Source of the DNA: Thelephora terrestris
Lineage: Eukaryota; Basidiomycota; Agaricomycetes; Thelephorales; Thelephoraceae
Assembly: GCA_015956445.1 (NCBI GenBank)
Contig: WIUZ02000025.1
Location: 62,001-126,000 of the forward strand
Length of the DNA stretch: 64,000 nucleotides
Direction of reading: 5' to 3'
Below the pieces are notes generated by a model. The model did not search any database. It saw only the letters and a list, made by a program, of their open reading frames with translations, and was not told where the DNA came from. Shown piece by piece: positions 1 to 64,000 of this stretch (positions are counted from its first letter, which is position 1; each line of letters opens with the position of its first letter). The position numbers and the translations under genes were made by a program.

Positions 1-544
1 ACCTGGTTCGACTACCTCGAGTCTATCTCCCCTCACCCTGGGTATCCCTCCTCTCGCAATCAATCCAATCGTGACGAAGCAACTCGTAGCGACGACACTA
101 CTCACAGCGACGAACCGATGCTTGAAGACGAGCCTGTCAGCGATTCGAACAGGCCGCGTTACGAAGACATCCATCCGAACGCCCCCTTCGTTTTTGGTTC
201 TGGCCCAGGCTTCATTGATGCGTTCAACTCCAACCGCCACGCAGAAAAGAGGAAGAGCAATCTGTACTATCTGTTCTATCACAAAGAGGAGTGGGGCCTT
301 GCTTCATGGTTATCACGCTCTGGGCTTTCGATGAGAGCCATCGACGACTTTCTCGCATTACCAATCGTGTGTACTAACAAATCTCCATCTGGTCTCATAC
401 TAACTTAAAGACCAAGGTCCGCCAGCTCTCGCTTTCCTTCGTAACCGCGAAAACACTGCGGAGCCGTATCGAAGACCTCCCGAAAGCTCCCGCATGGAAC
501 ACGCAGACCGTTTCCCTCAGTGGTTACGAAACTGTGAAACCCGT

Positions 545-1948
545 TGTCGAGTTGGCTGGGGTTGTAGTGAAGAGGTCTATAAGAACTCTTACTAGTCCTT
601 CTTGGTTTACTTAGAAGCTAAGCGTTAACAACTAAGTAGGCTGGTTGAGAAGTCAGTTATCCCGACTATCAACTCCACAGGGTGGGCGGGGTTTCGTACT
701 TTCCGGCTCCTTGTCCTGATGAGTTCGCTGAAGGAGGTTGTAGGTCCTTCAGATGTGTTCAGAGGGGTTCAGTAACCTTTATCACTACTGCACGTATATT
801 CCCTGGTCCAAACACCTAGTAAGAATGTAAAGGGGGTTGCTGATCTTGATAAGAATGGAGTTCCTGATCTACGCTGATGATCGGGAATGGAGATAAAGAT
901 GTGTGAAACTGATACAATCGAGGCTGTGTATGAGGCTGTGAAGAAGGCTGTGTAGAATGCTGTGCACTGTGGCTGTGTAAGTGGCTGTGCTGTGGCTGTG
1001 TTAAGGGGGTGGCTGTGCTAATACTTCTGAGGCTGTGCTGATATGTCTGAGTAGTTTTGATGATCTGTCAATATACTGCTGAGGTGCGTCCAAATGCTGC
1101 TGAGATACGTCTGATAACTTGATACTGCTGAAACTTGAGAACCTGTCTTGATAAGATAAACTTCTTGATATGTCTGAGATACTGATATGTCGGATACCAA
1201 TGTGGTACTATTACTAAATCTGTCTGTCACCTAGTCAGTCACTAGTCTGAGGTAGAATACTCTCTGCCTGAAGGGTCTGCCTTCAGCACTAACAGAGATA
1301 AGGATATTGCTACGTCACAGAGTCAAGTGTACTAAGCTTATTCAGAAGTCCAAACTTAGAACTTATTCACACAGAGGTGGGGCTCAAAATGGTATGTGAT
1401 TACTGAAAATCACTCAACCACTCAGGCCTAAGGAGGTGAGGCAAAGTAGGGGTCTTGGTGAAAAGGGGTAGAGTAAAAGAGGGTGAGTTATAGAGAGAAG
1501 AGGGGATAGAGGGGACAACTACTGGCCAGTGGCCAACAGCTGTTGGGTAGAGAGAGAGAGGGGTAAAAGGTTATGGGTGAGTTGCCTTTCCTTAGAACTG
1601 GGGGTGAGTTCTTTATATACTTTTTCATGTGAGATTATTCTAGAACGTTCTATGGCCTTCTACTGTATTCTATGGTAATTAATGGTGTGACAGACGTCAC
1701 AAGTGTGACAAAATGTCACAAAAGCGTGACTGGTGTCACATGGGGTGTGACGTTCCGTCACCTTCTAGAACATTCCGGCAAGTTCCAGGATGTTCCGGCG
1801 CATTCTAGGATGTTCCTGAACTTTCTGTAACATTCTGTAACTTTCCATGAGTTTCTTGTCCTTATCTAATCTAATCTAATCTTATCTAATCTAATCTTGT
1901 TGTGGTGAATTATCATAAATAATGACATGGTTGTTCTCATGTCCGACA
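545..1948 (-). mobile_element. Solo LTR, family L, copy a (minus), inside Plavaka exon
   Basis: Read on the minus strand it begins TGTCGGAC and ends CTCGACA. It is a diverged reverse-complement copy of 2789-4124, best seen by comparing 590-750 with 3930-4090 and 1860-1925 with 2850-2940. The flanks are CCGT (541-544) and CCAT (1949-1952), a 4-bp target duplication with one transition. Removal restores the Plavaka frame (V-K-P-V-T-L-F-Y). A minus-strand TATA lies at 1612-1620. No internal retroelement sequence accompanies it, so it is read as a solo LTR of 1404 bp, long for a fungal LTR. The parent retrotransposon is unknown. Confidence 0.82.
1612..1775 (-). promoter_or_regulatory. LTR promoter with heat-shock-element-like triplets
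   Basis: On the minus strand a TATATAAAG box (1612-1620) is preceded by two perfect three-unit nGAAn arrays. They are at 1638-1650 (plus strand TTCTAGAACGTTC) and 1763-1775 (TTCTAGAACATTC). Further half sites lie around 1776-1830. A cluster of GTGAC/GTCAC inverted pairs sits at 1687-1762. Three alternating GAA/TTC units with 2-bp gaps are the known binding pattern of heat-shock factor; heat control here is inferred. Confidence 0.5.
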
Positions 1949-2788
1949 CCATTACCCTATTCTACCGCGATCCGCTGGAGATCGTCAAATCGCTTCTTCA
2001 AAACCCGCTCTTCGAAGGGAAGTGGGCTTTTACTGCTCGAAAAGTCTACGAAGATCCCAACCGACGAAACCGCCTCTACGGCAATTGGGTGACAAGTGAC
2101 GGGGCTTGGTCTGCCCAGGTGAGTATCCTTTACCCTTCCTCGCCATCACCGTTTCATGCCAATTGTCAGTCCACGCTCCCACAAGGTGGAACCCTCCTTG
2201 GCGTTGTCCTGTCTTCTGACAAGACGAATATATCTGCCGCGACAGGTGATCGAGTCGCACACCCCCTTCTCCTTACTCTCACAAACCTTCCCATGGACAT
2301 TCAAATGAAGTCAACATATCACGCCCTCCCCCTTATCGCACTACTCCCCTGTCCTAAATTCATGCGCCTTAAGAAGCCGCTCCACGGCGTTATGGAAAAC
2401 CGGATAATGCACCATTGTCTTGACATCATCAGCGAACCATTGAAGCAGGCCTCCAAAAACGGCGCCTTTATGTCCGATTCACTCGGCCGTATTCGTGTTT
2501 GCTTTACCCCAATCGTCGCCTACATCGTCGACACGCCGGAAGCTGCAGTCGTTGCTGGCGTTGGAGGGCGAACCTCGCATTTGACTCTTGCGTCATACAA
2601 GACATTTGGGGACCATTTTCGGCACCCGACTCGCTTAGGAACCATCACACTCTCTCAAATCAACGCCGTCTCCGAAGATATTGATCCCTGGAACCTCGAG
2701 GCGTATGTCAAGGAAGTCAAGGAGCGTTTCAGATTGAATGGGGTCCACCTTCCCTTCTGGCGAAACTGGAACCTGCCAGATGGTACGG

Positions 2789-4124
2789 TGTCGGACCCCT
2801 GGATTAATCATGATTTATTTACGATTTTTCGCACAATTAATAGTGTACTTACAGCCCAAGCAAGAATATTTTATGGATAATTGTTTATTCATTTGATAAG
2901 ATAAGGACAATAGATAAGATAAGAGATAAGATAAGCCTGGAAAATCATGGAAAATCATGGAATTCCTTGGAGCCTACTGGAGAACACTGGAACGTATTAG
3001 AAGGTAATGGAACATTCTAGAAGGTGACGGAATGTCACAGATGTGACCACTGGTCACCCAAAGGAACAAGACGGAATGCCATGGAACATGATGGAATGTT
3101 CTGGGACATTCTCCTGTAAATTAGTATATATAGACCTCAACCACGCTTCTAAGGGACAATCAGTTCACCCCACCAGGACAGCAGCTCACCCACTACTCAG
3201 GGAGAATCACCAACAGCTCAGTCTTCACCTAGACTGAGGTTCTCTTTGCTAGTTTTCCCCCACAACTTTTCATCTACCCCCTACCCCTTAGGACTGATTG
3301 GTTGAGTGATTTTGAGTAATCACATACCACTTCCAGCCTCATCCTCTGTGTGAAGAAGCACTAAGTCAGAAGTACTGATCAAGCCTAGCACACTTGTGAC
3401 GTTGGAGTTTTTGGTGTCTGTATTGCTGAAGTCTGATACTTTAGGCAGATAGCCCTCCACTTCAGAAGAGTGTTTGTCTAGGTAACAGCCAGATTTAGCA
3501 GGTACCACAAAGGTCTCCGACATATTCTACGACATATCATTTTATCCCAAGTTTATTTGAAGTTATATTTGTTTGACGCACTAGGCGTCATCTGTAGCAA
3601 GTTTAAGGTATCTGACATACCTCTATAAGCTCTACGACATATCTTGTCACTTTTACGACATATCAAGCACAGCCTCAGGTGTAAGCGTACACCTTCCTTA
3701 TTTGGTTTAGCTTCACGACACAGCCTCGACACAGCTTTAGATACAGCCTAAGGACAGGACTATTACACAGCCTCAAGCACAGCCTCAAGGCCCATCCTTG
3801 AGTCAGGAACCCCATTCCTATCAGAACATAGATTCCCACGGTGAAGTTAGGTGTCTAATCAGAGTGTACAGAGCCCCTGAGTGATAACATTACTGATTCC
3901 CTAGAATAATTACTGAGGGACACACTACTAGTAGATCCCCAGCGAACTCATCAGGACCAAGAGCCGGAAAGAGGAACCCCGCTCTACCCTGTGGAGTTGT
4001 TAGTCGAGTTCATTGACTAATCAACCAGCCTGCTTGGTTTCTATACTCTAGTCTCTAAGCAAACCAAAGGGTGTTAGTTATCTTCTGTATAGGAAATAAC
4101 ACTACACTCCCCACGAACCCGACA
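2789..4124 (+). mobile_element. Solo LTR, family L, copy b (plus), inside Plavaka exon
   Basis: It begins TGTCGGAC and ends CCCGACA, 1336 bp. The flanks are ACGG (2785-2788) and ACAG (4125-4128), a 4-bp duplication with one transition. Joining the flanks restores the Plavaka frame across G-T-V-A-E-P. It is the opposite-orientation relative of 545-1948 but clearly diverged from it, so the two insertions were probably separate events. A TATA box (3125-3132) lies about a quarter of the way in, as in a U3-R-U5 layout. It carries no convincing ORF. Confidence 0.82.
3010..3132 (+). promoter_or_regulatory. LTR promoter with heat-shock-element-like triplets
   Basis: GAACATTCTAGAA (3010-3022) is a perfect three-unit nGAAn array. 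A second four-unit array with one mismatched unit lies at 3094-3111, just before the TATATATA box at 3125-3132. The same arrangement is present in the other L copy although the surrounding sequence has diverged, which suggests it was kept by function. Confidence 0.5.
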
Positions 4125-5837
4125 ACAGTTGCCGAACCAAGCCAGTTCCTTACCCCCGAGCCGCTTCACCATTGGCACAAGCAGTTCTGGGACCACGACG
4201 CAAAGTGGTCCATTCACGCCGTTGGAAGTGGGGAGATTGATCTTCGTTTCTCTCTGTTGCAACCCTGCGTTGGCTTCCGACATTTCAAGGCCGGCATCTC
4301 CTCTCTGAAACAGGTCACAGGCCGTGATCACCGCAACGTCCAACGCTACATCGTCCCTATTATCGCCGATGCCGTTTCCAAGGAATTCCTACTCTGCATC
4401 AGAGCACTATCCGATTTCCGTTACCTCGCTCAATCACGAACCATTGACACTCGCACCATCACTGAAATATCAAATGCGCTGTCTGTCTTTCATCAGAACA
4501 AGAAAGCTATCCTTGATGCTGGGGCGAGGGTCGGGAAAGGAAACAATCCACTCAACCACTTTTTCATCCCTAAACTCGAATTCCTCCACAGTGTAACGAC
4601 AAGTATCCGCTGGTCTGGGGCCCCGATCCAATGGTCCGCCGACGCCACCGAGCGTGCCCATATCGACGTCGTCAAAGTCCCCTCCGAGAACACCAACAAC
4701 GGCCAGTACAGTCCTCAAATCTGTCGATATCTTGATCGCGACGAGAAGGGGCGTCTCTTCGACCTCGCCACAGCCATCTTCGAGGCTGGAGGTGATCTGG
4801 AAACTATTCTATATGGCGCCACTAGCAACCACGGTGATGGTGACAATGAGGATGAACCAGATGACGTTTTTAATGCAGGCTGGATCGCAGACCTTGACAC
4901 CGTCGCCACTCCCTGTGGTCCATCTCGCAAGCAGGTCAATCTTTTCGCGGTTGCTGACGCACTAGTCACACGCGTTGCTTCTGAAGGATCCACAGACATT
5001 CCACGCCCACTCCGCACCTTCTCCACCTCATGGGCCGCGTTCAATGTAAATCGAAAGCCGGATATTGCCCGCATCTCGGTCGAAGCCCTCGCTGAAATGT
5101 ACAGCCTGCCAGATCTCTGTCCAGCCCTCCTCGACTTCTTTGCTCGCCATTCCAACAACCCCTCCTCCCATCACGTTGGTGGCCGCCGAGGAACTCATTC
5201 CAACACTCTTCCTTTCACTGATGTCATTGTCTGGCATTCACTTTGGATGCAAACATACTCGCTAGATGATGATTCAGTTACCGACCCTCGGCGTCTCAAC
5301 GCAATGCCCCCCTGCGACCCATGGCCCCTCGGACGGTACAACACCGCGCTCTTTGCTCACGACAGCACAAACTCCGCACGTTCTCCAGACATCGGGCTGC
5401 CCGGTAAGTTTATCAGAGAATCTATCTCTCACACCCTCTAACGTTACTTCCCAGAATATGATATTGCCCAAATTCGACTTATCTTTCACCCGATCTGGGA
5501 TACGGAGATCCCCAATCCACCATCGTACCTGATTTACGCCCAACGATTTGATATTGTTCCTCAGCCCACCGCTACCCCTCCTACCCGCGCTGCTATACCC
5601 GATCCTGTTACCGGCCTGTATGTCATGAAACGCGCATTTCGTGCGGACAGATCACGCATCGGTGACATTGTCCCCCTATCCCACTGCCGTGCGCCGCTTC
5701 AGCTCGTCCCCCGATTTGGCCCCAAGGCGGACACTCGACTCACAAGTAGAAACAGCATGGAATTGAGCAGAGAATTCTTCCTCAACTCATACTTCGATAA
5801 GGACATTTTTCAATACCTTCGAAGCTCTCGTCCATAG

Positions 5838-6746
5838 TTATCTACCCGTTGCTTAGTCTGTGTGCAACTTAAGATTCTCACAATAAATTCCATTTTCGCA
5901 CCTCTGCTATATCTCTAACTTGAAGTTCAAAGCTGTTGATTGCCATACCACAGAGGCACAGAACATGCCACCAGCCCTACCCAGCACCTCAGTGCCCCAG
6001 CGCCCCAGGGGATGGCCCCAACAACACAGCCCGACAGACGTTTCGGGAATGCGATCAGAAGTCAAAAATTCGTGCCCAGCACCACAGCGGCCGATCGGTT
6101 TCGCTGATGCCCCACGATCCACGCGGACCCTAGTATACGACCCGTCGCTGAGCGTGTTGATCGTTGATATATATATGAGCGGCCTGGGAACAAGGACCTG
6201 GAACTATCAAATTGGCCGGGAATACGAGACAGTACACCGTTGACATAACGTGCTGCTGGGGAGAAAGATGTCCGACTTCGAGTCCAACTGATAAGTTAAC
6301 CTCGTCTGGACGGAGCCGTTCACACGGTCACGATCGCAACGACGTGAGGTTACGAATACCGTAACGCCGCTCTCTTGCCAGATATCCTCGAGCTTACATC
6401 GTAACGGCGCAGGGCGCCAGTCCCCGACTCCCGGGACGTTGATTACTTAGGATTTTTTTTGCTTAGACAACCGGAACGAATTTCGCTTTCCATTCATCAG
6501 TGAAGATCCTCAAGAGGACTGGGCTCGTCAATACCATTTTCTATACTCTCAGGAAGGACCCTCGCACTGGGGAGGACAGGGTCCCCATTAGACTCTTGCC
6601 TAAGCCTCGAGAGCTGTCTCACCGTCACACAATTTGGTTTAGATAACCCGGCAATTTTATTGCTTTTGTACGAAACATAAGAGCCGTCCAACGAGTACAA
6701 CAAGTCGAAAGTAAAAATACACGGAGACATTGGACGGTAAGGCAAT
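5838..6746. other. Spacer between Plavaka gene and Helitron; holds the unlocated Helitron 3' end
   Basis: No credible coding exon. Two short perfect hairpins occur: 6349-6365 (6-bp stem, 5-nt loop) and 6406-6418 (GGCGC, AGG, GCGCC). A Helitron running on the minus strand should end near here with a hairpin followed by CTRR, which reads YYAG on the plus strand. Neither hairpin has a convincing YYAG at the right distance, so the end is not called. A minus ORF of 86 codons at 6497-6757 resembles no family I know and overlaps the end of the accessory gene. Confidence 0.4.
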
Positions 6747-8159
6747 TCAGACATCATTGATCACTTCGTCGAAATCCACGGCACGGCGCTTGGAGGACTC
6801 GCCTTGCGAAGAACCCACCTCGAAACGGCGTTTTTTTCCACTGGAGGAAGATTCCTCACTGCCCCACCCAACCATGGAATCTCCAACAACCTGGAAGCGT
6901 TCAAATGAAAATATGTATGGACGATTGATGGAGGATTTGTTTTGGCTGAGGATGTCGAACCTGAGGCGCGAACGTGAGCAATGGAGCGTGGGGCGGGACA
7001 AGCAGAAAATTCACATTTTCATTTTTCCGCGCACAGCCACCAATGTCCCATCAGGGATCATCTCCTCATAGTTGGACGGAACGACGATGTCCCCTTCATC
7101 CGTGAAAACCGGAGGAACGCACATCTCATAGTGCAGGCAGGTCCGAGTGGTTTTCAACAATGTGTAACGACCCTTGGGATCAGGGAGCTCGGAGAACAAG
7201 ACCCGATTGGGCACAGAAGGCTCATTTTCGTCCGAGGACAAGCGCTTGGCTGCAAATGAATGTCATCAGTGAAACGAAGCGAACGATGGCGGAAAAATCG
7301 ACCTGGGTTCAAAGGGATCCTTCCTATGTACCATGCCACTCGCACAATCAGGAACCAGACGATAAATGCAAAAAGATGACATTACCTCGCTGGCGTTGGG
7401 TGCGAACAACACCCGGGGTCTTCGGACCTTTGAATTGTGGGAAGAGAGGCTCGCTGACAACGGGAAGGACGTAGAATGGGTCGCCCTCTTCGTTTTTGAG
7501 GAACGACATAATCTTGAGCCGTTGTTTCGCCGAATCAACCGGGTCGCCCATCGAGGCTATATACACGTGAACAAGGCTACAGTGCAGGGAGAAAACGATG
7601 AGGCACGTACCCAACCGCGCGTCAGCTTGCTCCTGGACAGTCATAAAATACTCGAGAGCGGCTTGGTTGTGGATCTGGAGCGCATCCGGCACCAAAGCGT
7701 CGGCGACCAACTCCGGATTCACTGTACGGACCGCAAAGCCCGCTTTGACTTTCCCCATCTCGTCGGCGGTCACCTCCGGTATCTGAGACAATACGTGAGC
7801 ATGATAGAACAGCAAACAGGGACGACAGCACTCACATAATGTTCCTCAGGAAGGCTGAAGTACGGCCCAGTCTTGTCTCCAAGAACAGAGTAAATCACCT
7901 TTCCGACGAACGTCACAGAAGCCTCGCTTCGGTCCTTCAAGAGCCAGACGAAAGGTCCGTTGGAGGTCTTCTGCGGGTTCTTGGATAGGTCGATGCCGCC
8001 AAAGTCAGCCTGATCAGGAGACCCACGACGGAATCTGATGGTGGATGGGTTTGAGAGAACATTACCAAGGGCGATTGGGTTGCTGAGATCCATGGGAGAG
8101 TAAAGGCTGGTGGGCAGAAAAGCGAACTGTGGGAGAAGCAGCGGTTTATCGGTGGTCAT
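6747..8159 (-). CDS. Helitron accessory protein, 371 aa, five exons, function unknown
   Basis: Exons are 8159-7836, 7782-7611, 7556-7386, 7249-7015 and 6960-6747. All four introns have GT..AG ends (53, 54, 136 and 54 nt) and the phases join cleanly to give 371 codons plus stop. The start is the first ATG, 110 bp after the RepHel stop. Visible features are an N-terminal stretch with FRRGSPDQADFGGIDLS, a central IPDGTLVAVRGKMKMF segment that could be a beta-rich fold, and a lysine/arginine-rich tail (SGKKRRFEVG, SSKRRAVDFD) that may act as a nuclear signal. I do not recognise a named domain. Plant Helitrons often carry an RPA-like ssDNA-binding gene; an equivalent role here is only a guess. Its position on the RepHel strand suggests it belongs to the element. 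Confidence 0.75.
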
Positions 8160-8269
8160 TAAATATGTTGCGAGAAATCACAGGTATCATACCTTTCGAT
8201 GACTGTCTTATCTACTGGCCTCCTGAGCGCAACCTCGTGGCCGCTCTGGGCCCCACAGCTACCCGCCAA

Positions 8270-11200
8270 TCAGGTCGCAGTGGAGTCGCTTAGATCATAA
8301 AGGGCAAGATGAAGATCGCACCCGGCGTAGTTCCGTAGACCAGCCAAGCCTACGGAACGGAGCCGCTCGGGTGCCCCGCCGCAAGCGAGGCCGTCATAGC
8401 CCCAGCAGGAGCCGTCTCTGTTTTGCCAGACACCGGTGAAATGGTTGCCGTTGTAGTAGACGAGAGCACACAACCGATAGACGATCGTTCCGGCTGTACC
8501 CCGAATGTCGAGTGTAGCCGGAGGCTGTGGGCACGGACGCACAGTAAGCGAGATCCTGAAAAATAGCCACGGTAACGGGTTCTGTAGATAAACCGCAGAC
8601 GTACGAGGGCCATGACATTGGGGACACTGAAGTGCCAGCCCTTGTTGGATCTTCGCCGCAATCTGCAGATCAACGAACAGTTGAATCGAAGCTTCGTCTA
8701 GTGCGCATGAAAATCCTGTGCGTCTGGCCGCGTTCGCCCAATTTCCAAAGCCACATGCGTCGGGCAAATGCAAAATCTCACGGCTCATCGGACAGCCTCC
8801 CGCGCACGTAAACTCCTGTGACAACGTTAGGCTTCCTGAAGAATTCTGTTCAAAGGCCTCAAATATCTCACAGATGCTTGTGTGACACCGTCCAGGCGGC
8901 GGGAATGCATGAGGATCGTGCTGGGACAAAACCACCCTCAATTCATCCCTGCATTCAGAAAAGCGTTGTGAGCCGCTTAAGTTTGACGGTTCCATCAACT
9001 GCTCAAACTGATTGGCCACGAGCAGAGACCAGGGACCCATGGTTTGAAATGTCTCTCTCCAACGACCTGTGGCGTCGTTGTACATCGAGAACATGGCCAT
9101 GAAGAACGTGTCATAGGCACAAGAGTTCGCGGACCATATGCACCCTCCAGACGGCGATGAAACAATAGGAGAATCCGGGCGCGGGCGGAGTGGATCCGAA
9201 GGGGTAGATTTAGACTCTGACTGAGATTGGGTTAGTCCCGGTTTGAGGTCTGCTGCGGAAGGCGCCGGCGGAAGGGGCATTCCGATGTCCGAGCTAGCTA
9301 TCATTTCACCCTCCGGATCTAGAACTGGTAGAATGGGCCCAGTCTCAAAGCCATGACACACTGCTGTGTTGTGTTCAAGCCGTTCGAGCCGACGACATTC
9401 ATGGCGCAAGTCACTGTTAACCGGGCGGTTGAGATTTTCAAGGCCAATCGGTTGTGTGAGGAAAAGGCCTTCGCGCGTTCGGGCTCTGGACGCAGAAACA
9501 TAGGCAGCAAAACCGCCCTCATGGAGGTTCGCTAACACTTGTGGTAAGGTTTTTCCTTGAGCAGCATGCCCCGTGATTGCAAATGCGGGTTGAAGGTTGA
9601 GCTGCGACCGTGACACGTGTGCGTTGCGTTTACCTCCTGTAGAATCGGTCAACGTGGTTGTAAATTTCCATGTCGTCGGCGAGAGCGGAAAGTGGCATGG
9701 AGGTAAACCAGGGATTTGTACGCTGCTGTCGCCAAATTCGACAATCACACACCGTGCCACTGAGTAGCCGCTCGCGCATGGCTTTGTGAATATATACCTC
9801 ACTATACCCTGTGACCCGTTGGTAATGCCAAGCTCTGTAGAAATGTTTCGATTTCTCAAGATGACCGGCATTCCTACGTACAGTGGGATCAGTCCTGGTA
9901 GGGCGCCCTCAGAAGAAAAGTCCGCTACATTCAGACCAAGCAGGTGTTTTCGATCCAACAATGCTGGCTCTGAACCATCAACAAGATCAGAGGCGGCGCA
10001 GTAGGTAAGTTCCCCACGTGCCGAGGACTTTGCTTTGACGTTGTTGATCAGTTCCCGGATGAAATTCGTTCCGACCAACATCGTCGCTTCCTCTCGACCG
10101 CCCATCATCTCCAAGCCATCTGGGTTTCCTACAGACCTGACAACACGTGAGTTAAAAAGCTCAACATCTCCAAGGTTACATTCTCTGATACGCAGTCTTC
10201 CGACAGCACTGGCGTACTCGGCGTCGTCTTTCATGCGTTGCTGCTCGCTCAACGAGACAACCACGTTGACCGACCTCCAAGCGAGTCTCCCGAGCCTCTT
10301 TTCAATATCGGTGGATCTTTGCGGGGCTTTCTGTTGGATGGGTGTGTACAGAGGTGTGCTGCCGACTGGAGGATACTGGTAAAAATCGCCAGCGAAGATG
10401 ACGTTGATCCCACCAAACCATTCGTTGGGGTTCTCCTTTGCGAACCGGAGCGCGTGGTCTACTTGACACATCAACTGGGCTCCGAGCAGAGAGACTTCGT
10501 CGATAAACAGAAACCACACATCCCGCCACTCATCCCGGATCACAGTGCGGTTTTTCACGTTTATCGTGGCAGAGTAATCTTCATTGCTCTCTCCCGCCTT
10601 TCTGTTCCCGCGGCCTTTGGATTTCAACGCTATGCTCAACCCGAGGCCCTTGTGTATTGTTGTTCCTCCAATCTGCTTCGCAGATGAACCCGTTGGACCG
10701 AGGAAGCGGATAAGGTGCTGCATGTTGTGTATACCCATCAGCTTCTGAAGGGCTCTCACAGCGTGCGTTTTTCCCGTACCACCTGGCCCGGTCATCAACA
10801 TTCGCAACGGCTTCCCGCTGTCGGCGACTTTCAGGACGTGTTGATCAATAAATTTGTGCGCAACAATATCGTACACCATCCTCTGTTTTTTATTGAGGCA
10901 AAACTCGTCTGCTATTTCCTGCACAGATTCAGTTATGGAAGACAATTCACGTCCTTGGTTCAACGCTTCCGTCGCAGGAACGTAGGCGTTCTCGGACAGT
11001 GGGGGTTGCGTCAAGGGTAAGGAGAATGACGTTGTCTCCATTGCAACCTCCGTCCCGCTGACTTCGATCTGTTCAGCAGCGTTCGCCGTGTTCCTGCGCC
11101 TCGCAATCATCTCGCTTTCCTGGCGTTTGATCGATGCCGCCCACAAGCTCAATTGAGAAGGAGTAGCTTCTGGATAGCAAAACTCGTCCCCCTCGGAATC

Positions 11201-14200
11201 TCCATTTCCGTGCTCCACCTTGTTGTCTCTGATCCAGTGGCACTCACGCATGACATTGACAAGTAGGTCTGCTTGAACGTCACGTGCTTTTTGATTCCCT
11301 GTTTTTGCCGGGTCAACGTCAGTGACATCTCCACCTTCAATTGCGCCATGCAACGACCTTGTCATTGCGCGGGATTCCCTCGCTTGCTCAGTACGTCGCC
11401 GCATCCGCTCTGCGTCTCGCTCGTCCTGACATTCATGTATCGCTTCCCAGTTTTCCATGATTTGTACGTGTCTGCTGGTGAACTTGGCGGTGCTGTACGC
11501 CTTTGTCACATTTTGAGTGGCAGACAACAAGGGGTTGTCAATGTCGAACGGTATAAAATGGGCCAATGCAAATGTACAATAACTCTTGTCTGACCTACGT
11601 GGAATAGACATTCCCACGACATGCGGTATCAAAATGTTCGTGCCTTCTCCCCTCGTCTCACTTGTATGTTCAATGAGGCGGTGCGTGGCTGCCAATGGGT
11701 GTCCACATTTCAGTTCATGCCTCGTTAGCACGCCCAATCGATCATCTGCGGTGCTCTTGATCTTACTTGTTGACGCTTTCTCCAGTCTCACACAACGGCA
11801 AAAATCATAGAACGCCATCAACTGCAGACTACCACCCCGATATAGGTAATCGATGACCTGGTTGGTCTCACGTAATGTGCCATCCTTGTTCAACATTATC
11901 TTCAATGCAATGTCCTCACGTTCCTGATCCCTGCAATCACCTTCTTCGGCATCATTCTTCTCATCGCTCTCGCTGTCGTCATCACTGTCATCCCTTGACC
12001 CATTAGTTTCCGCTGAACCCACAACCTTCTTGACATAGGAGATGAGCAGTGCAGACAACATCGGCACAGTTTTGTGTGAAGGGATGGAGTCATCGAGGCC
12101 GCGAAGGTATCTCGCAGCCTGTTGCGCGTGGATTTGTTGCTGACGTGTGAATTGTGATAGGCACTTATGCAATAACCTTTTGGAACGCACGAGGGGACTA
12201 TCGTTCTGGTTCGGGGAGTCACCCAGGTTCGCGACAGCGCGGGACAGCAAAGACATCATTTCGTGGGTATTGAGGTCACCCTTTGTGATGTAATCAGTAA
12301 TATAGAACATCGCCGCTTTTGCTGCCTTACCAGACAGTATACACTTGATATCATGGTTGTGCCTGCAGAAAACGAGCAGGTATGGATTGAAATAGTTTGC
12401 AGTTCCGTCACGGCAAAGGAGGAAAATTGAATTAGTCTCCTTATCAAAGTAGGATACTTCGACGATCTCGTGTGGAAACAAGAATCTGCATCGGTTGTCG
12501 TTCCCATACTTATGGCACACCTTGCGACACCCGTGACGCTGAAGCATCTCACCACACATTTTGATCTGTGTGCAGAACACGGATTCCCATTCATTCAACA
12601 TATCGAGGTGGGAGTCGACACCAGGAGGGTTCGGAGGACGTTCAGTTCGTGGTTCAAATGACTTGTCAATGTCCACTTCAATATCGGGAAAATGGTGATG
12701 TATGATGTCTTCGAAGAAGGCGAAGAACCTCCGCTCGAAATCTGGATCATTGCACATTTTTTCATGGACTTGAGACGGATTCAAGCCCCCGAGTAGCCAA
12801 AGGAGGAAATGACCGTGAAGCATCCCTCGATCGGTAAACTCTGAACTGCCATAAAATGATTCGAGTTTGCCCAAGATACCGCCCAATGGCGTAGACTGTT
12901 GTTTGTCATAATCCCAGCCGAACAAGTATTTAAATATACACGTGATGCAAAAATTGAAAAAATCGGCGCCCGCAACAGGATCCTTTGCCAACCGAATCGC
13001 TCGCTCACGCGCCGACACCAATATGGGGAACCGTTTTGTGAGATCTACGGTTTCATCTCCGAATATCACTTGAAAAATGGGACTGTGTGCTGCATTCGGG
13101 TTGAGAGTGAGGTAAACGTGCGGGAGGCCAAAGAACCCACAGTAGCTCCGAATTTCGTTGCGCATGAAAATCTTTGCGGCTTGGGAACCCGGTATGCGTG
13201 CAGCGATGGTGTTGACATGTTTCAACAGGTCCAGGGCAGATTTCTGTTCGCTTGACAGGTCGGAGTATTTCCCTTCTCGTTCCAGATGATCAGCAACTGA
13301 CCGAAGCACAGTTGACTTGACTGCAATAAGTTTTGAGGCGACAGATTCGAACCGAGAGCGTCGAACGGTGAAGTGGGTCTGCAGATGGGCTGTGTGGCGT
13401 TGGATTATGTTCAAGATGACAAATAAGAATGAGTGGTGATATCGGAATGATCTATCTGCCAGATCAAGATAATATTTTGCTTGGTTGGCAAACGAGATGG
13501 CGCAAACTCGGTCTGGAACGTCGAAGCCACCTACGCCCATCGGAAACAAAGTCGGATACATACCAGGAATGAGGTCTGGGTTGTTGTATTCGGCAACCGC
13601 AGAAGAGCCACGATGAAGCACGAGGTCGGGCAATTCCGAACCATCTGAAGCCAGGTTTTTGAGCGCAGCGGAGGTGAACAGCCGTCCCGGTATCCGGTCG
13701 CATTCTGGATCGGTGACGCCAGTTTTTTCGATCATCGTTCGTGGCAGTTCGGCACTGGATTCTCCCGAAGGAACATTGAAAAGCTCCGCGGGATGTTCGG
13801 ATATCCCGGCAGTCTCCTCCTTGAACATGTCGTCTGCATTGGCTTGGTCGTCGTGGATGACGGTCTCATTGATTCCAGGGAGATGGCCGTCGTCGGGATA
13901 AAGATCCATGGTTTGATCGTCCAACAATATGTCCTTGTACAGACTATTGTGTGCTTTTAGCCATTGCAAAAAATCCCACACGATTGACTTACGAATCCTG
14001 TACATGTTTCCAAGGTATTCGGGTTTGAACTTTGACGGTCCAATGAAAACAACACTTAGAAGGCCGTTTACATCAGCCGGTGCACGGGGGAGCACGGTTG
14101 CTGTCGAACTCACATTCATTTCGTGTGCGCAAGTGTTTCCGTGAAATACAGCCGGTTGCGATGGATCTGATGACTGATAAAGGCGGGTGACTGCAGCGGT

Positions 14201-15472
14201 GTTTATGTGTTTGGCACACACTCGCTCCTCAATCCATGTAAGGTCACGAAACCGTTTGGGCAAGTGGCCACGATAGAGTTTGTTCGCGAGAGCAAAGCAA
14301 GGCATCAAGGAGCGGGGAATATATCCGTGGCAAGGATGGCAAACCCGAAGCGTCGTTTGCGATTGCGTGACCTGTATTCCGTCAGAATCCAACACTAGCC
14401 CATTTAAACGTTGGTCTGCAAACTGAAATTCGTCGGTGGGAAATTGACTTTTGGGGTCATCACGGAGAATTTCTAGGTAACCTGGAAGATCTTCATCTGC
14501 GTTCAGAATGATATCGTGCATTTGGACGGCGTGCTGTCGTCTGGAACAAATACAACAAGTGGAGGATATCGTCCACTGGGTACCCTTGTAGTAGGCATCC
14601 AGGCACTCGTATACAACATTCTTTGGGACGACTTGGGGCCAAGATTGGGCATAACTTTCTCGCGCCGCATGAGAGTCGGCGACAGCTGTTGCATGTTTCT
14701 CGCGACGGCTCCGTTTGTTCCTTTCCTTTGTGATCTCCGAGCTCGGAAGTGAAATTAGCTGCTCCGAGATGTCCTCGCCAAATTCTTCTGTGAGCAGGAC
14801 TTCTAACAGCTCAGTGCGTGGCGAACTAGGGTCAGGCAAAGTCCACGGTAGCAGAGCGATGTGTTCTTTTGCGAAATCAACATTTGAAAGGCTCACGAGA
14901 TTCAACGACCGGGCTCTGAATCGTCCAATGATTAGATCGTACCTCTCCGTTTTCAGCTTTGGTGCCCGGTCTGGTGTGGCGTACAAATTGCAGCATTCTC
15001 TTATTGTTTCGGTGCTAGCTTTCGAAAGGCGCGACCTGAGTTGAGTGATTGGGGTCTGCAACCAGCCGGGTTGAGGGGTCCCATCTTCTGTCACTGGGGA
15101 AGGGTTCCAACGAGCTGGTGAGCATAATAGTTGGGAAGCGACGATGGATCCATATCTATTGTGGATAAGCTGGCAGATCAATAATAGTCGAGGTGTAAAA
15201 TCGCTCGCGGGCGGTGGCACTGACAGTTGTTGCAAAAGCTCAGGGGTAGAGCACAGCACCAGCTGATGTGTCTGTCGCACGAAATCTTCTTGGATAAGTT
15301 TGATGTAACCAGCCTTCGTTTTACATCCTGTAGGAATAGTTTCCCGGAACCTCCGAGCGCAATTCAAGAGGTCATTTCGAGGAAGAAGCGGCAAACGTGC
15401 AAAGAAATCGCTGGAATTGGAGAGAAACGATGGAGGATAACAATGGTCAAGCAGGTAGTACTCTTCTTGCAT
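8270..15472 (-). CDS. Helitron RepHel transposase with C-terminal USP-like cysteine-protease domain, 2400 aa
   Basis: A single intron-free ORF. In order: a DUF6570-like region with CCICSRRQHAVQMHD (about residues 308-480); a Helitron_like_N region (about 670-900) with HVYLTLNPNAAH as Rep motif 1 and GMLHGHFLLWL as the HUH motif (HGH near 886); the Rep tyrosine motif FYITDYITKG (YxxxY near 1057); an acidic linker; and a PIF1/RecD-type helicase with Walker A GPGGTGKT (about 1562), Walker B LFIDEVSLL, motif III VIFAGDFYQYPP, ITGHAAQGKT and YVSASRART. After a Ser/Pro-rich linker, residues about 2105-2395 resemble a ubiquitin-specific protease: NSCAYDTFFMAM (candidate Cys near 2117), two CxxC-type pairs and YYNGNHFTGVW (candidate His near 2342). 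The helicase and nuclease motifs look complete. It should cut, unwind and join Helitron DNA in the nucleus; the protease role is unknown. Confidence 0.95.
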   Translation of the reverse strand: MQEEYYLLDHCYPPSFLSNSSDFFARLPLLPRNDLLNCARRFRETIPTGCKTKAGYIKLIQEDFVRQTHQLVLCSTPELLQQLSVPPPASDFTPRLLLICQLIHNRYGSIVASQLLCSPARWNPSPVTEDGTPQPGWLQTPITQLRSRLSKASTETIRECCNLYATPDRAPKLKTERYDLIIGRFRARSLNLVSLSNVDFAKEHIALLPWTLPDPSSPRTELLEVLLTEEFGEDISEQLISLPSSEITKERNKRSRREKHATAVADSHAARESYAQSWPQVVPKNVVYECLDAYYKGTQWTISSTCCICSRRQHAVQMHDIILNADEDLPGYLEILRDDPKSQFPTDEFQFADQRLNGLVLDSDGIQVTQSQTTLRVCHPCHGYIPRSLMPCFALANKLYRGHLPKRFRDLTWIEERVCAKHINTAAVTRLYQSSDPSQPAVFHGNTCAHEMNVSSTATVLPRAPADVNGLLSVVFIGPSKFKPEYLGNMYRIRKSIVWDFLQWLKAHNSLYKDILLDDQTMDLYPDDGHLPGINETVIHDDQANADDMFKEETAGISEHPAELFNVPSGESSAELPRTMIEKTGVTDPECDRIPGRLFTSAALKNLASDGSELPDLVLHRGSSAVAEYNNPDLIPGMYPTLFPMGVGGFDVPDRVCAISFANQAKYYLDLADRSFRYHHSFLFVILNIIQRHTAHLQTHFTVRRSRFESVASKLIAVKSTVLRSVADHLEREGKYSDLSSEQKSALDLLKHVNTIAARIPGSQAAKIFMRNEIRSYCGFFGLPHVYLTLNPNAAHSPIFQVIFGDETVDLTKRFPILVSARERAIRLAKDPVAGADFFNFCITCIFKYLFGWDYDKQQSTPLGGILGKLESFYGSSEFTDRGMLHGHFLLWLLGGLNPSQVHEKMCNDPDFERRFFAFFEDIIHHHFPDIEVDIDKSFEPRTERPPNPPGVDSHLDMLNEWESVFCTQIKMCGEMLQRHGCRKVCHKYGNDNRCRFLFPHEIVEVSYFDKETNSIFLLCRDGTANYFNPYLLVFCRHNHDIKCILSGKAAKAAMFYITDYITKGDLNTHEMMSLLSRAVANLGDSPNQNDSPLVRSKRLLHKCLSQFTRQQQIHAQQAARYLRGLDDSIPSHKTVPMLSALLISYVKKVVGSAETNGSRDDSDDDSESDEKNDAEEGDCRDQEREDIALKIMLNKDGTLRETNQVIDYLYRGGSLQLMAFYDFCRCVRLEKASTSKIKSTADDRLGVLTRHELKCGHPLAATHRLIEHTSETRGEGTNILIPHVVGMSIPRRSDKSYCTFALAHFIPFDIDNPLLSATQNVTKAYSTAKFTSRHVQIMENWEAIHECQDERDAERMRRRTEQARESRAMTRSLHGAIEGGDVTDVDPAKTGNQKARDVQADLLVNVMRECHWIRDNKVEHGNGDSEGDEFCYPEATPSQLSLWAASIKRQESEMIARRRNTANAAEQIEVSGTEVAMETTSFSLPLTQPPLSENAYVPATEALNQGRELSSITESVQEIADEFCLNKKQRMVYDIVAHKFIDQHVLKVADSGKPLRMLMTGPGGTGKTHAVRALQKLMGIHNMQHLIRFLGPTGSSAKQIGGTTIHKGLGLSIALKSKGRGNRKAGESNEDYSATINVKNRTVIRDEWRDVWFLFIDEVSLLGAQLMCQVDHALRFAKENPNEWFGGINVIFAGDFYQYPPVGSTPLYTPIQQKAPQRSTDIEKRLGRLAWRSVNVVVSLSEQQRMKDDAEYASAVGRLRIRECNLGDVELFNSRVVRSVGNPDGLEMMGGREEATMLVGTNFIRELINNVKAKSSARGELTYCAASDLVDGSEPALLDRKHLLGLNVADFSSEGALPGLIPLYVGMPVILRNRNISTELGITNGSQGIVRYIFTKPCASGYSVARCVIVEFGDSSVQIPGLPPCHFPLSPTTWKFTTTLTDSTGGKRNAHVSRSQLNLQPAFAITGHAAQGKTLPQVLANLHEGGFAAYVSASRARTREGLFLTQPIGLENLNRPVNSDLRHECRRLERLEHNTAVCHGFETGPILPVLDPEGEMIASSDIGMPLPPAPSAADLKPGLTQSQSESKSTPSDPLRPRPDSPIVSSPSGGCIWSANSCAYDTFFMAMFSMYNDATGRWRETFQTMGPWSLLVANQFEQLMEPSNLSGSQRFSECRDELRVVLSQHDPHAFPPPGRCHTSICEIFEAFEQNSSGSLTLSQEFTCAGGCPMSREILHLPDACGFGNWANAARRTGFSCALDEASIQLFVDLQIAAKIQQGLALQCPQCHGPRTSAVYLQNPLPWLFFRISLTVRPCPQPPATLDIRGTAGTIVYRLCALVYYNGNHFTGVWQNRDGSCWGYDGLACGGAPERLRSVGLAGLRNYAGCDLHLALYDLSDSTAT

Positions 15473-16221
15473 GGTAACGGATTGAATGGTTTAGGACCGT
15501 AAAAACCATAAAACTGAAAAAACCGTAAAACCGTAAAACCGTTCGTTGAACGTTGGTGACCGTCGAGCTCGGGGAAGTGGAAAATCAGACAGGGGAGATG
15601 TCACGCTTGCGGCTTCAGTGACATAACGCCGGGTGAGTCAATCGGCCCGACCGGATCAAACCACATCGTTGGCAGTGGGGTCGATACGTTTCGTCACGGA
15701 CAAACCCTCCTCCTGTCGGAGTCGGGGATACGACGTATCTGGCAGCGGAGCGTTCGAGCCCCGCAGCACGCACTGTCATCTCATGTGTGTCGGACACTTT
15801 TCCATTGATTCGCCTCGTTATCGGTTATCTCTTGGTTCAGAAGCGGAACCCCAACGATAGCAATTGGTCGCTTACAAACACCGACGCTGCTCGGAGGCCA
15901 AGCCTGTGCGTACTTGATTCACAAGGCTGATACCATGCATGATTTGGTAAGACCTGATATTGGACCTTTTTTTGACAGAAGACGACCGAGGCAACATTTT
16001 ACCGCACTCTTGGGAGCAACGTACGTTCCAGGTTTGGTATGTAAGGGCCAGCCACGACTTTCCTCACGACCACAAGAGATAAGACTTGACTCGTTGCTCA
16101 GCGCTCTGAAGCTGACTCAGCCCCCAGAATCTCCAACGATGCGCGGCCTGTAGGATACCGAATATAAAGCCAGCCAGAAACACAATGTGTTCAATCACTT
16201 CCACTGACCACCCACATCAGC
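15473..16221. other. Spacer with Helitron 5' end (not placed) and pseudokinase promoter
   Basis: No credible exon. Just upstream of RepHel, 15497-15541 is an A-rich stretch with repeated AAACCGTAAAAC words. A TATA-like ATATAAAG at 16162-16169 sits about 55 bp before the ATG of the next gene and is its probable core promoter. Confidence 0.45.
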
Positions 16222-17551
16222 ATGGAAGCAGCATCGTCCGACCTCACCTCCCACGCAAAAGTCTCCTTCTCTCGCCTCCTTGGGCACCTCTGCCTACTTT
16301 TTCATCCTCACTCGCGAGGTACACTCAGTGAAGAGTGTGATACCTTCGAACACGCTACTAATCCACCCGCTCACATGGGTACGGGGTCACTCCCACCAGA
16401 CCTTGACCTTTCGTCCTTGGACGACCCCAGTATACCGACAGAAGGACTCGTTGATTCTGTTCTGCGCCTCGGACCATCCCTACCAATTAGTTGCGGGCTA
16501 TTTCGACACAACGACTTGAAGATCACCGGGCCGCGTCCTTTCGACGGTGGTGGGTTTGCAAAGATCTGGTCGGGCGAGAAAGACGACGGTAAAAAGGTGG
16601 TGATCAAATCCTACCGGCATTACTCGTCATTGAGCCGTTTGCCAGCCTTCTTGGTGAGCATCACGGCCGCATCAAACGTGGAGTTCTATATACTGAGGGT
16701 CGTCGGTAGAGGTTCTACCAGGAAGCTCTCGTTTGCAGCTATTTTAATAGCATCGATGACAGGAGCTTTGCACCATTTTTTGGTATCTATTCAAGTGAAG
16801 AGCACCCCTTCGCCCTTGTGTTCGAAATTATGGAGCACCGAAACCTCGGCGAATATCTGAGGAACAACAAAGATGTCAGGAGGATAGACTCGGTACGCTT
16901 CTCACGTTCTTGCCTGTTTTGAACTTTGCTTTGTCTTGATACCTCTACTCCAGCTCTTGCAGGTGGCTCGGGGTTTACAGGTCATGCATCGTCACGGTAT
17001 TGCCCACGGGAATATCAAGATTGTTCGTCAGTTCCTCGTGTTTATGTCCCGTTTGCCCCCTCACATAATCCTAGGCAAATATTCTCGTCAGTGGCGCCGG
17101 ATGTGTCCGGATCGGAAGTTTAGGCACTGCCTGCGCTCAGTCTACTGCACCGACGGTAGACGTGGATCGATTTTTCCCCGGCGCAGCCCCGGAAATAACT
17201 GATCCTCAACGGTGGGGTACCAGTGAGGCCGGAGCTTCGAAGTCAAGCGATTTGTTTGCATTCGGTGTCCTCGCCTGGGAGGTGAGTGCGCCTTTTGAAG
17301 TCTGCTTGATTATCTACTGAATAGAGTGCTCTCAGGCGTTTACTGGGCGAGCTCCGTTCTCCGATCAAGGCGTCGTTGCATGCGTTCACTCGATGTCAAA
17401 TGACCGCCGACCAGCGAAGCCTGCCCATCCTGAGGTCTCCGACGGTGTGTGGAAACTAATCAAAGGATGTTGGAAGGCGGATCCTGCGAAACGCAGGACG
17501 ATTGACGAAGTAGTTGCTGTCCTCGAGGTGGAATCAAACGCAAGGCAGTGA
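16222..17551 (+). CDS. Protein kinase-like protein (predicted pseudokinase), 368 aa, five exons
   Basis: Exons are 16222-16653, 16710-16892, 16954-17022, 17075-17281 and 17336-17551, with short GT..AG introns and phases giving 368 codons plus TGA. The kinase fold is visible: glycine loop DGGGFAKIWSG (about residues 106-116), lysine in VVIKSYR (about 128), hinge region ALVFEIMEHRNLGEYL, catalytic-loop equivalent IAHGNIKIANILV (HGN at 223-225), and SSDLFAFGVLAWEAFTG with CWKADPAKRRTIDEVV near the end. Two key residues are replaced: the HRD aspartate position reads HGN, and the DFG position reads GSLG (242-245), so phosphotransfer is unlikely. The frame is clean, so it may still serve as a scaffold. 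It and the nitronate monooxygenase remnant are the only host-type genes I see. Confidence 0.88.
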
Positions 17552-18097
17552 CGGGCCATCGCGCACCTGTCAACGCTCGTAGAGCTGGACCTGAAGCGGA
17601 ACCGGGGGAGTTTTCTTGTTATGTACGCTTATTCTCATAGTATTATCGACTACGATTGCAATAGAAGAAATGCAATGCACTGATTTTTAGCAATGATTTC
17701 GCCCATACACGCTCCTGAGTAGCTGAATGTACGGCCCTCGGCAGGGCAGTCCGCCCGATTTGGTCGAAGCTGATCGCTGTCTTCCATTTGTGGGCCGGTG
17801 TGGGCCCGAGCGCCGTCTCGGCCTTCGGAACGGTTTCCAGAACCCGTCGAAGCCGGAAGGATTCCGGCTCGGCTTGAAGCTTCCTCGAAACCTGTAAGAA
17901 TCACACTGTGTTGTTCCAGTGGGGATCATAACAATAGTGCTCACTCTCATCAAGCTAGCCTCCGCCTCTCCTTGCATTCGCTGCGCGTCTCCAGCGCGTA
18001 GCTCTTGCTTATACCTCCAATATCCCCACGTCACCAACGCGGAAACGGTCTCTACGCCACAACCTACTCTCGATTCCATTTGCTGAGTTTTTGAACG
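17552..18097. other. Intergenic spacer
   Basis: Nothing recognised. A minus ORF of 130 codons (17687-18079) has a composition typical of chance reading and no start context or motif. The interval should hold the pseudokinase 3' end and the promoter of the former nitronate monooxygenase gene. Confidence 0.4.
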
Positions 18098-19856
18098 ATG
18101 CCGATTGTCACGCCACTGACAAAGTCGCTGAACATCCGGGTGTGAGTTGTTGAAGTATATGGATCTAGTGGACCGCTGATTCGACGATTTGGTGAATGCC
18201 TGTAGACCTGTCGTGCAAGGTGGTATGCAATGGTACGCTCGCCTTTCTCCCCTGCCGCAACCTGCAATCTGAACAGACTCTGCATAACCGCATTCATTTT
18301 GTGTCGGGTCTAGGGTTGGGGTCCGGAACTGGTAGCAGCAATCTCAAACGCGGGCGGCCTCGGTCTCCTCACCGCCTTAACCCAACCAAACCCGGACGCC
18401 CTTCGCGAAGCAATTGGGAAGACGCGCAAACCGACCGATAAATGCTTCGGTATGAATATCACCATCTTACCGTCGATCAACCCCCCAGATTATGAAGGGC
18501 ACGCAAGAGTAGCGGTCGAAGAGGGTGTCAAGATATTCGAGACGGCGGGAAACAACCGTGGACTCCATATTCGCTTTGGATCTCTTTGGACTCGGCCACG
18601 GTATTAACATATGGAGTAGCTGCACCCTTCATCAAGTTCTCCAAGCAGAATGGATGTGTTGTGATCCACAAGTGTGAGCATTCGATCACATCTATACGCC
18701 ACACATGGCGCATATACCCGATTTTGGTGGGATGACTGAAGTGCTGCCCCCGCGTTGCTTCTATCAGGCACTACAATTAGACACGCAAAGGCGAGTATGG
18801 ACTGGTGACGTAGCCCGCCCACCGAAATGAGACCTTATGGCTATCTCTTGATCCAGGCTGCCGAGAGGATGGGTGCCGACATTCTCAGCATAGACGGTTT
18901 TGAATGTGGGTTCTCAGCCCCAGATTTCTTTATCTTATGAAGGCTGAACTGATGGCAACACTTTTGCACTATATAGGTGCGGGACATCCCGGGGAGGAAG
19001 ATATTGGTGGCCTTGTCTTGGTATGTGAACACGACACCAGCTCTGGGAGGTTTGGTACTGATATGCGGTAGCTTGAACGTGCATCGTAGGAACTCAAGAA
19101 CCCATACATCGCTTCGGGATGATTTGCTGACGGGCAAGGATTTGTATCTGCCATGGCGCTAGGTGCTTCTGTGGGTTGTCTCGGCTTACCGGGGATTTCG
19201 TAGTTGACAAGTTAACAGGGTGTGAATATGGGTATGTGGGTTGGCAAAGATGGATTTTGTATGATTCATCTCCTGTCCCATTCTAGGCACACGCTTCATG
19301 TGCGCCGTTGAGAGGTGCGAATTTCATCTCAGCAACTAGACACTGATGTTTTGATGAATAGGACTACAAAATCGGATTCAGGCTTAGTCTCTCATAAAGA
19401 GAAAATCGTGGCCTCGACAGAGAAGGTACGTCAATGACGCCACTTGGGTTTGAAGTTGTCGTAGCTCACCATCCAATGTGAAGGACACTGCATATTTTTA
19501 GGACCCTCCGTAATACTGCCCGGGTGTACAAGAACAAGGTCTCGCAGGAGGTCGTTCGACCACAAGGAGCGAAGTTCGAAGCACTCAGGGAGCTAGACTC
19601 TGGGTCCCGCGGTCGTGTAGGCCTCTGCTTGCCCTTCTTCGTGGTGTAGTACCGCTTACTCAATTTGTGATTTTTTGGTCTGCAGGTCGTGTACGAGATT
19701 GGTGACCCAGACTACGGGGTGTGGTCCGCTGGCACTGTCATCGGTTTCATCAGGGATATTCCCATGTGCGAAAAGCTGCTAAGCAGGATCGAGAGTGAGG
19801 CCGAGAACGCCATCGAGAGGCTCAACAAGCTGGGCATTGCCAAGGCCAAACTTTGA
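18098..19856 (+). pseudogene. Nitronate monooxygenase (2-nitropropane dioxygenase family), decayed
   Basis: Exon-sized blocks match the family in order: MPIVTPLTKSLNIRV (18098-18141), PVVQGGMQW (18206-18232), ISNAGGLGLLTALTQPNPDA then MNITILPSINPPDYEGH and VEEGVKIFETAGNN (about 18318-18550), NGCVVIHKC (about 18651-18673), RMGADILSIDGFEC (about 18860-18910), AGHPGEEDIGGLVL (about 18978-19020), ELKNPYIASG (about 19090-19119), RTLRNTARVYKNKVSQEVV, and a C-terminal exon VVYEIGDPDYGVWSAG ending at TGA 19854-19856. The enzyme oxidises nitronates using FMN. Two lesions are visible: an apparent 1-nt deletion near 18325 in the third exon, and TGA at 19120-19122 where the family has glycine. Several middle splice sites are also unclear. 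Sequencing error at either site is possible but both would be needed. Confidence 0.82.
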
Positions 19857-20444
19857 AGATTGTAGAGATCTCAATCCTGATCTTGTGCCAGATGTAGGTA
19901 CAAGGACTAGGGCTGCATGCGGCAGAACCCGGGACTGTAGAACAGGAAAATAGTACATAACAAGGGACGAGAACACAGTCCCAGGATATATTGACAGTGG
20001 TGAGTAAGGATCAGAGACAATATATTACCAAATGTGTTGGATCTTCCAGCCAAAGTCCATCATCAGAAAACATAATTATAACTGGACAAAGTACAGGACA
20101 CCCGCAGGAAGCTCAGAGTTGGAGACATCAGAATCGATGAATTGATCATGATAACAAGTGCACGTGAACATGTGATCCTGGGAAAGTTTTAATGTGACTG
20201 CACAGTTTTTCTGATTTTTTGCAGGATGAAGGTAAATCAAAAAACTACAAGACCCAGGACTTATAGTCCCGGGAATATATCATGTCATCTAAATTGCTTG
20301 TTGTTGTCCGCTCATGCGGTGATTGGATTTGTAAGGATGTGTCTGTTGGGCGGAGATTATTGTGTTCTTTGTGAGCCATACTTAGGGCGCCCTAACACAG
20401 CCCGATTTGGATGGTATAGTATGTTGTGAATTTTACACAGACAG
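19857..20444. other. Intergenic spacer, host side of first Y insertion
   Basis: AT-rich sequence without a supported exon. It ends with the ACGT duplication (20445-20448) of the Y1 element. Confidence 0.4.
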
Positions 20445-20672
20445 ACGTTGTCGTGACTGTATTTCGGACACTATCCGGAATCACGACCTTCTCTCGACTA
20501 TCGACAACCGCTGCGCGAGGTCTAGATGACTTCCCTCAGCATTCTCGACTGTCCCGACGAGGACTCGCCTGTCCCTTTGCTTCACTACACTTCCCTCTCT
20601 CCTTATCCCCCTTCACGACATCCCGACGTCCCGACGTTTTCCCTTGCGATGTCCCGACGTTTTCCCCTTTCG

Positions 20673-20745
20673 ACCTTCGACCTGCGACCTGCGACTTAGA
20701 CCTGCGACCTGCGCCCCCTTGACCCGCGACCTGCGACCTGCGTTC
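20673..20745 (+). repeat. Short tandem repeat, CGACCTG-like 7-mers, in Y1
   Basis: About nine imperfect copies of a CGACCTG heptamer; a matching tract is in Y2 around 31700-31768. It is a family feature that predates dispersal. Confidence 0.7.
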
Positions 20746-21128
20746 CGTAGCATTTAGTATCCCTAGGACTTTGTTTCTTTCACATTCCCTCCCGATCACG
20801 TCCCGATCAGTCCCGATCGTGTCCCGACTTTTCAGTACATTTTATATCTTTGGTTTTCATCTCCCTATCTCCATTCCCTGCATCCCGATCACGTCTCGAT
20901 CGATTGCCCTGCTTGCGACTCCAGACCTCCCTCTGGTTCGTTTCTCAACCACATTCCTTTCCTTCATCATTCCCTTCGATCCCCCACCTTCCCTATGTCA
21001 TAGACTCGTCATAAGGTCTCTTGACATCATTTTGGTTCGTTCCCTTTGGTTCCCTTCGTTCTCAGAACCCTTAGCATTGTATATAAAGGCCCCTGTATTC
21101 GATAGACCACAGAATCATTCAGCAGCGT

Positions 21129-21131
<3 letters not shown>

Positions 21132-21165
<34 letters not shown>
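21132..21165 (+). repeat. (CT)n microsatellite in Y1
   Basis: About 17 CT units just after the LTR TATA box. Y2 (about 32158-32190) and Y3 (about 52081-52113) carry shorter, interrupted versions, so the tract is length-variable between copies. Confidence 0.9.
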
Positions 21166-21168
<3 letters not shown>

Positions 21169-21512
21169 GAGGCCTAGCAGCGTTGCTACGGTCCTCCCTT
21201 CGGTTCCCTCGTCGTCTTGCCCTCGTTCTCGTCGTCCCTCTGGTCTCTCGTGTCCCGCTGGTGTCCCGATTTCTGACTATCTCGTCCCGACGTTTCCCGA
21301 CGTTTCCCTTAGTTGACTATTGGTAGTTTCGTGCCCTGGCTTTCCTGTCGTCTTCTGTCTCGTTCTCCTGTTCGTATCCCGACTTTCCCTCTCACTGTTC
21401 ATTCGCTTCCCGCAGATTCCCTAGAGGCTCGCGCCTCTAAACCGAGGACCCGACCTTCTAACTGCCATCTCTGCCCTCTCGGACTCCGAAGGCTTTGTGG
21501 CTAGTTCAACGT

Positions 21513-22205
21513 GCAAACCTCGTGTGCTCCAGACCAGTGGGCCTCATTGGGGGTTGAGGCCTGCAATGAGAAGCATTCTTCCTAGAGCTTGGGGGACCAC
21601 ACTGTCACCCGCTCTGAGGCCCACCTTGGGAGAGCACCAGCAGGAGCCATGAATGAATTGTAGCACACAAACCCCTATAAACTCCTATTCATTAAATGGT
21701 CGTAGAAATACAACATAGTGCTTGGGGTCACCCAGAAACATATGTGGGGGAAGATCGATGCAAAATCAGAAGAAATTCGCACAGGTCAGATCTCAGTTAA
21801 GGAAGGGGTAAGTAACTTACTTGCCCCACACCCCTTTCATTATCTCACCATCATGCACAAGTTTCAATTTCACATGAGAGCTGCAGAAAGGCATTGAGTG
21901 AACTGGCTTGTGGGTTAGATATTGTATGATAGTCCATGACAAGAAGAGGATGACATGAAAAAATACAGAAAAAGTGCAAACATAATGCGGCAGAGATGTG
22001 GTTAGAGAGCTGAAAGGGGGGAGATCAAGAAGCATTAGCTGAGGACAGTATTGCATAAGGCAGTGAACAAGGCCCATCATCACATAAGTTACAGAGAACA
22101 CAGGGGCAGATGAAAAACATAACCAAAGCAGTTGTGAAGTTGCAAGCTTTGCCTGGACTAGAGGCTGATTTTGGGTCATTCTGAAGCAGTTCTCATGGTC
22201 ATGGT
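21513..22205. other. Host-side sequence right of Y1
   Basis: No exon recognised. A minus ORF of 120 codons (21817-22179) is hydrophobic and unlike any family I know. It abuts a reversed Y fragment at 22206. Confidence 0.35.
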
Positions 22206-22602
22206 GAACAAGCGACTAAGCCTTTGGAGTCTGAAAGGGCAAAGATGCAATCAGAAGGTTGGGTCCTTGGTTCAGAGGCGCAATCCTCTAGGGAATCTGC
22301 AGGAAGTGAATGAATGGTGAGAGGGAAAGTTGGGATATGAGCAGGAAAGCAAAGCGGAACACAACGGAAAAGCCGGAGAGCAAAACTACTGATGACAAAC
22401 TAAGGGGGACGTCGGGAAACATTGGGATAATAGAGGCCAAAAGCAGGACACAAGAGACCAGAGGGACGACAAGAACAAGAGCGAGACGATGAGGGAACCG
22501 AAGGGAGGACCATAGCAGCGCTGCTAGGCCTCAAGAGAGAGAGAGGAAAAACTGCTGATTGATTTCTTGGTCTATCAAATACAGGGGCCTTTATATATGA
22601 TG
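22206..22602 (-). mobile_element. Y-family LTR fragment, reversed, cut by W-A
   Basis: On the minus strand it aligns to the 3' part of Y from the TATA box to the terminal TTCA; the plus strand starts TGAACAAG (22206) and runs to the TATATA at about 22592-22598. It is more diverged than Y1 and Y2. W-A starts immediately after, and the rest of this Y copy is not found beyond it. Confidence 0.65.
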
Positions 22603-23734
22603 TGTGATGATTTCGCCGTTTACCCCCTTTATTTCCTTTATTTTAACACCTCATCACCACTAAGTCAGCTGGTGCCCTGCCCTAAACACGGCGGTAAACT
22701 GTTTGTTATGCCATATGCCCTATGTTTAACGACTCAAAGTCCAATACGTGGAACGTGCTACTAGTCAAGATACCCCAGAAGACCCGAGGTACAATACATG
22801 AACATGTACCGGCGGACCTTCATACAAAGATCCCCCCTACTTGGCCCTCCGTTGCCCCTGGATGACTAGTAGATATTCAGGTTACCGACAACAAGGGATG
22901 TATTAATAAGTGTTGCGTGCTGACCTCTCACAGAAGTCAACCGGCTTATTAATCTGACCCTTGGATTGGACTTATGAAAACCATATGTTTTACAACTCAT
23001 GCACAAAAAGACAAGAAAGAAGATTAATTCCAGGAGCCACAGTACAAAAGAGTTATCTAATCAATATCTCTGCAAATCCTTTGTACTGCCTCCAAGGCCG
23101 ACCTCACCAACTCCTCATTCGCCCAGTTCTGCTCCCTAATCTCATTTGGATCCACGTCCGACAGGTCCCCATAATCTGGAAGCTCGGTATCAGAGTTTGG
23201 TTCCGAATCAGGAACAAACTCGGCATACGGATCAAACTCCAGAGCCGGCCATTGATTCCTCGGCAAAGTTGTATCTGTAACCGTAATCAGAGGATTCATT
23301 CTCCTATGAGGAATAGGAGTGTCCCTGCGGACAACTCCAACGTTCCTGTAGAACTCCTCCTCCTGGATCTCGACAACTTTATCATCAATGGGAACCAACC
23401 TGTTCTCATACTTGTCAGGAACATGGTATTTTTAAACTTTTTATAACATGCTCTTTCTTCGAACTCTTCTTACCATTTCTTATGTTTGAATGCTTCACAT
23501 TCCTTATCCTTCACACCAATCATTCAAAAACACACAAACGCGCATACATTCACGGCAATACGGAACAACATGGCTATACTAATGCTTATACAACGTCCTC
23601 AAAAGTCGACTCTATCTACGGCAGGCCTGAAGGTCATCAACTGTCCATCCCGGAGATCGTAGTGCTGGCCCCTCCTCGCAAGGACCTCCCCGAACATGGC
23701 GTCACCGTCTTCGGCACTCAGCTGAACGACCAGT

Positions 23735-25336
23735 TCAAGCCGATAGGAAGAGATGCCTTCGAGCGGACCGATCAGCCTCCCAGATGTCACCGAACTGCTG
23801 AACACCTGGTCCCACATCTCCATCACCGGGTGACTGCTCAACAGCACTATCGACGTAATCGGCGAGCGACCCTCCGTCTCCCTCATCGGACCCCTGGGTG
23901 GGATCCTGCTTTGCGAGGCGAAGCTGGTGTCGGAGTTGGATCTCGGACTCGACCTGTCGGTAAGGACGGTGGACCCGATATCGGAATCCTCGCTCCTCAC
24001 CTCGACCAGATTGGTCACCATCCGACTCAACTGGTCGAGGGTAAGGATTAGCCGATGCGGTCATACAATGAGCAGGACGGCGTCGAGAGCGTTTGCATCG
24101 TTGCCCCTTAGTCACCGGACGTACCTCGGCGACCCTCGGAGCATCTTCAGCTCGGTCAACCTCCATGACCTCATCCTCGATCTTCACCAACTGATGGATC
24201 GGCTGCAAGACGCAGCGCCCACAGTTCTCCTTGTCGGAAGTGGCCAAAGTCGAAGCCGGACCTGGAGTCAGAACGGGAACCGCGTTCTCGATCGGAGGCG
24301 TCGCATAGGACGACGGGTTAGGAGATGGGAGTACCACCTCGTCGGCGTACTCCAACTCGAATGGAACATCGGCTGTCCCCTGACCAACCAATTTGGGACC
24401 CTCCTTACAGTTGCAGGTCTTGTCCTGTAAGGACTCAACCTGCGCCGTCAGCACCGCTACCACGTTCTCGAGTTCTTCCGTCTAGAAGAAGTCTTTCAGT
24501 TATTGCACAAACTGCAAAGGCTGAAAGACGACCTTTTCGTCCCTCCTGGCCAACGCCCCTTTGATGTTGTTGTCCCTAACCTTCAACCCGGCGATCAACT
24601 CCTGATGGTTGGCGACCATTGCCTCCAACGCCTCGTTCGTTCCCTGTTGGAAGGCTGCCAAGGTCTCCTTCATCTGAAGACCTTCCGCTGACAGATGAAG
24701 GACGTCTGCCTTCGCCTCTTTAACCTCACGCTCCAATCGTTCAACCTAGGCAGTCTGATTAGTCGAGAGTCATACTCGAATATTCAGACAGAAAACCTAC
24801 CCGGCTTTCTCCCTCCCGAACGAGCGACCACAAGAGACTAGTGGAAGCGGTGGCGTGGCGGACGGCCCGAGGAACGGTTGCCCCGTGCTCTAATAGGTCC
24901 TGATTGTAGATCCCCCTCTGCAGGGTATACCAGAGCTCCTTCTTGATCGGATGCTCCAACTCCCCGAACCTACCCCTCATCTGGAAGGCCACCTTCTCGG
25001 CGATAATCGTGCGGACCCAGAGCTCGTCATCCCAGGTCAACCCCATCAAATGAGGCATCGTCTCCCTGAGACGTTCGGCGTCCACTTCTGTGACGACCTC
25101 CAAGATCTAGAAGCCGTTAGTGTGACATCAACGCCAAAAGAACGATCCTCTACCTAGAGGAAGGCGTTAGTGCGAACACACGAAGCTCTAGGTCTCCCCC
25201 ATACCTGGTCATCTGTGGTATAGGGAGTCCCCGCCGCACAGGCGTAGGACTTGCGGGCGGCGGCACGACGGTCGATGCGAGAGATGGTGGAGATGCCGTT
25301 GGCGACTTTGTAGGTATGGTTGTTGGGGAAGGACAT
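23735..25336 (-). CDS. X gene 2: four-exon coiled-coil protein, 465 aa, function unknown (intact copy)
   Basis: Exons are 25336-25205, 25106-24801, 24745-24533 and 24481-23735, each a whole number of codons, with GT..AG introns of 98, 55 and 51 nt. In order: a short N-terminus (MSFPNNHTYKVANGIS); a globular-looking block with LMGLTWDDELWVRTIIAEK and ELEHPIKKELWYTLQRGIY (residues 45-146); a coiled coil (about 147-232); a CNC motif (about 240); a KENCGRC motif (about 301-307); a basic patch KGQRCKRSRRRP; and an acidic tail. I know no family for it. It is antisense to the LTR-like promoter of X. A TATA-like ATAAGAAGG box lies about 65 bp upstream (around 25402). An alternative C-terminal frame (24030-23599) is also open, so the tail could be read differently. 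Confidence 0.7.
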
Positions 25337-26282
25337 GTTGTGGTAAGATGATGGGGAAGTTGTTGGTGTTGCTGATCAAGGATGGCTCCAAGAAGACGTC
25401 CTTCTTATAGCCTAGATCGGTGATCCTTCACGTGACCTACCTCGACGAACCTCATTGGTCCGGGTCACATCAACTTCCGCCCCTGTACCATCATCGTTGG
25501 CTTACTACATCAAGCTGACACCTCGGCCCGCGGGACGGCCTTGGAAGAACTTCGTTCCGGAACGCCTAGAACGCGCGCGCACTAAAAATAGGTCTCATGA
25601 CCTTGACGATCCCTTTACGAACCCCCTTTATGACCCTGATGACTCATTTATGACATCATGATAACGACCAACCCTGGACCCTGGAACACACACGTGGGCA
25701 CGGGGTATCAACATTTGGACACTGTGCTTCTAATCGGATAGTAACCCTATCTGATCTAGTTGTGCTTTGGAAGCAGAGTAGGCCCGAGCCAAGAACGGCG
25801 GCCGAAGAATATAATCCCTGGTGCCACTTAGGAAGAATGATATTCCCAGGTGCTATGCCTAATCAAGACTGGGTCTGATCAAGCGATTACGGCTGCAACT
25901 CCCAGGTTACTGCCTGTCCGTTGGCATCATACCACCTACCGACAACAAGGGATGTGTAGAGTTCCTTCGATCTCTAGCCAATCGCAGAAGCTCAGAGACG
26001 GTGCTCACCTGACCCTTGGGTGTGGTCTAGATTCAGGTACGAACTTTCATGACCCATGCCCCTATTTCTTTTAGGACTAGTGTTATCTTTACCCCTATGT
26101 TTCATGCGGACATTCCTTATCTTTTATGCAATCCTTCACACGCTAGTAAGGCCCTTTGTCCTTTATCTTCCCACGCATCACATTTGTTCGCTTCCCTTAC
26201 TTAGCGTTCTCACACTCCTTATCTCCCTTTGTTCTGGACTTGATAAGGGTATATTAGGGTATTAACGTCATGGCCACTCCTT

Positions 26283-26290
26283 TAGTATAA
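26283..26290 (+). promoter_or_regulatory. Sense TATA-type box of X1 near its 3' end
   Basis: TAGTATAAG followed by GTAGCAACTGTGGC. The same block occurs in X2 (about 40580) and reversed in X4 (about 43475). The position and direction fit an LTR promoter driving outward. Confidence 0.45.
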
Positions 26291-27262
26291 GTAGCAACTG
26301 TGGCTGTATCGTAGTACCTTAGTTTTGTTACCTCAGGAAATCCTCTGCCCTTCTCAGCCCAGTTGCAGTTAAGGACAAGTCAGAGTTTCTTGTTTGATCC
26401 AAGACATCCCCATCTGCTCTCCCTCCCGCTCTGCGCGTCAACTGCGCCTCGTAACTATAGACTCCCAGCAGTCATATTAGAACACCTCGAGCGTCCAGTC
26501 GATCAACTGGTGGAGTCATCAATCCTGTTGTAGGGATCAACCCTTGCTTGTTAAACCGAACAAAGTGCGGTTTAGGTTGGGTTTCTCTTTAGGATTTCGA
26601 CCTGACTTGTAGTGACCTCGGACAACCTACCGGAAGAATAGAGACGTGATCGTTCTCTCACAAGCTAGTTGGACTAGTGAGTACTCTGCGGAGTCGGCTC
26701 AGTGCACTGGTAGTAGTTGGGGTAGAGTGGCCCTGACAATACTGGACCACCAAACGAGCAGGCGGAGACTTGGCCCGCTCCGGAACCTCCAACTCTTCTT
26801 CCTCAACTCGGACCTCCGGCTCGTTACACTTCCTCTGGAGATCGCGGACTTCTCCGGTCAACTCGGAGACACGACGAGTAAGGCGAACCTAAAAAGGAAA
26901 GGGTTAGAATGATGACAAATATCTTCTACCCCTACCCCTTACCTTATCATCCTCCAATTCCCCGGTCTTAGTAACCAGAGCCTGGACCAAGTCCTTGAGA
27001 GTGGTCAACTCTCCCTTCAACAAATCGATGTTGGCGCCCTGCTGAAAGATGCTATCTTCCTGTCCATGAATAACACCTTGCATATCTTCCTTCCAATTCT
27101 CCAAAGCTTCTATCTCTTCGCGACGACCATCGATGCGCTCGTTAACGTGAGCCACTTCATCCATCAACATGGACCCAACGTTCCCCATATGAAGAACGCT
27201 GGCCTCCAATACAGAGTTGAAGGTCTTGTTGGCCTCAGTCATGAACTCGACACCCCTATTGA

Positions 27263-27773
27263 CACTGGGGGCAGACCCCTACTTACCCAGTAGGCAAATT
27301 GAGAGTTTTTCAAGAGTTTTTAAACAATTTGCTCAACACAAGCCCACAGTTCTAACTGAGAGTATTTTCAAAAAATGCCCGCATATTTGTCCTCAAAAAA
27401 CCCAGCAGGTATGTTCTTAATTTACCCAGGTTTCATTGTAAACAGAGCCTCCTAGGTTATTTTTTAATTTACTCACAAAAAACCCACTCAAAAACCCACC
27501 AGGCAATTTGTGTTCACATTGAAATACAATTTTGAAATTTACTCAGTAGGCCAATTTATTATGAAATCTTACCATACCCGGAGGGTTTGGCAAGAGTTTT
27601 TTTTTATGTGCCTGAAATTTGCACTTTTGCAACACGGCGGGTAATCTTTGAACTTACTAGCGGCGTAAGTTGAGAATTTTCCCGAAATGAGCGCTCCATG
27701 AGCCTCCCACGTTCTTTGAAGGCTCTTTCACAAATTACCCCGGTATTTGCACAAAGCGAACCCGCCGGTCCGA
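27263..27773. mobile_element. Z-type element fragment (Z1), right end lost
   Basis: Starts CACTGGGGGCAGAC after TGA, inside W gene 1 exon 2, like the intact Z elements, and has AT-rich, hairpin-prone content. The matching CCCCAGTG end is absent; FB1 begins at 27774. It marks a breakpoint rather than a clean insertion. Confidence 0.6.
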
Positions 27774-27789
27774 GCCCCTTCAGCTATCT

Positions 27790-28910
27790 TTTCTCCATGG
27801 GTCATGGACCATACATCGTGACAATTCTCCATGGGTCATGGGCCATGCAACGTTGTACAACGCGTTGTACAACTCATGACCCATGGAGAAAAGATACCAT
27901 TGTACAACCCATGACCCATGGGTAATGGAATAGTATCCGTTGCCCATGCCCCATGGGTTGTACAACACTATCCCTTCCCCATGCCTCATGGGTTGTACAA
28001 TGCTATCCTTTCCCCATGGGGCATGGGTTGTACAACACTATCCATTCTCCATGCCCCATGGGTTGTACAACACTATCCATTTCCCATGCCCCATGGGTTG
28101 TACAACACTATCCAATTCCCATGCCCCATGGGTTGTACAACGCTATCCAATTCCCATGCCCCATGGGTTGTACAACACTATCCGTTCCCCATGGGTCATG
28201 GGTTGTACAACGCTATCCTTTCTCCATGGGGCATGGGTTGTACAACGCTATCCTTTCTCCATGGAGCATGGGTTGTACAACACTATCCATTCTCCATGCC
28301 CCATGGGTTGTACAACACTATCCAATTCCCATGCCCCATGGGTTGTACAACGCTATCCAATTCCCATGCCCCATGGGTTGTACAACATTATCCATTCTCC
28401 ATGCCCCATGGGTTGTACAACACTATCCATTTCCCATGGGTCATGGGTTGTACAACACTATCCAATTCCCATGCCCCATGGGTTGTACAACACTATCTAA
28501 TTCCCACGCCCCATGGGTTGTACAACCCTATCCTTTCCCCATGGGGCATGGGTTGTACAACACTACCCATTCTCCATGCCCCATGGGCTGTACAACGCTA
28601 TCCATTTCCCATGGGTCATGGGTTGTACAACACTATCCATTCTCCATGCCCCATGGGTTGTACAACGCTATCCATTTCCCATGCCCCATGGGTTGTACAA
28701 CACTATCCATTTCCCATGCCCCATGGGTTGTACAACACTATCCTTTCTCCATGGGGCATGGGTTGTACAACAATACCCATTCTTCATGCCCCATGGGTTG
28801 TACAACACTATCTATTTTCCATGCCCCATGGGTTGTACAACAGCATCTTGTGCCCATGGGGCATCAGTTGCAGAATGGTGTCCTTTCTCCATGTCCCATG
28901 GATTATATCA
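27790..28910 (+). repeat. 35-bp minisatellite, FB1 left arm
   Basis: About 31 units. Each has the palindrome GTTGTACAAC, a spacer (ACTATCCATT and variants) and a 15-bp hairpin CCCATG-nnn-CATGGG with loop CCC, GGG, GGT or CCT. Because 35 is not a multiple of three and the unit lacks stops on this strand, all three frames stay open; the resulting ORFs (346 and 355 codons) are not taken as genes. Confidence 0.95.
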
Positions 28911-29157
28911 CTATTCCAGGAAAGGAGATACTTTATAAATCAACCATTAGCTGTGTGAATTTGAAAAAATTAGACTCTGTTTGTATGCATGATAGACCAT
29001 ATATCAGTTTGTGGCTCTAACCTAATGGAAACTAAACTTAACCTGATAATAGCCACAACCTAATCCTCAATCTAACCTGAGCCAATGTAAACTTGACCCA
29101 TGAACCTAAGCCTAACCTAATCCTAAACCTGGTCTAATCCCAAATCTAACCCTAACC

Positions 29158-29292
29158 TGACCTAACCTAACCTAACCTAACCTAACCTAACCTAACCTAA
29201 CCTAACCTAACCTAACCTAACCTAACCTAACCTAACCTAACCTAACCTAACCTAACCTAACCTAACCTAACCTAACCTAACCTAACCTAACC
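29158..29292 (+). repeat. (CCTAA)n tract, FB1 left arm
   Basis: About 27 perfect CCTAA units, bordered by degenerate CCTAA-like words on both sides. The complement TTAGG is the arthropod-type telomere unit; most basidiomycetes use TTAGGG. Confidence 0.95.
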
Positions 29293-30009
29293 TATACCTA
29301 AACTAACCTATACCTAATCTAACCTGGTATGGGCAAACCTAACCTACACTATCATGACCTGTTTCAGCCTAATGTCATGTATGCCAGCCAAGACTAACTT
29401 CACCCAGTTGCAAACATATGACTTGGGTCACAGGACCATAAAGCAAACTGCAGTCCCCTCACTCTGTGCCCAACCATCCCATAAGCCCACAGACGCACAT
29501 ATATATCATCAGCAACCCAGCATCATGCTTATCACCCATGTTCAACCACAAACCACTCTCACCCTTTTTTCTGTGCTATCTCAAAGCCTAACCATAACTC
29601 TAGCTCACCCACCCATATTAATCCTTGTGTGGAATATGTTATAAGTCTATAAACCATATGTTTGTAGGCCACTTGCTTGTGGGCCCAAGAAGGTGGATGA
29701 ACTTGAGTTGTGGTTTGTCTGTGAGATGGCACAGAATAAAGGGTGAGAGTGGTTTGTGGTTGAACATGGGTGATAAGCATGATGCTGGGTTGCTGATGAT
29801 ATATATGTGCGTCTGTGGGCTTATGGGATGGTTGGGCACAGAGTGAGGGGACTGCAGTTTGCTTTATGGTCCTGTGACCCAAGTCATATGTTTGCAACTG
29901 GGTGAAGTTAGTCTTGGCTGGCATACATGACATTAGGCTGAAACAGGTCATGATAGTGTAGGTTAGGTTTGCCCATACCAGGTTAGATTAGGTATAGGTT
30001 AGTTTAGGT

Positions 30010-30150
30010 ATAGGTTAGGTTAGGTTAGGTTAGGTTAGGTTAGGTTAGGTTAGGTTAGGTTAGGTTAGGTTAGGTTAGGTTAGGTTAGGTTAGGTTAGGT
30101 TAGGTTAGGTTAGGTTAGGTTAGGTTAGGTTAGGTTAGGTTAGGTTAGGT
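30010..30150 (+). repeat. (TTAGG)n tract, FB1 right arm
   Basis: Inverted partner of 29158-29292, about 27 units and also uninterrupted. Confidence 0.95.
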
Positions 30151-30409
30151 CAGGTTAGGGTTAGATTTGGGATTAGACCAGGTTTAGGATTAGGTTAGGC
30201 TTAGGTTCATGGGTCAAGTTTACATTGGCTCAGGTTAGATTGAGGATTAGGTTGTGGCTATTATCAGGTTAAGTTTAGTTTCCATTAGGTTAGAGCCACA
30301 AACTGATATATGGTCTATCATGCATACAAACAGAGTCTAATTTTTTCAAATTCACACAGCTAATGGTTGATTTATAAAGTATCTCCTTTCCTGGAATAGT
30401 GATATAATC

Positions 30410-31140
30410 CATGGGACATGGAGAAAGGACACCATTCTGCAACTGATGCCCCATGGGCACAAGATGCTGTTGTACAACCCATGGGGCATGGGAAATAGAT
30501 AGTGTTGTACAACCCATGGGGCATGGGAATCAGATAGTGTTGTACAACCCATGGGGCATGGGAATCAGATAGTGTTGTACAACCCATGGGGCATGAAGAA
30601 TGGGTATTGTTGTACAACCCATGCCCCATGGAGAAAGGATAGTGTTGTACAACCCATGGGGCATGGGAAATGGATAGTGTTGTACAACCCATGCCCCATG
30701 AAGAATGGATAGTGTTGTACAACCCATGCCCCATGGAGAAAGGATAGCGTTGTACAACCCATGAGGCATGGGAATCAGATAGTGTTGTACAACCCATGAC
30801 CCATGGGGAATGGATAGTGTTGTACAACCCATGGGGCATGGGAATTGGATAGTGTTGTACAACCCATGAGGCATGGGGAACGGATAGTGCTGTACAACCC
30901 ATGGGGCATGGGAATTGGATAGTGTTGTACAACCCATGCCCCATGGAGAAAGGATAGCATTGTACAACCCATGAGGCATGGGGAAGGGATAGTGTTGTAC
31001 AACCCATGGGGCATGGGCAACAGATACCATTGTACAACCCATGGGGCATGGGCAACGGATACTATTCCATTACCCATGGGTCATGGGTTGTACAGTGCGT
31101 TGTACAACATTGAATGGCCCATGACCCATGGAGAAAAGAT
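30410..31140 (-). repeat. 35-bp minisatellite, FB1 right arm
   Basis: About 20 units of the same repeat in inverse orientation, roughly a third shorter than the left array, so the arms differ in array length although the unique blocks match. Minus-strand ORFs across it (up to 227 codons) are repeat artefacts. Confidence 0.93.
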
Positions 31141-31505
31141 AGCTGAACCCTGTGCTCTCTGGGTGTGATGATTTTGCCGTTTACCCCCTTTCATTTCCTT
31201 TATTTAACATCTCATCACCACTAAGTCAATTGGTGCCCTGCCCTAAACACGGCGGTAAACTGTTTATTATGCAATATGCCCTATGCTTAACGACTCAAAG
31301 TCCAATACGTGGAATGTGCTACTAGTGAAGATACCCCAGAAGACCCAAGGTATAATACGTGAACATGTACCGGTGGACCTTCATACGAAGATCCCCCCTA
31401 CCTGTCCCTCCATTGCCCCTGAACGACTAGTAGATATTCAGGCTACCAACAACAAGGGATGTATTAATAAGTGTCACGTGCTGACCTCTCACAGAAGTCA
31501 ACCGG

Positions 31506-32530
31506 TGTCGTGACCGTATTTCGGACACTATCCGGAATTGCGACCTTCTCTCAACTATCGACAACCGCTGCGCGAGGTCTAGATGACTTCCCTCAGCATT
31601 CTCGACTGTCCCGATGAGGATTCGCTGTCCCTTTGCTTTGCTACACTTCCCTCTCTTCTTATCCCCCTTCGCGACATCGCGACGTCCCGACGTTTTCCCC
31701 TTTCGACCTGCGACCTGCAACTTAGACCTGCGACCTGCGCCCCCTCGACCTGCGACCTGCGACCTGCGTTTCTTAGCATTTAGTATCCCTAGGACTTTGT
31801 TTCCTTCACATTCCCTCCCGATCACGTCCCGATCAGTCCCGATTGTGTCCCGACTTTTCAGTACGTTTTATATCTTTAGTTCTCATCTCCCTATCTCCAT
31901 TCTCTGCGTCCCGATCACGTCTCGATCGATTGCCCTGCTTGCGACTCCAGACCTCCCTCTGGTTCGTTTCTCAACCACATTCCTTTCCTTCATCATTCCC
32001 TTCGATCCCCCGCCTTCCCTATGTCATAGACTCATCATAAGGTCTCTTGACATCATTTTGGTTCGTTCCCTTTGGTTCCCTTCGTTCTCAGAGCCCTTAG
32101 CATTGTATATAAAAGCCCCTGTATTCGATAGACCAGAGAATAAATCAGCAGTGTTCCCTCTCTCTCTTCCTCTCTCTCTCTCTCTCTTCTGAGGCCTAGC
32201 AGCGTTGCTACGGTCCTCCCTTCGGTTCCCTCGTCGTCTCGCCCTCGTTCTCGTCGTCCCTCTGGTCTCTCAAGTCCCGCCGGTGTCCCGATTTCTGACT
32301 CTGTTGTCCCGACGTATCCCGACGTTTCCCTTTGTTTGTTATCGGTAGTTTCGTTCTCTGGCTTTCCTGTCGTCTTCTGTCTCGTTCTCCCGTTCGTATC
32401 TCGACTTTCCCTCTCGCTGTTCATTCGCTTCCCGCAGATTCCCTAGAGGCTCGCGCCTCTAAACCGAGGACCCGACCTTCTAACTGCCATCTCTGCCCTC
32501 TCGGACTCCGAAGGCTTTGTGGCTAGTTCA
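31506..32530 (+). mobile_element. Solo LTR, family Y, copy 2, in W-B
   Basis: Begins TGTCGTGAC and ends CTAGTTCA, 1025 bp, flanked by CCGG at 31502-31505 and 32531-32534. The empty site is seen in W-A (about 22935) and W-C (about 41090), which read AAGTCAACCGGCTTATTAAT uninterrupted, so both the ends and the duplication are confirmed inside the window. Confidence 0.95.
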
Positions 32531-32639
32531 CCGGCTTATTAATCTGACCCTTGGATTGGACTTATGAAAACCATTATGCTTTACAACTCATGGATCACAC
32601 GCCAAAGACAAGAAAGAAGATTAATTCCGGAAGCCATCA

Positions 32640-33424
32640 TACAGAAGATTTATTTAATCAAGATCTCTGCCAATTGTCTGTACTGCTTCCAAGGCTGTCC
32701 TCACCAACTCCTCATTTGCCCAGTTCTGCTGCCTAATCTCGTTTGGATCTACATCAGACAGATCGTCATAATTACACAGTGGGCAATGGGGTCCAATCCG
32801 ATCCGGATTATCCCCTGTTTATGTTTTGATTAGGATAAATATTCCGTGTATTTTCTAATCTAGTATATATCTGAAAATCCAAGAATAATCCAACAAGGAT
32901 TATTGTTTGAATATTTTTCGGATTATCTAAAATATTTTGCTGTGCTAGCCAATCAGCTGGCTCCAATCACAATATTCCGACACGGAATATTTTACAAGTT
33001 TCCCAACATTTTCTTAGCAATATTACCAATAATTTTCCAGTACTAAACTAATACAGAAAATGTAAGTAATATTTATCCTAATCAGAATATAAACAAGGGA
33101 AAATCCGGATGGGATTGGACCCCATTGCCCACTGTGTTAGGAAGCTCCGTATCAGAGTTTGGTTCCGAGTCAGGAATGAACTCGGCATACGGATCAAACT
33201 TCAAATGAGGAGTGTCCCTGTGAACAACTCCAGCATTCTGGTAGAACTCTTCCTCGCAAATCTCAATGACTTCATCATTGATCGGGACCAACCGGTTCTC
33301 GTACTGGACCACCAAACGAGCAGACGGAGACTCGGCCTGCTCCGGAATCATCAACTCCTCTTCCTCAACTCGAACCTCCTCTCCTTGACACCTCCTCCGA
33401 AGATCACGGACCTCCCTGGTCAAC
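32640..33424 (-). pseudogene. W gene 1, copy B: exon 3 remnant
   Basis: Minus-strand exon 3 only, from about 33424 to 32640, interrupted by M1 between the DSEPNSDTELP motif and the following acidic segment. The remainder upstream is missing. Confidence 0.75.
32775..33136. mobile_element. MITE M1, 362 bp, long terminal inverted repeats
   Basis: Ends CACAGTGGGCAATGGGG and its complement, flanked by TTA at 32772-32774 and 33137-33139. The inverted repeats run well past 50 bp with few mismatches. It carries no ORF. The 3-bp duplication and CAC start fit a CACTA-type mobiliser, but the family is not certain. Confidence 0.85.
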
Positions 33425-34813
33425 ATGGAATTACACGCTTGATGATTCTTTACACGGCATCAAGATTCTATGTGCTGATCCTACACTGTTTGAGTGTACA
33501 GGAGCATCTGTACGTCGACGCATGCAAGTTACTTCGAACTGACAGATGAGCTTATGATAATCATTAGTGAGCCTTTGCGCTCATTGTGTGTTCGTGGAGA
33601 TGCTATGCGACCCTTGGGTGGGCTCAGCCCAGTCAACAAGGACGTTGTTGAAACTGTCATTCTCAACAAAGACCATTGGGACCTTAACCAGCAAATCATC
33701 GATATATGCAAACCACTCGTTGACATCATTGGAAATGTCGAAAGTTGTGACGCGAACCTCGCCAATTGTATGGTTGAGTTGATTGATGTGTACAGAAGTA
33801 TCGTCAAGCTCCCAGTCCAAGGAACATACAACGTCAACTTCTATAATCACGCCATCACCGTCCTGTTGAAGGGAATTCCATTCTATCAACTCTCTGTCAG
33901 GGCCACTCTTTGCCCTTCAGGTACCAGTGCTGTTGGTGAGTCGTAACTCCAACCAACAAGAAACAATGGGGCAAAGGGGGAACAACTTCCCTATATCCAC
34001 CCAAAGTCTACGTGGTCCAAAACGCGATGGACGAGCGTTCTCCGGTAGGTTGTCCAAATTCACAGCAGGAGTGCCGAGCCTCTATCAGATCAATCCCTAT
34101 CTTCTTCTGAGGGCAGAGATAAGAGCCCGAGGATGGCGCCTCAAACTGGTGCTTGATTAAGAGAGCGGCGAGGAACTCCTTTTCGTAAGCGCGTTCGCCG
34201 ATTCTTAACGCAAGGCTGAGAGAGAGAGGAGAGCGAACGTGTTCAGAGAGTTACTCGATAAGCTCTTCAGTGGCCTACAGCAAATACACCGATGCTGCAA
34301 GGAGAAGAGGACTTCCCGAGATATCAAAGATGGGGAATCCTCAGCTACTCTACTGGTACTTATATAGGAGAGTGGCCGGGACATAGATAATCCTATCTAA
34401 TAATAACTCGGAGTTAAGAAGGGCCGAGAGTAAGCTGGAACAGTAAGCGGCCCGGGATATAGAATGGGATAATAAAGGAATGACTAATGGGTCAGGGTTC
34501 ATGAGAGAATAAGAAAAGGGGTCATGACGTCGTGTGGGAAAGGAATGACAAAGAACAATATCACATGTGAAGACCGACCAATAAGAGGACGACACGTCAG
34601 CTCGTCCGATCGGGACAACAAAAGACCGAGTGGGGCCTGAATGGCCGAAGCGAATGTATGGGGAGTCTGGGCTGGTGAAACGATGGACCGATCCAATGGC
34701 GAATAGGGCACGAACACTTTTGATGATCGGATAAAGCGTAGCGCGAACCGGCCGTTGGACCCATCAAGCTCCCTTCTTCTCAAACCAACAACCCCACCAA
34801 CCAACTACCCATC

Positions 34814-37090
34814 ATGCCCATGATCTCCGATTGTGTCTTCCGTGCGGAGAACAGTACTGCCACCATCGAGTCCGCGGATCCGCGCTCCGTGCAGAACAAG
34901 GGATACTTCCTGCCGAACGCCAACGTGGCGTACCCTAGTTATCGCGAGGTGCGACGGCATGTGTCGCCGTTTGCTGGCAACAACTGACGTCGCTTGTAGA
35001 TCTTCGCAGTTGCTGACAAGGTGGATGCCCGACAACTGGAGGCAACGATCGCGAAGCCTCCCAACTACCTAACCATGGACGACGAGCTGTGGTATCACAA
35101 CTTGATCGACCACAAGCTACAGGAGTCGATGCGAGGGGTAACATTCAACATCGAGTTGCGCATGCCGTATGAGACTCCGGTGGCTTCGTCGTTGTGGGGA
35201 CTTCTGCGAATGGGGATCTACGATCTGGGGAACGGAGAAGGAAGATGGCCTGGAGCGACTCGCTCCCAACACTACACAGCCGCCGTTGGTCACCGCCTTT
35301 GGTTCTTATTGAGGACAGAACAGAAAGCGGTGAGTCGGTCTGTGCATCCCGCTTGTGGGATAACACTGATGGACTTGTATAATGAACGGCTGAAGCGCGA
35401 GGTGAAGGAGGCGAAGGACGACGCCCGTAGGATGTATTCAGAGGCGTCGGACATGAAGAAGACGCTCTTGCTGATGAACGATACGCTCCGCGTGACGTTT
35501 GAGAGCGAGATGCTGGCGATGCGCGAGGAACACAATCGGTTGGTCGAGTCCTTGAAGAAACGGGACGACACCATCCAACGGGACCTGATCGAGGTCGACC
35601 GACGGCTCAACCGCCATAGAAGGGCTCTGAATGAGCTCGACACCAAGGTCGGTGCGACTTCTCCTGGTCTTCGTCCAAGAGAGCTCACGCCTCTTCTAGG
35701 TTGACACGTTGGACGACACCTTGCCGTTGTTGGGTGCTCGGGTTGAGTCCATGAGCGAGCGATTGTGTCACTGCCGTACGCGTTCGGTAGCTGCGGTTTG
35801 CGACGAGTCCGAGGACGAGTCGATACTGGATCGGATGGCTTCCCCAATAGGTGGGATGTCGGTTGACATATTTGGCTTGTCCACTGACATCCCTTTTAGC
35901 TTCCGATGGGTCGTATCGTACACCGGCGCACACCGATGGCGGGGAAGAGGTCGTCCGCGAGACGTCCGAGGAGACGGCCGTGAATCCGGTTAGCAGTTCT
36001 CCCAAGTTGGAATACACGGGGGAGAATGAGGTGGCTGTTCTGATTCCGCCTCCGTCGATCTCGCCGGTGCGTGGGCAACGTTCTATCCGTGCTCGTCGTT
36101 GGGTTCCTTATCGTGGGGCACTTCGTCCAGCGCACCGCATGCGTCCCAGTAATCCCAACGCTGTCCGCCAGGGTGGAGACATCGAGTCCACCGTCCTATT
36201 CCGATGCGACGATGCTACAGTGTCGCGTGGATCGCGGAACTGATTCCGGTGGAGTCCGTCGACGTGAACGGCTTAACCGACCTTACGCTCTTGTCGGTCC
36301 AGCGTGCAGCGGAGGCCGTTCGCCTGGTGGCTCAACTGACCGAGAGAGTGGAGGGCTGGTCAGTCCAGAGGACTCGGGATCAGACTACGGTCGATTTAGC
36401 GAGGAACCGCCTGCGCGCCGAGGTTCAGCTGGCCGTAGCTCACACTGGGGGCAAGGGCCCAAATACCCACCGGGCACATTGTGATTACATTGTGGTCACA
36501 GTCAAAAAGTGACTCCAATGTGCCCAGTGGGTACATTGTGAACACATTTTGAATGTACTCCATCATGTGAATCAAATTTTGCCATCACCAAACATGTAGA
36601 TTGCATTCAAAACTTGCTCTAAAAAGTGTTTTGAATGCGATCGACGATCACATTCACAATGTATTCAACATGTGGAGGAATTGGTGGGGTACATTGTGAA
36701 CACATTTTGAATGTCGTTGATTTTACAATGTGAATCGAATGTATTCAAAATATGCCTAGGACATGCGTTTTGGTGCATTATGGTCACATGACTGGGTACA
36801 TTGTAAATGCGATCAGTATTTGCCCAGCAGTAATATTAAATTCACATTTTTGGGCACATTCTGAATGTACCTGATTTTTACCCACCAGGCACATTGGGAT
36901 CACTTGTTGACTGTAACCACAATGTAATCACAATGTACCTGGTGGGTATTTGGGCCCTTGCCCCCAGTGTCATCGTCTGGAGGAAGCTCGGGTCGTCGAG
37001 ATGGTCGACGAGGAAGCCGTCGAGAGTGCCTCGGAGGGGACGGAGGAGGAGATTGCCAGTGCTGAGGAGTACTGGCAGACCAGGTCTTGA
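34814..37090 (+). pseudogene. X gene 2-like coiled-coil protein gene (diverged), interrupted by Z2
   Basis: The start MPMISDCVFRAEN (exon 34814-34948) is followed by an exon at 35000-35647 with TMDDELWYHNLIDHKLQESM, which corresponds to LTWDDELWVRTIIAEK in X1, then a coiled coil. A third exon from 35700 has ERLCHC (compare CNC in X1). A probable intron follows (about 35862-35909), then a proline-rich and arginine-rich region. The reading between about 36200 and 36250 is unresolved (shift or intron). Z2 interrupts an acidic C-terminal helix that resumes at 36973 and stops at 37088-37090. Except for Z2 the gene may be close to intact. Confidence 0.6.
36443..36969. mobile_element. Z element Z2, 527 bp
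   Basis: Ends CACTGGGGGCAAGG and CCTTGCCCCCAGTG, flanked by TCA at 36440-36442 and 36970-36972. Removal joins the X3 gene frame (V-A-H-R-L-E-E). The two halves are largely inverted copies. CACT ends with a 3-bp duplication are the CACTA signature; there is no transposase inside. Confidence 0.88.
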
Positions 37091-38354
37091 CGACTAGGGT
37101 TTGTACGCCTTAGTCCTCATCCATAGAGTCCGGGTGGATTCAACTCCGTCGGTTTGGTAGTCTTGTGTCTGCGCGCGCGTGTGTAATATCATCAGTGTCC
37201 TTGTCTGTGTTCCTCGATGACGTGTGAGTCGTGATAAGGGAAATGATAAGATAAGAAAGGGGTATAGGTAAGGAAAGTGGGCGAAAGTTGGGTGTAAAAA
37301 ATGGTTCAAAAAGGGAATAAAATTCAGCACACTGACACTCTCCACTCCATTGGTTCGTCCTCTTCTTGCACCCACTTTGCCGCCAACTAGCTATCTCATC
37401 AGCCACTCACTCGCAAAAGGTCAAAGATGTGATGCGGATCGGCCTAGACCTTGCAAGCCGATTCGGGTGGAAGGAAGACACCGCTCGTTTGCTGATAAGG
37501 GACATCAACACCTATGCTAATGGAAGTAGTCCCTTTGAGGGAGGGACTGCCAACGGATTAGATTGGTGGAACAAGTTGCCAGTCAAGGCATCAGACTATC
37601 CCCTCAAGTTGATGGGGATGCGGATTCTGAGTATTGTCCCTCATGCCGGTGAGGTTGAACGCCTCTTCTCAAACTTGGGACATATTCAAGGTGTTCGCCG
37701 CTGCGGCCTCTCAGTTTCACACATGCAGACCCTTGGAAGCCTTCGAAACTACTACCAGGGAGTTGTCGACAACAAAAAGAAGGACTCGGGCCAGCCTACC
37801 CGACGAAAACACGCTCATATGCACACTCGCAAAGGCGGGGGTGTTGATTCTCAGAAGGTGGCAGACCTCACACGGAATTGGACTTTTCAGTCACCCCTTA
37901 CACCTGGGAACGAGAGCGTTGATGAAGACACCGAAATGATGGGCCTCGAGGATACTACGGTCGAGGAACTCGAAGCTGAGTTCGATCGCCTACAGGCATC
38001 CGACAAACGTTCAGAACAGCATGTTGTGCCACCTCCCCAAACAAGTTCCACTGTCCAGCTTCATGAGGTGTACAATCTTGAAGAGATTGCCACAATCCGG
38101 AAGGGGATCACCCCACAATCTGTGAGGGAGGAACCAACAATTCATGATCGGGCTGAACAACCCGGGTCCTGGGACCCCGCCAATATTCTATGAGCGTACC
38201 ACATATTCTAGTAGATAAAATACATAGATTGGTGGTGATTAGTAGGAAATATGGACAATTTTTTCATTTGCCGGTCTGCCACCCCCTGCCAACCTGGCAG
38301 AATGTGCCCGGAACTGCCACTTGCCTGGCAGGTCCTTTTTGAGCAACTGCCCCC

Positions 38355-39671
38355 AACCCTATCACCATCCAACTCAACTGGACACGGGTAAGGGTAAGCC
38401 AAGGGTGCCATGTGATGATCATTGCGGCATCGGGAGCGTTTGCAACGCTGACCCTTTACAACCGGACGTACCTCATCAGCCCTCGGAGCATCCTCGGCAC
38501 AATCCACGACCATCTCCTCGATCGGCACCAACTGACTGATCGGCTGCATCGGGCAGCGCCCACAGTTCTCCTTGTCGGAATCAGCCAGAGTGGAAGCCGG
38601 AGCAGGAGTGGGGATGGGAGCCTTGTTCTCTACCGGAGGCGTGGCGTAGGACAACAGATTGGGAGACAGGAGTACCACCTCATCGGCATACTCCAACTCG
38701 AAGGGAACATCGGCCAAACCCTGGCCCACCAATCATGGTGACTTGTCACAGCAACAGATCTTGTCCTGCAAGGACTTGATCTGTGCAGTCAGGACAGCGA
38801 CCTTGTCCTCAAGTTTGACAACCTAGAAAGTGTCAGCCTTCCTCATTTCGTCTTTGAGATGAGGAAAGCCACCTTATTGCTTTCATCCCCGATCTTCTTT
38901 GAGTGCCTATCCAGGCAATCGTCCCTCCTGTCCAAGGCACTCTGCAGGTTGTCGTCCCCAATGCCCAAGCCAGCAACCAAATCTTGATGGTTAGCTACCA
39001 TCGCCTCCAATGCTTTGTTCATCTTCCTCTGGAACTCGGCCATGGTCTCCTTCATCAAGAGACCTTCAGCGGACATACAAAGGACATCGGCCTTCGCCTC
39101 CTTCACCTCGCACTCCAACCGTTCAACCTAGGCAGTTTGGTTAACGAGTGTCATACTTGTATATCCAAACGGAAAACCTACCCGGCTTTCCCCCTCTCGA
39201 ACGAGCGACCACAATAGTGTAGTGGCAGCGGTAGAATGGCGAACGGCCTGAGGAACCGTTGCTCCATGCTCCAACAGGTCCTGATTGTAGATCCCTCGCA
39301 CGAGGGTGTACCAGAGCTCCTTTTTGATCAGATGCTCCAGTTCCCCGAACCTACCCCTCATTTGATGGATCGTCTTCTCGGCGATCATGGACCGGACCCA
39401 GAGCTTGTCGTCCCAGGTCAACCCCATCAGATGTGGGATCATCTCCCTGAGACATTCTGCGTCCACCTGCTGGACGACCTTCAAGATCTAGGGAAGGAGT
39501 TATAACAATCACAAAAGAAGTTATAGCTCCACCCCATACCTCTTCATCAGAGCGGTATGGAACTCCCGCCGCACAAGCATAGGTCTTACGGGCGGCGGCA
39601 CGGCAGTCGATATGGGAGATGGTGGAGATCCCATGGGCGACTTTGTAGGTATAGTTGTTGGGGAAGGACAT
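38355..39671 (-). pseudogene. X gene 2, copy in X2: nonsense and 3' truncation
   Basis: MSFPNNYTYKVAHGIS at 39671, exon 2 with LMGLTWDDKLWVRSMIAEK, coiled-coil exon 3 and exon 4 with DKENCGRC. A TGA at 38735-38733 in exon 4 replaces a coding position before LVGQG. The homologous part ends near 38355, so the C-terminal quarter is lost. Confidence 0.75.
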
Positions 39672-40645
39672 GTTGGTAAAAGGATGGGGAAGTTGCTGGT
39701 GTTGCTGATCAAGGATGGCTCCAAGAAGACATCCTTATTATAGCCTAGATCAGTGATCCTTCACGTGACCTACCTCGACGCACCTCATTGGTCCGGGTCA
39801 CATCAACTTCCGCCACTGTACCATCATCGTTGGCTTACTACATCAAGCTGACACCTCAGCCCGCGGGACGGCCTTGGAAGAACTTCGTTCCGGAACACCT
39901 AGAACACGTGCGCACTAAAAATAGGTCTCATGACCCTGACGACCCTTTATGACCCTGATGACTCATTCATGACATCACGATAACAACCAACCCTGGACCC
40001 TGATCACACACGTGGACAGTCACATCACAGTCTCCTAACTGGAGGAAGGAATCGCCACTGTTCAGAAGGAGTGCCTTAGACTCCTTTTGGTTAGCCAAGC
40101 GAATGTGGAGTAGCTGTTAGCGTGAAACGCTGGCGAAGCTGTAATCCCTCATGTCCCATGAGTCTAGGCCCGACCTCCTCATGTTCAGACATACGTTGAG
40201 GTTGCCACTAGTCTGTGATGCTGTTACTGCCTACAGACAACAAGGGATGTTATATGGCTCCACTTGCGAATCCGCTTGAATCTCTGAAGTAAAGCGAGGT
40301 TGCCACCTGACCCTTGGCTGTGATCCCCAGGTACGAACTTTCATGACCCCATGCCCCTTTTTCTTTTAGGACTAGTGTTATCCTTACCCCTATGTTTCAT
40401 GTGGACTATTGTTATCTTTTATGCATTCCTTCACACGCTAGTAAGGCCCCTTTGTCCTTTATTCTCCCACGCATCATATTTGTTCACTTCCCTTACTTAG
40501 TGTTCTCACACTCCTTATCTCCCTTTGTTCTATCTTGATAAGGGTATAGTAGGGTTACTGATGTCATGGCCACTCCTTTAGTATAAGTAGCAACTGTGGC
40601 TGTATCGTAGTACCTTAGTTTTGTTACCTCAGGAAATCCTCTGCC
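38355..40645 (+). mobile_element. X element copy 2, both ends incomplete
   Basis: Similarity to X1 begins around 38355 inside gene 2 exon 4, so the first part (TGTCAGGAAC end) is missing. It runs through the sense TATA region (about 40580) and stops at CCTCTGCC (40645), where the reversed X4 begins. The X1 counterpart continues with CTTCTCAGCCCAG. Confidence 0.75.
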
Positions 40646-41219
40646 TGTCAGGGCCACTCTACCCCAACAACTACCAGTGCACTGAGCCGACTCTGCAGAG
40701 TACTCACTAGTCCAACTAGCTGTGAGAGAAAGATCACTTCTCTATTCTTCCGGTTGTGACGATTTCGCCGTTTACCCCCTTCCATTTCCTTTATTTAACG
40801 CCTCATCACCACTAAGTCAGTTGGTGCCCTGCCCTAAACACGGCGGTAAACTGTTTATTATGCAGTATGCCCTATGCTCAACGATTCAAAGTCCAATACG
40901 TGGAACGTGCTACTAGTGAAGATACCCCAGAAGACCCAAGGTATAATACATGAATATGTACCGGCGGATCTTCATACAAAGATCCCCCCTACCTGGCCCT
41001 CCGTTGCCCCTGGACGACTAGTAGAGATTCAGGCTACCGACAACAAGGGATGTATTAATAAGCGTCGCACGCTGACCTCTCGCAGAAGTCAACCGGCTTA
41101 TTAATCTGACCCTTGGATTGGACTTATGAAAACCATTATGCTTTACAACTCATGGATCACACACAATAAACAAAATAAAAGATTAATTCCTTGGAAGCCA
41201 AATAGTACAAAAGAGTTAT

Positions 41220-42429
41220 TTAATCAATATCTCTGCGAATCATTTGTACTACTTCCAAGGCCGATCTCACCAACTCCTCATTCAACCAGTTCTGCTCCTG
41301 GATCTCGTTTGGGTCCACGTCCGACAAGTCATCGTAATCTGGAAGCTCCGTATCAGAGTTTGGTTCACTATCGGGAACAAACTCAGCGTACGGGTCATAC
41401 CCCAGAGCAGGCCATTGACGACGACTACCCCAAGGAGTAGACACGAATTCAAGACGAGGAGTGTCCCTACGGACGACTCCTACGTTCTGATAGAATTCGT
41501 TGCTCCCAATCTCAATGACCTCATCATCAACAGGAACCAACCTGTTCTTGTGACGGACCAACAAACGAGCGGGCGGCAACTCAGCCCGGTTAGGGATTAT
41601 CGGTGACCCGGCCCAATGCGGAACCTCCAACTCTTCTTCCTCAACTCGGACTTCTGGCTCGTTGCACCTCCTCTGAAGATCCCGGACTTCTCCGGTCAAT
41701 TCGGAGACACAACGAGTAAGGCGAACCTAAAAACGAATAGGGTTAGAAGACATCAAAAAACCTTCAACCCCTACCCGTTACCTTATCGTCCTCCAACTCT
41801 CCGGTCTTAGTAACCAGAGCCCGAACCAAGTCCTTGAGAGTGGTCAACTCTCCCTTCACCAAATCGATATTGGCACCCTGCCGAACGATGCTATCTTCCT
41901 GTCCATGAATAACGCCTTGCATATCCTCCTTCCAATTCTCCAAAGCTTCTATCTCCTCACGACGACCATCAATGCGTTCGTTGACATGAGCCACTTCATC
42001 CATTAACATGGACCCAACGTTCCCCGTATGGAGAACGCTGGCCTCCAACACGGAGTTGAAGGTCTCATTGGCCTCAGTCACGAACTCGACACCCCTATTG
42101 AGGAGCTCGTTCGCATATGGGTTGGTCTTGATACGCGCCAACTTGCGCCAAGACACCCTACGAGCGGCTTGGAGAAAGTCCCTGAAACCTAAAAGGAGTT
42201 AGCTTGACTTCCTAAATCGGAATGCGCAAGCAGGGCCCCCACCTAAGTCAGAGAACCCTTCCTTAGGGTCGGCGGTGGCGGTGCGGTTCATAATGGCTCC
42301 CAAAGTAGGATAAGGATGAGACGGATCACGACGGGCATGGGAGAAACGATCGATGTTGAAGTTGTTCTCCTGAACAGGAGAATAAGAAGAAGAGCGACAA
42401 GTGGGAACACGAGTTTGAGCACGAGGCAT
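41220..42429 (-). CDS. W gene 1: three-exon coiled-coil protein, 366 aa, function unknown (intact copy)
   Basis: Exons are 42429-42243, 42188-41782 and 41726-41220; introns of 54 and 55 nt have GT..AG ends. The frame closes at 367 codons with stop. The N-terminus (MPRAQTRVPTCRSSSYSPV) has a short NFNIDRFSHARRDPSHPYPTLG block. Exon 2 has RRVSWRKLARI then a long heptad-rich coiled coil (NERIDGRREEIEALENWK, TTLKDLVRALVTKTGELED). Exon 3 has RDTPRLEF, an acidic DSEPNSDTELPDYDDLSDVD stretch and a helical end. I recognise no family and no catalytic motif. The overall plan (short N-terminus, coiled coil, acidic tail) is like X gene 2 but the sequences do not align by eye. It could be a structural or Gag-like protein; that is a guess. 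Confidence 0.72.
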
Positions 42430-42491
42430 GTTGGCTGTGTGTGTAACAAAGGGAGGGTTGTTGAGAGACCCAGTCATCCAACCCCCTTTGG

Positions 42492-42499
42492 TTATATAC
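42492..42499 (-). promoter_or_regulatory. TATA box of W gene 1
   Basis: GGTATATAAC on the minus strand about 65 bp upstream of the gene 1 ATG, conserved in W-D (about 56630-56640). It is distinct from the outward-facing sense TATA, so W looks bidirectional. Confidence 0.55.
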
Positions 42500-42862
42500 C
42501 AAATGCCACGCCCCTTCCACGACTCAGGAGTTGAGTCATGATTTCTATTGTTTACTGTGCATGACCCACATGACATCATATGCCCCTATTTCTTAGTCAT
42601 ATGCTCCCCTTTTGCCATTGGCTGTTAGTCAGTCATACCCACATTCCTTCCGAACATTCCCAGGCTACGTCATGCTTTGTAACTGCTTTGTAATGCTCTC
42701 AAATTGCTATTGGCCGCCACACTTTCGTTTATCAGCTGATAATTTGTAGCATTAGTCACCACGTAACGCACAGACCATGCAGTGCTGTGCACGGACCATG
42801 TTTGTCTGTGTTTGTATCATTAGTGTAGTTACATTTTACTGTCATGTCACAAATCTAAGTAG

Positions 42863-42870
42863 TATATATA
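42863..42870 (+). promoter_or_regulatory. Sense TATA box of W-C
   Basis: AGTATATATACTCAG, identical in W-D (about 57001-57015), followed by a shared leader rich in CT. The position near the 3' end and outward direction match an LTR promoter. Confidence 0.55.
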
Positions 42871-44463
42871 CTCAGAGTAGTTTAGCCTGTACTCCTTAGA
42901 TTTGTTATCATCAGACTCTCCGTGACCTCTACTGCTGTGTGCTTAGAGCAAGAGTGCCTGAAGACCCTTGTCTCCTTCCTTCTCCTTCTCTCCAATCTAG
43001 TCTGTGAAGATATTTCCGATATCCCTGGATTTGCAACAGGGCTATAACTGTGTGTTTGACCCCTTGAGTGCGATAGGTTTGGATAGCAAGAGTGCTATTG
43101 AACTGTAGAGGTCGCGTCGGCCTGACACCGGTAGGTTGTCCAAGGTCACTACAAGTCAGGTCGAAATCCTAAAGAGAAACCCAACCTAAACCGCACTTCG
43201 TTCGGTTTAACAAGCAAGGGTTGATCCCTACGACAGGATTGATGACTCCACCAGGTGATCAACTGGACGCTTGAGGTATTCTATATGATGAACACTGGGG
43301 TTCTATAGTTACAAGGCGCAGTTCGACGCGCAGAGCGGGAGGGAGAGCAGATGGGGGATGCCTTGTGTTCAAACAAGAAACTCTGACTTGTCCTTAACTG
43401 CAACTGGGCTGAGAAGGGCAGAGGATTTCCTGAGGTAACAAAACTAAGGTACTACAATACAGCCACAGTTGCTACTTATACTAAAGGAGTGGCCATGACG
43501 TCAATACCCTAATATACCCTTATCGAGTCCAGAACAAAGGGAGATAAGGAGTGTGAGAACGCTAAGTAAGGGAAGTGAACAAAGAATGACGTGTGGGAGA
43601 ATAAAGGACAAAGGGCCTTACTAGCGTGTGAAGGATTGCATAAAGATAACAAATGTCCGCATGAAACATAGGGGTAAAGATAACACTAGTCCTAAAAGAA
43701 AAAGGGGCATGGGGTCATGAAAGTTCGTACCTGGGGATCACACCCAAGGGTCAGGTGGAAACCTCTCATTGCTTCGTGCAATTTTCGAGCGGCTCCGAGA
43801 TAAGAGACCATACAGCATCCCTTGTTGTCTGTAGGCGGTAACAGCATCACGGAATAGTGGCAACCTCAACGTACGTCCGAACATGAGGAGGTCGGGCCTA
43901 GACTCATGGGACATGAGGGATTACAGATTTGCCGGCGTTTCACGCTAACGGCTACTCCACATTCGCTGGGCTAAACAAAAGGAGTCTGAGGCACTTCTTC
44001 TGAATAATGGTGATTCCTTCCTCCGGTTTAGGAGACTGTGATGTGACTGTCCACGTGTGTGATCAGGGTCCAGGGTTGATCGTAATCGTAAAGTCATGAG
44101 GGGTCGTAAAAGGGGTTCGTGATGTCATAAAGGGGTCATCAGGGTCTTGAGACCTATTTTTAGTGCGCGCGCGTTCTAGGCGTTCCGGAACGAAGTTCTT
44201 CCAAGGCCGTCCCGCGGGCCGAGGTGTCAGCTTGATGTAGTAAGCCAACGATGATGGTACAGGGGCGGAAGTTGATGTGACCCGGACCAATGAGGTTCGT
44301 CGAGGTAGGTCACGTGAAGGATCACCGATCTAGGCTATAAGAAGGACGTCTTCTTGGAGCCATCCTTGATCAGCAACACCAGCAACTTCCCCATCATCTT
44401 ACCAAAACTTGTTCTTCCCCAACAACCATACGTACAAAGTCGCCAACAGCATCTCTACTATCT

Positions 44464-45188
44464 CACTGGAGGCAAGGGGGTATTTACCCAGTGGGTACAT
44501 TGTGAGTTCATTGTGGGTTTTGAAACCATTCACCCAGTTGTTACCCACCAGGTACTTTTTGGGTACTTTTTGAAAGATACCCATCAATTCGCCTGCATTT
44601 TACCCACTGGGTACATGGTGGGTACTTTTACAAAGTACCCACTCAGGAACCCAATGGGTATTTTTTGAGCGAAACCCCTGGGTTCTTTCACAATTTACTT
44701 TCCAATATGCCCATCACAAACCTGAGCCACTCATTGAGAGTTCTTTCACAAAATACCCACTGATCTGATCAAAATGTACCCAGTGGGTTTTTTTCAAAGA
44801 ACTCACAAAGAACTAACAGTGTGGCTCAGTTTTACCACAAACTCTCAAAGAACCCACTGAGTATCTGGTTGAGTACATTGTGATCAGATCAGTGGGTACT
44901 TTATGAAAGAACTCTCAATGAGTGGCTCAGGTTTGTGATGGGCATATTGGAAAGTAAATTGTGAAAGAACCCAGGGGTTTCGCTCAAAAAATACCCATTG
45001 GGTTCCTGAGTGGGTACTTTGTAAAAGTACCCACCATGTACCCAGTGGGTAAAATGCAGGCAAGTTGATGGGTATCTTTCAAAAAGTACCCAAAAAGTAC
45101 CTGGTGGGTAACAACTGGGCAAATGGTTTCAAAAATCACAATGAACTCACAATGTACCCACTGGGTAAGTACCCCCTTGCCCCCAGTG
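44464..45188. mobile_element. Z element Z3, 725 bp, near-complete palindrome
   Basis: Ends CACTGGAGGCAAGG and CTTGCCCCCAGTG, flanked by TCT at 44461-44463 and 45189-45191. The left and right halves are inverted copies almost end to end, with many GTACCCAGTGGGT-type words. It lies in exon 1 of X gene 2. Confidence 0.88.
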
Positions 45189-46281
45189 TCTCCCGTATCG
45201 ACCGTCGTGCCGCTGCTCGCAAGACCTACGCCTGTGCGGCGGGGACTCCCTACACCACGGATGACCAGGTATGGGGGAGACCTAGAGCTTCGTGTGTTTG
45301 CACTAACGTCTTCCTCTAGGTAGAGGTTACATTCTTTCGGCATTGAGGTCGAGCTAACGGCTTCTAGATCTTGGAGGTTGTCACGGAAGTGGACGCCGAA
45401 CGTCTCAGGGAGACGATCCCACATTTGATGGGGTTGAACTGGGATGACGAGCTTTGGGTTTGTACCATAATCGCCGAGAAGGTGGCCTTCCAGATGAGGG
45501 GTAGGTTCGGAGAGTTGGAGCATCCGATCAAGAAGGAGCTCTGGTACACCCTGCAGAGGGGAATCTACGATCAGGACCTGTTGGAGCACGGTGCTACCGT
45601 TCCTCGGGCCGTTCGCCATGCCACCGCTTCCACTAGCCTCTTGTGGTCGCTCGTTCGGGAAGGAGAAAGCCGGGTAGGTTTTCTGTCTGAATATTCGAGT
45701 ATGACTCTCAACTAATCAGACTGCCTAGGTTGAACGATTGGAGTGCGAGGTGAAGGAGGCGAAGGCAGACGTCCTTCGTTTGTCAGTGGAGGGTCTTCAG
45801 ATGAAGGAGACCTTGGCAGCCTTCCAACAGGGAACGAACGAGGCGTTGGAGGCAATGGTCGCCAACCATCAAGAGTTGATCGCCGGGTTGAAGGTTCGGG
45901 ACAACAACATCAAGGGGGCGTTGGCCAGGAGAGATGAAAAGGTTCTTTCAGCCTTTGCAGGTTTATGCAATGACTGAGAGACTTCCTTTAGACCGAAGAA
46001 CTTGAGAACGTGGTGGCCGTGTTGACGGCGCAGGTTGAGTCCTTGCAGGACAAGACTTGCAACTGTCAGGAGGGTCCCAAATTGGTTGGTGAGGGGACAG
46101 CCGATGTTCCGTTCGAGTTGGAGTACGCCGATGAGGTGGTACTCCCATCTCCTAACCCGTCGTCCTATGCGACACCTCCAATCGAGAACGCGGTTCCTGT
46201 TCCGACTCCAGGTCCGGCTTCTACTTTGGCCGCTTCCGACAAGGAGAACTGTGGGCACTGCGTCTTGCAGCCGATCCATCA

Positions 46282-47234
46282 CACTGGGGGCAAGGGGTCA
46301 AATACCCAGTGGGTACATGCTGAACACATTGTGATCACAGTCAACAAGTGATCACAATGTGCCCAGTGGGGAAAATTTGAATACATTCAAAATGTGCCCA
46401 GCCATGTGAGTCCAATGTGCCCAGTAGGCACATTTTGATTGTGATCACAATGTACCCATCAATGTGATCTCAATGTGCCCACTGGGGACATTTTGATTGC
46501 GATCAAAATTTACACATCAATGTGACTTCAATGTGCCTGCTGTGCACATTTTAATTTCTTTCACAATGTTCCCATCAATGTGTTCCCAATGCACCCAGCT
46601 CATTACATAATAGTTTCTTTCACAATGTTGTCCACAATGTGTCCAGCATGTGGCTGAGCCACTCATTCAAAATTCTTTCAAAGATTACCCAGTGATGTGT
46701 CCATAATGTCCCCAGGGGGTTCTTTTTGAAGTAATCACAATGTAATCTCAATATTGTTCAATTTCATCATGAACTTTCAAAGAAATCACTATGTGTATGG
46801 CTGTACACATTCTAGACACATCACTGGATACTTTGTGAAAGAAGTTTATATGAGTGGCTCAGCCACATGCTGGACACATTGTGGACAACATTGTGAAAGA
46901 AACTATTATGTAATGAGCTGGGTGCATTGGGAACACATTGATGGGAACATTGTGAAAGAAATTAAAATGTGCACAGCAGGCACATTGAAGTCACATTAAT
47001 GTGTAAATTGTGATCGCAATCAAAATGTCCCCAGTGAGCACATTGAGATCACATTGATGGGTACATTGTGATCACAATCAAAATGTGCCTACTGGGCACA
47101 TTGGACTCACATGGCTGGGCACATTTTGAATGTATTCAAATTTTCCCCACTGGGCACATTGTGATTACTTGTTGACTGTGATCACAATGTGTTCAGCATG
47201 TACCCACTGGGTATTTGACCCCTTGTCCCCAGTG
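46282..47234. mobile_element. Z element Z4, 953 bp
   Basis: Ends CACTGGGGGCAAGG and CCTTGTCCCCAGTG, flanked by TCA at 46279-46281 and 47235-47237, in exon 4 of X gene 2. The empty site is in X1. Long inverted halves share blocks such as TACATAATAGTTTCTTTC with Z5. Confidence 0.9.
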
Positions 47235-48259
47235 TCAGTTGGTGAAGATCAAGGATGAGGTCATGGAGGTTGACCGAGCCGAAGATGCTCCAAGAGTCGC
47301 CGAGGTACGTCCGGTGACTAAGGGGCAACACTGCAAACGCTCTCGACGCCGTCCCGCCCATCGTATGACCACGTCGGGTAATCCTTACCCTCGACCAGTT
47401 GAGTCGGATGGTGACCAGTCTGGTCGAGGTAAGGAGCGAGGATTCCGATATCGGGTCCACCGTCCTTACCGACAGGTCGAGTCCGAGATCCAACTCCGAC
47501 ACCAGCTTCACCTCGCAAGGCAGGATCCCACCCAGGGGTCCGATGAGGGAGACGGAGGGTCGCTCGCCGACTACGTCAATAGTGCTGTTGAGCAGTCACC
47601 CGGTGATGGAGATGTGGGACCAGGTGTTCAGCAGTTCGGTGACATCTGGGAGGCTGATCGGTCCGCTCGAAGGCATCTCTTCCTATCGGCTTGAACTAGT
47701 CGTTCAGCTGAGTGCCGAAGATGGTGACGCCATGTTCGGGGAGGTCCTTGCGAGGAGGGGCCAACACTACGATCTCTGGGATGGACAGTTGATGACCTTT
47801 AGGCCTGCCGTAGATAGAGTCGATTTCTGATGGGACGATGATAGCACTTGTATAGCTCGTTGTGGATTCGCTGGGAATAGTACGCGCGTGTGTGTGTTGA
47901 ATGATTGATGTGAAGGATAAGGAATGTGAATCATTCAAACAGAAGAATTGGTAAGAAAAGTTCGAAGAAAGAGCGTGTTATAAAAAGTTTAAAAATACCA
48001 TGTTCCTGACACCCTAGGACTTTGTTTCCTTCACATTCCCTCCTGATCACGTCCCGATCAGTCCCGATCGTGTCCCGACTCTCCACTGCGTCTTGTTTCT
48101 TGAGTTTACATTTCCCTATCTCCATTCCCTGCGTCCCAATCACGTCTCGATCGATCGCCCTGCTTGCAACTCCAGACCTCCCTCTGGTTCATTTTCCAAC
48201 CACATTCCTTTCCCTCGCCGTTCCCTTCGATCCCTCACAGGGTTCAGCTATCTTTCCTC

Positions 48260-49900
48260 CATGGGTCATGGACCATACATCGTGACAATTCTCCATGGGT
48301 CATGGGCCATGCAACGTTGTACAACCCATGACCCATGGAGAAAAGATACCATTGTACAACCCATGACCCATGGGTAATGGAATAGTATCCGTTGCCCATG
48401 CCCCATGGGTTGTACAATGGTATCTGTTGCCCATGCCCCATGGGTTGTACAACACTATCCCTTCCCCATGCCTCATGGGTTGTACAATGCTATCCTTTCC
48501 CCATGGGGCATGGGTTGTACAACACTATCCAATTCCCATGCCCCATGGGTTGTACAGCACTATCCGTTCCCCATGGGTCATGGGTTGTACAACGCTATCC
48601 AATTCCCATGCCCCATGGGTTGTACAACACTATCCGTTCCCCATGGGTCATGGGTTGTACAACGCTATCCTTTCTCCATGGGGCATGGGTTGTACAACAA
48701 TATCCATTTCCCATGCCCCATGGGTTGTACAACACTATCTGATTCCCGTGCCCCATGGGTTGTACAATGCTATCCGATTCCCATGCCCCATGGGTTGTAC
48801 AATGCTATCTGATTCCCATGCCCCATGGGTTGTACAACGCTATCTGTTCCCCATGGGTCATGGGTTGTACAACACTATCCATTCTCCATGGGGCATGGGT
48901 TGTACAACGCTATCCATTCTCCATGGGGCATGGGTTGTACAACACTATCCAATTGCCATGCCCCATGGGTTGTACAACACTATCCGTTCCCCATGGGTCA
49001 TGGGTTGTACAATGCTATCCTTTCTCCATAGGGCATGGGTTGTACAACAATATCCATTTCCCATGCCCCATGGGTTGTACAACACTATCTGTTCCCCATG
49101 GGTCATGGGTTGTACAACACTATCCAATTCCCATGCCCCATGGGTTGTACAACGCTATCCAATTGCCATGCCCCATGGGTTGTACAACACTATCCGTTCC
49201 CCATGGGTCATGGGTTGTACAACGCTATCCATTCTCCATGGGGCATGGGTTGTACAACACTATCCATTCTCCATGGGGCATGGGTTGTACAACACTATCC
49301 GTTCCCCATGGGTCATGGGTTGTACAACGCTATCCATTCTCCATGGGGCATGGGTTGTACAACACTATCCAATTCCCATGCCCCATGGGTTGTACAACGC
49401 TATCCGTTCCCCATGCCTCATGGGTTGTACAACACTATCTGTTTCCCATGGGGCATGGGTTGTACAACACTATCCAATTCCCATGCTCCATGGGTTGTAC
49501 AACGCTATCCGTTCCCCATGCCTCATGGGTTGTACAACACTATCCATTTCCCATGGGGCATGGGTTGTACAACACTATCTGTTCCCCATGGGTCATGGGT
49601 TGTACAACGCTATCCATTCTCCATGGGGCATGGGTTGTACAACGCTATCCGTTACCCATGGGTCATGGGTTGTACAATGCTATCTGTTCCCCATGGGTCA
49701 TGGGTTGTACAACACTATCCAATTCCCATGCCCCATGGGTTGTACAACACTATCCATTCTCCATGGTGCATGGGTTGTACAACACTATCTATTTTCCATG
49801 CCCCATGGGTTGTACAATGCTATCCAATTCCCATGCCCCATGGGTTGTACATCACTATCCAATTCCCATGCACCATGGGTTATACAACAGCATCTTGTGC
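48260..49900 (+). repeat. 35-bp minisatellite, FB2 left arm
   Basis: About 46 units of the FB1-type repeat with mixed CCC, GGG, GGT and CCT loops. The 565-codon ORF across it is a by-product of a stop-free repeat. Confidence 0.93.
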
Positions 49901-51119
49901 CCATGGGGCATCAGTTGAAGAATGGTCTCCTTTCTCCATGTCCCATGGATTATATCACTATTCCAGGAAAGGAGATACTTTATAAATCAACCATTAGCTG
50001 TGTGAATTTGAAAAAATTAGACTCTGTTTGTATGCATGATAGACCATATATCAGTTTGTGGCTCTAACCTAATGGAAACTAAACTTAACCTGATAGTAGC
50101 CACAACCCAATCCTCAATCTAACCTGAGCCAATGTAAACTTGACCCATGAACCTAAGCCTAACCTAATCCTAAACCTGGTCTAATCCCAAATCTAACCCT
50201 AACCTGACCTGACCTAACCTAACCTAACCTAACCTAACCTTATCTGACCTGAACCTACACCTAACCTAACCTAAAACCACTCTCACCCTTTGTTCTGTGC
50301 TATCTCAAAGCCTAACCATAACTCTAGTTCACCCACCCATATTAATCCTTGTGTGGAATATGTTATAAGTCTATAAACCATATGTTTGTAGGCCACTTGC
50401 TTGTGGGCCCAAGGAGGTGGATGAACTTGAGTTGTGGTTTGTCTGTGAGATGGCACAGAACAAAGGGTGAGTGTGGTTTGTGGTTGAACATGGGTGATAA
50501 GCATGATGCTGGGTTGCTGATGATATATATGTGCGTCTGTGGACTTATGGGATGGTTGGGCACAGAGTGAGGGGACTGCAGTTTGCTTTATGGTCCTGTG
50601 ACCCAAGTCATATGTTTGCAACTGGGTGAAGTTAGTCTTGGCTGGCATACATGACATTAGGCTGAAACAGGTCATGATAGGTAGGTTATGTTTGCCCATA
50701 CCAGGTTAGGTTAGGTATAGGTTAGTATAGGTATAGGTTAGTTTAGGTATAGGCTAGGTTAGGTTAGGTTAGGTGTAGGTTCAGGTCAGATAAGGTTAGG
50801 TTAGGTTAGGTTAGGTTAGGTTAGGTCAGGTCAGGTTAGGGTTAGATTTGGGATTAGACCAGGTTTAGGATTAGGTTAGGCTTAGGTTCATGGGTCAAGT
50901 TTACATTGGCTCAGGTTAGATTGAGGATTGGGTTGTGGCTACTATCAGGTTAAGTTTAGTTTCCATTAGGTTAGAGCCACAAACTGATATATGGTCTATC
51001 ATGCATACAAACAGAGTCTAATTTTTTCAAATTCACACAGCTAATGGTTGATTTATAAAGTATCTCCTTTCCTGGAATAGTGATATAATCCATGGGACAT
51101 GGAGAAAGGACACCATTCT

Positions 51120-51890
51120 GCAACTGATGCCCCATGGGCACAAGATGCTGTTGTATAACCCATGGTGCATGGGAATTGGATAGTGTTGTACAACCCATGG
51201 GGCATGGGAATTGGATAGTGATGTACAACCCATGGGGCATGGGAATTGGATAGCATTGTACAACCCATGGGGCATGGAAAATAGATAGTGTTGTACAACC
51301 CATGCACCATGGAGAATGGATAGTGTTGTACAACCCATGGGGCATGGAGAATGGGTAGTGTTGCACAACCCATGCCCCATGGGGAAAGGATAGTGTTGTA
51401 CAACCCATGCCCCATGGGGAATGGATAGTGTTGTACAACCCATGGGGCATGGGAATCAGATAGTGTTGTACAACCCATGGGGCATGGAGAATGGATAGCG
51501 TTGTACAACCCATGGGGCATGGGAATTGGATAGTGTTGTACAACCCATGGGGCATGGGAAATGGATAGTGTTGTACAACCCATGCCCCATGGAGAATGGA
51601 TAGCGTTGTACAACCCATGACCCATGGGAAATGGATAGTGTTGTACAACCCATGGGGCATGGGAATCAGATAGTGTTGTACAACCCATGCCCCATGGGGA
51701 AAGGATAGCATTGTACAACCCATGAGGCATGGGGAAGGGATAGTGTTGTACAACCCATGGGGCATGGGCAACAGATACCATTGTACAACCCATGGGGCAT
51801 GGGCAACGGATACTATTCCATTACCCATGGGTCATGGGTTGTACAACGTTGCATGGCCCATGACCCATGGAGAATTGTCACGATGTATGG
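51120..51890 (-). repeat. 35-bp minisatellite, FB2 right arm
   Basis: About 22 units, inverse orientation. The order of loop types does not mirror the left arm unit for unit, so the arrays evolve independently of the unique blocks. Confidence 0.9.
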
Positions 51891-52990
51891 TCCATGACCC
51901 ATGGAGAAAAGATAGCTGAAGGGGCTCGATCCCTTGCCCTCCCTCTGTCATAGACGCGTCATTAGGTCTTTTGACATCACTTTGGTTCGTTTCCTTTGGT
52001 CCCTTCGTTCTCAGAGTCCCCAGTATTGTATATAAAGGCCCCTGTATTCGATAGACCCAGCAATCAATCAGCAGTGTTCCCTCTCTCTCTCTCTTCCTCT
52101 CTCTCTCTCTCTTCTGAGGCCTAGCAGCATTGCTACGGTCCTTCCTTCGGTTCCCTCGTCATCTCGCCCTCGTTCTTGTCGTCCCTCTGGTCTCCCGTGT
52201 CCCGCTGGTGTCCCAATTTCTGACTCTCTTGTCCCGACGTTTCCCTTAGTCGACTATTGGTAGTTTCGTGCCCTGGCTTTTTCCTGTCGCCTTCTGCCCC
52301 GTTCTCCTGTTCTCTTCCCGACTTTCTCTCTCACCTTTCATTAGCTTCCCGCAGATTTCCGAGAGGCTCGCGCCTCTAAACCGAGGACCCAACCTTCTAA
52401 CTGCCATCTCTGCCCTCTCGGACTCCGAAGGCTTTGTGGCTAGTTCAGCGTGTCAGATATGTCAATCCTGGATCCCTGAGTTGACAGATTGTATGGTTGA
52501 TCAGGTCCGCCATGTCACCGTGAACCCGTGGCCAAGATGAACTGAGGTGCCGATCAGGTTCGGAGGACAGATGCAGGAGGCGGTGGAGCGATGCAGCTGC
52601 AGTGCGAACAGGGGTAGATGGTGCAAGCGGGAGGGGTCCTTCAAGGGACGTCTCTTTGCTCGGGGCCATCACTTCTGCCGAAATGACGTCCGGGTTGAAT
52701 GGGACAACACCAGTCTTCTCGAACACTTTTCGGATGATCTCTGGTGTGAGCGTTCTGATATGCGCCTCACCATAGATTTTCAAGAATGTCTCTTTCGTCA
52801 CCTCACCACCATTCTCTTCCCACTTTATCTTCTCCTCCGCCCAGTGCCACTTCAAGACTGAATACAACGACATCAAGGCCTTGGTATAAGTGGGTGGTGT
52901 GTGCTGGATAGCAGAGGACATGTATTTTTTGATCATGGGCATAGTCGAGAAACTCAAAAGAGTAGTGAGAGTTGTGTCCATCAATGATCA

Positions 52991-53874
52991 CACTGGGGGC
53001 AAGGGGTCAAATACCTGGTGGGTACATGCTGAACACATTGTGATCACAGTCAAAAAGTGATCACAATGTGCCCAGTGGGGGAAATTTAAATACATTCAAA
53101 ATGTGCCCGGCCATGTGAGTCCAATGTGCCCAGTAGGCACATTTTGATTGTGATCACAATGTGCCCACTGGGGACATTTTGATTGCAATCACAATGTACA
53201 CATCAATGTGAACTCAATGTGCCTGCTGTGCACATTTTAATTTCTTTCACAATGTTCCCATCAATGTGTTCTCAATGTACCCAGCTCATTACATAATAGT
53301 TTCTTTCAAAATGTTGTCCACAATGTGTCCAGCATGTGGCTGAGCCACTCATTCAAAATTCTTTCACAAAGTATCCAGTGATGTGTCTAGAATGTGTACA
53401 GCCATATACATAGTGATTTCTTTGAAAGTTCATGGTGAAATCAAACAATATTGTGATTACATTGTGATTACTTCAAAAAGAACCCCCTGGGGACATTATG
53501 GACACATCACTGGGTAATCTTTGAAAGAATTTTGAATGAGTGGCTCAGCCACATGCTGGACACATTGTGGACAACATTTTGAAAGAAACTATTATGTAAT
53601 GAGCTGGGTACATTATGAAAGAAATTAAAATGTGCACAGCAGGCACATTGAGTTCACATTGATGTGTACATTGTGATTGCAATCAAAATGTCCCCAGTGG
53701 GCACATTGAGATCACAATCAAAATGTGCCTACTGGGCACATTGGACTCACATGGCCGGGCACATTTTGAATGTATTTAAATTTCCCCCACTGGGCACATT
53801 GTGATCACTTGTTGACTGTGATCACAATGTGTTCAGCATGTACCCACCAGGTATTTGACCCCTTGTCCCCAGTG
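52991..53874. mobile_element. Z element Z5, 884 bp, in the pogo transposase
   Basis: Ends CACTGGGGGCAAGG and CCTTGTCCCCAGTG, flanked by TCA at 52988-52990 and 53875-53877. Removal joins LLIIDGHNSHY. Closely related to Z4, with the same inverted blocks in the same order. Confidence 0.92.
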
Positions 53875-54908
53875 TCAGCAAGCAAGTTCGTCCGTTCGCT
53901 TTTCCTTTGGTGTACCCGTCATGTTTTAACCAAAGCACTGCAAACTTGCAATCAGTCCACCCCTTCTTTGAATAACCAAGCCTGCTCCAGATGTGGTAAG
54001 TTGTGAGACCTGTCTCAATTTTCTAGGTTGACTTACATAGCATTTGTTGGGTTGTCTTATTTCCATTTGACGAGGTATTTTGAACCCTTGAAGATGACAG
54101 TGGGTGGCACAGATGTACCATCTGCACAAATGGTCACCATCACGGTGATATTTTCCCTATTCCCAGTGTTCTGCTGATGCTGAATGCGCTTTCCCGCAGC
54201 CCCTATTACCTTCTCGTTAGAGGACCCGGTGCCGGTTTGGAAGGCCAACTCATCACTTCCGTAGATATTCTCATCAGCAATTGGATCCCCATTGTCCCCA
54301 GTCTTGAGGACCTTTCCAAGGAGGTTGTAGAAACCACGATGGGTGAATGGATTTACGGCCTGCCCATGGAGTGACTCGAGCGGGTGTGCTCGGTGGGTCT
54401 GTATGACATCTCGGTGACGGCCCAGGAAGCGGTCAACCCAACACTTGCCAACGCCGTCTTCAGGAAACTTGGCTCCGAGCCTTGCCCGACATATCTCATT
54501 GACATGCTCTCTTGTCCGTTTTTTGCTGAGTGGCCATCCCCGTGATGCAAGTTCAAGGATAAAATCAAGCAGGACCCTCTCTTCATCAGGTAGTAGCCAT
54601 GCCTTCTCCTGATTGAATTGAGTGAGGGAACGGGCACCTTCGGTCAACATTAAGCACTCCGACACATCAAATAAGTTCCTAAACATACCATTCAACCTTG
54701 CACAAACGGTGTTATAGCATAGTGCAATACTGGCCCCCGTTTCCGTTTTAAATTCTTCTTCCACCATCTTGCAGACTGTTCTATAGCCCGGTGGCTTCTC
54801 CGGGCCCAAATTTTCCAAGGCTTTGTACAGTTCAACTGCACGTTGGACTGCAGCCTCTCTCTGCTCTGTTGACTTCTTTTTTGCAGCTTCAGCCTGCTTG
54901 TTTAATTT

Positions 54909-57266
54909 TGTGATGATTTTGCCGTTTACTCCCTTTTATTTCCTTTATTTAATGCCTCATCACCACTAAGTCAGCTGGTGCCCTGCCCTAAACACGGCGG
55001 TAAACTGTTTATTATGCCATATGCCCTATGTTTAACGACTCAAAGTCCAATATGTGGAATGTGCTACTAGTCAAGATACCCCAGAAGACCCGAGGTATAA
55101 TACGTGAACATGTACCGGCGGACCTTCATACGAAGATCCCCCCTACCTGGCCCTCCGTTGCCCCTGGACCACTAGTAGATATTCAGGCTACCGACAACAA
55201 GGGATGTATTAATAAGTGTCGCACGTTAACCTCTCGCAGAAGTCAACAGGCTTATTAATCTGACCCTTGGATTGGACTTATGAAAACCATTATGTTTTAC
55301 GACTTATGGATTATGCACAAAAGACAAGAAAGAAGATTGATTCCAGGAGCCACAGTACAAAAGAGTTATCTAATCAAGATCCCTTCGGATCCTCTGTACT
55401 GCCTCCAAAGCTGCCCTCACCAACTCCTCATTTGCCCAATTCGCCTGCCTAATCTCATTCAGATCCACGTCCGACAGGTCCCCGTAATCTGGAAGCTCGG
55501 TATCAGAGTTCGGTTCCGAGTCAGGAACAAACTCGGCATACGGATTGAACTCTAGAGCTGGCCATTGGTTCCTCGGCAAAGTCGTATCCGTAACCGTGAT
55601 CAGAGGATTTATTCTCCTACGAGGAATAGGAGTGTCCCTACGGACAACTCCAACATTCCTGTAGATTTCCTCTTCCTGGATTTCAACAACCTTGTTATTG
55701 ATGGGAACCAACCTGTTCTCATACTGAACCACCAAACAAGCAGGCGGAGACTTGGCCCGCTCTGGAATCTCCAACTCTTCTTCCTCAACTCAGACCTCCG
55801 GCTCGTTACACCTCCTCTGGAGATCATGGACTTCTCCGGTCAACTCGGAGACACGACAAGTAAGACGAACCTAAAAAGGAAAGGGTTAGAATGATGACAA
55901 ATATCTTCTACCCCTACCCCTTACCTTATTGTCCTCCAATTCTCCGGTCTTAGTAACCAGACTCCGGATCAAGTCCTTTAACGTAATCATCTCCCCCTTC
56001 AACAAGTCAATATTGGCCGACTGCCGAACCATCACGTCTTCCTGTCCATGCAAGAAATCTTGGGCGGTCCCCTTCCATTCTTCAAGCTTTGCGATATCCT
56101 CCTTCCTACTGTCGACTTGGGCCTGAACGTAGGCCAACTCGTCCATCAACATGGTACCAACGTTACTCGTATGAGTAACGCTGGCCTCAAGGATTGAGTT
56201 GTAGGTCTGGTTCGTTTCAGTAACAAACTCGACCCCATGAGTCAGGAGTTCTTCTGCATAAGGGTTACTCTCGATACGCGCCAACTTGCGCCGAGACACC
56301 CTGCGAGAAGCTTGAATGAAATCCCGAAATCCTAAAAAGGTGTTTGGTTAGCTTTCCTAAATTGGAATGCGCAACCAGACCCCCCACCTAAGTTGGTAAA
56401 ACCCTCATTAGGGTCGGCGGTGGCAGAACAATCCATAATGTTACCCAAAGTAGGATAAGGGCGGGATCGATCTCGATGGGCATGAGAAAAGTGGTCGATG
56501 TTGAAGTTATTCTCCATAACTGGAGAAACGGAGGAACGACGAGAGGTAGAGCGGATGTTGGAACAAGGCATGTTGGCTGTGTGTAACAAAGGATGGTTTG
56601 TTGAGAGACCCAGTCATCCAACCCCCTTTGGTTATATACCAAATGCCACGCCCCTTCCACGACTCAGGAGTTGAGTCATCTTTTCTATTGTTTACTGCGC
56701 ATGACCCACATGACATCATATGCCCCTATTTCTTAGTCATATGCTCCCCTTTTGCCATTGGCTGTTAGTCAGCCATACCCACATTCCTTCTGAACATTCT
56801 CAGGATATGTCATGCTTTGTAACTGCTTTGTAATGCTCTCAAATTGCTATTGGCCGCCATACTTTCGTTTATCAGCTGATAATTTGTAGCATTAGTCACC
56901 ACGTAAAGCACAGACCATGCAGTGCTGTGCATGGACCATGTTTGTCTGTGTTTGTATCCTTAGTGTAGTCACTTGTCACTGTCACGTCACAAATCTAAGT
57001 AGTATATATACTCAGAGTAGTTTAGCCTGTACTCCTTAGATTTGTTATCATCAGACTCTCCGTGACCTCTACTGCTGTGTGCTAAGAGCAAGAGTATCTG
57101 AAGAACCTTGTCTCCTTCTTTCTCTCCCTATCCAATCTAGTCTGTGAAGAGACTTCCGCTATCCCTGGGTTTGCAACAGGGTTATAATTGTGTATTTGAC
57201 CCCTGAGTGTGAAAGGTTTGGATAGTAAGAGTGCTATTGAACTGTAGAGGTTGCGTCGGCCTGACA
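54909..57266 (+). mobile_element. W element copy D, complete, with ATTT duplication
   Basis: Begins TGTGATGATTTTGCC and ends GTCGGCCTGACA, 2358 bp, flanked by ATTT at 54905-54908 and 57267-57270. Removing it with one ATTT joins the pogo start M-A-K-L-N-K in frame, which independently fixes both ends. Same layout as W-C. Confidence 0.94.
55370..56571 (-). pseudogene. W gene 1, copy D: full length with one nonsense codon
   Basis: Exons are 56571-56388, 56331-55925 and 55870-55370, colinear with W-C and all splice sites kept. TGA at 55792-55790 replaces the CGA (Arg) of the other copies, a CpG transition. The rest is open to the stop at 55370. The coiled coil is diverged (KEDIAKLEEWKGTAQDFLHG) yet heptads are retained. 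Confidence 0.82.
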
Positions 57267-57276
57267 ATTTTGCCAT

Positions 57277-58400
57277 GGTGGCGAAGTTGTCAGGTGATGC
57301 AGTGTTGCGACGTCGAAACTCCCAATCTCCGATTCCTTCCTATTGGTCGTTCGACTCCATTGAGTTCCAGACTCTTCTTGGCCTCGCGACTGCCTCGAGG
57401 CAACCTTCACCCTGATCACCAGACCGCCTCTATTGTTCCTCGGACGTTCTTCCCCGCTTCGCACCTCCCCTCGGGAACCCTGTTTTGAATCCTCGCGTTC
57501 TGCCATCTGCCACACGCTATCCGACCCTCCGGAACTCTGATATCCCCGACGCCTCGTTCCCCTCGCCTTTCATCCTCGTTTCGACTCTCGTTCTAGCCCT
57601 TCGCCATCGCTATCTATCGTTATTGATTCCTCCCGCCATCGATCTCCGGTTATCCCATTGTTCTGCGCTCTCGTCCCCGCGATTCCTTATCGATCGGAAC
57701 TTCCCGGTCGATCGATCAGTTCCATTCCCCGCACTGTTCCGTTCTCCGGGCATTTGCCTCCATTGCTATCTTCCGCTCTCGATTTCTGTTCCCCTGCATT
57801 TTCTCCTGTATGACGCGGCTTCCTCTCGTGCCGTCGTCACCCCTTCGTCATCGTCCCTGTAGTTACTCAGCCTTCGTCGTCGTTTCCCCCCCTAGTAGTT
57901 ACCCCTCTTACCAAGTTCCTCTTAGTTTTGCTTTTCCGTTCCCCTTCTCTCTCATGGACTATCTCGACACTGCTTATTTAGGAGATTCTTCGGTTTCCTT
58001 TATATACTGTGTCTTAGATAACCTGGAATGCATCGACTTAGATCCCCCAGTTCAGTTTCAGTCCGAGTTCTCCAGTTCTCCGGTTCGCTCTCCAGTTCTC
58101 AAGTCAAGTTTTCGGCTTCTCTGTGTCTTATCTCTTGCTCCTACCAAAGCCTACCTCAGCTACTGTACGACTTCACGGTGATTCTCTATCGCAACTCTCC
58201 GCAACCTCGGTTCCTATCCCCCTCCGCTTTGTCTTGAATCTCGCGCTTTACTCTAGTCGTCGCGGTCTTCCCCGGCGATTCTCCAGACATCTTCGGGCAT
58301 CTCTGAGCAGATCTTCTGTTCTGGTGGTCGTACAGAACTCAACACTCAACCGGTACCCACCTCAACTGCTTGTACACTCTTTTTAGGGTATCCGACTATC
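57277..58400. other. Pogo upstream flank, then CT-rich LTR-like stretch
   Basis: Beyond about 57289 (TGTCAGGTGATGC) the sequence is pyrimidine-rich and contains a plus TATA (TTTATATACTG, about 58000). It resembles Y in style but does not align to it by eye. No matching duplication could be placed, so an LTR is suspected but not called. Overlapping plus ORFs here are low-complexity Ser/Pro/Leu runs. Confidence 0.35.
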
Positions 58401-58885
58401 CAGAGTGTTCAGCAAGTTCAGCGGGGAGAGGAAAGTCTATTTTCCCCACCCACCCCCACAGATTTGACATGAGGACTGGTGTGACACCACGTGTGACCAT
58501 AAAACAGTCACACATGTCACATGAACCTTGCTTTTGGGTAAAATGGCATCTCTGCCCGTCGAGTGGGCTAATTTGCCTCAGGAAGGTACTACACACGGGC
58601 GAACATGATGATAGGATAGTGTAGATCCAAAATATAATCATATTTTGTTGTTGTTGTAACCGGCATTGTGTAAAAAATTTTGGTCAAATTTGCACTTTTG
58701 ACATGACTTCAAGATATCTCACTTTAGCCTTCATAAATAAATACAAAAATACCATATGTATGTAGAATGAGTCACAGGCTATATTATGGTACCAATTTTA
58801 CAATTTTAAATTGAATGTGGCGAGTGGAAAGCCTGTTTGTTAAGAGGAGTCATGGTGTTAATACAAACAATTAACTACTGTACTG
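58401..58885. other. Unassigned AT-rich spacer
   Basis: No exon or element end seen. Short GTGTGAC/GTCACAC words at 58480-58530 form small inverted pairs. Confidence 0.3.
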
Positions 58886-58889
58886 CGTT

Positions 58890-59371
58890 TGGCAAACATC
58901 AGGAACACTGCAAGGAAACTGGAAAAACTGGGAACATCACAAGTTCATTCAAAATGTTCCCAGTTTTCCAGTTTCCTTGCAGGGTTCCTGCAGTGTTCCT
59001 GATGTTTGCCGAGCTCAGTACATTGCAGTCAACAGCACCAGTACATTCTGGATGTACCACTCCAGAACACTGCAAACACACCGTTTGGGTGCATTTTGAA
59101 TTTTCCTGACCAGGAACATTGTAAATGCACCAATTGGTGACGTTGAGGGTACATTCTTTGGGAATACCCATGGATTACCTAATAGGAACATCACTAGGAT
59201 ACTGTGAATGTACTGACCATTTTCTGTCCTGGAACGCTGCAAGGAAATTGGCCTGGTAAACCCAGAATGTCTTCGCAATGTACTGGGTCGGTTTTTGCCC
59301 GGTACATTGTCCATTTCCTTGCGATGAACTTGCAATGTTCTGGACCAGATTACCACCCCTTGCCCCTAGTG
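58890..59371. mobile_element. Z-like hairpin-rich remnant (right end only)
   Basis: Ends CCCTTGCCCCTAGTG at 59371, a variant of the Z terminus. Inside, 58899-58938 and 58956-59003 are inverted copies of about 40 bp with one 10-bp insertion, and a second looser pair covers about 59220-59335. The matching left terminus was not found. Confidence 0.45.
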
Positions 59372-59609
59372 ATCACAGCTTGTTTCTTTAGCTTTCATTT
59401 CCCTATCTCCATTCCCTGCGTCCTGATCACGTCTCAATCAATTGTGCTGCTCTCGGCTCTAGACCTCCCTGGTTCGTTTTCCAACCACATTCCTTTCTTT
59501 CTTTGTTTCCTTTGATCCCTTGTCTTCCCTATGTTATAGACACATCATTAGGTCTTTTGACATCATTTTTGGTTCATTCCCTTTGGTCCCTTCGTTCTCA
59601 GAGTCTCCA
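59372..59609 (+). mobile_element. Y-family LTR fragment (internal)
   Basis: Aligns to Y1 from about 20830 to the region before its TATA, with shared CCCTGCGTCCTGATCACGTC and CTTTTGACATCA words. Both ends are missing. It is bounded by the Z-like remnant and by a new element start at 59611. Confidence 0.65.
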
Positions 59610-59610
59610 G

Positions 59611-60660
59611 CTGTCAGGGTTGAAGGCCTGCTTACTGTTTGTGGGGCGCTAGAGGATTAGTGGGGTAGGGCGTGTCTGAACGGAGTTTGAGGAAAGGAGT
59701 TCCTGGAGTTGAAACTAGAGGAGGGGGAATATCAAGAGCGAGCGGGGACTCAAATTGATAGGGGTGGATGGGAGTGTTGTAGTCGCTGCAGAATTCGATC
59801 AGGTGTTGAATGAAAGGTTTGAAGTCTTGGTTGCTGAGGGCTTCAAAGCTGTTAAGATATTCTATAACCGGATAAGGTAAGTCAGTTGGTATATCCCACC
59901 AGAGGACTATGATGGCAGGGCAGCGAGTATGAACGTTGGTGGTTAGGTGGATTCATGGAGTGGGAAAGTAGAAGGCTGGGCTGATACTGAAGTAGACAGT
60001 GGCTAGCACGCTCTCAGTGAAATCAGATCTCCAGAGAAACTGGTGATCAGCTCCTAATAAAAAGGGGGGAGTAGTTACTCTGGCGTCGAGGGCAGCGAAG
60101 GGGTGATAATAGGGGTGGTGAGCTAATAGACCAGAGGTTCTATTTAGCTGGAGGCTCCTGATGAGCTTATATTCCCAGATAGAGCATCAAGCGTCGGGTA
60201 TGACCGGTCGAGGAACAGGACTGGTAGAGGGGAACAGGTTAGGGGCGCTGAACATACACTGGCAGGAGGATTCCTGCGTGAATGAGTCAGATAAGAGGTA
60301 AGACTTGAGGAGAATTCCTCAGCTTACTTGTTTATTTGAGTATTTGGTAGACGAGTACAGAAGAGATTGAGAATGGGGAAAAGAAAGGAGCAAATGCTCT
60401 TCCTTATATACCCAATCCTCTACAGGCTTAGTAATCATACAACGAGTCAAGCAAAAGTCAACATGGTCTGTGTGCAGTTTAGGGCAGGGTAAATGAGTCA
60501 GGGAAGTAGGACCTAGGACGATTAACGATGTGTACAAATAGGGGAACAATAATGAGTGAGTCAATAAGAGTACAATGGGGATTTCCCATGATCGATGGGG
60601 ATTTCTCACGTTTCAAGGTAGTAGTAGAAGGATGATGGGGATTTCTCAGGATTTGATGGG
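59611..60660 (-). mobile_element. Possible solo LTR of another family (minus)
   Basis: The plus strand starts CTGTCAGGGTTGAAGG at the Y break. A minus TATA (GGTATATAAGGAAG, about 60395-60405) is followed on the minus strand by a CT-rich leader, as in an LTR. The far end and any duplication could not be placed. It carries no convincing ORF. Confidence 0.35.
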
Positions 60661-60860
60661 ATTGTGATTGGGGTTGAGGGTTTGTTTATCCCTTTTGGGA
60701 CAATAATGAATAACGATGCATTGTCATTACCCGTTTTGGATTGTCCATTGATCTGGATGTATTTAGGCTGTGGGTTGCCTTCGTCTTTTCCCCCATCGTC
60801 TCTTTTCCACTCCCACCAATCTACAACAATCTTCCCCTCTCACAAACAACTCTTGATACT

Positions 60861-60895
60861 ATGTCTCTCAACGCTACTGCCACCCCCTTTGTTTC
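60861..60895 (+). pseudogene. Possible start of a gene cut by W-E
   Basis: CT/CA-rich leader (60780-60860) then ATG with MSLNATATPFVS, after which W-E begins. N-termini of this style are common in fungal Gag proteins, but 12 residues cannot establish that. No continuation was found beyond FB3. Confidence 0.25.
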
Positions 60896-61012
60896 TGTGA
60901 TGATTTTGCCGTTTACCCCCTTTCATTTCCTTTATTTAACGCCTCATCACCACTAAAACAGTTGGTGCCTTGCCCTAAACACGGCGGTAAACTGTTTATT
61001 ATGCAGTATGCC
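60896..61012 (+). mobile_element. W element copy E, first 117 bp only
   Basis: TGTGATGATTTTGCCG through CAGTATGCC, matching the start of W-C, then cut at the FB3 end. Confidence 0.8.
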
Positions 61013-61019
61013 CACAGGT

Positions 61020-61590
61020 TTCAGCTACTTTTTCCCCATGGGTCATGGGCCATACGGTGTGACAAAATCCCATGACCCATGGGCCATACGTCGCCGTACG
61101 ACAGGTACAAATCCCCATGACCCATGGACCGTACGATGGTGTGTGGGCCCCATGACCCATGGGTTGTACGGTGCTGTATGACAGTATGGCCTGTCCATGA
61201 CCCATGGGTTGTACGATGCCGTACGGTGGTATGCCCTTCCCATGACCCATGGGCCGTACGGTGGTGCTGGACAGCCATCCACCCTGCCCATGACCCATGG
61301 AGCGTACGGCGCCGTACGGTGGTATGCCCTGTCCATGACCCATGGGTCGTACGGCGCCGTACGGGGGTTTGCCCTACCCATGACCCATGGAGCGTACGGC
61401 GCCGTACGGTGGTATGCCCTACCCATGACCCATGGGTCGTACGGCGCCGTACGGTGGTTTGCCCTACCCATGACCCATGGAGCGTATGGCACCGTACGAC
61501 AGTATGCCCTGCCCATGACCCATGGACCATATGGCGCTGTACAGTGGAATGCCTTGCCTATGACCCATGGGTTGTACAGTGCCATACGGT
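61020..61590 (+). repeat. 45-bp minisatellite, FB3 left arm
   Basis: About 11-12 units, each with the 14-bp perfect palindrome GTACGGCGCCGTAC (or decayed forms) plus the CCATGACCCATGG hairpin core shared with FB1 and FB2. Since 45 is divisible by three, long in-frame ORFs arise on both strands by chance. Confidence 0.92.
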
Positions 61591-61599
61591 GGATTACCT

Positions 61600-61800
61600 C
61601 AAAAAGAATATTTAATGGATTACCTAATAAGGAACTATATGATGGATTACCTAAAAAGGAAATATTTGATGAATTACCTAAAAAGGAAAGATTTGATGGA
61701 TCTCCCCAAAAAAGAAATATTTGATGGATTACCTAAAAAGAAAAATTTGCTTGACTGCCTAAAAGAGAAATAGTTGATGGATTACCTAAAAAGGAAATAT
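61600..61800 (+). repeat. Inner A-rich array, FB3 left arm
   Basis: About seven units of 24-33 bp containing GATGGATTACCTAAAAAGG; inverted partner at about 63010-63285 with more units. Confidence 0.88.
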
Positions 61801-61934
61801 CTGATTGATTCTGGAAAATAGCAACATCCTAACCTAACCTCAAGGCACTGCCAGATCAGGAATCCATTCACCTCTTGCATTAGTTTTCTGTTTGTAGTCC
61901 TGACTAACCCAAAGTGGTTAAGCTAACATCATCC

Positions 61935-61972
61935 AATCTAACCTAACCTAACCTAACCTAACCTAACCTAAC
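61935..61972 (+). repeat. Short (CCTAA)n tract, FB3 left arm
   Basis: About eight units; inverted (TTAGG)n partner at about 62831-62868. It is the only layer besides the CCATG hairpin core that FB3 clearly shares with FB1. Confidence 0.9.
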
Positions 61973-63009
61973 CTGAAACAGCCAATCTAACCCATTTCAC
62001 CCTAACCTAACCTGCAGTGGTCTATCCAACCTGACTATAGCTTTGCTTAAGCTGACCCATGACAAACAAGTCCTAACTTAAACTTGACCTTGCCTAGCAC
62101 ACCAACATGTAACATGGGTTACAGGAATGCAGTGCAAAGTGCATACCCCTTGGGGGACCTCCACCTGTATTTAGCCATAAGCTGGCTATCACTTGAACAC
62201 ACCTACTAAGCTGGACCTACCAGTTGGTAGACCTGCAAGCCAACAGGTCCATGGACTATATTCCATAAGCTGTGCCTGCCACCCAACCATATTCACCTCT
62301 CTTGTACCAGATATTAACTTGATGACAAATAAAGCCAATCCACCTGGCTGAACCTATGACCCATTGGACTCATTAATTCATAAGTCTATAGGTCTGTGGG
62401 CCTGTAATGTGGAGGAACACACCCAGCTGGATTCTGGGTCTGTTCAGGTAGGTAAATTTGAGTTGTTGCTGAGTTTTGGCCTGGGCAAGAGATGTTTTGT
62501 GAATGTGGTTGGTGGTAATTGAGTGGCAGGATCTTTTATGGAATACCAGTCCAAGGACCTTTTGGCTTGCAGGTCCACCAACTGGTAGGTCCAGGTTAGT
62601 AGGTGTGTTCAAGTGATAGCCAGCTTATGGCTAAATACAAGTGGAGGTCCCCCAAGGGGTATGCACTTTGCACTGCATTCCTGTAACCCATGTTACATGT
62701 TGGTGTGCTAGGCAAGGTCAAGTTTAAGTTAGGACTTGTTTGTCATGGGTCAGCTTAAGCAAAGCTATAGTCAGGTTGGATAGACCACTGCAGGTTAGGT
62801 TAGGGTGAAATGGGTTAGATTGGCTGTTTCAGGTTAGGTTAGGTTAGGTTAGGTTAGGTTAGGTTAGATTGGATGATGTTAGCTTAACCACTTTGGGTTA
62901 GTCAGGACTACAAACAGAAAACTAATGCAAGAGGTGAATGGATTCCTGATCTGGCAGTGCCTTGAGGTTAGGTTAGGATGTTGCTATTTTCCAGAATCAA
63001 TCAGATATT

Positions 63010-63285
63010 TCCTTTTTAGGTAATCCATCAACTATTTCTCTTTTAGGCAGTCAAGCAAATTTTTCTTTTTAGGTAATCCATCAAATATTTCCTTTTTAGG
63101 TAATTCATCAAATCTTTCCTTTTTAGGTAATGCATCAAATATTTTCTTTTTAGGTAATCCATCAAATATTTCCTTTTTAGGTAATCCATCAAATATTTCC
63201 TTTTTAGGTAATTCATCAAATATTTCTTTTTTAGGTAATCCATCATATAGTTCCTTATTAGGTTATCCATTAAATTTTTTTTTCA
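63010..63285 (-). repeat. Inner A-rich array, FB3 right arm
   Basis: About nine units, inverse of 61600-61800 and longer. Confidence 0.88.
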
Positions 63286-63294
63286 AGGTAATTC

Positions 63295-63665
63295 ACCGTA
63301 CGGCACTGTACAATACATGGGCCATGGGCAAGGCATTCCACTGTACGGCGCCGTACGCTCCATGGGTCATGGATAGGGCATACCACCATACAGCACCGTA
63401 CAACCCATGGGTCATGGGCAAGGCATTCCACTGTACAGCGCCGTACGGTCCATGGGTCATGGGCAGGGCATACCACCGTACGGCGCTGTACGCTCCATGG
63501 GTCATGGGTAGGGCAAACCCCCGTACGGCACCGTACGACCCATGGGTCATGGGTAGGGCAAACCCCCGTACGGCGCCGTACGCTCCATGGGTCATGGGTA
63601 GGGCAAACCCCCATACGGCGCCGTACGCTCCATGGGTCATGGGTAGGGCAAACCCCCATACGGCA
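63295..63665 (-). repeat. 45-bp minisatellite, FB3 right arm (cut)
   Basis: About eight units, inverse of 61020-61590, stopping inside a unit at CCATACGGCAG, which marks the breakpoint of the element. Confidence 0.9.
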
Positions 63666-64000
63666 GTAGTCCTTATTAAAAACATTAATGTTTTAGGAGT
63701 TTTTGTCGCAAATTTGAATGATTTTTCTCATGAGTTTTTGAATGGCCTGAGGGGGGATATTTTACTCATAAAGTTTTAATGGAAATTATGGGGGGGACTG
63801 GGACCCAGCTTACTGGGCACTGGTGCTCCCAATTAGGCAGGTGCCGACAGTGTGGGTGGCCCGGGAGAGTGGATTGCTTATATAATAAAAATTAAAAAAT
63901 TCAGGGAAATTCTGGAAAATTCTGGAAAAATTCCAAAAATTATTAGAAAATTCCCACGAGTGTCAGGGAGGGCAGAAAATGAAAAATGGACTGTGGGAAT
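63666..64000. other. Right margin, unassigned
   Basis: AT-rich, with repeated AAATTCTGGAAAA words at 63900-63960. No exon or element end recognised. Confidence 0.3.

Follow-up and report, generated by a model that had tools for sequence, protein, structure and literature searches.

The W units of Thelephora terrestris are LTR-like insertions of about 2.4 kb which occur singly, have constant TG..CA ends and lie between 5-bp target duplications, and most of each unit is filled by a spliced gene on the opposite strand (gene 1) that bears the mark of purifying selection. With a probability of roughly 55% we regard them as solo LTRs of a retroelement that would carry an antisense accessory gene in its U3 and whose body is absent from the assembly. 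We prefer this reading because the ends are of the retroviral integration type and because the outward TATA-like box fits a U3-R-U5 layout and would serve no obvious purpose if W stood alone. Its main weakness is the missing body.

Results and Discussion

The window, i.e. the whole stretch of 64 kb that was analysed, holds the five W copies of the original prediction, two of them complete (W-C and W-D) and three broken (W-A, W-B and W-E; Table 1). For W-C the predicted TG..CA ends and the CCGGT on both flanks were borne out. A second copy of its host repeat, located on the opposite strand, runs uninterrupted through the W-C site with one CCGGT, and this unoccupied site is the strongest single proof of insertion. 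W-D is complete and duplicated as well, but its flanks are the 5-bp sequences AATTT and ATTTT with one mismatch, of which the ATTT given earlier is the shared part. The host repeat around W-C has inverted arms of about 0.9 kb (39755-40645 and 43417-44323, with the other copy at 25930-26738), and sequence of this repeat also flanks the copies L002, L003, L006 and L007. Apart from W, the window contains 35-bp tandem repeats that form long inverted arms, about 1.1 kb in length and 89-90% complementary to each other, with a short centre between them (27768-31108 and 48255-51846), a Helitron-type open frame of 2400 aa (8270-15472, minus strand), pieces of a Plavaka transposase (1927-2880 and 4071-5441, plus strand) and a Tc5-type DNA-binding domain (54057-54818, minus strand).

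Table 1: Features of the W copies in the window, ordered by position.
Feature	Position	Strand	Remarks
W-A, interrupted	22603..27262	+	W parts 22603-23407 and 26763-27262
Unoccupied counterpart of the W-C site, single CCGGT	26629..26633	.	in the other copy of the host repeat
W-B, interrupted	31164..33424	+	W stretches 31164-31506, 32530-32772 and 33140-33424
Left 5-bp target duplication of W-C, CCGGT	40750..40754	.	
W-C, complete LTR-like unit	40755..43127	+	TG..CA, 2373 bp, TGTGACG...CTGACA
Conserved non-coding stretch 3' of the stop codon	40869..41149	-	predicted branched RNA fold
Gene 1, last exon and stop codon	41220..41726	-	
Gene 1, last intron	41727..41781	-	GT..AG, 55 nt
Gene 1, exon 2	41782..42188	-	site of the further intron of 28/31 copies between 41854 and 41853
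Gene 1, intron 1	42189..42242	-	GT..AG, 54 nt
Gene 1, exon 1	42243..42429	-	start codon at 42429; ATG in 31/31 copies
TATA-like box of gene 1, GGTTATATACC	42490..42500	-	about 60 nt ahead of the start codon
Outward TATA-like box, GTATATATAC	42862..42871	+	about 260 bp from the right end
Right 5-bp target duplication of W-C, CCGGT	43128..43132	.	
W-D, complete, second copy	54909..57266	+	about 82% identity to W-C; gene broken
W-E, fragment of the left end	60896..61013	+	

Using patterns of the two ends (25 bp for the left one) and allowing up to three mismatches, we found 222 left and 217 right ends in the assembly (40.6 Mb, 60 contigs) and no match to the patterns read backwards. W amounts to about 200 genomic copies with fixed TG..CA ends and a usual size of about 2,420 bp, and the uniformity of these ends across copies is a point on which the original prediction could have failed. 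Junctions were listed by their exact 12-bp ends, which gave 192 right and 200 left ones (16 further exact ones were counted besides). They form 164 pairs, with 28 right and 36 left ends remaining partnerless. Among the listed pairs 117 are complete copies (2300-2500 bp), 46 are spaced 2.5-20 kb apart and one is shorter than 2300 bp; W-C has a C at position 6 and is not among the 117. Identical 5-bp duplications flank 106 of the listed complete copies, four more have one mismatch and seven have none, compared with about 0.1 exact matches (117/1024) expected by chance with random flanks. The outer duplication is also exact in 36 of the 46 listed pairs lying 2.5-20 kb apart and has one mismatch in another, and in an earlier set of 30 copies with the boundary fixed it was exact in 26/30 and had one mismatch in 2/30.

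Just four mismatches in 550 duplicated positions suggest a recent insertion of these copies, although selecting for exact ends favours young ones. For a closer comparison we aligned 31 copies, consisting of W-D, the 10 best BLAST matches and 20 copies that were picked because their ends are exact and their size is full; owing to this choice decayed copies are under-represented. No two of them are more than 96% identical, and the W insertions look young yet have no close sister copies in this sample. In L073 and L074 W is interrupted by inserts of about 3.2-3.3 kb, and the overlaps of about 10 bp at the point of interruption would fit duplications of the Mutator type.

The three-exon antisense gene that had been predicted was found in W-C, where gene 1 encodes 366 aa on the minus strand, but it is not the rule of the family, 28 of the 31 copies having four exons. 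The further intron (52-57 nt) interrupts exon 2 at a single exact site in L003-L010 and L041-L060 and is lacking in W-C, L002 and W-D. Two forms of it have diverged from each other, A (55-57 nt, 12 copies) and B (52-54 nt, 16 copies), and by eye the ends of both can form hairpins. Since types A and B are shuffled across both main exon haplotypes (8, 4, 11 and 4 copies), the W copies have, to judge from this pattern, recombined. Once the further intron is removed, the full frame of 356-367 aa with start codon and all splice signals is present in 27 of the 31 copies, and in L007, L010, L051 and W-D the frame is shortened with start and splice signals retained. In the 351 pairwise comparisons among the 27 intact copies, dN/dS is 0.16 (range 0.02-0.29; mean dN 0.080, mean dS 0.51) and below 1 in every single pair, and in a simulation with no selection, 5% substitutions and indels left out, 20% of the frames stay intact. 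On the evidence of its coding sequence gene 1 is real and under purifying selection.

Regarding the product of gene 1, the best Pfam matches are coiled-coil models below the cut-off and the PDB matches are mostly coiled coils with E values of 0.015 or worse. These weakly matched families point to a protein with a long coiled coil. No named domain above the cut-off, no transposase domain and no named relative was found in Pfam, PDB and IMG/VR, and gene 1 had no match at all in the last of these. We take the SMC domain of the plant element PvRetro13, discussed below, to be a coiled-coil kind of protein too.

Both TATA-like boxes that had been noticed in W are present throughout the sample, the outward one (GTATATATAC) being intact in 31/31 copies and the gene-side one (GGTTATATACC) kept in 30/31. 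Nowhere does W vary less than in the 50-bp stretch that holds the outward box (0.5% pairwise), and the inverted repeat that surrounds this putative promoter could be a protein-binding site. With its putative outward promoter the right end of W appears to fit a U3-R-U5 layout. In 30 copies the non-coding arms (50-bp windows at positions 1-400 and 1751-2425) show 0.5-8% differences, against a synonymous divergence of 0.51 in the gene and 0.24 in the window over the first intron. The low variation of the arms reflects either strong constraint or a homogenisation in which old gene haplotypes were kept.

If W is an LTR, two direct copies around a PBS, gag-pol and a PPT should be found, and the search for them, proposed with the original prediction, was negative at every site that could be judged. 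Complete copies lying next to each other in direct orientation form 11 pairs among the listed ends, and none of these has a common outer duplication (three pairs were inspected base by base and the C10 pair was also read), which rules out a W-body-W structure in these close direct pairs. Likewise none of the 24 long pairs (>4,860 bp, leaving room for two complete Ws) fits W-body-W, one of them being two independent Ws side by side, so that a full-length element concealed within the interrupted copies was rejected. Eight of these 24 were judged from both 1.3-kb ends, three were read whole and 13 were examined with one 301-bp probe placed at the expected end of a complete left W, a placement that would miss any left W differing from the usual length by more than roughly 150 bp; the 13 probes contained no W right end and a single 20-nt match to another part of W. 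Taken together, no LTR-body-LTR element was found among 134 judged cases (the 24 long pairs and the 110 complete copies that have a duplication to themselves), and from 0/134 the rule of three gives at most about 2% of copies as full-length. This tally leaves out the seven complete copies lacking a duplication, of which only a single one lies within 12 kb of another complete copy in direct orientation, and there the outer duplications do not match. The layout of a TRIM or LARD, with two LTRs, PBS and PPT but no gag-pol, was not seen in the 11 neighbour pairs and 24 long pairs either.

No recurrent PBS- or PPT-like sequence was found at the 392 listed junctions (192 right, 200 left). Four right-flank and three left-flank pairs are identical; two of each match on both sides and are segmental duplicates, in the C1 right-flank pair there is an exact duplication, and the C15/C24 right-flank and C12 left-flank pairs look by eye neither PBS- nor PPT-like. 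Genome-wide we scored 144 integrase matches, many of them in open frames of >1,000 aa, and a listed W end lies within 10 kb of 32 of these matches. An LTR-like orientation is given in 12 combinations of end and integrase; 11 of these ends are part of Ws that have an exact 5-bp duplication to themselves, and the twelfth (C12:2344578) comes from an incomplete W. At 30 integrase loci W was absent from 1.5 kb on each side. The statement that no pol belongs to W is thereby upheld, as 11 of the 12 LTR-oriented ends near an integrase sit in separately duplicated Ws.

From these results the LTR interpretation stands in part. W is LTR-like, present in many copies and filled for the most part by an antisense spliced gene, but its being an LTR did not pass the search for two Ws. 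Because the two-LTR structure was looked for and not found, we do not file W among the LTR retrotransposons, although in our reading it acts like one of their LTRs. Also the copies look young and none was seen with a body, and other families in the genome keep many long integrase frames, both of which speak against solo LTRs. Either the parent of W is missing here or W moves by an undescribed route.

The second of these would be the case if W were the whole mobile unit, a stand-alone 2.4-kb DNA with LTR-like ends that uses a retroviral-type integrase in trans and encodes an antisense accessory factor, which we consider possible but doubtful. In its favour, 110 of the 117 listed complete copies are single units each flanked by a separate duplication, the search for two-W elements was negative, the conservation of both arms and gene is what a compact complete element would show, and recent-looking copies for which no body is seen would be explained. 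However, an outward promoter near one end would have no evident purpose, we identified no helper that shares the ends of W, with 164 of the 192 listed right ends pairing with a W left end, and we know of no route from one LTR to integration-ready DNA. Held still more tentatively is the idea that W is a complete element of an undescribed kind, which has no two-LTR form here and needs its spliced coiled-coil protein in order to spread.

TGT..ACA ends and 4-6-bp duplications are also found in integrase-derived DNA transposons, and W shares these features, so that it might be a DNA transposon, Ginger-like or of another type, which is non-autonomous and has captured a host gene. We think this unlikely, as the terminal inverted repeat comprises just a few bases (TGTGA../..TGACA) and the product of gene 1 has no transposase domain. 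Moreover, among the interrupted copies examined there is no larger relative with the same ends, and a transposase-bearing one, which would have spoken against the original prediction, was not present among the copies examined.

A possible RNA in W was analysed as well. On the gene strand, the predicted fold of the 310 nt beyond the gene 1 stop codon beats 100/100 shuffles (z -4.8), with 5/102 predicted pairs changed on both sides; at one predicted pair, 30 of 47 copies have G-C and 16 have A-U. The wobble asymmetry of this fold (24 vs 13) is non-significant (p 0.10), and windows in the coding region of W reach a similar z, so that the fold is suggestive of a structured RNA and is treated as a lead only. 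No Rfam ribozyme matched L008 (E up to 5) or the whole window (gathering scores), and the search of W for a known tRNA or Rfam family gave no support for either. A retrozyme-like or viroid-like agent, in which a structured RNA and a small coiled-coil protein would be copied into DNA, could account for the branched fold and its double-changed pairs but is very improbable in view of the missing ribozyme family, the wobble asymmetry and the similar scores of the coding windows.

We therefore return to W as solo LTRs with a gene in U3. TG..CA ends and a 5-bp duplication are the result of retroviral-type integration as established for Ty1/Ty3-type elements, and the staggered 5-bp cut at the ends of W would likewise be made by an integrase of the retroviral type. 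The right end would act as U3-R-U5 and be transcribed from the outward promoter, and U3 would be filled by the oppositely oriented accessory gene, which would have a separate promoter, two to three introns and a coiled-coil product of 356-367 aa. Recombination between the two 2.4-kb repeats of each presumed parent element would remove the body and leave a solo LTR. As gene 1 sits inside the repeat, the solo copy would retain it, and many intact gene copies would persist in the genome after loss of the body. Its protein would probably act in trans, as a regulator or helper of the parent element.

Genes in antisense orientation have been described for several plant LTR elements. According to the accessible text of a review (PMC7264820), maize Grande (gene23), rice RIRE2, Silene Retand and PvRetro13 carry antisense extra ORFs that are placed between pol and the 3' LTR and for which a regulatory role is suggested, and an SMC domain is reported for the PvRetro13 product. 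As described there, all four resemble W in having a conserved antisense gene and differ from it in being complete elements whose ORF follows pol and precedes the 3' LTR, whereas the gene of W lies inside the unit, bears introns and comes without a pol that we could find. In fungi, an antisense gene named brtn is described for Boty of Botrytis (Zhao et al. 2011, cited by PMC7264820 and PMC8365987). It is similar to W as a fungal LTR element carrying an antisense extra gene, and it is set apart by its description in the review, where brtn lies between pol and the 3' LTR. The original prediction, which named antisense ORFs for some plant LTR elements and knew of no fungal family with a spliced gene filling the LTR, is to be corrected in that antisense genes of fungal LTR elements such as brtn are in print, but in the descriptions available they are not inside the LTR. 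In the openly accessible literature searched, no antisense spliced gene within an LTR was found. The sag gene of mouse mammary tumour virus is a protein gene within the LTR as in W, but it is encoded on the sense strand of a virus of mice that has complete proviruses.

Families without full-length copies have been described in other fungi. In the S. pombe reference Tf1 is represented by 28 solo LTRs and the full-length elements are all Tf2, whereas full-length Tf1 is present in other strains, and five families of solo LTRs are reported for C. neoformans JEC21 (all from the accessible text of PMC7175516). As Tf1 in the S. pombe reference and the JEC21 families lack full-length copies according to this source, they are precedents for a W that occurs as solo copies only. 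Tf1 is alike in being an LTR family with no full-length copies in one genome but differs from W by its far fewer copies. Its LTRs are short and do not contain a gene. TRIMs such as Cassandra, Helenus and Ajax also carry extra sequence in their LTRs, and fungal Helenus makes 5-bp duplications, as stated in the accessible text of PMC10886601. In contrast to W, which is one unit with a protein gene, they have two LTRs around PBS and PPT and their extra sequences are derived from small RNAs.

Conclusion

If W units are solo LTRs, a gene located inside the LTR would outlive the loss of the body, and solo LTRs alone could suffice for the family to go on influencing its host or its own relatives. Should it be true that W has no two-LTR parent, it would represent a new way of spreading for LTR-type DNA. 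In both cases W-like units would offer a clean test for the role of antisense retroelement genes, a question that the accessible text of the review cited above (PMC7264820) leaves open.
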